A program made the translations under genes and the position numbers. Below the pieces are notes generated by a model that made no database searches, was not told the DNA's origin, and was given only the letters and a program-made list of their open reading frames with translations. A DNA stretch of 64,000 nt from Rhabditoides inermis. Taxonomy: Eukaryota; Nematoda; Chromadorea; Rhabditida; Rhabditidae. Shown here in pieces: positions 1 to 64,000 of the stretch (position 1 is the stretch's first letter; each line of letters begins with the position of its first letter). The DNA lies in the NCBI GenBank assembly GCA_963966185.1, contig CAWZYM010000293.1:1090001-1154000 (forward strand). Reading direction: 5' to 3'.

Positions 1-1346
1 TGGTTACGAAAATGGTTATTCTCTATACGTTTCACTTTATCTTTATGATACCTGTGTGTCACATTGATGCAATTACTTTTTTACACTATGCTATAAAAAT
101 CCAATAAGCCTACCTTAGCCATGACTCTCCACACAGCCTCGCCTCGCTGCCTAGTCTCGGATAAGGTGATGTTATCGGGAGTGGAAGCGAGAGAGAGGAG
201 GGGACGGGTGTCGAGAGGGGGGTGCGAACGGAAGACCGCGATAGAGAGGGTGGCTGAAAGGAGGGTTGAGAGGAAGAAGAGGGAGAGAGAGAGAGAAAGA
301 GAGATAGAGAGCTCACAAGTGTGTGGTGGTTCCTTGGGATGTGCCACATCTTTCACTTGGACTGTCACCAACAGAGACTGCACATCGCTTGTGTTCAGAG
401 GCTGAAAAGATGTCCTATCATTTGGGGAATTCCATAGAATCGTTTCACCTCGACCAGCATCATCTCTCCATTGCCCTGTCCCCCGTTGGCGAATCGGAAG
501 AATGCGGGAGGAGAGGGGAGGGGGTGACCGAGGGGAGAAAGTGCGGTCAGGGACTGCAACGAAACAATCTTCTCATCACCGCGATAGGAACGAATTCAAT
601 CACACTGTGATGAACTACAGTCTAAGAGGAACAATGAGAGGCGAGTTCAACAAGCGTACTATAGTCTGCGCCAGAGCGATAGTTTTCGATCTACCTCGCT
701 TGCAGTTCGAAACACGGTGCCATAACCGTCTGCCTCGCTTGTTTTGCGCGCTATTGCCGAGAGCTGACTCTTCGTCTTTCTCTGATCTACTCCACCGCGA
801 GCGACTTATTGCGAACATATAGGTCTCATTCGCTCACCTCGACCTCGTACCGCAGTTGTGCATCAGTGTCCTCGTCGGTCGCAGAGAATACGTTGACGAC
901 AGAGCCGATTGGTAGGTCTGAATGCATTGTTTGATCTATCATCTTATTCATGTCCATGAGTGGGAGTTGGTAGCCTAAAAGTCTTACATACATGATTTAC
1001 CTGAATAGATCAATATACGTTTCATGGACCACACGAATAAACGATTGTTTACTCGAAAACAATCTCTTGATCGTCACAGTTGGAAAAAAAACACAAATAA
1101 CGTCATCAAACAGTTATGTTTCACTGTGTACACTAATGGTGAAGCGGCCAAGCAATGTTAATTTCCTACCAACCGTGCTACTTCGAATTATCTGTGATCT
1201 GGTCAGCTCACCCCTATCGACGGTGACACTCCTCTGATGGTCTCGGAATCGGGGGGCGTTCGATCCGAGAGCCTCGAGGACAACGTGAACGAGAGTGTAG
1301 GAGAGGGAGGGAGGAGAGGAGGAGAGGAGGGCGGCAACCTGAGAGT

Positions 1347-1418
<72 letters not shown>

Positions 1419-4400
1419 AAGGGAGGCAGAGAGAACCTTCATATCGGCTTCGAATCCATCCTTGCTCGGTCCACCGCTGTAGACGATGTTCCCATTCTCA
1501 TCGATTGAAAGATCCTAGAATCATTTTTTAAACTACTATTTCTCGCAATACTTAATACTTCTCTAAATTGAATACGTTTCAAAATAAGTTCATTAATTGA
1601 ATCATACATCGTCGAATCAATATGTAGCAACTGCACTCACTGACCTCGTGTCCTCCCTCCACTATCCTATACACCACCGTTCCATTGCCGCCACTCTCTG
1701 CCCTCACTGATCCAACCAGAGAACGGGAAGACGGAGAAGTGAACGAGTACGCGTCCTGTATGTGTTCATTAGTGACTCGTGTCCCATTCCTGCACCAACC
1801 TTCTCGAACCGGATTCCCTCCTCGTTCTTCTTCGGCAGCACGGAAACGACAATGTCCGCGGATGCTGTGAGTGCGCCGGCTGAAACGGCGTCACTTCAGA
1901 ATCTGAGCGTTGGCATATACGCAACAGTACGTTCTGAGCTTATAGTACTGCATTACTTACTTACGAAACGTTTGACAAGCAAGCAATGTCGCTCTTACCG
2001 GCAGCAATGACCGTGAGATTGGTGCTCTCTCCGAGACTGTCGATCGATATGAAGTCCGGGTGCTGCACGGAAAGAATGCCAGAGCGAGGGTGAATGGAGA
2101 AGAGACCGGACTGATCCTGAACAATCTTGAGAACTCAAGTTCTTATTCCTATATTACTTTCCACGTCAAACGTATCTGAATTGTATCGCGAGTGAAACGT
2201 ATCGACCAACCTGCAGACTGTACATGACTCCTTCGGTGCCCTCCGCTGTCACTTTGACGAGACGATCGAATCGGGGCGATTCCTCTGAGATGGCAGCCGA
2301 GTAGACAGGGCGGGAGAACGACAGGGAGGGCAGCTGAATGACACATTTTTTTATGATCGGTTTCTATAAATTACTCGCGAAATACCTATGGACTATACCT
2401 AAAATTCCGAATGACTTCAAACTACTTGTGATTACCCTCTATTTCCTTCGATGTCGAGTTTCTTCCGGTAGATACTTCCGGTGGTATGAGGATTGCGTAT
2501 GCGTGAACCCCACCTTGTCTGCCTCTGCCACCTCGATGACTGTGTGTGCCACTGCGCCCTCCCTCTCTGCGCGCAGTTGGAGGATGGTGGGCAGGGAGGG
2601 GCAAGACGAGGATGAACACGGAAGGGGGGAGGAGGCTCACGATAGGACCCTGCAATGTTATGTTGATCTTTTTTTTACATATGTGATAAACTGGTCTCCA
2701 CCCCGCCAAAACAAATTTGTATGCTCCGCAGGCGAACCATTCCATATCCACTGTAAGAATCGAATGCACGGAGTCCTGCGCAAACCGTTCGGGCGCCAAG
2801 CTCGCGTTAGCGCGCAAGTGGTTTTGCGCGGGAATCAGCCAATTGCCAAATCAGCTGTTACCGTTTCACCCGTTCTTGTTTTCGTTCAATTTATCAATTT
2901 GTATTGTTTTTTGATATTGTATTGTATTTCATATGTTTTTATATCGATACAGTCGTATGTAGCTCTTTTTGAACCGCTAGTGAACAAGAATACGTTGTGT
3001 CGAAACTTGGAATCATGAATTGCCGCAATATATCGCAATTATCATCTCGTTGTTTTTTTTTTGTTTTACTCTCTTCATTGATGACACGTTTTAAATTTGT
3101 TGTTGTCATAGGATCGTTGCTTCGTTCTTCATCATGTGCGCGCACAATGTGACCTTGCTGCTGTCGGCGGTCGCGGGGCAGTGCCAGGAGGTTGGGCAGA
3201 CGACGGCGGCCCAGCGTGGAGTTCAACCAGGTACACTATTTGAAAATGATAGTGTCTGATAATTGTCATATGTAATATGTGTCATCTACGTGTTATAATT
3301 GATGTGTGATTGCAGGAGGTTTCGTACACGCCGCACGCGTCGGCCGTCGCAAGAAGCAGCATCAGCTCTTCGTCAAGCGTGTCTCTTGCTTCCTCAAGGT
3401 AAGCAATATGTTTTTATTTTATTTCCACAAGCGATTGCACTCCATGAGTTTCCTTTCAATTGTAACATGCCCGATCTCATGTCGGAGTTTGTGTGAAACG
3501 TACATATTGCAGGTTGTGTCTTCAACCGCTCGTTTCCCCACACTCGCACGCCAACAACAATATCTTCGTGTCTTTCAACAACAAGAAGATCTCACAATAG
3601 TGTTCTATGTTCGTTTTGACTGCTCACATGTTTTCTGTTCGTTTTGTGAATAAATTTGTAAATCGTACATCGATCGATGTTGCGAATTTGTGAATGTGAT
3701 ATCGATGAATTGATAATTGTCCGGGAATGAAAAGTAAATGTGGCTTGTGAGACATGACGTGGTTTCGTTGTTCAGTTCTGTTTCTTTCAATATGAAATAC
3801 GATTCAACGCGCGCTCTACATATTTCTTCGCATCACGCCAGCAGTGAAATCAGCCCACAGTTACGCGTGTCAGCTACCTGTCTCTATGGCGCAGCTGGTT
3901 AGAGGTTAGACAAGCTCCTCTCACGCTGAGGGTCGCGGGTTCAATCCTTAGCGCTCCATTTTGTGTGTTCATCGATAAGTCGATATTTTCGATGTCATGT
4001 GCGCACTCTCATTCAATGCAATCAGTGCTCGTGTGGCGCAGGCGGTAAAGCGCGCGCCTCGCAATCAAGAGGTCGCGGGTTCGGTTCCCTCTACCTCGTT
4101 TTTCGTGGATAAGTACGCTGGCTTGGCGCACTGCCAATTGACGGGTCCAGCGTACCGTAACCCTTATGCACCGCCCATTCCTGGCCGATTGGAGACGACT
4201 TTACTCATTCAACGCGCGAGTAATTGTCTTACAAGTCTTCTTGTGCGGTATGTAGCGTATGTGATACGTATGTGTAGGAGACAATTACAAAAACGACAAT
4301 TGTGGTCCTAGAACGAAATCTTGCAAAGAGGTAGTACGGTATGCCCACCTCCTTCTCGACTGTCCACTTATCCGCCTGCGGTCCGACCACGTTCACAGCC

Positions 4401-6277
4401 ACTCCGTCAGCGTGCGCCAGTGCGAGCTGGAATACGTTTCATTATACATACGTTATACGTTTCATAATCGTGACACTACCGTACTATCTACTACATGTCT
4501 AGTTTATTTTACCAATGGCAGAGGCACACTGTTCCAGACAATGAGAGACAGTCGGATGCCTTCCTCGATTGTTGGATTGTTTGTGCTATCTCATCATGCT
4601 AACAATGTTTGCCGGTCCCAGGCTGATGAACTATACGGTTCACATCTTCACATGGCTTTTGAAATGGTTTTTGATTGACTGACCGTTCCCATACGTTTCA
4701 CTTGTGTTAAAAAGTACGTTTTGAACATTTTTTCCAATATGATGCCAATATGTGCCTATACAGTTGAAAACACAAAAATAGCGTTATATTGGAATACATT
4801 TGTAAAATGTACCTTCACACTGATCTCCTCTCCTCCCTTTGCAGTATAGTGCTCCTTCTCAAATCGCAGCGTCTGCTTGGCCGAACGACGCGTCGGCTCC
4901 GCCCCCTTAGGCGCCGCCTCTTTCTCGGCCGGCACGAGCTTGAGAGTGATCTCCTGCTGTTGACCGCCGATAAGAGCAATGGCGAGGATCTGAAATTCAC
5001 TTTCGAGATTACTGGTAGAGTAATGGTGGGTACAGCTGACATAATTATTTTTTTTCGATGTCACTGTACTATGTTAGGTGGAACGTATCTGCTTACCTTG
5101 ACTTCTTCCGGTATTTTCTCGGGGTCGACGACTATGAGTTGGAATGACTGCGAGGTGAGGGCGATTGCTGGCTCGATTGTGAGCGCATCTGGAGGAGAGA
5201 CAGAGAGACCCACGTGGTCATGAACCTCAACGGATATCGTTATCTTTATCTGGCACAAAAAACAACATTCGTGATCCTTCTGTCTTGTATCTTACTAATC
5301 CTTACTCTGCGACGTTGTCGATAACTCAGTACGAAGTTTTCCGTACGGAGTTATTTTATATAGCCTTCAAACTGCGCAATTTCGGATTTTGTTGCGCGCG
5401 TTCCAAATCTCTTCTCGCGTTTATTGCACACGGATCCAATGAGCCAATTGGATCGGAAAAGAGAGCCTGGCGGGTGAAAACTAAAGAGATCCTACGAGAA
5501 GTCAGGGCGAGATCGAGAGCCGAGATAGATGACCTTGTTCGAGAGGTGGCGCGGGAAAGAGAGAGAGAGAGAGAGAGAGAGATTATAGATAGAGAGAGAG
5601 AGGGAGAGAGAGAGAGAGAAATGGAAATCGCGCATATGCTAGCAATAGTCATCGCCGAACAGTGGCAAATGCATTATTGGAACGCGCATTAGTGACATCA
5701 TTTGAACACAACGGAGAAATTGAAAGAGTGAAAGAGAGATAGATAAATAGAGAGAAAGACATAGAGATAGAAAGAGAGAGAGAGACTGAAAGACAGAGAG
5801 TCAGATATATACTCACCGTCTCCAGCACTCTCATCGCGTCTCCGTTGGGATGACGTCATCTGCCGCGAGCCCCGCGGGCAGATGGATCACTACATCCTTC
5901 ACATCGAGCAGTGTGTCTGAGGTAATGATACTCATAATATATTCCATCAACAATTCTATGCACATCATCCCATCATGGTGGATCCCGTCATGTAGGAACC
6001 GCTGACAGATACTCCACGCAGATTATGCCACGCAGACTATACCACGATACCCTTCCCTCTTCACTGTCGTAATCTTGACAGTAATTCAAATCAATCAATA
6101 ATATCACCGTTCAAAATCACTACCATAGAATTCAACCACGAATTGAAAATTATTCGTCCACTCGCAAATACATAAAAGCGTTGAATCGCATGTGTATGTA
6201 AGTATGTATGCTCTGACAAACGTACCATCGGCTGTAGCTCCGATAGCGAGTAAGAGTATGAGCGCTAGAGTGCGCAT
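1..6277 (-). CDS. Cadherin-family protein (multi-exon, runs off left edge)
   Basis: Proposed start at 6277 because the first 17 codons (MRTLALILLLAIGATAD) read as a signal peptide, followed by a donor. Coding exons can be read near 5251-5099, 5003-4812, 4430-4320, 2575-2515, 2335-2217, 2122-2000, 1850-1795, 1740-1640, 1510-1445, 1335-1203, 915-830, 460-410, 400-320 and 240-115. Typical extracellular cadherin signatures appear: FSIHPRSGILSV, SNAPRF at a repeat border, PIGSVVNVFSATDED followed by LRYEVE, and SFSRPVYSAAISEE. Cadherins are calcium-dependent adhesion proteins at the cell surface. Classical DxNDNxP linkers look weakened, so this is a divergent family member. The exon near 5930-5820 and its donor are not resolved. 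No transmembrane segment is seen, presumably because the 3' part lies outside. The intron between 4320 and 2575 holds a repeated-DNA block. Confidence 0.72.
1353..1416. repeat. (GA)n microsatellite
   Basis: About 64 bases of uninterrupted GA dinucleotide next to a cadherin splice acceptor. Similar long GA/CT tracts recur at 5560-5620, 11970-12048, 12103-12147, 25208-25275, 25728-25790, 31118-31156, 34531-34566, 42684-42770, 46424-46453, 50675-50726, 51899-51963 and 55270-55312, mostly inside introns. Confidence 0.9.
3134..3657 (+). pseudogene. Three-exon gene of unknown function, frameshifted copy
   Basis: Exon 1 starts MCAHNVTLLLSAVAGQ, exon 2 (after TTGCAG at about 3316) reads GGFVHAARVGRRKKQHQ and ends LKxGTAAGC, and exon 3 begins at about 3514. 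Comparison with the minus-strand copy at 19030-19510 shows one extra base early in exon 3, which shifts the frame away from the shared SHANN..VSFNNKK tail. I do not recognise the family. The basic stretch RRKKQ and the conserved splice sites suggest it was once a real gene. The copy near 8820-9060 is more decayed. Confidence 0.4.
3884..3960 (+). repeat. tRNA-like sequence (A and B boxes)
   Basis: It contains TGGCGCAGCTGGTTAGAGG (A-box like) and GGGTTCAATCC (B box). The 5' and 3' ends do not form a convincing acceptor stem, so I treat it as a tRNA-derived repeat and not a working tRNA gene. A related copy lies on the minus strand at about 18740-18805. Confidence 0.5.
4025..4100 (+). repeat. 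Second tRNA-like sequence
   Basis: It has TGTGGCGCAGGCGGTAAAG (A-box like) and a GGGTTCGGTTCC B box, 65 bases after the previous tRNA-like relic and in the same orientation. No proper acceptor stem is seen. Probably a tRNA-derived short repeat. Confidence 0.45.
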
Positions 6278-6760
6278 CTCCGGAGTGGAATCAATCGAGG
6301 GTGTGGAGAGAGAGTGATTTGCTATCCGCGAGATTAGAATAACCGGAATCGACACACACACAACAGAGAGAAGCGATTACCCGAGAAACATGCGTGTAGC
6401 GGTTTTCTCTCGTTCTCCCCTGCTCCCACCCTTGCGCTAGTTATTTGGGTCAGCAGGCTATAGGGTGAGAGGGGAGCGGTAAAGGGAAGCCGCCCGGTGA
6501 TGAAAGCATCAAGGTTCACAGAAGGAGAGTGAAAGTGATAGATGATAGATGATAGGTTCAAGAGCTCCCATTTAACGAAGAACCCGTGGTAGGACTTCGA
6601 TCACCGGTGTGAGGCAAATAGGCAATTCCGAGAGCAGCAAGTGAAGTCTATGAACATTGTGAAGTTGTTAAAACTAATAGGTTTTTGAAAAGACCAACGT
6701 TGAATTTTTGTTCAATCGACTCGGCTAAGTCATAGACAAAACATGTAAATATGTGTGATA

Positions 6761-7076
6761 GACAACTGGCTGTGACACCGTAAACAGCGCACTCAAAAGC
6801 CTATCAAGGCAGTGCAAGATACAAAGTATACTATGAGGCCCCATTATACTTCACGCTGACGCTGACGCGACACTGACGCTCCCGTGCAAAAAATGCAACT
6901 ATTGATTTCGTTGACGCAGCGTGATCAAATCGATAGTTGCATCTTTTGCACGGGAGGGTCAGCGTCGCGTCAGCGTCAGCGTGAAAGTATAATGGGCCTC
7001 ATAGGTATACTTTGTATCTTGCACTGCCTTGATAGGCTTTTGAGTGCGCTGTTTACGGTTGTCACAGCCAGTTGTC
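6761..7076. repeat. Foldback (near-perfect 316-bp palindrome)
   Basis: The left arm starts GACAACTGGCTGTGACA and the right arm ends with its reverse complement. Arms are about 140 bp and pair almost completely, including CGCTGACGCTGACGCGACACTGACG and its inverse, around a small centre at about 6918. No ORF inside. No clear target duplication seen. It abuts the left end of the duplicated unit that begins at about 7082. Confidence 0.85.
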
Positions 7077-7081
7077 GGATA

Positions 7082-9060
7082 CACTGCGTCTCTGCCTTCT
7101 TTCTCTTGCCGTCTCCGCTCTCACACACAGAGTGTGAGACACGCACACTCTAGAGGCGAATATCGATTACCTCGCTGTGGGCTGGTGGCCCCCGCCAGAT
7201 GTGACTCATGGCTCCCGTCATCACTTATGATTGGGCGGGGCATGCGCGTCAGTGCTTTTTTTTGCAAAGTGGACGTAACTGAGCGGGTTTGTGAAATACA
7301 GTTTTCAGTATTTCTGTGTGCATATCATAGCATAGTAAATCTTCGTCTACAAATTTCGAGTATTGCATCATGTTTCTCATGCTCACATCATCTCATTTCG
7401 CAATGTCTCATATCGATTTTTTGCAGGCAGCGCTGTGTCGCGGGCATGAAAGCACCATTCTACTGACGTTTTGACGCGTTCATCATATCGCGCACCAAAT
7501 GTGTTATTGTTGTTGTTCGATATTCCTTGTTCTGCAGGATGACTCTTCTATCGCTGGCCCGCTACATCCGGACACGGCATCGTCGCGTGTATGAGCAGCG
7601 CCGCACCCGTCTGGACAAGCAAGGACAACTGGACTTCTCGAAGGTGTGCTTTGTTCTTCTAATCCCTGAGTACACTGTTCATTGCAGACGTTGAAGCACG
7701 ATGAAAAAGTGATGGAAGAGCAGCGCGCACTGTGGAAGGCAAGCGAGGATCCCCACACCTCGTCCTACCAGGTGAGTGGGTCGTTGATCGAGGTGTTTTT
7801 TTTCTGGAAAATGAGTGCGTGTCTGTCGGTGAGTGTGAGTGCTGTGAGTTCACGACCTCACACTCGAAAGGTGGTACATAGCAGCCACCGCACAGCGATC
7901 ACGAATGTGCAAATATCATAACTAAGAAACGAAATGGTGGTATAGTTTACACCCCATTCAGAACAATAGATGAAAGGACACTAAAATTTGTAGGTAGCTC
8001 ACTCTGAACAGACGTCCCCTGTGAACGAGAAGAAGGAGACTGTTAGTTCAACTCAGAAGAGGGGAGGAAGGAATAAGAAGAAGAAGGGCGGGGCGAAGGA
8101 GGGCGCACCGAAAAGGGGCCGGCCACTGCGCAACGCCACAAATAACAAAACCGGCAAGACCTAGTTGACACATCGATGACAATTTTCATTCGTAGTTTTT
8201 GATTACCGGTCTCGCACAATTGTTTGTCTTTCTTTGTTTGTTTGTGAAACAAATTGTATTTTGTTCATTTGATTGTTTATGATACCACTTGGCAGTTACA
8301 AAATCTATTTCCTCATCTGTTCGAAGAACGCATTTATATGCGAGCCGCAGCAAATCTTCCCACCGATGAACTGATCTCCACCCCGCCAAAACAAATTTGC
8401 TCCGCAGGCGAACCATTCCATATCCACTGTAAGAACCGCTGTGTAAGCACAGAGGGCAAACAGTTCGGGCGCTATGTGGTTTGCGCGGGAACCAGCCAAT
8501 TGCCAAGTCAGCTGTTCCGTTTCACCCGTTCTTGTTTTTGTTCAACTTGCCAATTTGTTTTTTTTTATATTGTATTGTATTTCATATGTTTTTATATTGA
8601 TACAGTCGTATGTAGCTTCTTTTGAAACCCTTGTGATCAAGAATATGTTGTCGAAACTTCTGGAATCATGAATCGTCGCAAAATATCGCAATTCTCATCT
8701 CTCTTTCTTATTGTTTCACTTACTTGCGTAATCGATGACACCTTTTTAATTTGTTGTTTGTCATATGTTAGTTGGTCGTGTAATATGTGATATGTAGGAT
8801 CGCTGCTTCGTTTTCGTCATGTGAGCGCACACTGGGACTTGCTACTGTAGGCAGTCGCGGCGCAGAGCCAGGTTGGGCAGACGACGGCGGTACAGCGTGG
8901 ACCAGGTACACCAGGTACACTATTTATCAATTATAGGGTTTGATAATTTGTCACTATAGAATATGAGGTGTGGTACCAGCTCTTCGTCAAGCACGTGTCT
9001 TGATTCCTCAAGGTAAGCAACATGTACCAGCTCTTCGTCAAGCACGTGTCTTGATTCCTC
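7082..9060 (+). repeat. Duplicated unit copy B
   Basis: Matches the minus strand at 22863-21264 and 19638-18720, which is one unit split by a later insertion. It carries the basic-protein gene at 7539-8164, the shared spacer at 8370-8670 and a decayed copy of the three-exon gene at about 8815-9060. That last part includes a 58-bp direct repeat (TACCAGCTCTTCGTCAAGCA at 8975 and again at 9025). Confidence 0.8.
7539..8164 (+). CDS. Small basic protein with AT-hook-like tail, copy 1
   Basis: Three exons: 7539-7643, 7689-7771, 7994-8164, giving about 119 aa. The ATG lies one base after a TTCTGCAG acceptor with no open frame upstream, which suits a trans-spliced first exon. Exon 1 reads MTLLSLARYIRTRHRRVYEQ; exon 2 includes MEEQRALWKASEDPHTSSYQ; the C-terminus is rich in Lys, Arg and Gly (GGRNKKKKGG) and contains KRGRPLRN, similar to the AT-hook core RGRP. 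A nuclear, DNA-binding role is possible but is inference. The inverted copy at 21777-22400 is also fully open despite several differences, which suggests selection on the protein. I do not recognise the family. Confidence 0.62.
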
Positions 9061-9114
9061 AAGGTAAGCAACATCTTGTGTTCACGAACGTTTTCCCTCC
9101 ATGAGTTTTATTGC

Positions 9115-9537
9115 TTTTGTAAAATGCCCATCGACCAATTATGATTTCTTCATATCTGTTTACAAGTAGCGACATCGCGAATACGATATCGTCTCTCTGG
9201 TTAGCTCGCGCATGGGCCATGGCTCCTAATGAAGGAGAGAGATTTGTGAGATGTGAATCACTAACTATGAGCAAACGTGGTGAAAGTTTCTAGGCATTAT
9301 TAAAGTTCATTATTTATACATAGCTAAATAATGTATTAGAACATTAAAACGTTACACATGTGAAACGCACAAATTACATGTGAAACGCCTAAATTGAAAG
9401 TGGAGGAACGTCCTAGCAAAGTGAGGGATCGTTCATGGTCGGTGGAGGAATCGTTCATGCTAGTGGAGGACCATGCAAAAGTGGAGGACTTGCAAAAGTG
9501 GAGGACCTTGCAAAAATGGAGGGAACGTCCTACATCC
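9115..9537. mobile_element. Truncated right half of a palindromic element
   Basis: Ends GGGAACGTCCTACATCC at 9537 and matches the right half and part of the interior of the full element at 57577-59401. It shows the repeated GTGGAGGACC/GGAACGT motifs. The left half is missing. Confidence 0.65.
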
Positions 9538-9828
9538 GAAAATCGATTAATCATGATTTCCATGATTTTTGATTAATCAGAATCAAAACCATCGCAAAAT
9601 TTTGATTAACTCCCAGCACTAATCCATATCCTCATTTAGTGCTTGACTGTTTTTATGGATAGACAATTATTATTATTTTTGTTGTTGTTAGATTGTGAAT
9701 CATTATGGCTTGCACACAAATGCTTCTTGGCATTAAAAATTTATTCTCATAAGAAGTGTTATGCGTATATTGAAACGTATGTGATACACTGTTTTTCTGT
9801 CTATTTCTCACCTTTATGTTCTAGCGTC

Positions 9829-9925
9829 TTCCAATTACCAGTCGCCTCCAGATTACCTCCACAGCCTGATTTTGGTTCTGAAAGCGAATCTCCCTCATTC
9901 TTCCTCCCTCTCCTCCTCTCTCTTT

Positions 9926-9956
<31 letters not shown>

Positions 9957-10626
9957 AACTGGCGTAGCAGTGACGACGACTTGGAATCTTCCCTTGTTCA
10001 TGCTTTGATCGGAAGAGAATCGAATCTGGAGGGCAGAGTTGGAAGAGTTGAAAGTCGGTTCGCGGGTGCTCTGAGTGAGAAGAGAAATGTGTTCTTATTC
10101 AATTTTGGACATCTTATTCAATTTTGGACAGGAGAAGAACTATTGTTGAAAAAAACGTGTTCGTTATTTACAATCGAATGAAACGTTTTGGTTGAGTGAT
10201 TGAATGTGATAACACTAACTATTACTCACGCATCTAAAGATTCTATCAAATCAATCACTGTGCCACTCACTTGTCGCCGCACCACTTTCCGAGACTCCGA
10301 GTTGTGTTTGTGATCTCTGATCCATCAAACATCTCCAGATAGTCCATCGAACAGTCTGCGTGGTATTCCAACTCCATCTTCTCGAATCTGACGAAAGCGA
10401 CGTGTTTTGAATCGGTAACGCAACTGTGATGAATTTGTTGCTTTCGGGATGCTCTGAATGTGAATACTCTACCCGAAGTCTCCAAAACTTGGCACAGTTT
10501 ACGGATAAAACCTTAGATTTTGGTTCACAAGAGACACTCACTTTACGCTGATGACCCTTCCCTCTGGCGCCGTTATATTCCATGAAGATTCCAGATTGTG
10601 GGGATACGGTAGTGGGAAGTCGGGCG
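9829..10626 (-). CDS. CUB-domain protein (fragment)
   Basis: Four exons read on the minus strand. Near 10626-10546 PDFPLPYPHNLESSWNIT..PEGRVISVK; 10390-10270 FEKMELEYHADCSMDYLEMF, then DGSEITNTTRSLGKWCGDK; about 10021-9960 IRFSSDQSMNKGRFQVVVTA; about 9880-9829 SGCGGNLEATGNW. Together exons 1-3 make one whole CUB domain: hydrophobic strand, Cys before the DYLE(M/I)xDG motif, WCG, then FxSDxSxxxGF-like end. Exon 4 starts a second CUB (CGGxL). CUB domains are extracellular interaction modules. No exon beyond 9829 could be found before mobile-element sequence starts at about 9540, and no signal peptide exon was identified upstream, so the gene is partial or broken. Confidence 0.65.
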
Positions 10627-10639
10627 CTTATTTCCCCTT

Positions 10640-11360
10640 CTCACTCGCCATTCAAATGCGAGTCTCGCCGCGCCATAGGAAGGGGTTGAAATCGAGGGTA
10701 CGAAAGCAGCATTTGGAAATTTTAGGTTTTAGCAACTGGAACAAACTATACAGTTGGATCACTTGTAAAGCGTTCGATTCCACTAAACTAGAACTCTCTA
10801 GCTCAACGGAGACTCGATAAAGGGCTTTGTGTCCATTTTGTCCGATTTCGCCCGAATTCGGTCGCAGGGGGCGGTTTGACTAGCCATCACTATACCATGA
10901 GAGTGGATTTCCACACCACATGAACTGGGTGAATTTAACAAGAATGGTTGACTCCGAAATGACAAGCATTTTATTAAAATCAAGCTATTTTGCCCCTGAA
11001 AAACGGTAAGAACCAAAGAAAATGCACAATGTTGAAAAAAAACAATCATAAAGTTGTAGCTCGAACAACTTTTCTTTCGAGCTATAATCATAAAAGTTGT
11101 TGCTACTTATATATGTATTTCGTCTCCGTTGTTAGGCGGCCACTCTGAAAGGCGACCACTGGGAGCTGTGAAGAGTATCGCTAATTTATCAACGAGAATA
11201 ATGATTACTCACTCATGAAGCAAAAATAAGATATGATATCATTCATAGTGACTAATTTCTGACAACCTCCCGCCATTATCACGATTTCCACACTGCAGTG
11301 CGCTCTCGCTGTCTCGCTCACACAATGTTGTGCAATCACACACTCTCCTTCTCGCTCTCA
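10640..11360. other. Intergenic, no gene seen
   Basis: AT-rich stretch with short open frames lacking splice context. The right end merges into the promoter region of the gene at 11621. Confidence 0.5.
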
Positions 11361-11365
11361 CCATG

Positions 11366-11373
11366 GGTATAAA
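11366..11373 (+). promoter_or_regulatory. Probable TATA box
   Basis: GGTATAAAAGC lies about 250 bases upstream of the ATG at 11621, in the same orientation, and is the only perfect TATAAAA here. A non-coding first exon or trans-splicing could account for the distance. Confidence 0.45.
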
Positions 11374-11620
11374 AGCAAACGCCAGTCGGCCCGCACGTCT
11401 CTTTCTATCGCTGTGAAAATGTGTTTGTATCACATTCAATTTTCTATTTCTGATTATCTTGCAGCGTTTGACATGTTCGAATTGTTTTTTTGTAGTTTTT
11501 TTTGTGTAGTCTCTATGTTTTGAAATGATTGTAACTAACGACTTGCCATCACAGCCCGTCGTATGAACACGTTCGCGATACCGAACAAATAGTTCCAGCA
11601 GTATTCCAGATTCCAGCATT

Positions 11621-11967
11621 ATGGAAGTGGAAGATTTGAAGTGTGATCGGGCGGATCGCATGAATCTCCAGCATCGGAGAGGCGAGCGCATCCCGTACTT
11701 CTTGGAGCAGCAGTACCCCCTCCTACGCACACCACATACAAGAATCACTTCATTCGGAATGATACTCGGTACGTTTTCATTTGTGTTACGTTACACATGT
11801 GGTTTACTTTACAATAATTACTTATGGTTTCTGTAATCGGGTAAAGGAAGTAGTCGTTTCACATACATATTTCAGGAAAACACGACGCGTTTATCCTTCG
11901 AGACGGCACAGAAGAGGGGAGAGAGGGGGAGATGCGAAACGATGTGGTCTACTCTATACACAAGTGA

Positions 11968-12054
<87 letters not shown>

Positions 12055-12097
12055 AGGGAGAGGAGATAGAGAGGGGAGGGAAGGACGGATAGACAAA

Positions 12098-12149
<52 letters not shown>

Positions 12150-12891
12150 TCGTTGCAGGAAAGGCCGGTGGGTAGTGGCGGATCAACCAGTTCGCTTCCT
12201 CTCCTCCCTAGACTCTGATAGTGAAGTGACAGTGGCTGATGGGCATATCGGGAGCGGATTCGCGGCGAGGTTCGTTTCACTCTCTTCTGAACACTCTGGC
12301 CACAGTTTCAAAACGCTTAAAAGTTACCTTCGGTATTCTTTTCGAAATACTTCAGTTCCATCAAGAAAATCTGTATATTTCACATTTTCAGATCGTCTCA
12401 AGTCGGTGTCAAATCCATGCATACTGTGCGACCCGATGGTACAGTAGAAGAAAGGAGGTTAGGAGGACAAACTACTGTGAGTCGTGAAAAAACTAGTGAC
12501 TGATTGTCTAGGATCACCCTTTCAGCAGGAGAACTACTACCGTTCGTTCCGTCCCTCGAGTGATGATTGGACAGAGTACCGAATTGTCCGGGGCTGCCCC
12601 AACCCGCACACTCTATTCAGAGGAGGGTGGAAGAAGAGTGAGTCGATAGCATTTTATTGAACTATTGCTGTTACTAGATTTATCTGATAATGTGTTATTA
12701 TGCATACACATGGTCAACGGAACGGTTTTGTTTCAGGCGGTGGCAAGAACTACTCGATCAACCGTGGCAAGTTTGCGTATATGCGAGACTGTGAGGATGA
12801 GTGGGAGGAAGAGAAAATGGAAGAGGAGGAGGAGGATGGACAAGCAACACGGAGGGACACCACACTGGCAGACTATCTGCCACGACCATGA
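11621..12891 (+). CDS. Protein with HAX1/MLF-like motif and acidic C-terminus
   Basis: Six exons with matching phases: 11621-11765, 11875-11969, 12161-12269, 12392-12477, 12529-12636 and 12737-12891, about 230 aa. Exon 4 encodes SSQVGVKSMHTVRPDGTVEE followed by RR, close to the PDGxxEERR motif shared by HAX1 and myeloid leukaemia factor proteins; this similarity is short, so family placement is tentative. The C-terminus is strongly acidic (DEWEEEKMEEEEEDGQ) and ends ADYLPRP. HAX1-like proteins act in mitochondrial quality control and apoptosis, but no targeting signal is obvious here. Introns 2 and 3 hold long GA tracts that do not disturb the frame. AATAAA at about 12948 is the likely poly(A) signal. 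Confidence 0.65.
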
Positions 12892-12959
12892 TTGTGAATA
12901 GTGTAAATATGTATATATGTATGTTCCATGTGTGTCTTTACAACAAAAATAAAAATTAT

Positions 12960-13350
12960 GTTTTTCATAATGATCAACTCGCGAATACGATCAAAGCTAT
13001 TCCGTGTTTTTTTCTTCTAATCTTCTAAGGTGTTGATTGTGCGAGATGTGGATCGGTTCAGGGAACTTGCCACAGATGGAGATGGATCTGGCGTTTTGCG
13101 AAATGTACAGCTTGCGTCACACGTATTAGTCGCTTTGGCTTTGATCACCGCCATGGTGCCACTCTAATGTCTCACGTGAAAAGAGTGCCACTAAAGTGAC
13201 TAAAGTGCGATTCTACTCTGAAATAGTTAACATGTGCATGCCTTGAAATTTTTTCGAAACTACTTATGCCTACTTTTGGTGTTTACATTTCAAGATTGCC
13301 GAAATCGAAAATGACGCGTCTCGAAAGGTTGGGATGGTGTCATTCGATGA
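12960..13350. other. Intergenic, no feature seen
   Basis: Spacer between the poly(A) signal of the previous gene and the start of the next one on the same strand. No SL2-type operon spacing (about 100 bases) is evident. Confidence 0.5.
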
Positions 13351-13353
13351 GCG

Positions 13354-14431
13354 ATGCGCGCCAGTGCCGGGCTTCTCATTCTAGTCGCCGCCGCACAGGG
13401 TAACCCTTCTCTTATCACTCCCATGTTGTCCTGTAATCGACACGTCTTGATCATCTTGGTCATCTGTTTCTCATATATCCTCCCTTACCCCTTAGTGTCC
13501 AGACTTGTGCATCTGTATCGATTATCCTGTTCTAGTGCTGCTGTGCCTCTCTGCTTCCAACTCCACCACATCCAGGGATGCGCTGCTCAAGACGTTCCGC
13601 GATCTCAAGCAGTCCATCGGCGGCGGCACCAAGGTGGTGATCGTCCACGACGGCGCCGCCTGCCTCCGCACCTACGAGAAGGTATACGGTAGGGTACCGT
13701 ACACCCCGTGTATGTACCGCGTACCGTAGGCGGCGCTGGTGCTCGCGCTGCAAGGATTCGCGCCCATCCCTATTCCGCCCTCGGAGGATTCTGACTGCGA
13801 GTCGGTTGCTCGACTAGCCTCGACAAGCATGGACGACGTCAACGCCGCTCGTGCAATCTTCATCGGAACGTGAGTTCGTGGTAGACTGATTATCGATTGA
13901 TTATCGATTGCAGAACGCGCTGCTTCGCGGTGGACGCGGGCAAGATATCTGCTCAGATTGTCGTTCGCGAGGGAGCAGACGGACAGACATTCGAGGTGCG
14001 AATTTCAGGGGAGAAATGAAACACAACAGTCCTCTTAGGTGTACTTGGGCGACATTAAGAAAACATTCACTTGTCCCTACAAGGTACGAGCTCTCTCTCT
14101 ATATATATATATATACATAATACTTATTTCATTTAGGCATTGTCATCGGTGGGGCCTTATCTTGTGGAGCTTCACGAAGGCCCGTCTTCTCTGTCCCCTG
14201 AAGAGTCGACGTCTATGATGAAGGTCAAAAAAGGCTTGGTCGGTCTGTCCACCGAGGACATCACTGTCTATGCCATCTTCGGAGTCGCCTTCGCCATTGT
14301 CTTCGCTCTCGTACTCGTCATCGTCTACAAATGGTACGTTTCACTACTCTGCATGATTACGTTTCAGTCCTATTTGATGGATACGTTTCAGTCCCCGCGC
14401 TGCTCCGATGGTGGAGGTCGAGGAGTATTAG
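13354..14431 (+). CDS. Type I membrane protein of unknown family
   Basis: Seven exons in consistent phase, about 231 aa. MRASAGLLILVAAAQ joins VLLCLSASNST across the first intron (acceptor TGTTCTAG at about 13535), giving a good signal peptide. The lumenal part includes GGGTKVVIVHDGAACLRTYE and TTRCFAVDAGKISAQIVV with few cysteines. Residues about 195-217 form one transmembrane helix (VYAIFGVAFAIVFALVLVIV), followed by a short tail ending EVEEY. Topology is therefore lumen/outside with a small cytosolic tail. The last intron has two identical acceptors TACGTTTCAGTCC at about 14361 and 14385; only the second keeps the frame open to the stop. AATAAA at about 14504. I could not place it in a family; an ER or V-ATPase accessory protein is a guess only. 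Confidence 0.7.
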
Positions 14432-14795
14432 GCCACCACACACACGCAACTCCAATCAGCTTCGATAGTCACTAGAGAAACCGCGTTGTATATATACTCA
14501 CGAATAAAGCAATAACGTGTTTCGAGAGTATTCTTGTATTCGTCGAATTTGTTTTTGTCGTTTTTGTCGATTGTGTTTTTGTCGAATGTGTTTGGTCGAA
14601 ACGAAACTTCACATTCATTTTTTTTCTTGCAGTGCCTCATTCTAGTTAAATTTAAAGTATTCCATAAGAAAACAGCGTCAGCACTCATCATATCATCACT
14701 CATCACTGTCGCAACAAAGGATGGCCTCTACCTCCCGATCAATTGGTCTCCACTCCGTTAATCGAACAACATTTTCATTTCATCTTTATTCTGGT

Positions 14796-15507
14796 TCAGA
14801 ACTGGCAGCAGTGTGTGTAGTAGGGTGTCTGGACGCAGATCGAGTCCCCACCGCACATACCGTCCGAGCAGCGAGCGCCCTGCAAAGTTACCATTTACCA
14901 TCTTCATTATTCGCAATCTTGTTATCTTGTAGAAGTGAGACCATTTTGGCAGGGCACGTTTCTTTGCCGTCGATCACTGCATCCGTCACCACATGTTCAC
15001 CCCACCTACCTTGAGAAGGTTCTTCGTGCCAGCCTGCATCACAGGCGTGCCGTACGGGCACTCGTTTTTGTACTCATCCAGGAACTCTGAAACCATCGTA
15101 GTTAGTAAGTTAGTCTCGAAAGAGTAGGAGCACCTACTTTTGCGTTGGGTCACACATTTGTTATCACAGCTCACTTTGGGACCAATCTGTAAGAGTACCT
15201 TCATAATAACCAAGAAATGGGAAGAACGAACCTTCTGGGCGACCGGCTTGCATTCCGCTTCCGTGGCAAAGTGTGCTCCTTTGGGCAGAAGGTCGCAGCC
15301 CTTGTGGTCGAACGCGAAGCACTCATCCTGGCTGTAGACGTAGTACTGAAAAGTGTGTGGTATAGAAGGAGTGTTTAGTTCCAATCGCACCCGAATGGAG
15401 GGTTTATGGTAGTCGCAGAGGAAGGACTTGGGAGCGGAGTTTCCGGCCGACGCGGCTCCGGTAGATACAAAGACCAGAAGAGCCAGTGGGACGATGGTGG
15501 CACGCAT
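14796..15507 (-). CDS. Secreted Kunitz-like / Cys-rich protein 1
   Basis: Five exons split by 45-50 nt introns, about 150 aa. A clear signal peptide (MRATIVPLALLVFVSTGAAS) is followed by SFLCDYHKPSIR, then a Kunitz-like exon: DECFAFDHKGC and FATEAEC keep the C-x7-GC and F-x5-C spacing. The exons CDNKCVTQ and ECPYGTPVMQAGTKN follow. The last exon is GARCSDGMCGGDSICV, then YYTHCCQF and stop, a nematode lustrin-type Cys-rich repeat ending in CC. Kunitz folds inhibit serine proteases, but the P1 region and one or two of the six cysteines are not standard here, so inhibitor function is unproven. An AATAAA on the minus strand lies at about 14785. A start at 15531 (MIAKSRLT) is possible but would bury the signal peptide. 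Confidence 0.8.
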
Positions 15508-15741
15508 GGTGAGACGTGATTTCGCAATCACGCGACCGCCACCACCATTTATCTGTACACCACTATCCGCGCATCCACCTGTTTAGCATTTCAATACTGT
15601 CGTGTGAAATTCCGCAACAGCAATGTCGATGAATATGAATGAAATGTTATTGTGGTGCATTCCACAGAGCACGTTCACTTTTATTCGCACATCAAACGCT
15701 ATCACAATTGGAAGGATGTTTGACGACGTTGATATTACGAG

Positions 15742-16763
15742 TTAGAATTGACAGCAGTATGCGAAGAAGGGCGTCTCCACGCAGATAGAATCGCGGGGAC
15801 AGAAGTTGTGCGCGCATTTAATGCCCTGAAAGGTTACTGTAGGATATAGAGTGAGAGAGAGAGAAAGGGAGACAGAGAGGTAGAGAGAGAAAGAGAGGGG
15901 GAGATCACCTGGAGCGGATTCTTAGTCATGGCTCCCTTCAAATTGGTCCTCAAAACGAGGTCTCCGTAGGGACAGCTGGGCACGAATTCTTTCTTCATTT
16001 CTGAATCATAATCATACTTTGAAATCGACAAAGAATGTATACACAAAACAACTCAAGAAAACATAAACATCTTTTGTAAACTCTTGAAATAAGCTCACTT
16101 TCGTACTTGACGTCGCAGCAGTAGGCGTAGATCGCGAGAGCTGGCATGACATTGCACTGTCCGCGCGCGCCGCACTGCCCCACCCGCTGGCACTCAAAGT
16201 AGACGTTTCACAGTTGCTGTCAATATAGAGATTTGAGAGCTGCTACCAGTTTTTGAACCAATTTAGACAAGAAATGACGAGTTTCGAAGAGACCAGGCCG
16301 CGCCAACCGGAGAAATGACCGAACCATTATCAGAAGAGCTTGGCCAAGTGGATAGCGTCACAGCTTGCTAAGCGTACGGTCGCTGTTTCGATTCCCCTCG
16401 CTGGCAATTGTTCTGCCGAATTCCACAACCTCCCGGTGGTGCGCTGTGTCAGTTCAACAACCTCGCGTGAACCCTCTTCACCCTCCGAGAGCCCTACCAT
16501 CGGCGGCGGCAGTCTTTCAAAATCTTCTACCACGCCTCGCATCCAAAAATATTCTCTTATAAATTTCAATCTCTACATTTTCTGATTTACACCGTATTAC
16601 AAAATTTCGGAAACTCATGGTTCAGACTAACTAAATATGTAGCTCTCACCTCTGTGCTCTTGGCCTTGATCGCATCCATGTCCAGGTATGGTTCCAGGTA
16701 GGAGTCAAACTTTTCGGGAAGACAATTCAATCTGAGGATGTGATTGTACTTTCCCGGTTGCGG
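15742..16763 (-). CDS. Cys-rich (lustrin-type) secreted protein, 5' end unresolved
   Basis: Exons: 16763-16640 (PQPGKYNHILRLNCLPEKFD), about 16193-16101 (ECQRVGQCGARGQCNV, then YAYCCDVKYE), 15999-15910 (KKEFVPSCPYGDLVLRTNLK) and 15825-15742 (GIKCAHNFCPRDSICV, then FFAYCCQF and stop). It shares the CPYG exon and the final C..C..SICV..YCCQF exon with the neighbour at 14796-15507, so the two are paralogs by partial duplication; this one lacks the Kunitz-like exon. No convincing signal-peptide exon was found upstream. AATAAA (minus strand) at about 15681-15686 lies about 175 bases before the next gene, a spacing compatible with a two-gene operon. Confidence 0.68.
16325..16400 (+). repeat. tRNA-Ser-like sequence inside an intron
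   Basis: GGCCAAGTGGATAGCG (A-box like), a TTGCTAA anticodon-like loop (GCT) and TTTCGATTCCCC (B-box like). It lies antisense in the first intron of the Cys-rich gene. Pairing of the ends is poor, so probably a tRNA-derived relic. Confidence 0.4.
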
Positions 16764-17518
16764 CTGAAAGAGACAGAGCAAAATCTCGATGACCACTAGG
16801 AAACGTGAAAAACTGAGCAACCTTTCTTATTAGTGAGGTTTTAAGATGCATTCACTCAAATTCTCACCCACTTCCACATTTTCCGTTTGACCCTCTTCCT
16901 ATACATTACAACCAGCGCGGCAGCGCTGGTTGGTTTGTGTTAACCCTAGTCGCGCGCTAGAATCGGCAAAAGGCGACTGAACGAAAGGTTCCTTAGAATC
17001 TTTGCGAGAACAATGTGATGCTGATAGATGTTATCAGGATGTTAGAAAATGGTGTTGTAGGAAGCGAGATACGCGCGCGCGCCCCTGAGGGGCAGGCAAT
17101 CCCCCGTGTTCGGATGGTTTTTTAGGGGGGGGGGGGGGGTGGCGCGCACCGGCTGCCCCCAGCAGACAGGAGGTGCACAATCCGCACTGCCTGTGGATTG
17201 CACTGATATCGTTTAGATCGCGTGCTATGCCGTGCGCACAGTAGTGTTGTGGTTAGCGATTGCGCCCGTTGAGACACATGGCTCGAGTTCGGTTCCGGCT
17301 GGTGGCAAACCATTTGTAATATAAGATTTTACATAGAAATGACATTGGAATTGTAAATTTTCCCATCAGCATTACCTAAACTCTTTTTTTGCAAATTTTA
17401 TACAATTTTGGACTCAACAAGGTGGGTGAACTGTTGGATTTCTTTAAAAAAAATGTTTTGTGGTTCATGTTAATGTAGATAGATTTATATGAAATCCAAT
17501 AAAAGTATATTCATTATC

Positions 17519-17808
17519 TTTTAAAAGGACTTCCGTAAGAGAAGAGTTTGTGTTACTCAACGTAATGCAACAAAAGCTCATGCATTTTATCAATCGAAAT
17601 AGTACACAAACCTGTTCCAATAGTTCAACAAGTTATATATATACGATCGGATACCGAAATCAATTTCCCGACATACAACATTTGCTCGCATTAGTTTTTA
17701 TTGCAGAAAGAGCAGGTTTGTTTACTATTTCGATTGATAAAATGCATGAGCTTTTGTTGCATTACGTTGAGTAACACAAACTCTTTTCTTACGGAAGTCC
17801 TTTTAAAA
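17519..17808. repeat. Foldback with about 95-bp arms, copy 1
   Basis: The left arm TTTTAAAAGGACTTCCGTAA ... ACAAACCTG pairs with the right arm CAGGTTTG ... TTACGGAAGTCC. About 100 bases of loop. The copy at 33656-34021 has a longer loop. A solo arm fragment lies at 29602-29665 and a diverged relative at 30480-30625. Confidence 0.85.
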
Positions 17809-17888
17809 GATAATACTCTCTTGGTTTAGGGCGTGGAGGCGTGTGAAGTATGGTCGAAGAGGTCGAAGTTTGGGTGACATTTCAAATC

Positions 17889-18481
17889 TTATCTCGAAAG
17901 CTCCCTCGAGTGCACAACATATTGTCGACTCACGAAGCGCAGAGGAATGTGTCGAGTCTCTGGCGCGTACACATCAGGATGCTCTTCATAGACGGCCAAC
18001 TCGGTCGCGCACACGTGCTCATTGTCCGAGATGTGAGCTGAAAGTGTCGAGGTGTGCTCAGTCACTTCGAAACAGCTTGTTCAAAAAGCCAACACGCTGT
18101 TTGCTTATGTTTTTATTACGGCGTTTCGAAGTCCAAGTATTGAAGGGAGTTTCGAAGAGCTATTTCACTATCGCCACTCGATTCCAACTTCCTACTCACA
18201 ACTCCACAGGCAGAACTCGTATTTGTCGAAGTGGCGCGCGCCATTGGGATCCTTTTCGCAGCCAAGGTGCAGGAACGCGTAGCACTCCTCGCGCCGCTCG
18301 ACTTTGAACCACTGAATACTTTCGATACACACACACTCCTCTCTCTTTCCCCCCCTCTCTCTCTCCTAACTCTAATGGACGGCTTGGCGAGTTTGCAGGC
18401 GACACTCTCCGGTGGGGTGGGGTGGTTGTTGAACTGACACAGCGCACCTGCTGCGCACGCTAGCAGGACGAGCAGCAGCAT
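17889..18481 (-). CDS. Kunitz-like secreted protein 2a (two possible 3' ends)
   Basis: Signal peptide MLLLVLLACAAGALC, then ACKLAKPSIR, an intron, and VQWFKVERREECYAFLHLGC with FDKYEFCLWSCE: C-x7-GC and C-x3-C spacing as in Kunitz domains, five of six cysteines present. Reading through after CLWSCE gives a TAG stop at 18193 with AATAAA about 80 bases downstream (about 18112-18117, minus strand). Alternatively the overlapping donor GTGAGTAGG splices to an acceptor at about 18046, adding about 50 residues (ISDNEHVCATELAVYEEHP ... SRQYVV) and a stop at 17889. Both the short and the long reading are open. The duplicate at 34095-34683 keeps both readings but lacks the intronic AATAAA. Confidence 0.75.
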
Positions 18482-19029
18482 TGTGGAGTTGTTGATGGCA
18501 CTGTGTACTTGCTGTGCTTTATATACGCATTATTCATTATTCGCGCATTATTCACGCACAGTTTACGGCCCCGCCATCGGCTTGCGTGTGATTGTTGCGC
18601 GCGGAAGGATAGGAAGGAATTCGTAATAAATCTCAACACTTATTCTCAAGAATCCGCACGTTTTAACATCAAGCCAGTCTGGGAAACATTCCTTCAGATT
18701 GAAAATCCGTAATGAATACAAAAGGTAAGGATTGAACCATTGAACCCGCGACCCTCAGCGTGAAAGGCGCTTGTCTAACCAGCTGCGCAATAGCGGTCAC
18801 GCTCAACAGTGGGCTGATTTCACTGCTGCCGTGATGCGAAGAAATAGAGCGCGCATTTAATCGTATTTCACATTGAAAAAAGCAGAACTAAATCACGTCA
18901 TGTCTCACAAGCCACATCTACTTTTAATTCTCGGACAATTATCAATTCATCGATATCACATCCACAAAATCGTGCGCAACATCGATCGATATACGATTTA
19001 CAAGTTTATTCACAAAACGAACAGAAAAC

Positions 19030-19510
19030 ATGTGAGCAGTCAAACGAACATCTTCTTGTTGTTGAAGGACACGGAGATGTTGTTGGCGTGCGAGTGTAGA
19101 GAAATGGGGGTTGAAGACATAACCTGCAATATGCACGTTTCACACAAACTCCGACATAAGATCGAGCATTTTACAAGTGAAATGAAACTCATGAATTGCA
19201 ATCGCTTGTGGAAATAAAAAAAAACATATTGCTTACCTTGAGGTAGCAAGAGACGCGCTTGGCGAAGAGCTGGTGCTGCTTTTTGCGACGGCCGACGAGT
19301 GCGGCGTGTACGAAACTTCCTGTAATCATGCATCAATTATAACATGTAGATGGCACAAATTACATATGACAATTATCACACACTATCATTTATGAATAGT
19401 GTACCTGATTAAACTCCACACTGTGCCGCCGTCGTCTGCCCAACCTGACACTGCGCTGCGACCGCCGACACTAGCAAGGTCACATTGTGTGCTCACATGA
19501 TGAATAAAGA
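19030..19510 (-). pseudogene. Three-exon gene of unknown function, second copy
   Basis: Exon 2 GSFVHAALVGRRKKQHQ..KRVSCYLK and exon 3 VMSSTPISLHSHANNISVSF then NNKKMFV are open and in phase. In exon 1, however, the position of the start reads ATG TGA and the end reads TTTAATCAG, both stops compared with copy A. Copy A has an intact exon 1 and a frameshifted exon 3, so the lesions are in different places. Confidence 0.45.
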
Positions 19511-19647
19511 AACTACGATCCTATGACAACAACAAATTTAAAACGTGTCATCAATTAAAAAAAAGTAAAACAATAAAACGCGAGATGATAATTGCGATAT
19601 ATTGCGTCAATACAAGATTCCAGAAGTTTCGACAACGTATTCTTGAT

Positions 19648-21263
19648 ACTAAAACGTACACAGCACTCCACCAATTTTCAACATCGCGGCGGGACCATTT
19701 TTTCAAATTTATTTTGGCGGGAAAACTGCAATTGCGTGTTTTTTTCCATTTTCCTCACTAATATCGACTAACATTTATCAATCTTTCCTCACTAATATCG
19801 ACTAACATTTATCAAAAGGCGAAGCGAGGGGAAAGAAAGAAGTACTACAGTAAGTCACACATTCTGATTCAAGTGGAAAGCATAAGAAGTCTGTATAAAA
19901 ATTAAAAATCCACTTTTTGCTGATTTAGCTCAATCTTGCTGCCCCCTCTCCCTCTCCCTCTGTATCTTCTCCTCCTCTTCCTCTCCCTGTATCCTCTCCT
20001 CCTCTTCCTCTCCCTGTATCCTCTCCTCCTCTTCCTCTCCCTGTGTATCCTCTCCTCCTCTTCCTCTCCCTGTATCCTCTCCTTCTCTTCCTCTCCCTGT
20101 ATCCTCTCCTCCTCTCCCTCTGGCAAGACTTATCATAACACTTTCATCTTGATATCACCTGATTACCATTACTGTACGTTTGCTCAGCGATCAGCCAACT
20201 CACACATCCAACATCTCGGTTCACCTGCCAGTATTGGAAGGTTTGCCGTCATTCGTAGTCAATGAGAATAAGAGTGCTGATAGCATATTATGGAAAGCAT
20301 CTCCCTTTCACGTCACTTTTGAAACATTCCTGTGCAATTCAATGATGATGACTTTGCACAAGCAAGTTTTGATGACAATCCAGTACCGAAAAAGGTGCTC
20401 GCGTGCGGTGTTGTTGACGAAGTTTTACTTGAGTGAGTTTGAAGAGACTGACAAGTACTTCAAGAAACGTAGTTCGTAGTGTGAGCTGTCGAAAAGGTTG
20501 GTCGCATCGTCGAAGGGAACTCTTAGGCGATGACGGAGGGAACGAGTAGCGCAAGTGGGAAGGGAGGATTACGCAACCCTTCGAAAACAGCATGACGTCA
20601 CTGCGCTGGCTGGTTGTTTAACGTTTTTATTCATCATCATAGTATAACGAATTGTGTGATCTGAGATTAGCTGTGGGGCTCCAGAACGATTGAACCTTCC
20701 AATACTGGCAGGTGAACCGAGATGTTGGATGTGTGAGTTGGCTGATCGCTGAGCAAACGTACAGTAATGGTAATCAGGTGATATCAAGATGAAAGTGTTA
20801 TGATAAGTCTTGCCAGAGGGAGAGGAGGAGAGGATACAGGGAGAGGAAGAGAAGGAGAGGATACAGGGAGAGGAAGAGGAGGAGAGGATACACAGGGAGA
20901 GGAAGAGGAAGAGAGGATACTCAGGGAGAGGAAGAGGAGGAGAGGATACAGGGAGAGGAAGAGGAGGAGAGGATACAGAGGGAGAGGGAGAGGGGGCAGC
21001 AAGATTGAGCTAAATCAGCAAAAAGTGGATTTTTAATTTTTATACAGACTTCTTATGCTTTCCACTTGAATCAGAATGTGTGACTTACTGTAGTACTTCT
21101 TTCTTTCCCCTCGCTTCGCCTTTGGAAGATTGATAAATGTTAGTCGATATTAGTGAGGAAAATGGAAAAAAACACGCAATTGCAGTTTTCCCGCCAAAAT
21201 AAATTTGAAAAAATGGTCCCGCCGCGATGTTGAAAATTGGTGGAGTGCTGTGTACGTTTTAGT
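19648..21263. mobile_element. Foldback transposon with ~600-bp inverted arms and 9-bp TSD
   Basis: The element starts ACTAAAACGTACACAGCACT and ends with the reverse complement. ATTCTTGAT flanks it at 19639-19647 and 21264-21272, and the two flanks join to restore the continuous sequence seen in copy B near 8633. Arms run 19648-20250 and 20690-21263; the centre 20250-20690 has no recognisable transposase. Each arm contains a block of 5-6 GGAGAGGATACAGGGAGAGG-type minisatellite units. A 9-bp target duplication with long inverted arms is typical of Mutator-like (MULE) foldbacks, so I infer a non-autonomous MULE. Confidence 0.85.
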
Positions 21264-21776
21264 ATTCTTGATCACTAGCGTTTCATTAGGAGCTACATAC
21301 GATTGTAACGATATAAAAAAAAACATATGAAATACAATACCATATCCAAACAATACAAATAGGTAAATTGAACGAAAACAAGAACGGGTGAAACGGAACA
21401 GCTGAATTGGCATTTGCAGCTGGTTCCCGCGCAAAATCCACTTGCGCGCTAACGCGAGCATGGCGCCCGAACTGTTTGCGCGGTCCTCCGTGCATTCGAT
21501 TCTTACAGTGGATATGGAATGGTTCGCCTGCGGAGCATACAAATTTGTTTTGGCGGGGTGGAGATCAGTTTATCGGTGGGGAGATTTGCCGCGGCTCGCA
21601 TATGAATACGTTCTTCGAACAGATGAGGAAATAGATTTTGTGACTGCCAAGTGGTATTATAGACAATCAAATGAACAAAATACAATTTATTTCACAAACA
21701 AACAAAGAAAGACAAACAATTGTGCGAGACCCGAGTAATCAAAAACTACGAATGAAAGTTGTCATCGTTGTGTCGA

Positions 21777-22400
21777 CTAGGTCTTGCCGGTTTTGTTGTT
21801 TGTGGTGTTGCGCAGTGGTCGGCCCCTTCTCGGTGCGCCCCTCTTCGCTCCGCCCTTCTTCTTATTCCTTCCTCCCTTCTTCTGAGGCGATCTCACGGTC
21901 TCCTTCTTCTCGTTCACAGGGGACGTCTGTTCAGAGTGAGCTACCTACAAATTTTAGTGTCCTTTCATCTATTGTTCTGAATGAGAGTTTAAACTATACC
22001 ACCATTTCGTTTCTTAGTTATGATATTTGCACATTCGTGCTCGTTGTGCGCTGGCTGCTATGTACCACTTTTCGAGTGTGAGGTCGTGAACTCACAGCAC
22101 TCACACTCACCGACAGACACGCACACATTTTCCAGAAAAAAAACACCTCGATCAACGACCCACTCACCTGGTAGGACGAGGTGTGGGGATCCTCGCTTGC
22201 CTTCCACAGTGCGCGCTGCTCTTCCATCACTTCCTTATCGTGCTCCAACGTCTGCAATGAACAGTGTACTTAAGGATCAGAAGAACAAAGCAAACCTTCG
22301 AGAAGTCCAGTTGTCCTTGCTTGTCCAGACGGGTGCGGCGCTGCTCATACACGCGACGATTGCCGTGTCGAATGTAGCGGGCCAGCGATAGAAGAGTCAT
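21777..22400 (-). CDS. Small basic protein with AT-hook-like tail, copy 2
   Basis: Inverted duplicate of 7539-8164 with the same three exons and splice sites. It begins MTLLSLARYIRHGNRRVYEQ, has TLEHDKEVMEEQRALWKASE in exon 2 and a Lys/Arg-rich exon 3 with RRGRPLRNTTNNKTGKT. Differences include amino-acid replacements and in-frame length changes in the Lys tract, but no stop or frameshift. As in copy 1 the ATG follows a TTCTGCAG acceptor by one base, a plausible trans-splice site. Confidence 0.6.
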
Positions 22401-22863
22401 CCTGCAGAACAAGGAATATCGAACAACAACAATAACACATTTGGTGCGCGATATGATGAACGCGTCAAAACGGCAGTAGACTGGTGCTTTCATGCCCGCG
22501 ACACATCGCTGCCTGCAAAAAATCGATATGAGACATTGCGAAATGAGATGAGTGGCTGAGCATGAGAAACATGATGCAATACTCGAAATTTGTAGACGAA
22601 GAGTTACAATGCTATGATATGCACACAGAAATACTGAAAACTGTATTTCACAAACCCCGCTCAGTTACGTCCATTTTGCAAAAAAAAGCACTGACGCGCA
22701 TGCCCCGCCCAATCATGAGTGGTGGCAGGAGCCATGAGTCACATCTGGCGGGGGCCACCAGTGCCCACCAGCGAGGTAATCGATATTCGCCGCTAGAGTG
22801 TGCGTGCCTCACACTTTGTGTGTGAGAGCGCAGACGGCAAGAGAAAGAAGGCAGAGACGCAGT

Positions 22864-23880
22864 GGTATCCGCTGATTTCAGGATAATAACACGAGATTGA
22901 CATAATCAATGTTAATATGGTGATTAAATTGAAACAAAAACAAAAGTTCTACTAATTAATATAAATGTAATATAAAATGAAATAGCGTCTTGAAAATCAG
23001 CCAATCGGCGCTTCCTTCGCGGTGAGGTACGCACGAGTTTCCAGTGGGAATTCATATACAAGCTTGGTCTTGTCACGGACCTAGAGACTTTTTATAAATC
23101 GTTTTGACGTTAGATATCAGCTGTTCATTTCATTTTTACATTCCGTACTCTTCTCCTTTAACGAAATTCCTTAGCGCGAGAGTAAATCACCGTTCCCCTT
23201 TATATTAAAAAAGTTCCTCTAGCCTCTAGTATCACACTGTCTCTGTAAGTATCGGACGAGGTGGTTACTAGGAGTTATGTCAACGAACATTGGGGTTATC
23301 GAAGGTCCTCTTCAAGATGCAAACAATCGTTTTTGTCAAATATTCAAATTTAGCCCATTAAGGGATCATTACCTCAAATCGGTCAGTTTATGTCAGAACA
23401 CTTCAAATGATGATGAGGACTCGTTCGATTCCTTAAGTATTCGATTTTAAGAACTTTTTTCATATACTGAACTTTTCGAAAAAATCTGATTAAATAAGTA
23501 ATGACCCAAAAAATGAAAAATTGGCATAGTTTAATTTTAATGACAACATACATATGTTCCGATCCGAAAAAAACAAAAGTGACTTACACTATTAGAAAGA
23601 GCGTTTTATGTTTAGTTTGCATGATTTTTAACACAAAAATCGATTGTACCGTCTTTCGCCATCCAGACGATTGAAAGTGGTCCAGGCAGCAGAAATGGGG
23701 CTGTGTGAACGTTTTCATGTTATATCAATCCGAAAAAACAAAAAAAACTGAATACACCATCAGAATCTTCGTGTTTTGTTTTGTAAATGAGCACGTTTTC
23801 ACAAAAATCGATTGCAGTGTCTTTCACCATCCGGACAGTTGAAAATGATCTGCATGCGCTATTGTTAATTTCAGCCAGTA
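22864..23880. other. Intergenic, with a two-unit imperfect repeat
   Basis: No gene recognised. At about 23550-23700 and 23740-23860 a unit containing CACAAAAATCGATTG and CACCATCCGGAC/CGCCATCCAGAC followed by (A/G)TTGAAA is repeated about 180 bases apart. Confidence 0.5.
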
Positions 23881-23910
23881 AGCCGGTATGTGTTTCTATA
23901 GTTGTTGTGC

Positions 23911-24313
23911 GTTAACTGTTGTGGTTGTGGGCGCTTCGAGGAGGTGCGGTGGGGCAGAGCGGCGCGAGCGACTCCCGGGAGTCACCAACCAGTACTACCT
24001 GGTTGATGTCCAGCACAACTCACGGCCACCTTACCGCTCAAGATCAACCGGTCAGTGAACACTTCTCACTGAAAATGTGACTCGAACTGATAGGTTCCAT
24101 GTATGACATGTGGCTTGCATATTTTCAATAGTGTTCGTGTCGTCTGACTTGATATCCTTAACTTACAGTAAGATGATCGCGACTACGATCAGCTCGTACG
24201 GCGTACGAACGCAAGAGGAGCATAAAGACGAAGAGCAGCTGCTGAGAGACGCGCCCTATTCATCTATCTATGCAAACTTCACTGTTTTTCTAATTCACCT
24301 GTGCCATGTGTGA
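23911..24313 (+). CDS. Possible small gene, unknown product
   Basis: An open exon after TTTCTATAG at about 23908 reads CCALTVVVVGASRRCGGAER and on through VTNQYYLVDVQHNSRPPYRS to a GTCAGT donor at about 24050. A second exon from about 24169 reads KMIATTISSYGVRTQEEHKD and ends at TGA 24311-24313. AATAAA follows at about 24391. The start codon was not found and the exon join is uncertain. Confidence 0.3.
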
Positions 24314-24704
24314 TTGTAACAGTTAACGTTTGTTGTTTCCGAATGAATATTTGACAGTAATATTTGTTGATCAATGATGCAACGAGAGAATAAAGCAAAG
24401 CAAACCGGTAGAGAGAAGCGGGCGGGGCTTATCTAACGTTTTATCACAGTATCGTCTTTCCGCAAATTACACAGAATCTCACATATGAAACTTACTCCTT
24501 TTTCTATCCGAGCGATGAGTTGAATGGACTTGCATTGTTTTTCTGACGGAGAAACAGTTACATTACCCCCTCCTATTCAGCCATCTAACGATATACTTAC
24601 AGTCTCAAAATTGTGATAACGATTGGAGAAGCATAAAAATCATTTCGGTACGTAAAATGTGTGTTTTCGCAAGACTTGAATAGACGTAAGAAATTCGCAA
24701 AAAA

Positions 24705-24785
24705 ATAGTATCGACAGACGGACTCGAACCAGAGCCTCTTTTCTGGATGGGGGAACTAGCTATCCACTCGGCCACTTGAGGCTGT
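24705..24785 (-). repeat. tRNA-like sequence
   Basis: On the minus strand GTGGCCGAGTGGATAGCTAG (A-box like) and GGTTCGAGTCC (perfect B box). The acceptor ends do not pair well. tRNA-derived repeat or decayed tRNA. Confidence 0.45.
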
Positions 24786-24964
24786 GACGACAGTTTGAAA
24801 ACAGAAGATGTCATGCGCGGCATCAAAACTTTCGCGAGCCATACGTCACTTCCGGTCAGAGTTCTGCGGCTGCATTTTTGGCTCCGACTTTCTATAGGGA
24901 CTGCCTACAAACTAGCGTCGAGAGTTTGCGAGTTGTGGGGTGGGACCGGGTGCCATTCCCGCGT

Positions 24965-25200
24965 AAGTGCAATTTTCTTTAAAAAGTACTTGCGTAAACA
25001 AATGAACTTTGTCTTGTCCCAATGCAGCAAAAGCACATGCATAAAGCGTTTACAAATACTAACACAAACCTGCGCATAACGGACAGTGGACATTAACCGA
25101 TGAAATATAACAATACAAATGAATAACGCCATACGTCCATATTAGAGAGAGAGAAGACAGAGCGTTTACAAATACTAACACAAACCTGCGCCTCTCTCTT

Positions 25201-25258
<58 letters not shown>

Positions 25259-25575
25259 ATCTCTCTCCTCTCTCTCTCTGTCTTCTCTCTCTCTAATATG
25301 GACGTATGGCGTTATTCATTTGTATTGTTATATTTCATCGGTTAATGTCCACTGTCCGTTATGCGCAGGTTTGTGTTAGTATTTGTAAACGCTCTGTCTT
25401 CTCTCTCTCTAATATGGACGTATGGCGTTATTCATTTGTATTGTTATATTTCATCGGTTAAAGTCCACTGTCCGTTATGCGCAGGTTTGTGTTAGTATTT
25501 GTAAACGCTTTATGCATGTGCTTTTGCTGCATTGGGACAAGACAAAGTTCATTTGTTTACGCAAGTACTTTTTAA
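24965..25575. repeat. Inverted repeat around a CT microsatellite
   Basis: The stretch 24965-25165 (CTTGCGTAAACAAATGAAC ... TATTAGAGAGAGAGAAGACAG) is repeated inverted at 25280-25570, where its inner 115 bases occur twice in tandem (TCTAATATGGACGTATGGCG at about 25293 and about 25408). The centre is a (CT)n tract. Confidence 0.75.
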
Positions 25576-25722
25576 AGAAAATATATGTCCTTTTGTTAAA
25601 TTTCATAGAAATTTTGAATATGTGCTGAATTATGACTATTCATATGGATTTTGTCAAAAACTACTATCTCTCACTCACTCTGTTCTCTCCTTCTCTTCGT
25701 CCCTTCTCTCTCTTTCACTGTT

Positions 25723-25782
<60 letters not shown>

Positions 25783-26196
25783 TTCTCTCACACTGTTCTC
25801 TCTCTCACTCTTTCACTCTCTCACTTTCTGCCCTTCTCTCTCTGTCTCTTTATATTTTCTGCTATTCTATCAACGTTGACAAATACTAACACAAACTCTC
25901 GGCCGTTCTCTCTCTTCTTACTCTCATGTACCACAGATCACACGTTACGTTTCGGATCGCCGTTACGTTTCACAAAAAACGTTTTTCCCCACATATTTTC
26001 TCACTACTGTTCGGAGTCGCGCCTACTGCGCTCTTTCTCCTGGTTATAGTTGGCGGACCCAAAACAACGCAAACCCAGCGCGAATTAGACGCTGGCGGCG
26101 GCGGGGCGAACTACACTCAAAGTGCGAGTTGGAGAACACGGGCAGAAAACGCCGAGAGAGTACGCTTTCGGGAGAGAGTCAGCGTTACCGGACACG

Positions 26197-26394
26197 ACCC
26201 CACCCGCACTCCACCCGCAGAATCTGACCTACGGAACCGTGCGAATCTAACTAACATGAATTGGATGAGTTCACATTCCTGCTAACATGATTTTTGGATA
26301 TAGCTTCTTGAAAATTCTGGCGCGAGCCCTATCCTAAGCCAAAAGAGAGGGCGCTGCGCGCCCTCTCTAATTCTGCGGGTGGAGTGCGGGTGGG
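26197..26394. repeat. Short foldback with GC-rich hairpin
   Basis: CCCCACCCGCACTCCACCCG at about 26198 pairs with CGGGTGGAGTGCGGGTGGGG at about 26375. A second perfect hairpin, AGAGAGGGCGC TGC GCGCCCTCTCT, lies inside at 26343-26367. CCCGC-rich repeats continue to about 26450. Confidence 0.65.
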
Positions 26395-26708
26395 GCGCGG
26401 GCCGTCAACTAGTCGTCAGCCACCCGCGCCCCACTCGCGCCCCACCCGCACGCTGTAGTCATTGCGGGTATGGTGTCCTATCTGGTATCCTCATTGCCTA
26501 GTGTCGATAAGCTCATCTACTTGTAGGAGATGTTGTGGTTCTACTATCTGTTGGCTTCAGGGGTCCACCGTCGCTTGGGTTGTGTACCGTGTACCACGAG
26601 AGATCACGCGCGTTGTGAGAGAGTGGCAGAGAAGCGAGCGATATGGACGGAACACAAAACATCTGCACTGCATATTAGATGATACACGAAATATTTATAC
26701 ACATGTGC

Positions 26709-31462
<4,754 letters not shown>

Positions 31463-31469
31463 ATCGCCT

Positions 31470-32630
31470 GAACATCGGGTTCATCGGGTATCCCTCATTG
31501 TCACTTCACGGTCACGAATTATCCGCTGTTGGTCCGACAGAGAAGCAAGTTATGCAAACTCGGTTTTTTTTTTGAAGAAAGGCTATGAAAAGAAAGGGAA
31601 AAGTGTTACGATCACACTGTGAATTTTTTCATGAATTCAAACTCTGCTTCATTTGATTTGCGAATGACCATCACTTCTTTAAAATCAGATATCGAAAAGA
31701 ACAAATAGCGTGATCGAGGAATCTCGACTAACTGAAAACGCGACGGAATGCGATTAAATGACTTAAAAGTGAGCGGCGCCGAGTAAACCGGGGAAATACC
31801 CTATAATGAATGATAGTAGAAACAAGGAAATTATTTCGAAAGTGAAGTGAATTTCACATGATCGCAAATATTCCCACCAACAAACATCTAACATCATACT
31901 ATCTAACGCCGTAGCGTATAAATCGTGAATTAACGGAAACTTGATGTTAATTTAGTAGGAATGTAATATTATGGCGTTGTTAAAAAATAACGAGTGAGCA
32001 TGTAGTGAGAACACCTTCGAAAATACAGGGACACATTCAGAGGTAATCAAGCATTGCCTCACACATACATATGTTTCCAATTTGTAGTAGGAAGTATCAA
32101 AACGAGTCACAAACAAATAGTCGAAAATGAAATGATTTTGTCCGTCACAACAGGAAGTGCCAGGTACGGTACGCCTCGGAATGCCTACTAGACGATGTTC
32201 TGAGCTTGCATCACCCAGCCGCCCGCGGGGGAGCGTCCGGAGCAGGCTGCCAAGCGAACTGCACCGAGAGTTTCCATTGCCGAGTGGACACAGATCGAAG
32301 GCCAAATGTAGAGTGTCAGGTCTGAAAAGCCCATTGACGGTGACTAGAACAGACCACGAATAACAACGCTGGCCGATATGGAAATCGGAAGCTACTACGT
32401 TTTCAAGATCAGCTACTATGAAATAACTCACTGTAGTCTGATCACCACTCCAATGCCAATCCTGTTGAAACCACACAAATGAAAATGATACTGGGAAGGA
32501 GAACACATAACGAGACAAGAGAGACAACGAGTTGAGGTTGATGTTGATGTTAGCCAAAAATAACGATCACGCTTCCATTACCACTTCGACTTCTAATGAC
32601 ACACAGACACATACTTTCACACACACTCTC

Positions 32631-32668
<38 letters not shown>

Positions 32669-32730
32669 TCAGTAGTCAGTAGAACCCATTTGGGATAGAA
32701 TACCCTACCAAAGAGGGTTGATTGAATGTA
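31470..32730. other. Spacer of duplication copy 1, no gene resolved
   Basis: Shared with 36990-38590 and 43084-46500. A frame on the minus strand (ASDFHIGQRCYSWSVLVTVN onward, about 32440-32060) stays open in copy 1 but is shifted by a 2-base difference in copy 2, so it is not a conserved coding region. A (CA)n tract lies at 32637-32667. Confidence 0.45.
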
Positions 32731-32734
32731 TATC

Positions 32735-32841
32735 GCACTCCCGGATACCCCGGACGAGTGCTTTCCAAAAATACCAGTGTTTGACACTGAGCGAACTCAG
32801 GTCAGAACTCTAGGCGTACCTTGAGTACTGGGAAAAATTCC
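32735..32841 (-). ncRNA. SL2-type spliced-leader RNA gene, copy a
   Basis: 107 nt. The 22-nt leader starts GGAATTTTT and ends CCCAGTACTCAAG, followed by the donor GTACG. Its last 13 bases match C. elegans SL2 (CCCAGTTACTCAAG type) except for one base. CAGTACTC pairs with GAGTTCTG to put the donor in the first loop; CTGAG-TTCG-CTCAG forms the second hairpin; the Sm site GTATTTTTGG precedes the 3' hairpin GCACTC...GAGTGC. These are the diagnostic parts of an SL RNA, the snRNP that donates its leader to mRNAs, SL2 serving downstream genes of operons. A conserved block lies 42-65 bases upstream. Confidence 0.92.
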
Positions 32842-32882
32842 ACTGATTCTATCGCGCCTTCTCTCTTACCTCGCCACCGCAT

Positions 32883-32906
32883 GTGATACGCGCCGGGTTT
32901 GTGTCA
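32883..32906 (-). promoter_or_regulatory. Probable proximal sequence element of SL2 RNA copy a
   Basis: The block GTGATACGCGCCGGGTTTGT (plus-strand reading) plus GTCA is kept upstream of all five SL RNA copies while the sequence between it and the start varies. Position -42 to -65 suits a nematode PSE bound by SNAPc. Confidence 0.7.
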
Positions 32907-33051
32907 CGCATGAGAGAACGCGCGCTTTGTGAGAGAGCGGCAGAGAAGCGAGCGCGCCAGATGCAAGTGACCGAGACAAATTAAGATCACGAGTTTATTA
33001 TTACACACGCGAGTATAGGAGTCAGTACACAAGTAGTGTCTTCTAGTTGAC

Positions 33052-34527
33052 GTTTGTGTTAACCCTAGTCGCGCGCTAGAATCGGCAAAAGGCGACTGAA
33101 CGAAAGGTCCCTTAGAATCTTTGCGAGAACAATGTGATGCTGATAGATGTTATCAGGATGTTAGAAAATGGTTAAGTTTCGATTTTGGTAACTCTAGCTG
33201 TTGTAGGAAGCGAGATACGCGCGCGCGCCCCTGAGGGGAATCCCCCGTGTTCGGATGGTTTTCTAGGGGGGGGGGGGGTGGCGCGCACCGGCTGCCCCCA
33301 GCAGACAGGAGGTGCACAATCCGCACTGCATGTGGATTGCACTGATATCGTTTAGATCGCGTGCTCTGCCGTGCGCACAGTAGTGTTGTGGTTAGCGATT
33401 GCGCCCGTTGAGACACATGGTTCGAGTTCGGTTCCGGCTGGTGGGAAACCATTTGTAATATATGATTTTACATAGAAATGACATTGGAATTGTAAATTTT
33501 CCCATCAGCATTACCTAAACTCTTTTTTTGCAAATTTTATACAATTTTGGACTCAACAAGGTGAACTGTTGGATTTCTTTTAAAAAAATGTTTTGTGGTT
33601 CATGTTAATGTAGATGGATTTATATGAAATCCAACAAAAGTACATTCATTATCTTTTAAAAGGACTTCCGTAAGAGAAGAGTTTGTGTTACTCAACGTAA
33701 TGCAACAAAAGCTCATGCATTTTATCAATCGAAATAGTACACAAACCTGCTCCAAGAGTTCAATTGGATTCGCCCGCGCGGTGATTGGATTGTGCAATAA
33801 AAACCAGCACGGCTGCAGATAGGGTGAATGGGTTAGAATATATATATATATATATAATCGATCGGATACCGAAATCAATTTCCCGACATACAACATTTGC
33901 TCGCATTAGTTTTTATTGCAGAAAGAGCAGGTTTGTTTACTATTTCGATTGATAAAATGCATGAGCTTTTGTTGCATTACGTTGAGTAACACAAACTCTT
34001 CTCTTACGGAAGTCCTTTTAAAAGATAATACTCTCTTGGCTTAGGGCGTGAAGGCGTGTGAAGTATGGTCGAAGTTTGGGCGACATTTCAAATCTTATCT
34101 CAAAAGCTCCCTCAAGTGCACAACATATTGTCGACTCACGAAGCGCAGAGGAATGTGTCGGGTCTCCGGCGCGTACACATCAGGATGCTCATCATAGACG
34201 GCCAACTCGGTCGCGCACACATGCTGATTGTCCGAGATGTCAGCTGAAGGTGTCAAGGTGTGCTCAGTCACTTCGAAACAGCTTGTTCAAAAAGCCAACA
34301 CGTTGTTTGGACTTGTTTCGAAGGCGTTTCGAAGTCGAAGTATTGAAGGGAGTTTCGAAGAGCTCTTTCTCTATCGCCACTCGTTTCCAACTTCCTACTC
34401 ACAACTCCACAGGCAGAACTCGTATTTGTCGAAGTGGCGCGCGCCATTGGGATCCTTGTCGCAGCCAAGGTGCAGGAACGCGTAGCACTCCTCGCGCCGC
34501 TCGACTTTGAACCACTGAATACGTTCG

Positions 34528-34570
<43 letters not shown>

Positions 34571-34830
34571 ACTCTAATGGACGGCTTGGCGAGTTTGCAG
34601 GCGAAACTCTCCGGTGGTGTGGGGTGGTTGTTGAACTGACACAGCGCACCAGCCGCGCACGCTAGCAAGACGAGCAGCAGCATTGTGGAGTTTTTGATGG
34701 CACTGTGTACTCGCTGTGCTTTATATTCATTTCCGCATTATTCACGCACAGTTTACGGCCCCGCCGTCGGCTTGCGTGTGATTGTTGCGCGCGGATAGGA
34801 AGGAATTCGTAATGAGTCTCAACACTTATT
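33052..34830. repeat. Duplicated segment with Kunitz gene, copy 2
   Basis: Second copy of 16930-18720 in the same orientation, with the G12 tract at 33268-33280, the tRNA-like sequence at 33380-33440, the foldback at 33656-34021 and the Kunitz gene. It begins exactly where duplication copy 1 ends. Confidence 0.85.
34095..34683 (-). CDS. Kunitz-like secreted protein 2b (duplicate)
   Basis: Near-identical to the gene at 17889-18481: signal peptide MLLLVLLACAAGALC, ACKLAKPSIR, then EECYAFLHLGCDKDPNGARH and FCLWSCE. The short reading stops at 34395. The long spliced reading adds ISDNQHVCATELAVYDEHPD and stops at 34095. The intron has lost the AATAAA seen in copy 2a, which may favour the long form here. 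The first intron contains a (GA)n tract instead of the CT-rich spacer of 2a. Confidence 0.72.
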
Positions 34831-35373
34831 CTCAAGAATTCACACGTTTTAGTAGAGACAGTCTGTGAAATATGTCTTCAGATGGAAAATCCCCCTCCTC
34901 GAAACTATCAGTGCCTTCCGGACCTGTTGCTAGTCAGGAAAGATGCGGAGTATGCGTCTTGTGGATCCACTCACAAAAAAACGGCTAATACGCTTTACAT
35001 TAAAAAAAACCTTACCTTGTGGAGTTCAACGTACACAAACTTTAGAACTCAAAAATTAACTCGATGAAACGGACACAGACACTCTGCCGACTGATCGAAG
35101 CCAGTCGGACGACCACACTTTTGCTATCCGGGTATGGTGTCCTATCTGTTATCCTCATTGCCTAGTGTCGGTAAGCTCATCTACTTGTATGAGATGTTGT
35201 TGTTCTACTATCTGTTAACTCTTCAGGGGTCCACCGTGCTTGGGTTGTGTACCGTGTACCACGAGAGATCATGCGCGTTGTGAGAGAGTGGCAGAGAAGC
35301 GAGCGATATGGACGGAACACAAAACATCTGCACTGCATATTAGATGATACACGAAATATTTATACACATGTGC

Positions 35374-36989
35374 TTATGTTTGACTTTTTGAAGAAATATT
35401 ATTGTTGGATTTCGTGGATACTGGCTGTACGGTGATCTCAATCTTTCTCGTGCCACATCGACACAATCGTTTCACAGCCGAACGGAAGACGGTACTGTAA
35501 TACTCACATTGAAATCATTGTAGCACTATTATTAGTAGTATTGCACTGTAATTCATGCTACGTTACACATAATACAAATACGGCGGTTTCTCACAATAAT
35601 CACAATAACACAATAATGTTCTCTTCGAAACAGAACTCCATACATCGAAAATATCCGTTTCTCACCTAACATGATAATACAATAAGTATTTCAAAGTGTA
35701 AATGGTAGTGATGTGTAGTGAGAAGTACACCTGAACATACACACAGAATTAACCGTCGATATCACATGTGACTTACATCCACATAAAGTTGTGTTTTCCC
35801 GTCAGTTTGTAAAGAGATAATAATTGGAGGATAAGTGAGGAGTATACCAACCGCCAAATTCACAGCGATTAGAAAAATGGTCTTGTAGAGCGCTTTTCTT
35901 CTGTTTGCCTCTGAAAGCAAATTTTATTCAGAAATCGTGAGAGTATTGAAAGAGAGAACAAAAAAGACTACTATAGGTAGCAAATTTTATCAATCGTTCA
36001 CTGAATAGTAAGCCCCTTCGGGCGTTCAAAAATTGCGTACGCCACCCATGTTTCAGGGGACGCCGCGGGCAATTGGGAAAAGTTTTCAACCAGCAATAAA
36101 CGCACCTCGGCTAGGCCTCATTGGTCACGTTATCGCCTCTGCGCAAAGCTGACGAGGACAGAACGCGGCGCGCTGTTACGGGCCGGCCGCGGCAAACTCG
36201 CGCCGGGTTTACCGCGCACACAGTCGCGGGATAGATGAAAGAGCATACCGTGCGTCCTTATAGCGCACAGAGCGAACGCGTATATGAATAGGGAAGATAC
36301 TGCAGTGAATGTCATTCCAGAGAGCCAGACCAGACGGTGGAAGCCAGTAAACACTTGATTCACAGTGCACACAACACGCGATCTAGACATTACCTATTAC
36401 ATATCTGTCTCCTAATTTCACTCACTTTCCGCCTTCTATCCACGGCACTGGTACAAAGAAAGCGGCGGCGAATAGAGTGGGTACTGCCGCTTGAAATGTG
36501 AAGATCTGCCATTGGGTGAAGAGCTTATACTGTTTCGCGTATTTGATCGTAAACGTTCGATCGGCTGCCATCGATATCACATACGCGAGAGACATGGATC
36601 CGCAAAGAGCTGGGATGAACTGAAAGGTAAGGGTATAGCGAGAGAGAGAGAGAGAGAGAGGAGAGAGAGGAGAGAGAGAGAGAGATCCTACCTGAATCCA
36701 GGTGCACTGCCACTGCAACGGCTGCCATTGGGGGTTGATAATGAAGAGAACAGTGATAATGTTTCCGTATTGATGAACAAGATCGCATCCATGCATGAAG
36801 ATGCGGCAATAGACCATAGGAGTGTGAAGCTCTCTGATACAATGATACAAACACTGATGTCGTTTCCTACACTCACGTTTCTTTACAAGTAGACGTGAAG
36901 AAGATGGGGAAGCAGACAGACGAGACGATGGAGTTGGCTATGTATAGACCAACGGCCGGAAGAAGACCGTATTCGATCGTTTCAGTCAT
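35374..36989 (-). CDS. Seven-transmembrane receptor (serpentine/class A-like), copy 2
   Basis: Exons 36989-36877, 36833-36692, 36619-36426, 36382-36249, 35910-35777, 35730-35666 and 35494-35374; all donors, acceptors and phases fit, giving about 310 aa. Seven hydrophobic segments match copy 1, with MAADRTFTIKY at the end of TM3, where the DRY motif of class A receptors sits, VWLSGMTFTAVSSLFIYAF as TM5, ALYKTIFLIAVNLAVGILLT as TM6 and YFSLHITTIYTLKYLLYYHV as TM7. The basic tail TVFRSAVKRLCRCGTRK ends SNNNISSKSQT. Nematode-type chemoreceptor is the likeliest role. Copies 1 and 2 differ at many residues without stops, so both are probably functional. Confidence 0.78.
36007..36240 (-). mobile_element. 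Internally deleted R4/NeSL-type remnant
   Basis: Shares both ends with 28161-29190 (GCCCCTTCGGGCGTTCAAAA at the left, GCCGCGGGCAATTGGGAAAA to CGCGGGATAG at the right) but lacks the endonuclease frame. Lies in intron 4 of receptor copy 2. Confidence 0.65.
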
Positions 36990-38596
36990 ATCGCCTGAAC
37001 ATCGGGTTCATCGGGTATCCCTCATTGTCACTTCACGGTCGCGAATTATCCGCTGTCGGTCCGACAGACGAGCAAGTTATGCAAACTCGACTTTTTTTTG
37101 AAGAAAGACTATGAAAAGAAAGGAAAAAAGTGTTACGATCATACTGTGAATTTTTTTTATGAATTCAAACTCTGCTTCATTTGATTTGCGAATGACCATC
37201 ACTTCTTCAAAATCAGAACTCGAAAATAACAAATCGCGTGATCGAGGAATCTCGACTAACCGAAATCGCGACGGAATGCGAAATGACTTGAAACTGAGCG
37301 GCGCACAGTAAACCGGGGAAATACCCTATAATGAATGATAGTAGAAAAAGGTAATTATTTCGAAAGTGAAGTGAATTTCACATGACCGCAAATATTCCCA
37401 CAAACTAACATCTAACATCATGATTAACAGTGAAGCGAACAATATGTGAGAATGTATGTTCTTTTATAGTTAGGAAAACACAATTTAATCTCCCAGTCCA
37501 GTATCAGTCAACCTTGAATATTTTACTGTTGTGTGTGAGTGCTACCATTCTGAATGTTTTACAATTGAGTTGGTGGCGCCGGTTACTCGATTCGAAACAC
37601 CATTTCAAATTCCCGCATTCCGGTTTGATGCACAAACTTTGGTACGGTATGGCGTGGTGGAAGCAGAATCGTTTTGGCCCACAGTCTCGTTGCTTGAACA
37701 GGATCACTCAGCCGAAACTTTCCTACTTATACACTACTTATTTTTCACTTACTTTCTATCTACTTCCTACTGTCTAACGCCGTAGCGTATAAATCGTGAA
37801 TTAACGGAAACTTGATGGTAATTTAGTAGGAATGTAATATCATGGCGTTGTTGAAAAATAACGAGTGAGCAAGTAGTGAGAACACCTTCGAAAATACAGG
37901 GGCACATTCTGGGGGTAATTGAGCATTTCCTCACACATATGTTTTCAATTTGTTAACGGAAATAGCAAAATTAAGTGAATCGTAGTGAGTCACAAATAAA
38001 TAGTCGAAAATATAATGATTTTGTCCGTCACAACAGGAAGTGACAGGTACGGTACCCCTCGGAATGCCTACTAGACGATGTTCTGAGCTTGCATCACCCA
38101 GCCGCCTCGGCGGGGGAGCGTTCGGCGCAGGCTGCCAAGCGAACTCCCTCGAGAGTTTCCATTGCCGAGTGGACACAGATCGAAGGCCAAATGTAGAAAT
38201 TCAGGTCTGAAAAGCCCATTGACGTTGACTAGAACAGACCACGAATGACAACGCTGGCCGATATGGAAATCGGAAGCTACTACGTTTTCAAGATCAGCTA
38301 CTATGAAATAACTCACTGTAGTCTGATCACCACTCCAATGCCAATCCAGTTGAAAGCACACAAATGAAAATGATACTGGGAAGGAGAACACATAACATAA
38401 CGAGACAAGAGAGACAACGAGTTGAGGTTGATGTTGATGTTAGCCAAAAATAACGATCACGCTTCCATTACCACTTCGACTTCCAATGACACACAGACAC
38501 ATACTTTCACACAAACTCTCTCTTTCACACACACACACATTCAGTAGTCAGTAGAACCCACTTGGGATACCAAAGAGGGTTGATTGAATGTATATC

Positions 38597-38703
38597 GCAC
38601 TCCCGGATACCCCGGACGAGTGCTTTCCAAAAATACCAGTGTTTGACACTGAGCGAACTCAGGTCAGAACTCTAGGCGTACCTTGAGTACTGGGAAAAAT
38701 TCC
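38597..38703 (-). ncRNA. SL2-type spliced-leader RNA gene, copy b
   Basis: 107 nt, with the same leader, stems, Sm site and 3' hairpin as copy a. The upstream conserved block is at about 38746-38769. Confidence 0.92.
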
Positions 38704-38907
38704 ACCGATTCTATCGCGCCTTCTCTCTTACCCCGCCACCGCATGTGATACGCGCCGGGTTTGTGTCACGCATGAGAGAACGCGAGCGCGGTGAGAGAGC
38801 GGCAGAGAAGCGAGCGCGCCAGATGCAAGTGATCGAGACAAATAGAGATCACGAGTTTATTATTACACACGCGAGTATATGAGTCAGTACACGAGTGGGG
38901 TATTCTT

Positions 38908-39435
38908 CTAGTTGGCGAAGTCCTCGGCGGCTCCTCCGCAGAGCAGGAAGCACAGTCCCTTGACGTACATGGACGAGAGGAGAATGGCCAGCTGGTAGAT
39001 GTGCGTAGACTGATCCTGTGTCGACACCTGCTTGAACACGAACTGCAGGCACACTGCCAGAGACGCACACAGCAGCACCGACTGAAAGGAGGATACGGTG
39101 TACGGTTGTTTGTCTGATTCCGACAGCCTGCTTGGACGTACATTATGATGGTAATGTAAGGTTACGATACACGCACCATGAGGAAGTAGTTGAAGGTGAG
39201 GTTGCTGGAGAGGACAGCGATGACAAGAACGGTAGCGAGGGGATCGCCGGCAGACGAGCCGAGCCGAGCGGCGCGCGCGTTACCCACATTCTCAGCAACA
39301 GTCTGCAACGGTTCTGTTACCGTATCTTACAGTGTAATTACAGTAATCGACCGTACGTAGTGAGCGACGGCGGCGATGAGAAGAACGAAACAGGCGACGG
39401 GGCGGCAGAAGCAGTGCGACTGGACATGAATCTAG
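38908..39435 (-). CDS. Small multi-pass membrane protein (5' end missing)
   Basis: Three exons: about 39430-39361 (CFCRPVACFVLLIAAVAHY), 39303-39180 (TVAENVGNARAARLGSSAGD, then LATVLVIAVLSSNLTFNYFL) and 39081-38908 (SVLLCASLAVCLQFVFKQVS, then YQLAILLSSMYVKGLCFLLC and GGAAEDFAN stop). Three or four membrane helices. No start codon in the first readable exon, which is preceded by an in-frame stop, so an upstream exon is needed; the recombinase gene occupies that side. The AATAAA on the minus strand at about 38859 is conserved in all three copies. Family not recognised. Confidence 0.6.
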
Positions 39436-39540
39436 GCGCTCCTCTCTTTCCTTGGCACATGCGCACATGTTGCCAGTACGGAGCCGTCACACCCCGTTCA
39501 ATTCAGACAATGAATTGTTTTTTTGAGCGACCGCGTAAAA

Positions 39541-40712
39541 ATGGTCCCACAGCGGACGGCGCACGCGACGCGACCGCGCCGCACAATGGTAGTCTCCGGC
39601 TACGTTTCCAAACGTTTCTCATTTTCTACGCGGTTTTCTTCAACCTTTATATCCATCCCACCCACCCCAGGGAGCCGCCTCCCCAGCAAGATATTTTATC
39701 CTCACCCTTGCAGGGCAGGTCGCGCACTCTGTTCGGCGCCTGGCGGGCCACGGAGTCCGTCTGGGCATCCCCGACTCCATCTGGGAATGGGCGCACCAGA
39801 ACGCCAAGGCGCCCGCCACCATCAAGGCATATCGAGCGGCCTGGGCCAGCATAGGTACGGAGGTAACATGAGGGGGGATAGCATAGTCTCTCTCTTCAGT
39901 TCGCTTCGCCGAGCAGGGGGACCTCGACCCGGCCGACGGAGGGACACTGGCACTGTTCATTGCCAAGAAGGTCGCTACCAGGGTGGGTCTGAAGACCATT
40001 CCCACTACGCGAGCGGCCTTCTGCTGGGCCACAGGCAAGAGAGCCGAGGTGAGTCACGCTCGCTAGATTTCAACTGGGAAAACGTTTCTGGTTGTAGGAC
40101 ACGGCAGACGCTACGGTCATCGGCAAACTGGCGGCCGCTGCAGGTCGGAGCGCCGCGCCCGTCCAGTCAAGCGTCCCCATCCGGGAGACCGACGTCCAGA
40201 AGATCGCCCAGCTCGCCATGGAGGGAGGCAGCGTGGCCGTCCGAAGATCTGCGGCGGCCATGTGTCTCGCGTTCTACGCCCTGCTGAGATCGCAGGAGCT
40301 GCTCGACCTCAACGTCAGTGACGTGGCCGCATCGGGCGACGCGTGGAGCATCTCGATCCGCGGATCGAAGACCGACCAGAAGAAGCTCGGAAGGAAGGTG
40401 TTCGTGAAACCGACGGGAGCCGCTCGGAATCTCCTCAAACAGTTTCTGAGCTCCAAGTCATCCGACGGCCCTCTGTTCAGCACCGTGTCGGGAGGACGGA
40501 TGACCCGGTCCCAGTACTCCAAGGACGCCAAGAACCTCGCCTCTCAAGTGGGCGCGGCCGGTATCTCGACGCACAGCATGCGGGCGGGAGGAGCGACAGC
40601 ACTGGCGGAGGGTGGAGCAGACCTCGGAGTGATTCTGCGAAGAGGCCGCTGGGCATCCGCCAAATGCCTCCCCCGCTATATACAAGATACGCCGGCCTCG
40701 CAGGGAATCTAG
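39541..40712 (+). CDS. Intron-containing tyrosine recombinase (Crypton/DIRS-type)
   Basis: Proposed exons 39541-39588, 39671-39854, 39898-40048 and 40097-40712, about 330 aa; the first junction is inferred. An N-terminal SAM-like DNA-binding part (ATIKAYRAAWASI) leads to a catalytic domain with all expected residues: Arg in YALLRSQELLDL, Lys in GSKTDQKK, HSMR, Trp in RRGRW and the nucleophile Tyr in PRYI. Such recombinases drive DIRS retrotransposons and Crypton DNA transposons. There is no reverse transcriptase or RNase H frame within several kb, and three short introns interrupt the gene, which suits a Crypton-like or domesticated enzyme. Higher GC than neighbours suggests a different origin. 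AATAAA at about 40865. Confidence 0.8.
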
Positions 40713-41265
40713 GATACGAGTCGAGCAGGAGGTCTCCCAGTATGCGTATCACGTGAACTGCTCTTGCCATATCATATCATCACGTTTATTGTATCTCTCG
40801 TGGTTGCTTGTTGTTGTTTGAACCAAGGTTCGTTGTTGAGTTTTGTTTATTTCGTTGGCATCGTCAATAAACACGATTTTGTTTGCTCGTTGAGTCTTCC
40901 TTTCGCCCTTTCACCAACTTCTCGTCTCGTCGCGGAGGCGCCGCCGGACAAGCCGTCCCAAGAAAGAAGAAAGAAGAAACAAGATCGTCTACTAATTGTT
41001 CATACACACACTCATAACCGATAAACCGTGCCGTCCTTGTGTGTCCATTTTTCGCTAGGGAGCTCAAAATTGGTTATGTCGTAGCGTAGCGGAGACATAA
41101 TTGCCCTATTTGGTGAGTTACATTACCGTTTACTTTTTTACTTGATCACTTTAGCTACCCGATTCGCTCAAGGTAGCGCGGATCCCATCTTCCTCCGGGA
41201 AGTTCGGTCTCGCGCGGACGTTGCCCATGCGGTGCCGTTGCCCATATTGAACTGTCTCGAAAAGG

Positions 41266-41690
41266 TATAGTCGGATTGGATCCTATATGCCATCCGTGAA
41301 ATTTCACGTGTTGTGCAGTTTTGTGCAAGAAGGAATCGAACCCGAGGGCAGCAGCAACCGATTGTGCACTGGCGGCGCGCACAGGCACTGCGCCATTAGC
41401 ACTTGTGCTGAGAAATTATCGAATTACGAAGATACACTCGCTCGTTATATCTCATCACAGTGTACTGAAGATTCCAGTGGAGCTATATATAGCCGCTTCG
41501 TTCGCACTCTAATACACTGCCCCGATGGCGCAGTGGTAGTGCGCGCCGCCAGCGCACAATCGTTGCGAGCTGTCCACGGGTTCGATTCCTTCTAAAGAAA
41601 CCGTTTTGGATATTTGATGACCTACACGTTGTGTTGCACAAAACTGCACAACACGTGAAATGTCACGGATGGCATATAGGATCCAAACCG
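41266..41690. mobile_element. Foldback with opposed tRNA-like sequences
   Basis: GTATAGTCGGATTGGATCCT ... GTGAAATTTCACGTGTTGTG at the left pairs with the inverse at the right end (about 41630-41690). tRNA-like segments with a GGGTTCGATTCCTTCT B box at 41521-41600 (+) and its inverted counterpart at 41330-41400 (-). Same architecture as 27337-28157 but different sequence. No ORF. Confidence 0.75.
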
Positions 41691-41699
41691 ACTATACGG

Positions 41700-42187
41700 A
41701 TAGAATCTATCAAGCGGGTAGGTGGTCTCTCGAGTGTCCGTTTGACGTGACGTGGATACCACTCGTCCATCGTCCCTCCTGATGATGTGCCCGGCCCATC
41801 GATGTTTGCCGTGGCGCATGTAGCGCAGCGGATCCTTCAGCTTTGACCGTCTTCTCATCTCCTCGCTACTAATGCCCTTGTCTCTTTGTCTTCGCAGCGT
41901 GTAGACCATCGGCTGCCTCTCCATAGCTCGATGTGCGGTGCGAATCCGTCCAAGATTTTTCTCCGTGTACGCCCAGGTCTCGGTGGCGTAGCAGAGAGCA
42001 GGCAGAACCGAGGGAGATTAAAGAGATTAGCCTTCTGGTCCTGATCTTTCAGAGTAGCGAGCGTCTCCTTTCTGCTACAGAATGCAGCCCAGCCAGTGCG
42101 TGTCCTTCTGCTTATCTCCTCCTCGAGCGTGTTGGTGCCGTTGATGAGCCTGCCGAGATAGACATAGCTTTCCACAGACTCCACTAG
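41700..42187 (-). pseudogene. RTE-type reverse transcriptase C-terminal fragment
   Basis: Reads SYVYLGRLINGTNTLEEEIS then RRTRTGWAAF in one frame, and HRAMERQPMVYTL ... DPLRYMRHGKHRWAGHIIRR in another, matching the end of RTE-clade polymerase proteins (YLG..I....L..EI.RR...GWAAF; RWAGH..R). A frameshift joins the two, so it is dead. Truncated at both ends. Confidence 0.75.
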
Positions 42188-42210
42188 CTCGACGTACTAA
42201 AGAGAATGTT

Positions 42211-42317
42211 GCACTCCCGGATACCCCGGACCAGTGCGTTCCAAAAATACCAGTGTTTGACACTGAGCGAACTCAGGTCAGAACTCTAGGCGTACCTTGA
42301 GTACTGGGAAATAATCC
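42211..42317 (-). ncRNA. SL2-type spliced-leader RNA gene, copy c (variant leader)
   Basis: 107 nt. The leader starts GGATTATTT and ends CCCAGTACTCAAG with the donor GTACG, so only the first half of the leader differs from copies a, b and d. Sm site and three stems are present; one stem base differs (CACTGG in place of CACTCG). Upstream block at about 42359-42382. Confidence 0.88.
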
Positions 42318-42386
42318 AACAAATCTGTCGCGCGCTCTCCTAAACCCCGCCACTGTGCGTGATACGCGCCGGGTTTGCGTCATCTA

Positions 42387-42681
42387 AGCCAGTAAACACT
42401 TGATTCACAGTACACACAACACGCGATCTAGACATTACCTATTACATATCTGTCTCCTAATTTCACTCACTTTCCGCCTTCTATCCACGGCACTGGTACA
42501 AAGAAAGCGGCGGCGAATAGAGTGGGCACTGCCGCTTGGAATGTGAAGATCTGCCATTGGGTGAAGAGCTTATACTGTTTCGCGTATTTGATCGTAAACG
42601 TTCGATCGGCTGCCATCGATATCACATACGCGAGAGACATGGATCCGCAAAGAGCTGGGATGAACTGAAAGGTAAGGGTAT

Positions 42682-42731
<50 letters not shown>

Positions 42732-43083
42732 AAGAGAGAGAGGAGAGAGAGAAGAGAGAGAGAGAGAGAGATCCTACCTGAATCCAGGTGCACTGCCACT
42801 GCAACGGCTGCCATTCGGGGTTGAAAATGAAGAAAACAGTGATAATGTTTCCGTATTGATGAACAAGATCGCATCCATGCATGAAGACGCGGCAATAGAC
42901 TGTAGGAGTGTGAAGCTCTCTGATACTTACAATGATAAACACTGATGTCGTTTCCTACACTTACGTTTCTCTACAAGTAGACGTGAAGAAGATGGGAAAG
43001 CAAACAGACGAGACGATGGAATTGGAATTGGCTATGTATAGACCAACGGCCGGAAGAAGACCGTATTCGATCGTTTCAGTCAT
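42387..43083 (-). pseudogene. Seven-transmembrane receptor, copy 3 (truncated)
   Basis: Exons 1-3 and the first part of exon 4 match copy 2. Exon 1 contains a 6-base in-frame duplication (TTGGAATTGG). Exon 4 is cut after VNQVFTG at about 42387 by the junction with the SL2 copy c region, so TM5-TM7 are missing. The readable exons still have good splice sites. Confidence 0.8.
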
Positions 43084-43228
43084 ATCGCCTGAACATCGAG
43101 TTCATCGGGTATCCCTCATTGTCACTTCACGGTCGCGAATTATCCGCTGTCGGTCCGACAGACGAGCAAGTTATGCAAACTCGGTTTTTTTTTGAAGAAA
43201 GACTATGAAAAGAAAGGAAAAAGTGTTA

Positions 43229-44699
43229 TATTTATATTTATATTTATTGTCGTGTTACATAAACAAAGACATTGCAAAAACGGGAAAGAAAATAGAATAC
43301 GACATTGGTATGTGTGAAAGGGAGGAGACATAACATGAACGATAGATAACATGATATAATACAAAAGGAAAGGAAAAACATGGATGTGCTCAAAAACGAC
43401 GGATTTTAGACAGTGTCATTAATTCTAGGGAAGATAGGTGTTGTTTAAAAGAGGTGTGGTCACGGATATGTACAACGTCAGAAGGTAAGGCATTCCAGGT
43501 ACTAAAAGCTCTACTAATAAATGTGCTTGTTTGGCCATTGTTATCGAATGAAGGCACAATTCTAAATTCGTTTGAGTTTCTGGATCTTGTTGGAATAATA
43601 GTGAAAAGCCCTTGATAATCCAAAATTGTTTTAGAGTGAATGAACTTATGTATATAGGTGATGTCATTCAAAAAACGGCGATATTCGAGTGTTTCAAGAT
43701 TGAGTAGCTCTAGGCGTTGAGGATAGGAAAGGGTGCGACCGATACGCTGACACACGCGACGAGTGAAATAACGCTGTACATTTTCAATGAGGTTCACAGA
43801 AAATACATCCTGCGGATTCCATAGTTCAGTGCAGTATTCCAATTTGCACCTAAAATAAGTTTTGTAGGCAGTTACCAAGATGTTAAGATCCCTGGTTTTA
43901 TAGGTTCTGAAAAAATCATTTATGGCGAAAAGAGTTTGTTGATTAATGTGGGTGTAGTGATCTCTGAATAAGAGTGATCCGCTCATGAGAACACCCAAAT
44001 CTTTAGCGATTTCAACAGGGACTAAGGCACACCCTTGTACAAAGTAAGTGTGCTTAGGGTTTTTCTTACCTATGTGTAGAATTTGAGTTTTCTCCGTGGA
44101 AATTTGTAGCCCCCAAGAGGATGCCCAATCAATTACGATATTTATAGCTAGTTGGAATATTGACGCAGCAGTTGTATCACAAGGGTCAAACGGGTAGTAC
44201 ACTTTCAAGTCATCTGCATAGAGCGCGCATTTAACATTATCAGATAAATTATCAGAGATGTTGTCAATGAATACGTTAAAAAGTAGTGGGCCTAAACAGG
44301 AACCCTGAGGAACTCCACAGTTAACAGTACTTGGTTTTGATTGCTTGCCACCAACCATAACGGACTGTTTTCTGTCCTTGAGAAACTCTTTAATCCAACC
44401 AAGAGTATTTCCGCGGATGCCCATGGAATCTAATTTTTTAAACAGAAGTGAATGGTTTATGGTGTCGAAAGCTTTCTTGAAATCAAAGTATATGCAGTCA
44501 TCGACTAAACCTGCCGAAACATATTTACACCAATGGCTATGGCATTCAATGAGTTGGGCATTTGTAGATCTATTTTTGCGAAAACCAAATTGTTTAGGGG
44601 AAAGAACGTTATTTTTCTCAAAGAAATCTGTTATTTGTTTCACGCACAGGCGTTCAAAAACTTTGGAAATGCTGCAAGTTAGAGATATAGGCCTGTAAA
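43229..44699 (-). mobile_element. CR1/jockey-like non-LTR retrotransposon, 5'-truncated
   Basis: The reverse transcriptase frame is open from 44699 to 43390. Motifs in order: PISLTCSISKVFERLC, FGFRKNRSTNAQLI, FDFKKAFDTINHS (catalytic Asp), GVPQGSCLGPLLFN, LYADDLKVYY (YADD catalytic pair) and KTQILHIGKK, then the C-terminal part to LSKIRRF. The endonuclease half is missing. The 3' end is a TAAATA-type tail (43229-43249). TGTTA flanks both sides (43224-43228, 44700-44704), and the empty site is seen in copy 2. The open frame continues upstream into host DNA, which is coincidental. Intact RT suggests a recent insertion. Confidence 0.85.
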
Positions 44700-44988
44700 T
44701 GTTACGATCATACTGTGACTTTTTTATGAATTCAAACTCTGCTTCATTTGATTTGCGAATGACCATCACTTAAAATCAGAACTCGAAAAGAACAAATCGC
44801 GTGATCGAGGAATCTCGACTAACCGAAAGCGCGACGGAATGCGAAATGACTTGAAACTGAGCGGCGCACAGTAAACCGGGGAAATACCCTATAATGAATG
44901 ATAGTAGAAAAAGGTAATTATTTCGAAAGTGAAGTGAATTTCACATGACCGCAAATATTCCCACAAACAAACATCTAACATCATGATT

Positions 44989-45355
44989 AATAATAATAAT
45001 TTATACGGGTTTTTAACAACTCGTGCAAGATAAAGACATATGTACAAACATGACAAAATAGGAAAAAAATACAACAAAACGAATCGGAAAGCGCAGCAGA
45101 CGGGGCCATTGTGTTTAGACAGCTACTAGGAAGGAGGTGAGAAAAGCTAGTGACACGGACATTGAATACATGTTCCCGGGCGCTGACTCGGAATCGAGGT
45201 CGGACTACCCGTATTTCATGACCGCGTAAACCCCGGGAAGGGCGTAGGTCAAACAACCCTTCCCGGTCAATGGCGACGAATCCGGCCAGGATCTTGTAGA
45301 ACATCACGAGGTCCTTGACGTGCCGCCGTTGTTGGAGTGAGTGGAAGCCCAGAAT
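44989..45355 (-). mobile_element. 3' end of a second CR1/jockey-like element
   Basis: On the minus strand SLQQRRHVKDLVMFYKILAG then GLFDLRPSRGLRGHEIRVVR resembles the C-terminal end of CR1-type reverse transcriptases, followed by untranslated sequence and an (ATT)n tail. Absent from copies 1 and 2 at this point. Confidence 0.6.
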
Positions 45356-46419
45356 GAAGCGAACAATATGTGAGAATGTATGTACTTTTAGAGTTAGGAA
45401 AACACATTTTAATCTCCCAGTCCAGTATCAGTCAACCTTGAATATTTTACTGTTGTGTGTGAGTGCTACCTTTCTGAATGTTTTACAATTGAGTTGGTGG
45501 CGCCGGTTACTCGATTCAAATTCCCGCATCCCGGTTTGATGCACAAACTTTGGTACGGTATGGCGTGGTGGAAGCAGAATCGTTTTGGCCCACAGCCTCG
45601 TTGCTTGAACAGGATCACCCAGCCGAAACTTTCCTACTTATACACTACCTATTTTTCACTTACTTTCTATCTACTTCCTACTGTCTAACGCCGTAGCGTA
45701 TAAATCGTGAATTAACGGAAACTTGATGGTAATTTAGTAGGAATGTAATATCATGGCGTTGTAGAACAATAACGAGTGAGCAAGTAGTGAGAACACCTTC
45801 GCGAAAATACAAGGCACATTCTGGGGGTAATTGAGCATTTCCTCACACATATGTTTACAATTTGTTAACGGAAATAGCAAAATAAGTGAGTCGTAGTGAG
45901 TCACAAATAAATAGTCGAAAATAAAATGATTTTGTCCGTCACAACAGGAAGTGCCAGGTACGGTACGCCTCGGAATGCCTACTAGACGATGTTCTGAGCT
46001 TGCATCACCCAGCCGCCTCGGCGGGGGAGCGTTCGGCGAAGGCTGCCAAGCGAACTGCCCCGAGAGTTGCCATTGTGGTCACACAATGAAGGTCAAATGT
46101 AGAGATTTTGGTCTGAAAAGCCCAGTGACGTTGACTAGAACAAACCACGAATATCAACGCTGGTCAATATGGAAATCGGAAGCTACTACGTTTTCAAGAT
46201 CAGCTACTATGAAATAACTCACTGTAGTCTGATCACCACTCCAATGCCAATCCAGTTGAAACCACACAAATGAAAATGATACTGGGAAGGAGAACACATA
46301 ACATAACGAGACAAGAGAGACAACGAGTTGAGGTTGATGTTGATGTTAGCCAAAAATAACGATCACGCTTCCATTACCACTTCGACTTCTAATGACACAC
46401 AGACACATACTTTCACACA

Positions 46420-46454
<35 letters not shown>

Positions 46455-46502
46455 ACACTTGGGATAAATACCCTACCAAAGAGGGTCGATTGAATGTATA
46501 TC

Positions 46503-46609
46503 GCACTCCCGGATACCCCGGACGAGTGCTTTCCAAAAATACCAGTGATTGACACTGAGCGAACTCAGGTCAGAACTCTAGGCGTACCTTGAGTACTGGG
46601 AAAAATTCC
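46503..46609 (-). ncRNA. SL2-type spliced-leader RNA gene, copy d
   Basis: 107 nt, leader identical to copies a and b (GGAATTTTT ... CCCAGTACTCAAG), with one substitution in the second stem region (CAATCAC for CAAACAC). Sm site, 3' hairpin and upstream block (about 46651-46674) kept. Confidence 0.92.
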
Positions 46610-46809
46610 ACCGATGCTATCGCGCCTTCTCTCTTACCCCGCCATTGCATGTGATACGCGCCGGGTTTGTGTCACGCATGAGAGAACGCGCGCTTTGTGA
46701 GAGAGCGGCAGAGAAGCGAGCGCGTCAGATGCAAGTGACCGAGACACATTGAGATCACGAGTTTATTAATACACACGCGAGTATAGGAGTCAGTACACGA
46801 GTAGTGTCT

Positions 46810-47170
46810 TCTAGTTGGCGAAGTCCTCGGCGGCTCCTCCGCATAGCAGGAAGCACAGTCCCTTAACGTACATGGACGAGAGAAGAATGGCCAGCTGGTA
46901 GATGTGCGTAGACTGCTCCTGTGCCGACACCTGCTTGAACACAAACTGCAGACACACAACCAGAGACGCGCACAGCAGCACCGACTGAAAGGAGGATACG
47001 GTGTACGGTTGTTTGTCTGATTCCGACAGCCTGCTTGGACATACAGTAGCGAGGGGAGCGCCGGCAGACGACCGAGCAGAGCGTTACCCACCTTCTCCGC
47101 CACAGTCTGCAACGGTACTGTATTGTTACTCGTACTATAACTACAGTAATCTAATCGACCGTAAGTGGTA
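46810..47170 (-). pseudogene. Small multi-pass membrane protein, damaged copy
   Basis: The last exon (SVLLCASL..., YQLAILLSSMYVKGLCFLLC, AEDFAN stop at 46810) is intact. The preceding exon is cut after GRLPALPSLL: about 65 bases encoding the second helix and its donor are deleted relative to copy 2, and the frame runs into former intron. Confidence 0.65.
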
Positions 47171-47459
47171 AACGACGGCGGCGATAAGGGGAGCGAAGCA
47201 GGCGAGGGGAAGCAGACATCAATGTAGCGCGAGTGGATCACGAATCCAGGCGCTGCAGGCGCGCCCCTCTCCTGTTCCCCTCTCCTGTTCCCCTCCACTT
47301 GCCCCTCTGTTTACTAGTGTTATTCTGCCATTCTGGCACCAGTTTCTGTTGCCAGTCCGGCACTGCCACACCCAGTCCCAATCAGGCAATAAATTAGCCT
47401 ATAGGGTGATTTACTGTAGAATTACCTTACTAGGCACTACCTTACATCAAGAGAATGTT

Positions 47460-47565
47460 GCACTCCCGGATACCCGGACGAGTGCTTTCCAAAAATACCA
47501 GTGTTTGACACTGAGCGAACTCAGGTCAGAACTCTAGGCGTACCTTGAGTACTGGGATATAATCC
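47460..47565 (-). ncRNA. SL2-type spliced-leader RNA gene, copy e (variant leader)
   Basis: 106 nt; the leader starts GGATTATAT and ends CCCAGTACTCAAG, donor GTACG. The 3' hairpin loop has one C fewer. The upstream block reads GTGAAACGCGCCGGGTTTGT (about 47607-47630). Not embedded in a full copy of the large duplication, so it may be an older or dispersed family member. Confidence 0.88.
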
Positions 47566-47639
47566 GACAATGCTGTCGCGACCTGTCTCTTACCCCGACA
47601 CTGTGCGTGAAACGCGCCGGGTTTGTGTCATCCAAGCGA

Positions 47640-48120
47640 GAGAGTGCGAACCGCGTGAGAGTGGCAGAGAAGTCAGCGCGCGCCGAAGACGCGATAAAAG
47701 TGCACTTTTCCGATGGAACTCATTCCTAAGAGAGTTTGACGATCATCCCAGGACATGTTGCGGATGTATGTCGCGCCCACTCATGCTCCGCCCACTCATG
47801 CTCCGCCCATTCATGGGTTGAACTGTCCTCTCGGCTTCTCTCGGTGAATGGAGAGGTGATATGTTTCACAGCTAAATAAAATCACTCAGAGACAAATCTC
47901 GGTTTTTGATGTTTGGTATTCCAGACAGTGAAAAAACAATCATAAACATTTATTGGAACGCAAAATTTGAGCGATTTCTCTCAGTTCAAATAAGACTCGT
48001 CGATGAATATCAATAACATGGAAGAAGATCATGAGAGATATGAAGAGCATAACAATAAAAACGCGCTGAACGCTGGAAGATTCTCAGAACAGTGATGACG
48101 TCATCAAACATCGTGACGTC
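47640..48120. other. Intergenic; three 17-bp tandem units
   Basis: CACTCATGCTCCGCC is repeated at 47778-47820 (three units, last one altered). A minus-strand AATAAA at about 47949 probably ends the gene at 48122-49824. Confidence 0.5.
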
Positions 48121-48121
48121 A

Positions 48122-49824
48122 TCAGTCCTCATGGCGCCTGTCTCTGCAGAGTGCAGTGTTGATGAGTCGCCTGGCAGAAGAGCGGGCGTGCCTCGACCGA
48201 CAACGCAGGTCCACGTCTGAAAAGTATGCGAAAAGTAAAATGGCTCATTTTACGAACTGTATAAATGGTTTACGTATGAATCTATTAAAAGAATTTCACA
48301 CATTCTATTAAAAGAACTGTATAAATGGTTTACGTATGAATTTTGTGTGTTTTTGCGGTACCGATTTTTGTACTATTAAAAGAATTTCACACATTGATCG
48401 AAACGTTTTGCATAACCTAGAACACATCATACAAATACAAACTTATAAGTGAACGTGAACCAACTCACTTGGTGATACGAACTTGTAGTACATGACGACG
48501 ACGGCGGTGAGTAGAAGGGTGAAGCCGAGCAGGTAGAACGTGAAGATCTCGCCCGGCTGGAACTGCTGCAACACACTTTGATAGTATACTTAATCATATA
48601 TTATGTGTACTTATTACAAGATCATATGTATATCGTACGATATTGCTCAGATAGTGGTGAGAACACTGATAAATTGATTCTATATTCCGTGTACTCAAAT
48701 TTTATTGTAATGTTAACGAATGCGTTATTATGAAATGAATGAAATGTCATGTGCTCATGTGATTCTTTGTTGTATGTGGGATAGACAAATAGTATCGAAC
48801 ACTTGCGTGTCGTTATCGTACCATGATCTATGAAATGATTCGGTTCTCTCTCTCTCTCTCTTTTTCTCTCGCAGTAATGAGCTTCGTTCACGCATTCCTA
48901 CTACCCGCGAAAACAACAACTCTTCTCGCCACCTAATTAGCATAACGAGTCTTTGACCACCACTCACCGGTTGGGCTTGTTGATTAGTGTTGGCGACCAT
49001 TATAATTTTAGTAAAATAATGAATAAAGAGAACGCCACACGTGAAACAGCTGAGCGCAATGTGAGCCGTAGTGCGATCGATAATTGCCTCGGGGCAGCTG
49101 ACGAGACGCGCGAGAGGGGAGAGAGCGCAGAGATGCGAGACGGAGAATGGCCCGGGTGGCAGCGTTTACATAGCGCCAGTTTATCAAGGAGTGGGCGACT
49201 GTGATTTTATGATACGTTATCACTGAATAATCAAATAAACTCACGTGAACTTTCTGTGGCACGTCTTCAGTCTGCGGTTGGGAAGTGGCGGGCAGAGGGT
49301 AAATGACGTAGTATTGAGGAGGGCCTAGAGAAGGAGAGGTTAGAGAGAGAGAAAGAGAGAGAAAGGGGGGGAGGGTGTACATACCTTGCTGGGAGGGATC
49401 GCCGGCATGAGCAGCGTCTAGCGAAGGCGATGCGAGTATGTAGTATGGCGGCGGTGGACCGGACTGATCATAAGATGGTGGAGTGGGGAATGACTGCAAT
49501 TTTCCCGATCAAAACGACAAGCACATTGACGATAGTGGCAGACATCTGATTTACGCGACACATGAAACATATCACGATTCGGGTGCGGAACGGACACATT
49601 TTATTTCTATCGGCTCCATTATCAAAAGTCCATTACAGTATTTTCCACCCCATGATTTCACGAAATAGTATACCTATATATAAAACACTAATACATTGAA
49701 TTTCTTACAATTAACGAAAATGAAGGGCTACCTGTGAGCTAGAGGCGTGTGTGGATACAGAAGGAGTGGCATGTGAAGTGGCTGCAGAAAATGTGGACGG
49801 GAGGTTCGATGACGCAGACGACAT
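48122..49824 (-). CDS. Small single-pass membrane protein with Pro/Tyr-rich N-terminus
   Basis: Exons 49824-49732, about 49494-49387, about 49326-49243, about 48568-48470 and 48216-48122, about 160 aa. The N-terminal half is Ser/Thr-rich, then SFPTPPSYDQSGPPPPYYIL and GPPQYYVIYPLPA (PPxY-like, possible WW-domain ligands). QFQPGEIFTFYLLGFTLLLT then AVVVMYYKF is the one membrane helix, followed by a basic tail (LRCRSRHARSSARRL). An alternative first exon at 48997-48965 (MVANTNQQAQP, donor GTGAGT) joins the membrane exon in the same phase. There is no signal peptide, so the Pro-rich part is probably cytosolic or the protein is signal-anchored. Its membrane exon resembles the neighbour at 51022-51731. 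Confidence 0.65.
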
Positions 49825-49829
49825 CTGAA

Positions 49830-50670
49830 GTCTCTTTCAGTGAAACGAACAGCCAAAGTACACAGCATCGGCTTCGGCATCTGACAACCATAGGACGCTT
49901 TCGAAATCCTACTCGACTTGAAAACAACGATAAATAACGCCAGCTGCGGAAGGATTTGCCAAGTGAGGAGTGATGATAATTGATAATGTAAATGAGATAA
50001 CCGTGTCAGAGAAAGTATAGAGCTTCACGTTCTGTTGTCATGAGCAATAGTTACACACACACACACACGCAAAAGACGATTCGCCTCCCCTCTGATTGCC
50101 TAAACTCGGTAATCGCATTTAGCCACGCAGAAGTAAACAACAACTTATAACTTGGCGTAGACAATATATAAATATCACGGAAAGACGAGAGGATTAGACA
50201 TTCATACAAAAACACTTGTATCAGATTGCCACTCAGAAACATGGCGGGATTAGAAAACAGGGGGGAGAGAGGAGAGAGAGGGGGGAGGGAAGTATTGGAG
50301 AATTCCCTTAGAAGGCTAATTGCACGAGTAAAGCGGGTAGAGGGAGGAGCAGTAGTGGAGAAGGAGAAGGAAGGAGCAGAGAGTATTATGCGACTAAGAG
50401 ATGTGAGAGTGAGGGAGTGCGAGTGCGCAGCAAGTTTTTTTTTCGCGCATTTACAAAACGCAATATTGCAGTACATATGAAACCATTGACAACTCGTATT
50501 ATTTTGGATGATTTTCGTGATAAGAGAATGCAAGCTTTCAGATAAACTCTTCTTTTTTGGCGAATTTAGAACGGATGAAAGAAAGAAAAGGGGAAAGGCC
50601 GCAATGTTCCTATGATGCTATGAGACAATGCATTCAGTGAAGCGAAATGATGAGGAGGTGAATGTTTAGG

Positions 50671-50728
<58 letters not shown>

Positions 50729-51020
50729 CTTTCTCCATTCTCTCTCTAATAGCAGTGGCAAACACTGACATCATCGCAATACGAGATAGCACGCGTTCCG
50801 TTACCACGCATCCACGCATGTTCAAGCGTTTTATGCTAATGAGAAATTGGAAACGCTTTAAAAGTTAGCAGTGTTCGGAAAGATTCTTGTTCTTGCAGAT
50901 TTTTTTCCGGAAAGAACAAGAATTGATGAATGTATGCATCTACACACAGATTATGCATATGGTTATACATCGTATCGATTGATATCGATTGATAATCTTT
51001 CACATCACTTTCACACCTCA
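49830..51020. other. Intergenic with microsatellites
   Basis: No gene recognised. A (GA)n tract at 50675-50726. Contains short frames without splice context. Confidence 0.5.
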
Positions 51021-51021
51021 C

Positions 51022-51731
51022 CTATGGCGCCGTAGCGAGCATGAGCTTGTGGCCGAGCATCACAGATGACTTCTTGCGGGAGACGATAGAGATGGAACGG
51101 GAGGACGGGGCTGGAAGGAGACATTAGAGAGAGGGGGAGAGAGAGGGAGGGAGAGATGGAGGGGGGAGAGAGAAACTTCGCACTCATGTGTCTATTGTGA
51201 ACATTTTATTTATTTTTTAACCAAAACGTTTGTTTCCGATACGAGGCACTAAATTGAACTAGAAACACACGCTTTAATGATAATCTATCTCTGAAACGTA
51301 TGTACAAACATACTAAAGGAGGTGGAAAAGAGAGTAAAAAGGATCGTGGACGACGAGAAGAATACAAATGAAGACCGTTCGAACACACCCCTGTTGCACA
51401 TCTTGTAGTAGACGACCACCGTGCACGTGAACACTGCAGTGAACGCCCCCAGGCAGAGCGTGATGATCTCACCAGTCTGCATGCTGCGATAGCCTCTGAA
51501 AAGAGTACTGTAGGTGAAACCATTTGTTAGGGAGAATGTGAAGAAAGAGACACGGCCAATGTGTAGAGTGTAGGATGTAAGTAGTGTCGATATTTCAGAA
51601 ATACTACCACTGTGAGCACATTTTGTGTAGTGCAGAGGGTAACTAATAACATGTGGAAGGGAAAAAAACGGAGATGGGCAAATGTGCTTGTGCTCTCAGA
51701 ACCTGAAGAAGAGTTGGCCACAGCGGGACAT
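51022..51731 (-). CDS. Very small single-pass membrane protein
   Basis: Three exons: 51731-51703 (MSRCGQLFF), 51494-51389 (RGYRSMQTGEIITLCLGAFT then AVFTCTVVVYYKMCNR) and about 51112-51022 (APSSRSISIVSRKKSSVMLG then HKLMLATAP stop), about 74 aa; phases match at both joins. One membrane helix with a short N-terminus and a basic, Ser-rich cytosolic tail. The core Q-x-GEI-x5-G-x7-VVxYYK is shared with the gene at 48122-49824. Family not recognised. Confidence 0.62.
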
Positions 51732-51739
51732 TCGACGAA

Positions 51740-51895
51740 GGTGAGTGAACAGATTCAGAAATTCATCCGCCCTAGTGCCTAGTGATACTACTCGGAAGAC
51801 GCGCGGCCCCGGGGCAAAAAGACGTCATCCGAAATTCAAATGACCCTTCCTGACAACGTGGCCTAATGGACGGGGGTGGCGGGATAGCTGGATGA

Positions 51896-51967
<72 letters not shown>

Positions 51968-53420
51968 TGTGTGACACCCTAGCAGTAAGCAGAAAACGTG
52001 AAATATTCAGATTCCTCAGAAACTACACTGTGGCCAAAGTGAAGATTGAAGATCAGTGGAAGAAACCACAACATGAGGCTGCCCTTTGAACAAGTGTTGA
52101 CTTCTTGTTTACTCAGAGAATGAGTATTTCAGTGGTTTGATAGGTCACAGGCGTCATTTCCTGGCGTCAAACCTAGTTGGCGACAGCTGCTGTGAATTGC
52201 AACAAGGAAGAGGTGATTAAAGATTAGAGGAGATTTATCGGCAACAAGATGTGCTCAAAACACGCAACATGCTCTAAGAAAGGATGTATGTTTGTGTTTG
52301 ACTCAATTCTTTCTGAGAAAGTAGGCTTTCTCACGACCGGATTAAAGTGACTCAAACTAATTGAAAACATAAAAAGAAGACACTTCGTAACGAGATTGAA
52401 TCGAGAGTTGAAAGACATGTTTGAAATAGTGGATCTGTGACCGAAATTCGAAACGAAACGCGGATCCTGATCTTATATACCCTGCCAATTTTGGTGCGCA
52501 AATTTTTGTGAAAGAGTGTGTGGCATGTAATATCATTTCTACGGGCGCGTTTTGTAAGCCGAAACTCGGCAGGCGACAATTGCATTTTCGTCGAAAATGA
52601 CCAGAAAATGTCTAGGTGACGAGTTTTGGGGGACTAGTTCTGAAACCATATTCGAAGGAAGCTTGTACTAGCGGTCTAACATTGTTTTAAAACAACGTGT
52701 TTCGCAACAACAACACGTGTTGAACTACAACATCATGAATTATTTATTGTATAAATAACAGGGGAAGCATGTCAACTAAAATGTCATTTTGTATCATAAG
52801 CTGAAGCATGCGCTCGATATATATGGTTATCGGTTTTGTCATCGTGTTCTGGATAGGAACTGCAGCTTTCTTCGCTTTGCTGCAATCATAAAAGTGAAGT
52901 TATTTGCTCATATTGTTTCACAAATTGCTGTTTCAGATGTTTATCTAGATTTCCCACAAAATCACGAAGGTCATCTTCAGAAACGTTCATGCGCACATTT
53001 CTTTCACACGTTTTTCGATGAAATAAATGTGTTATAATAGTCATATGTTTATTATTGTGTGTATAGTGTATAGTAATACAGTTTTCTGCAAGGTGGTAAT
53101 CCAAAGACATGGTATTGACACTTGAGAGTTATGAAATGGTGTTAGCAAAGCACTCTCGATGTTTAACTATTTCGTCTTATCAGGATATCAAACACTTCAC
53201 ACCCCGATCGTCTGCGCTCTATCCCCCATTCCACTATGGTCTCATGCATCTTGTCTGCGTCTCTGCCGGTCCGATGCGATCAGTGCGCCTGCCGCTTGCT
53301 GAAATCTGCATTGCAGCTGTGTTTTGAGGTATATTTTGACTTTTGTCATTTCTTTGATAGCTTTGCATGGGTGCAGTGTGTTTTTCATTGATCTCACCTG
53401 TGCAGCCACAGCCGGCTGGT
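51740..53420. other. Intergenic, no gene recognised
   Basis: (GA)n at 51899-51963; otherwise AT-rich without supported coding exons. The divergent genes at 51731 (-) and 53424 (+) share this region. Confidence 0.5.
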
Positions 53421-53423
53421 AGA

Positions 53424-55269
53424 ATGGAGAGCGGAGACTGCTGCGCACCTCTCAATGAGGTAAGGGTAAGAGAGGTGTTTTCTCTCTCTCTCTCCCATAG
53501 ATGATGATATTTCCTTCCAGGCGCCATCACACTACGACCCTACTGCGGCGTGGGATAGACAGGTGAGAGTTCAGAGACCCACTTCCATTATTGTTATTAT
53601 TATAATTGTGTGTCTTTCAGGAGAGCAGCTGGGAGCAGGCAGTTGGCGACTGCGACGGCGCACCCACTGATCTCGATGTGAGTACGTCCTCGTCTCTACT
53701 GTTTTTTTTATTTCTAGAAAGCAGTTGCGAAGACAGTTTCGAACATACTGACATGCGCTTCTTTACCCATTTTTCAGATGTTGCAGCCCCTGCCATGGGT
53801 GCTGAGTGCGGCGGAGCAGGCTGAGATCGCATCGCTGGTGGTGAGTGGTATGTATGTCGGCAGGATAAGGATCGACTCGAATCTTCACTGTTCCCACTTT
53901 CGCGCCACTTTCACATGCCGAACACTGACATGCACTTTCCCATGCAGCCTGTCACCGGAAGTAGACAGTCGCAGAAAGGCGCGGCACTTCCGGTGACATC
54001 TGCTCACACAGTATGATAATATATGGGGTAGTAAAGTGCTGATTAATTAGTCAGTTAATCAGATGACTATTTCCAGAACCGGGACGCGGAACGCGAGTTG
54101 CGGCGGCAGCGGCGTCGCGAGCGCAGACAGCCACAGTACCAGTGGATCGAGCACGACGGAGAGATTCGAGGGGTACGCATGTTGTGTCAAAGTTAGCATA
54201 ATAAGTTTTTGTCTAACGTAATGTCTAACAGAGGTGAATACATGTAACTCCAGATCGCCATTCCTCGCTCGCACTGCTCCTCTCACCCCTCCTCCCTCGC
54301 CTCCACCTACCACGCGGAGCCCGCCGAGTGCTACTGGCTCGACCCGGACACGCGATGGATCACCGAGACGGTACGAGCGGTTGAATGATTATCACCTTCA
54401 ACTGTGTTTAGAAAAGAGAGAGAGCGATAGTGAGAAGTGAAAGAGATGAAGGGAGAGAGGGGGAGATGGAGGGAGGGAAGGAGGGAGGGAGGGGAGGGGG
54501 GAGAGTGAGAGAGGGAGAGATGGACAGAGGGAGAAAGGGAGAGAAGGTGAGAGGAAGAGAGGAAGAGAGGAAGAGAGGAAGAGAGGAAGAGAGGGAGAGA
54601 GGGAGAGAGGGAGAGAGGGAGAGAGGGAGAGAGGGAGAGAAGGAGAGAGGGAGAGAGGGAGAGAGGGAGAGAGGGAGAGAGGGAGAGAGGGAGAGAGGGA
54701 GAAAGGGAGAGAGGGAGAGAGGGAGAGAGGGAGAGAGAGGGAGAGAGGGAAAGAGGGAGCGAGCAAGAGAGTAAGAGAGGTAAAGAGAGAAAGAGAAAGG
54801 GGAGAGATATATGGGAAGATGGCGATGTTTTCAGTGCCACCGCATGCCGAGAGACCCGAACCTAGTGTACCACAATGGCTCGCGCATTCATCTGATCATC
54901 AACGAGCGGAACCTCAAGGCGTGGTTCGCCGATCCCGACGGTCAGTAATGTTATTGCAATATTGTCAGTAATATACTGCAGTTTGCTGTGATTTTACTTT
55001 CAGTCCTCTTTGCATACATCCGCCTCGTTGTACCTACTTATAATTACTGTTTCAATTAGATGCCTGTGTAAGTACGACGGAATAGCTGTGAAGTTTTCAA
55101 CAGTCAAAACAAAACTATTGAATAAAAAAAAATCAATATTTCGATTGCAGCGGCGGCGCTGGAAGCGGAGCACGTCTACTACGCGCTGCGCTTCTTCCTG
55201 CCCGCCCCGGAAAAGAGCCGCGCCACGCCGGCGGAGCAGCTGGCAGCTGTCATGGACAATGTGAGCAGT

Positions 55270-55316
<47 letters not shown>

Positions 55317-57202
55317 TCCCACCTAACAATGTCATTGTGCGTACTATTTTCCCTTCACCTTCTGAACGAATAGAAGTGTATGCGTCGATCATTCCAGACA
55401 ACGCGTTTAGATGAGCACTGGCCTTGACTGGGACACTTCTTCCCCACCGTGGCTGCTGGTGCGGGAGGTGCGCGAGCTACTCGACCAGATCGACACGCAT
55501 GATGAGGACGAGGTGGGATGAAAAAGAGAAAGAGAGAGAGAGAGAGAGTTTCTCTTTTCAGTTACGTGTCGCTGTCTCTCGCCTGCCACACGCGTGCCGA
55601 GACTACGACGAGATCGTTGACCATCTGAGGAAGTAATTCAATTATCTGAAATTTTTAGAAAAAAACGTTGTAATTAACTTGTTATGACAGAACCTTGTCA
55701 TGATGTATGTTCAGCTACAACATTGACAACACCGACGCCGTGCCGGATGGGGACGATGCGTGGGCGGATGTGATCGTGTCACAGGTGGACGAGGTAAGGG
55801 AATAATTCGATCTGTTTCGGTTCCTTAAGATTACGGTAAAAGAATAATTTGACCTGCTTCAATCCCGTAGGATTACGGTAGGAGAATAAATTGATCTGCT
55901 TCGTTCCTTTAGAATTACGATAAGAGAATTATTTGATCTACTTTGTTTCCTTAGAATTACGGTTAGTAAGAAAATAATTTGACTTGCTTCGTTCCCTTAG
56001 AATTACGGTAGGAAAATAATTTGACCTGCTTCGTTTCCTTAGAATTACAGTAGGAGAATGATTTGGCCTGCTTCGTTCCTTTAGTTTAGAATTACGGTAG
56101 GAGACCAATTTGACCTGCTTCGTTCCCTTAGGATTACGGTGGTAGAATAATTTGAGTTGCTTTGATTCCTTAGGATTACGGTAGGAGAATAATTTGATCT
56201 GCTTCGTTCCCTTAGACTTACGGTAAGAGAATAATTTGATCTACTTTGTTTCCTTAGAATTACGGTAGGAAAATAATTTGACCTGTCTCGTTCCCTTAAG
56301 ATTACGGTAGTAGAATAATTTGAGTTGCTTTGATCCCTTAGGATTACGGTAGGAGAATAATTCGATCTGCTTCGTTCCCTTAGAATTACGGTAAGAAAAT
56401 AATTTGATCTGATTCGTTCCCTTAGATTTACGGTAAGATAATAATTTGACCTACTTCGTTCCCTTATAATTACGGTAAGAGATTACTTCGACCTGCTTCG
56501 ATCCCTTAGGATTACGGTAGGAGAATAATTTGACCTGCATTTCAGTTCATCTCGACCGCAGTAGCCGCGCGTGTGCACGAGTTCACGGAGTGCTACGAGA
56601 CGCTGCTCCAGCAGAGGGACAGGGTCGACAGGGTCGCCCGGCTCGTTCACGATCAATCGCATGTGAGCTCAAACGTTCCATCTATCCATTTGTTGAGTCC
56701 ACCTCCCCATTGCAGCTGCTTCCCCGTCTGACTGCCGTGTCTGCCCGCGCGACTCGCTTCCTGTTGAATGACGACTGTGTGCCGGTGGCGAGCTGCGAGC
56801 ATCGAATGAGAGAGGAGGACGGGTGGATGTGGGAAGAAGTGGCGGTGAGTTACTTGATAGACAGAATTCACAGAGTTACTTGGTAGACGAGTCAATTTAT
56901 TCTGGAAAATGATATCAATTGGCCGTTAGACAGCGAGTCTCAAATCTCATTATTTGATTGTAAGTATCAAGCAGCTGCTTCGTGAAACGAAATGATACTG
57001 ACTTCCATTATCTGGAACCTCACCTTCCTCATTCTAGCACGTGCGTCCCGACTGGGCCCTGCCCTGTGAGACGGGGGTGGACGAGTTGGAGGCGGCAGAG
57101 GCGGCGGCCAAGCAACGCGCACTGGCTGCCATCCAAGAGAGCAGGCTCAGGGACAGCAGATCAACGAGCATCGATTGTGAATGTGTCGTAGACCTTGTTT
57201 GA
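53424..57202 (+). CDS. 15-exon gene, unknown function (about 450 aa)
   Basis: Starts MESGDCCAPLNE at 53424, shortly after a GTGCAG acceptor that could be a trans-splice site. Exons (approximate starts) 53424, 53521, 53620, 53779, 53948, 54077, 54253, 54834, 55151, 55410, 55561, 55714, 56545, 56716 and 57039; nearly all introns are phase 0 and the frame stays open to TGA at 57202. Features: a basic helix-like stretch DAERELRRQRRRERRQ (exon 6), YHAEPAECYWLDPDTRWITE (exon 7), RMPRDPNLVYHNGSRIHLII (exon 8), acidic exons 10 and 12, and a C-terminal Ala/Glu-rich helix (ELEAAEAAAKQRALAAIQES). No signal peptide or membrane segment, so probably cytosolic or nuclear. I do not recognise a domain. Introns contain two large minisatellites. 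Poly(A) signal AATAAA at about 57511. Last two exons are tandemly duplicated downstream. Confidence 0.72.
54420..54800. repeat. GAGAGGGA minisatellite in intron 7
   Basis: About 30 units of a 10-base purine motif (GAGAGAGGGA with variants), entirely on one strand. Strong purine/pyrimidine asymmetry could allow triplex (H-DNA) folding. Confidence 0.85.
55800..56540. repeat. 43-bp minisatellite in intron 12
   Basis: About 17 imperfect tandem units of TTACGGTAGGAGAATAATTT then GACCTGCTTCGTTCCCTTAG. The unit contains both a GGTA(A/G)G donor-like and a CCCTTAG acceptor-like sequence. The array fills almost the whole intron between exons 12 and 13. Confidence 0.9.
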
Positions 57203-57576
57203 ACTCATTTGAAGTATACGGGTCATGAAGTGTTGTGTTGTTTGTGCTTTGTACGTGCTCGATTTTCTTGAGTTAGTCACACTATGAGTACCGGACAACC
57301 TCGCCTTCATCAAACACTGTGCTTTGGACTTTGGAATGCCTGACTTGAAGATGCGTGATGTGTTTGTGACTCTCAGTAAACTTCTTACGTGTATTTGATA
57401 GACATGCTATAGATTTTCTTACTTGTTATTATTTATTGAATGCCACTGCTATATATCTTCTTACTTGTTATTATTTATTGAATGCCTTTTGTTTGTTTGC
57501 GAGCTGTTAATAAATACTGTAATGTGGACAATCGTATTAGATTTGTCTTATTTGAATGAGTGGTATCGTACTATAT

Positions 57577-59401
57577 TGGATGTAGGACGTTCCCTCCACT
57601 TTTGCAAGGTCCTCCACTTTTGCATGGTCCTCCACTAGCATGAACGATTCCTCCACCGACCATGAACGTTCTCTCCACTTTGCTAGGACGTTCCCTCCAC
57701 TTTAAATTTAGGCGTTTCTTATCTAATGTGTGACGTTTTTTTTGACGTTCTAATACATTATTTAGCCATAAACAATGAACTTTAATAATGCCTAGAATAA
57801 TGCCTATTCTTATTCTTCTTCTTTTCCCCGCGGCGTGCGGTCGGGTCCTCATTTTACCCCACCGCCGCCGAATGTTCGGTCATCGACAAGAATACTTCCC
57901 GAGAAACCAGTGAGGCGGCGGGAAGTACCCTCATGTGAAAGCAGCTATGGCGCGAGGAGATACTCATTGGCATGGAAGCAAAGGAAAACCCGGAGCTCAA
58001 CACTCTACACGTCAAGAATGGTACTCTAATGCTCCAGGAATGAATATCGATAAAGTATCGTCTTCCCACCACTAACCTCGTCAGCCTACTTTTTTTCCCC
58101 GGCGTTTTTCCCCGGCGAAATAGTTAAACATCCCCGGCGCATATCTAGCATCTTAGGCACTACTGTATGCTTCATATCATTATGATTCTGTTGTCATATT
58201 CAGATATAACGATTCCGGATAAACGATTGATTGATTAAAAATGCCTAGAAGATTTTTGAGACCCCGTTTGCTCATAGTTAGTGATTCACATCTCACAAAT
58301 CTCTCTCCTTCCACAAGGAGCCATGGCTCATGCGCGAGCCAACCAGAGAGACGGTATTGTATTCGCGATGTCGCTACTTGTAAACAGATATGAAGATATC
58401 ATATTTACTAGAAAAAGAGTTGAATATTCATCTGCCCGTTTGTCTGGAAGATATCAGAACTGAGTGTGAGTAGTGGAAGAATGAAGTGGAAGCATTCACA
58501 CCTCGTAAACCAGAATCAAAGTACTTATTGTTAAAACTAATCTTACACCATTGGTGACAATCTGTTCACTAGTAAATATGTAGAAAATTCCAAAGTAATG
58601 TTTTGATCATATGATCCGATATCCGTATAGAACGCCGATTCATGTCTGGCAGTCTGGCAGTGATTCCTTAGCATATAGCAATCCGCGAAAGATAACTACA
58701 TACGGGCCGTGGGCCATAGGCTTGTTTTTTTCTTTGTTGATGAAGTAGAATTTAAAATTTGTGAACCCACAGAGCTGTACTATAGCTCCGTAGAATACCG
58801 TAAAACATTATCAGAGAATACAGTCATTTATGGAAATTATGTGTTAATTGAATTTGCTGAAAAGTTGAGTTGGAGAATACAGTTGCTGCAAGAAAGTGCG
58901 GTAATGTTAGTTTCTATTCCGAAGCCCATACGACGCTCGAAAAGATTCACAAAACGCTTCACATGTTGTCGTACTGCGGCAGCGGGATTTGGCTAACATG
59001 TTAAAAATACCGATGTAGATGCTTTACAAACTAGCATATTATTACATGTTTTGTACGAAGAGCTGACTTCATTAGTTATTGATAAGTTATGCTGAATGAT
59101 GTGTTCCATCGTGGTAGGATGTATGTCTTCAGGTTGGCTCGTGCATGAATCTTTGTGGTAGGAGAGAGATGAGTGGTAACTATGACTATGAGCAATATGT
59201 TAAAAGTTTCTAGGCATTATTACGAGCATTATTTATGGCTTAATAATGTGTTAGAACGTTCAAACGTCACACATTAGATGTGAAACGCCTAAATTTAAAG
59301 TGGAGGGAACGTTCATGGTCGGTGGAGGAATCGTTCATGCTAGTGAAGGAATCGTCCTTTTCACTTATTCTAAGAAATGTGGAGGGAACGTCCTACATCC
59401 A
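57577..59401. mobile_element. 1.8-kb palindromic transposon, 6-bp TSD
   Basis: Ends TGGATGTAGGACGTTCCCTC and the reverse complement GAGGGAACGTCCTACATCCA. Terminal inverted repeats extend about 230 bases, with internal repeats of TCCTCCACTTTTGCA and GAACGTT. CTATAT flanks both ends (57571-57576, 59402-59407). The interior has short frames (about 95 aa at 58709-58996) with no recognisable transposase motif, so probably non-autonomous. A truncated relative is at 9115-9537. Confidence 0.75.
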
Positions 59402-59409
59402 CTATATTT

Positions 59410-60883
59410 TTCTTATATGTGATAAATAAAGCTACGCCAACGCATAACATTCCGTAGTTAAAATAATATAAACTCTTTCCGAAGTTGCATTTAATGCTGA
59501 TTTGAACAGTAGCGAATGATTTATAGTATCGAAGCGATTCACATATAGATTCGGATCAGGTGAGATAGCATCTCGAAAACACCGTTGCTCCGTGAAGAAC
59601 TGGTTTTGCGCGCAGTACACTACTCAACAGTTCAATCAGCGTTATTTCTATTTCACTCTCGCGGCCGTATGGATATTCCGACATATTTTCGTATTATGCT
59701 ACCTATATCAGCTGATTATATTTGTATCATATTATTCTTGATTAATGAACGGTAAGCAGTGGGAAGATGATCTTGGAAATGCTCTTGTTTATTTTATAAA
59801 AGAGAATGTTGGTCTTGTTGAGAGAGAGAGAACGTGAAGCTTGTAAAAAAGAGAAAGTGAACCACCACTTTAAAACATCAAACCGGTTGAGAATTTTTTT
59901 TGCGAGAGCGAGACTCTATTTATAGGGAAACGTCCGACCCGATTTGCATTCATCCGAAGTGCATGGGCATGGGAGTTTCCCTGCATCACAAGACACTGTG
60001 TGCCACCCGCGAACGCCTTCGATCAATACCACTTCTGAAAGCCCGAGAACCGGCCCACGGACAATTCGCAACTAGATAGTTATATAATTCACAATGTAAT
60101 AAAGAAAATTATTTGAACGCTTCTATGTGATAATGTATGTATTTGTCAACGAAAACTCATGTTCCCACTGAGTAAGTATGGCAAGGTTACTTCATAGATA
60201 TAGTGGGTCCCCCGTTTTCGCGGTCCGCAAATTACGAGAAATGACGTAGACACAAAACAGACAATCGGTCGATTATGGAAATGATCTCTAATCCAAGGGG
60301 CGATTTCCGGTTTTGTCGAATATCTTGACCACAATTGAAAAATCTTCAAATTTTGCTACGTAGGTTTGTTTGTATGCATATCAAGTATGCGCTCATTAAT
60401 TTTTGTGAAATTTTATTCAATACGAACCGAGTTATTTCAAAATTTGTGTACAAAATGGGGGATGACTGCGAGTTGCTAGCTCAACTTTGATACAGAATCA
60501 GAGTACTCTAATGGGAGAAAGAATCCATGATTATGCATGTTGAGTTTTTTCACTAGAAAACGGTTTAATATGGATTTTGATTTTACCCAATTTCATATTT
60601 TGATAATTATTATGAATACCATACAAAATTTTCCAAATTTTCGTACGTAGAGTTCCAGTAAACGGGTTTAAGAAGTTACCATCCAAAAATTGTAAAAAAA
60701 ATATTCATCTGCTGAGGAGTTATTTCCGTTTATCGATCAGATATTGATCACGACTTCAATGCGAATAAATCTAAACTACGAAGACGTCACGTACTCGTTT
60801 TTGCCTGAGGCTATTGGTACTCAAATTGCGAACAATCTATCGCAATTCAATCACATTCAGATCACTTTTCAAACTATGACGCG
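59410..60883. other. Spacer inside the tandem unit, no gene seen
   Basis: AT-rich. Short frames only. AAACGGTTTAATATG-type stretches and no splice-supported exons. Confidence 0.5.
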
Positions 60884-61360
60884 GTCTGACTGCCGTGTCT
60901 GCCCGCGCGACTCGCTTCCTGTTGAATGACGACTGTGTGCCGGTGGCGAGCTGCGAGCATCGAATGAGAGAGGAGGACGGGTGGATGTGGGAAGAAGTGG
61001 CGGTGAGTTACTTGATAGACAGAATTCACAGAGTTACTTGGTAGACGAGTCAATTTATTCTGGAAAATGATATCAATTGGCCGTTAGACAGCGAGTCTCA
61101 AATCTCATTATTTGATTGTAAGTATCAAGCAGCTGCTTCGTGAAACGAAATGATACTGACTTCCATTATCTGGAACCTCACCTTCCTCATTCTAGCACGT
61201 GCGTCCCGACTGGGCCCTGCCCTGTGAGACGGGGGTGGACGAGTTGGAGGCGGCAGAGGCGGCGGCCAAGCAACGCGCACTGGCTGCCATCCAAGAGAGC
61301 AGGCTCAGGGACAGCAGATCAACGAGCATCGATTGTGAATGTGTCGTAGACCTTGTTTGA
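60884..61360 (+). pseudogene. Duplicate of exons 14-15 of the unknown gene
   Basis: Repeats SARATRFLLNDDCVPVASCE with the intron, and HVRPDWALPCETGVDELEAA to the stop at 61360. It has no upstream exons of its own and its exon 14 lacks the first codons and acceptor. It could serve only as an alternative 3' terminal exon for the gene upstream. Confidence 0.8.
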
Positions 61361-61734
61361 ACTCATTTGAAGTATACGGGTCATGAAGTGTTGTGTTGTT
61401 TGTGCTTTGTACGTGCTCGATTTTCTTGAGTTAGTCACACTATGAGTACCGGACAACCTCGCCTTCATCAAACACTGTGCTTTGGACTTTGGAATGCCTG
61501 ACTTGAAGATGCGTGATGTGTTTGTGACTCTCAGTAAACTTCTTACGTGTATTTGATAGACATGCTATAGATTTTCTTACTTGTTATTATTTATTGAATG
61601 CCACTGCTATATATCTTCTTACTTGTTATTATTTATTGAATGCCTTTTGTTTGTTTGCGAGCTGTTAATAAATACTGTAATGTGGACAATCGTATTAGAT
61701 TTGTCTTATTTGAATGAGTGGTATCGTACTATAT

Positions 61735-63559
61735 TGGATGTAGGACGTTCCCTCCACTTTTGCAAGGTCCTCCACTTTTGCATGGTCCTCCACTAGCATG
61801 AACGATTCCTCCACCGACCATGAACGTTCTCTCCACTTTGCTAGGACGTTCCCTCCACTTTAAATTTAGGCGTTTCTTATCTAATGTGTGACGTTTTTTT
61901 TGACGTTCTAATACATTATTTAGCCATAAACAATGAACTTTAATAATGCCTAGAATAATGCCTATTCTTATTCTTCTTCTTTTCCCCGCGGCGTGCGGTC
62001 GGGTCCTCATTTTACCCCACCGCCGCCGAATGTTCGGTCATCGACAAGAATACTTCCCGAGAAACCAGTGAGGCGGCGGGAAGTACCCTCATGTGAAAGC
62101 AGCTATGGCGCGAGGAGATACTCATTGGCATGGAAGCAAAGGAAAACCCGGAGCTCAACACTCTACACGTCAAGAATGGTACTCTAATGCTCCAGGAATG
62201 AATATCGATAAAGTATCGTCTTCCCACCACTAACCTCGTCAGCCTACTTTTTTTCCCCGGCGTTTTTCCCCGGCGAAATAGTTAAACATCCCCGGCGCAT
62301 ATCTAGCATCTTAGGCACTACTGTATGCTTCATATCATTATGATTCTGTTGTCATATTCAGATATAACGATTCCGGATAAACGATTGATTGATTAAAAAT
62401 GCCTAGAAGATTTTTGAGACCCCGTTTGCTCATAGTTAGTGATTCACATCTCACAAATCTCTCTCCTTCCACAAGGAGCCATGGCTCATGCGCGAGCCAA
62501 CCAGAGAGACGGTATTGTATTCGCGATGTCGCTACTTGTAAACAGATATGAAGATATCATATTTACTAGAAAAAGAGTTGAATATTCATCTGCCCGTTTG
62601 TCTGGAAGATATCAGAACTGAGTGTGAGTAGTGGAAGAATGAAGTGGAAGCATTCACACCTCGTAAACCAGAATCAAAGTACTTATTGTTAAAACTAATC
62701 TTACACCATTGGTGACAATCTGTTCACTAGTAAATATGTAGAAAATTCCAAAGTAATGTTTTGATCATATGATCCGATATCCGTATAGAACGCCGATTCA
62801 TGTCTGGCAGTCTGGCAGTGATTCCTTAGCATATAGCAATCCGCGAAAGATAACTACATACGGGCCGTGGGCCATAGGCTTGTTTTTTTCTTTGTTGATG
62901 AAGTAGAATTTAAAATTTGTGAACCCACAGAGCTGTACTATAGCTCCGTAGAATACCGTAAAACATTATCAGAGAATACAGTCATTTATGGAAATTATGT
63001 GTTAATTGAATTTGCTGAAAAGTTGAGTTGGAGAATACAGTTGCTGCAAGAAAGTGCGGTAATGTTAGTTTCTATTCCGAAGCCCATACGACGCTCGAAA
63101 AGATTCACAAAACGCTTCACATGTTGTCGTACTGCGGCAGCGGGATTTGGCTAACATGTTAAAAATACCGATGTAGATGCTTTACAAACTAGCATATTAT
63201 TACATGTTTTGTACGAAGAGCTGACTTCATTAGTTATTGATAAGTTATGCTGAATGATGTGTTCCATCGTGGTAGGATGTATGTCTTCAGGTTGGCTCGT
63301 GCATGAATCTTTGTGGTAGGAGAGAGATGAGTGGTAACTATGACTATGAGCAATATGTTAAAAGTTTCTAGGCATTATTACGAGCATTATTTATGGCTTA
63401 ATAATGTGTTAGAACGTTCAAACGTCACACATTAGATGTGAAACGCCTAAATTTAAAGTGGAGGGAACGTTCATGGTCGGTGGAGGAATCGTTCATGCTA
63501 GTGAAGGAATCGTCCTTTTCACTTATTCTAAGAAATGTGGAGGGAACGTCCTACATCCA
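61735..63559. mobile_element. Second copy of the 1.8-kb palindromic element (by tandem duplication)
   Basis: Identical placement at +4158 from 57577-59401 with the same flanking CTATAT, so copied with its surroundings and not newly inserted. Confidence 0.8.
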
Positions 63560-64000
63560 CTATATTTTTCTTATATGTGATAAATAAAGCTACGCCAACG
63601 CATAACATTCCGTAGTTAAAATAATATAAACTCTTTCCGAAGTTGCATTTAATGCTGATTTGAACAGTAGCGAATGATTTATAGTATCGAAGCGATTCAC
63701 ATATAGATTCGGATCAGGTGAGATAGCATCTCGAAAACACCGTTGCTCCGTGAAGAACTGGTTTTGCGCGCAGTACACTACTCAACAGTTCAATCAGCGT
63801 TATTTCTATTTCACTCTCGCGGCCGTATGGATATTCCGACATATTTTCGTATTATGCTACCTATATCAGCTGATTATATTTGTATCATATTATTCTTGAT
63901 TAATGAACGGTAAGCAGTGGGAAGATGATCTTGGAAATGCTCTTGTTTATTTTATAAAAGAGAATGTTGGTCTTGTTGAGAGAGAGAGAGAACGTGAAGC

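Follow-up and report, generated by a model that had tools for sequence, protein, structure and literature searches.

SL2 RNAs of nematodes supply a leader that is joined to the mRNAs of downstream operon genes, carry a trimethylguanosine cap, and associate with Sm proteins and CstF-64. Their genes have snRNA-type promoters with a PSE ~60 nucleotides upstream, and the tip of the leader is usually GGT/ACC, GGU being found in the Rfam consensus as well. Wallace et al. 2010 reportedly concerns the nematode eIF4E/G complex and the leader stem-loop. That study is listed among the references of PMC6362198 and PMC8065839. PMC9984361 describes a hairpin at the tip of every C. elegans leader, poses its functional significance as a question and notes that distantly related species do not share its letters. 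Among the matches listed in a literature search on leader-hairpin covariation, this paper was the only one with 'spliced leader' in the text returned. According to PMC7986045, the SL2 family of Pristionchus pacificus was put at 16 and later at least 41 genes, and it resembles that of the genome studied here, in that SL2 genes are numerous, come with several leader variants and are accompanied by a far larger SL1 family. A P. pacificus mbd-2 coding primer given in PMC2000911 found no match here, even with 3 mismatches allowed, which makes that species a less likely source of the DNA; the many SL1 and SL2 genes point to a nematode of the SL2-using group. Because SL2 families of similar size are known, as PMC7986045 illustrates, the cluster described below is in itself ordinary. 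SL2 genes are a known kind of gene, and the less ordinary part is the presence of matched-pair variants that keep a hairpin at the leader tip. The leaders here share with the hairpins described in the PMC9984361 excerpts a self-complementary 5' end beside the (here presumed) cap, but those hairpins belong to C. elegans leaders, whereas the compensatory change reported here occurs among paralogues of one genome.

The window, that is, the whole 64-kb stretch of DNA analysed, contains five units of 106 to 107 nucleotides on the minus strand, and their starts at 32735, 38597, 42211, 46503 and 47460 are all as the sequence-only reading had placed them. These units are very probably members of a dispersed family of SL2 RNA genes, organized as snRNA-type transcription units, and the leader tip hairpin is probably kept by shape. 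The leader GGAATTTTTCCCAGTACTCAAG is carried by three units of 107 nucleotides, at 32735..32841 and 38597..38703 (each scoring 42.7 bits with the Rfam SL2 model, RF00199, and 132.5 bits with a model of the unit's own family) and at 46503..46609 (41.4 and 131.3 bits). The unit at 42211..42317 (107 nucleotides; 41.4 and 123.1 bits) has the leader GGATTATTTCCCAGTACTCAAG, in which the innermost hairpin pair is T-T, and one mismatch in stem III. The unit at 47460..47565 (106 nucleotides; 47.6 and 126.2 bits) has the leader GGATTATATCCCAGTACTCAAG and is missing one G from the run in the stem III loop. The corresponding leader variants are GGAATTTTTCC in the first three units, GGATTATTTCC in 42211 and GGATTATATCC in 47460. 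The covariance comparison that had been proposed as a check places all five units at or above the RF00199 cut-off of 41 bits, although the range of 41.4 to 47.6 bits is barely above it. At E values up to 1, the own-family covariance model, which was built from the SL2 family of the same genome with a training set that partly includes these five units, finds exactly the five in the window. The leader core CCCAGTACTCAAG has exactly five matches in the 64 kb, every one inside an SL2 unit, and six when two mismatches are allowed, compared with a mean of 1.0 and a maximum of 4 in 100 shuffles.

RF00199, which represents SL2 RNAs of C. elegans and clade V, resembles the window units in its ~22-nucleotide leader ending in CAAG, its GU donor within stem I, its stem II, its Sm site AUUUUUGG, and a stem III with a GGGGU-UCC loop. 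All five units have a leader of ~22 nucleotides with a 5' GG, a CCCAG core and a 3' AAG followed by the GU donor, as this family does, and their leaders differ from the Rfam consensus by a one-base gap after CAGU. The GTACG donor, the CTGAG-TTCG-CTCAG hairpin and the Sm site ATTTTTGG, located between stems II and III, are identical in all five units, as had been claimed. The common 22-nucleotide leader holds for its 3' part, which is the same in every unit, but not for nucleotides 4, 6 and 8, and the GCACTC/GAGTGC 3' hairpin is present in four units but not in 42211, where GCACTG creates a G-G mismatch. The donor does sit in the first stem, but it is not simply looped out: the best-fitting stem I pairs the donor G as well as the final two bases of the leader, leaving UACG as the loop. 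The RF00199 scores and the presence of every part of an SL RNA that is readable in the letters together support the earlier SL2-type assignment.

A PSE-like promoter element, AAACCCGGCGC, precedes the first base of each of the five SL2 units by 59 nucleotides. These minus-strand elements are at 32890..32900 (upstream of 32841), 38752..38762 (of 38703), 42366..42376 (of 42317), 46658..46668 (of 46609) and 47614..47624 (of 47565), and we infer that they are PSEs. The same element occurs at 36210, 60 nucleotides upstream of an intact U4 spliceosomal RNA gene (36012..36150, minus strand; RF00015, 115.7 bits), and the six exact matches to the pattern in 64 kb are each upstream of this gene or one of the SL2 genes. 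Another U4 copy, at 28986..29114 on the minus strand, matches in its 5' part and not in its 3' part (RF00015, 80.4 bits, and alignment). Its element, AAACCTGGTGC at 29174, is also 60 nucleotides upstream and has two changed bases, and this copy is probably a pseudogene. Both U4 matches share the cluster and the strand of the SL2 units, and the cluster illustrates SL2 genes multiplying along with U4 snRNA genes while the promoter element and the RNA stay nearly fixed. Units 32735, 38597 and 46503 lie within a ~1.2-kb segment repeated at 88 to 93%, and 42211 and 47460 have different flanks. Where the flanks of two copies are unrelated, the part that can still be aligned extends from the promoter element through the end of the 3' hairpin (stem III), and in 16 chosen units conservation outside this block drops to background. 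The RNA is nearly identical among copies whose flanks differ.

Across the genome the family is extensive, with 37 SL2-type places found, of which 32 are apparently intact and 5 degraded. The distance from element to start is 59 to 60 nucleotides at all 35 places with a readable leader. Other SL2 units in this genome have the leader core CCCAGTATCTCAAG, a string that four papers also contain, and 19 of 31 intact units start with GGA, compared with GGU in the RF00199 consensus. The Rfam SL2 model gave no match at 6 of the 19 SL2-bearing loci scanned outside the window. Several GGA-type units score near or below its cut-off, and such genes may therefore escape annotation.

Covariation across the whole structure was assessed in 22 rows, a subset of the 30 distinct transcripts. 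Of 678 cells, 97.2% are paired, compared with a shuffled mean of 94.3, and there are 16 changes on both sides of a pair, compared with 5.6 after shuffling; 13 of the 16 fall within the leader hairpin. In these rows, paired cells make up 95.4% of stem I, 100% of stem II and 97.7% of stem III. Both-sides changes are present in stems II and III and absent from stem I, whose support therefore comes from pairing. Stem I as drawn in Rfam, where leader nucleotides 7 to 10 of the model pair with the intron, does not fit (46 of 88 outer and 65 of 109 inner cells paired), and a shifted stem I pairs in 209 of 219 cells. We retain RF00199 membership despite this mismatch because the score of the whole model reaches the cut-off.

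Nucleotides 1 to 11 of the leader can fold as a hairpin adjacent to the presumed cap, and its arms occur in three states: GGTT/AACC, GGAT/ATCC and GGAA/TTCC. The window itself holds two paired states and, in unit 42211, an unpaired intermediate. In 31 intact units, 58 of the 62 variable cells at pairs 3:9 and 4:8 are paired, compared with a shuffle mean of 33.8 and with 0 of 20,000 shuffles reaching the observed value. These counts omit L034 and L037 (the same RNA, with a degraded Sm site), L042 (altered in its donor and first base), L062 (lacking its 3' end) and L074 (a remnant). The choice was based on the Sm site, the donor or truncation, although it was made once the leaders of these rows had been seen. 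With L034, L037 and L042 added, 61 of 68 cells are paired. The intact set includes the divergent C229 (L041), whose Sm site is AATTTTTGT, which retains 5 of 10 stem I pairs, and whose row in alignment A2 is one column out of register in the leader. C75 (L075), which is outside every count, has a leader tip, GGTTTATAACC, that pairs, but it breaks the model's structure at one pair. When the 12 leader types are counted instead of units, 21 of 24 cells are paired (shuffle mean 12.4, reached by 3 of 20,000). Because both arms change together, it is the shape of the leader tip that appears to be kept rather than its letters, and we think it probable that the first 11 nucleotides of the SL2 leader are selected to form a hairpin beside the cap, GGNN-NNN-NNCC, with arm letters that are free to change provided that pairing is kept.

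Folding predictions give this hairpin a low stability. When leaders are folded alone, it is the best structure in 13 of 13 intact and 0 of 2 degraded leaders, with a predicted gain of only 1.1 to 2.0 kcal/mol. In folds of the whole RNA, 18 of the 30 distinct transcripts (17 of the 27 intact) contain it in their best structure, and its probability is ~0.3 in the GGAATTTTTCC units of the window. Leaders followed by 60 random nucleotides form it with a probability of 0.24 to 0.60, and leaders with nucleotides 3 to 9 shuffled have a mean hairpin probability of 0.40, compared with 0.39 to 0.95 for real leaders.

Such weakness is one reason to ask whether the paired changes at nucleotides 3/9 and 4/8 reflect shared ancestry, gene conversion or a DNA palindrome at the start site rather than selection on an RNA hairpin. 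Independent changes are also few: on a tree that includes three degraded rows, pair 4:8 has three supported contrasts (on average 2.8 of 3 in the same direction, never opposite; sign test p 0.25-0.5) and pair 3:9 just one, so that sign tests are unable to reach 0.05. However, when equal numbers of changes per site were simulated on the units' own tree, with only A and T allowed although one leader type has C at nucleotide 8, the mean was 31.4 paired cells (sd 7.8) and none of 20,000 runs reached the observed pairing. Partner positions slid along the leader pair in 0 to 36 of 62 cells, and the hairpin is lost in degraded units. The Rfam-type alternative, in which leader nucleotides pair with the intron, also fits worse: its outer pairs are mostly broken in GGA units, where they form in 17 of 48 cells, and GGT units have 29 of 40, whereas the hairpin reaches 45 of 48 in the former and 39 of 40 in the latter. 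We regard an origin without hairpin selection as somewhat unlikely, although a DNA-level palindrome would be compatible with all of these results. Changes in both arms, together with pairing beyond both the shuffles and the tree simulation, support the view that the tip of the SL2 leader is under selection for its shape.

It is improbable that the window units are mostly silent, snRNA-like repeats spread by segmental duplication, with few copies elsewhere in the genome in use. Three of the five do lie in the repeated segment, one U4 copy is damaged at its 3' end, 5 of the 37 SL2 places are degraded, and 42211 has its stem III mismatch. But all five units have identical copies of the leader 3' part, the donor, stem II and the Sm site even though two have different flanks, the promoter element and its spacing are intact in all five, and the changes in the leader preserve pairing. 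Assignment to another Sm-class RNA (SL1-type, SmY or a new snRNA) draws on the near-threshold Rfam scores and on the resemblance of the promoter element to AAACCCGG of SL1 genes in the same genome (L022, L030). We consider it very improbable, as the three SL1 loci tried score 11.7 to 13.2 bits with the own-family model, and the stem III loop CGGGGTATCCG departs in a single letter from cggGGuuUCCG, the consensus for SL2, whereas stem III of SL1 RNAs in this genome is different. The window leaders also differ from the SL1 RNA (RF00198) leader GGTTTAATTACCCAAGTTTGAG, and the genes bearing it form a separate set here (106 pattern matches, with at least one place counted twice).

If the units are SL2 genes with a shape-selected tip, each would be an independent short snRNA-type transcription unit, with the PSE-like element 59 to 60 nucleotides upstream of a ~107-nucleotide RNA. 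This RNA would consist of a 22-nucleotide leader, a stem I that contains the donor, stem II, the Sm site and an SL2-type stem III, and would be capped and bound by Sm proteins. To judge from these sequence features, the leader would be given to mRNAs, above all those of downstream operon genes, as with C. elegans SL2, and the hairpin beside the cap may relate to what Wallace et al. 2010 reportedly put forward for the nematode eIF4E/G complex and the stem-loop of the leader. Under this reading, the exchange of GGT/ACC for GGA/TCC, seen in 19 of the 31 intact units, would provide many natural compensatory variants, including the intermediate 42211, with which the function of the hairpin in spliced-leader mRNAs could be tested. 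Three interchangeable pair states in one genome would be evolutionary evidence that pairing is important.

Some pattern matches were set aside during these searches. C550:17115 was rejected as an SL2 gene, having no match to the own-family model at E up to 1, and the pattern CTCAAGGTACG-N12-GACC had 166 genome matches compared with 244 for a control, which is noise; the correct spacing is 11. The CCCAGTACTCAAG string also occurs in the matched text of papers titled on TRIM14 in liver cancer and on Radopholus similis reference genes.

Five SL2-type spliced leader RNA genes reside on the minus strand of the window, which covers 1090001-1154000 of contig C293. They lie at positions 32735-32841, 38597-38703, 42211-42317, 46503-46609 and 47460-47565, and are designated here by their starts. 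A covariance model built from the family itself and run on the whole 64 kb (E up to 1) returned exactly these five matches, at the starts proposed by the sequence-only reading. Because this model was trained in part on window units, its scores are not independent evidence; those of Rfam are, and all five units reach its SL2 gathering score of 41 (47.6, 42.7, 42.7, 41.4 and 41.4 bits, minus strand). The observation is confirmed and the SL2 interpretation supported, and the cluster is a further example of an already known kind of gene.

Each unit comprises, in 5' to 3' order on the minus strand, an upstream element, leader, donor, stem I, stem II, Sm site and stem III. The 22-nucleotide leader, the adjoining GUACG donor, the CUGAG-UUCG-CUCAG hairpin of stem II and the Sm site AUUUUUGG are present in all five, as had been described. 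Two other proposed features hold in part. The GCACUC...GAGUGC hairpin of stem III is found in four of the five units and has a mismatch in unit 42211 (the loop GGGGUAUCC occurs in 4/5), and the first stem does loop out UACG, with the donor G itself paired in the best-fitting, 10-pair form of stem I, as are the last two leader bases. Nematode SL2 RNAs are transcribed in the manner of snRNA genes, acquire a trimethylguanosine cap, bind Sm proteins and donate their leader to downstream genes of operons. Sequence analysis here shows the genes, the spacing of their promoters, their structure and the covariation. By analogy with this established biology, the units described here would be transcribed as snRNA genes, their RNAs would carry the same cap and Sm proteins, and their leaders would be given to downstream operon genes via the 3'-end machinery.

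The element AAACCCGGCGC lies 59 nucleotides ahead of the first base of each of the five units. Its exact pattern has six matches in the window, each 59 to 60 nucleotides upstream of one of the five SL2 RNAs or of an intact U4 snRNA. Rfam detects two U4 matches (115.7 and 80.4 bits), both on the minus strand and interleaved among the SL2 genes: the intact one at 36012-36150, and one at 28986-29114 that has lost its 3' part and carries the same kind of element, with two bases altered, at 60 nucleotides. The position of this element and its sharing between gene classes suggest that it is the snRNA promoter element (PSE).

Across the genome (172.6 Mb in 599 contigs), a 30-nucleotide pattern from the RNA body identifies 35 SL2 places. 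A leader pattern added one on contig C229 (locus L041) and a stem II pattern one on C75, for a lower bound of 37. Five are degraded, in the Sm site (L034 and L037), in the donor (L042), by loss of the 3' end (L062) or to a remnant (L074), and 32 remain. The promoter element is found 59 to 60 nucleotides upstream in 35/35 places with a readable leader; that of C75, located by hand at 60 nucleotides, has its first base altered. In C75 the letters of stems II and III have changed with pairing kept except for one pair of the structure, and in C229 altered letters in these stems preserve 7/7 and 9/10 pairs, with only 5/10 kept in stem I. On the 340-kb contig C294, the same three SL2 units occur twice with near-equal spacing (~127.7-134.1 kb and 320.5-326.9 kb; L033-L038), reflecting either a recent large duplication or a retained haplotype.

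SL1 genes form a separate, larger set, with 106 matches of a leader-plus-donor pattern in which at least one place is counted twice. This family picture is familiar, given the counts for P. pacificus that appear in passages of PMC7986045 (187 SL1 and 16 SL2, later at least 619 and at least 41). A primer for P. pacificus mbd-2 found no match in this genome, evidence against that species. A 1442-bp tandem unit on contig C109 (L030) holds SL1 RNA, U2 snRNA and 5S rRNA genes. Variant SL1 leaders GGTTGACACACCCAAGTTTGAG occur on C204, C205, C340 and C360; among the first 100 places listed, SL1 variants retain GGT and ACC, except on C283 and in one case on C360, where GCC gives a G-T pair.

Leader nucleotides 1-11 could fold as GGNN-NNN-NNCC, a hairpin adjacent to the cap. 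The 31 intact units counted show 12 distinct types of this segment: GGTTTTTAACC, GGTTTATAACC, GGTTTAAAACC, GGTTTTCAACC, GGATTATATCC, GGATTACATCC, GGATTATTTCC, GGATTACTTCC, GGATTTTCTCC, GGAATTTTTCC, GGAATATTTCC and GGAATACTTCC. Pair 3:9 is formed in all 31 units (A-T in 19, T-A in 12) and pair 4:8 in 27 (T-A in 20, A-T in 7; T-T and T-C, two each, are unpaired). Within the window, GGAT/ATCC (47460) and GGAA/TTCC (32735, 38597 and 46503) are paired and GGAT/TTCC (42211) is unpaired at this position. Together, 58 of 62 cells are paired, compared with a mean of 33.8 when the 3' letters are shuffled and 31.4 (sd 7.8) when each site evolves independently along the tree of these same units, with as many changes as were observed; neither procedure reached 58 in 20,000 trials. 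Counting each leader type once gives 21 of 24 cells (shuffle mean 12.4, reached in 3/20,000), and adding three degraded units gives 61 of 68. In a 22-row alignment of the whole RNA, 13 of the 16 cells changed on both sides belong to the leader hairpin. For the whole structure, shuffles matched the paired cells in 0/500 cases, the both-sides cells in 0/500 and the further pair types in 8/500.

The tree has 28 inner branches, 8 of them well supported and 13 open. It provides three well-supported independent contrasts for pair 4:8, of which a mean of 2.8 over random pairings run in the compensating direction and none ever in the opposite one (sign test p 0.25-0.5), and only one for pair 3:9. The predicted hairpin is thin, at 1.1-2.0 kcal/mol for the lone leader, where it is the best structure in 13/13 intact and 0/2 degraded leaders. 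Its predicted probability is 0.24-0.60 with 60 random nucleotides appended, and leaders shuffled at nucleotides 3-9 average 0.40 versus 0.39-0.95 for real ones. When the whole RNA is folded, the best predicted structure includes it for 18 of the 30 distinct transcripts and for 17 of the 27 intact ones; its probability is ~0.3 in the GGAATTTTTCC units of the window. The innermost mismatch of three leader types is cheap, because a hairpin of three pairs closing a loop of five bases persists.

Wallace et al. in 2010 reportedly described how a leader stem-loop acts together with the nematode eIF4E/G complex. Cap-adjacent hairpins are already known from C. elegans, where all leaders carry one at the end, and the passages of PMC9984361 that describe them present such stem-loops as widespread, without conservation of their letters, and pose their role as a question. 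On these grounds, we read the paired changes as suggesting selection on the shape of the mRNA 5' end. The pairing may serve the SL RNP instead of the mRNA, or the paired changes may have a cause at the DNA level. Specialist attention is best directed to this paired evolution at the tip of the leader.

The Rfam SL2 drawing instead pairs leader nucleotides 7-10 with the intron. These outer pairs are formed in 17/48 cells of units whose leader begins with GGA and 29/40 of those beginning with GGT, whereas the leader hairpin is formed in 45/48 and 39/40, respectively. Among 19 SL2-bearing loci scanned, six have no match at the gathering score: five GGA loci (L004, L005, L008, L031 and L072) and L041, which is divergent. 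Matches are obtained for the GGA units in L018 and L040 (42.0-49.3 bits). Poorly held outer pairs are one likely reason that GGA units score near, or in some cases below, the cut-off.

Units 32735, 38597 and 46503 reside in a ~1.2-kb segment repeated at 88-93% identity (31886-33052, 37758-38917 and 45669-46820), the latter two copies being part of a longer 93% match. A U4-bearing segment is also repeated (29020-29592 and 36056-36627). The flanks of units 42211 and 47460 are unlike those of the other three: over 300 nucleotides, ungapped, these two units with their flanks are 63-65% like the first unit, with the RNAs alone near-identical, and 42211 aligns with 32735 over 172 bp, between the end of stem III and a point just beyond the promoter element. 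Among 16 chosen units, only this element and the RNA are conserved. This pattern is the mark of selection on a short transcription unit; duplication alone would not end at those two boundaries.

Several other repeats and domains were observed. A ~1.8-kb repeat (16933-18708 and 33052-34892; 92-93% identity) has its second copy starting where the duplicated SL2 segment ends. A tRNA match at 27879-27948 (Rfam 29.8, cut-off 29), within a long inverted repeat, is perhaps a tRNA-derived repeat; ARAGORN found no tRNA there. A tyrosine recombinase (phage integrase family) domain at 40218-40712 (PF00589, 5.9e-16) probably belongs to a mobile element, and a reverse transcriptase frame lies at 43390-44769 (PF00078, 3.5e-39), inside the duplicated segment's third copy. 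Two direct copies of a sequence of 3.1 kb or more (56726-59840 and 60884-64000; 99.9% identical, spacing 4158 bp), the repeat being truncated by the window edge, reflect either duplication in the very recent past or an artefact of assembly. The upstream sequence of the intact U4 (36341-37135) recurs at 42386-43228, directly upstream of unit 42211, which with its promoter occupies the place held by U4 in the other copy.
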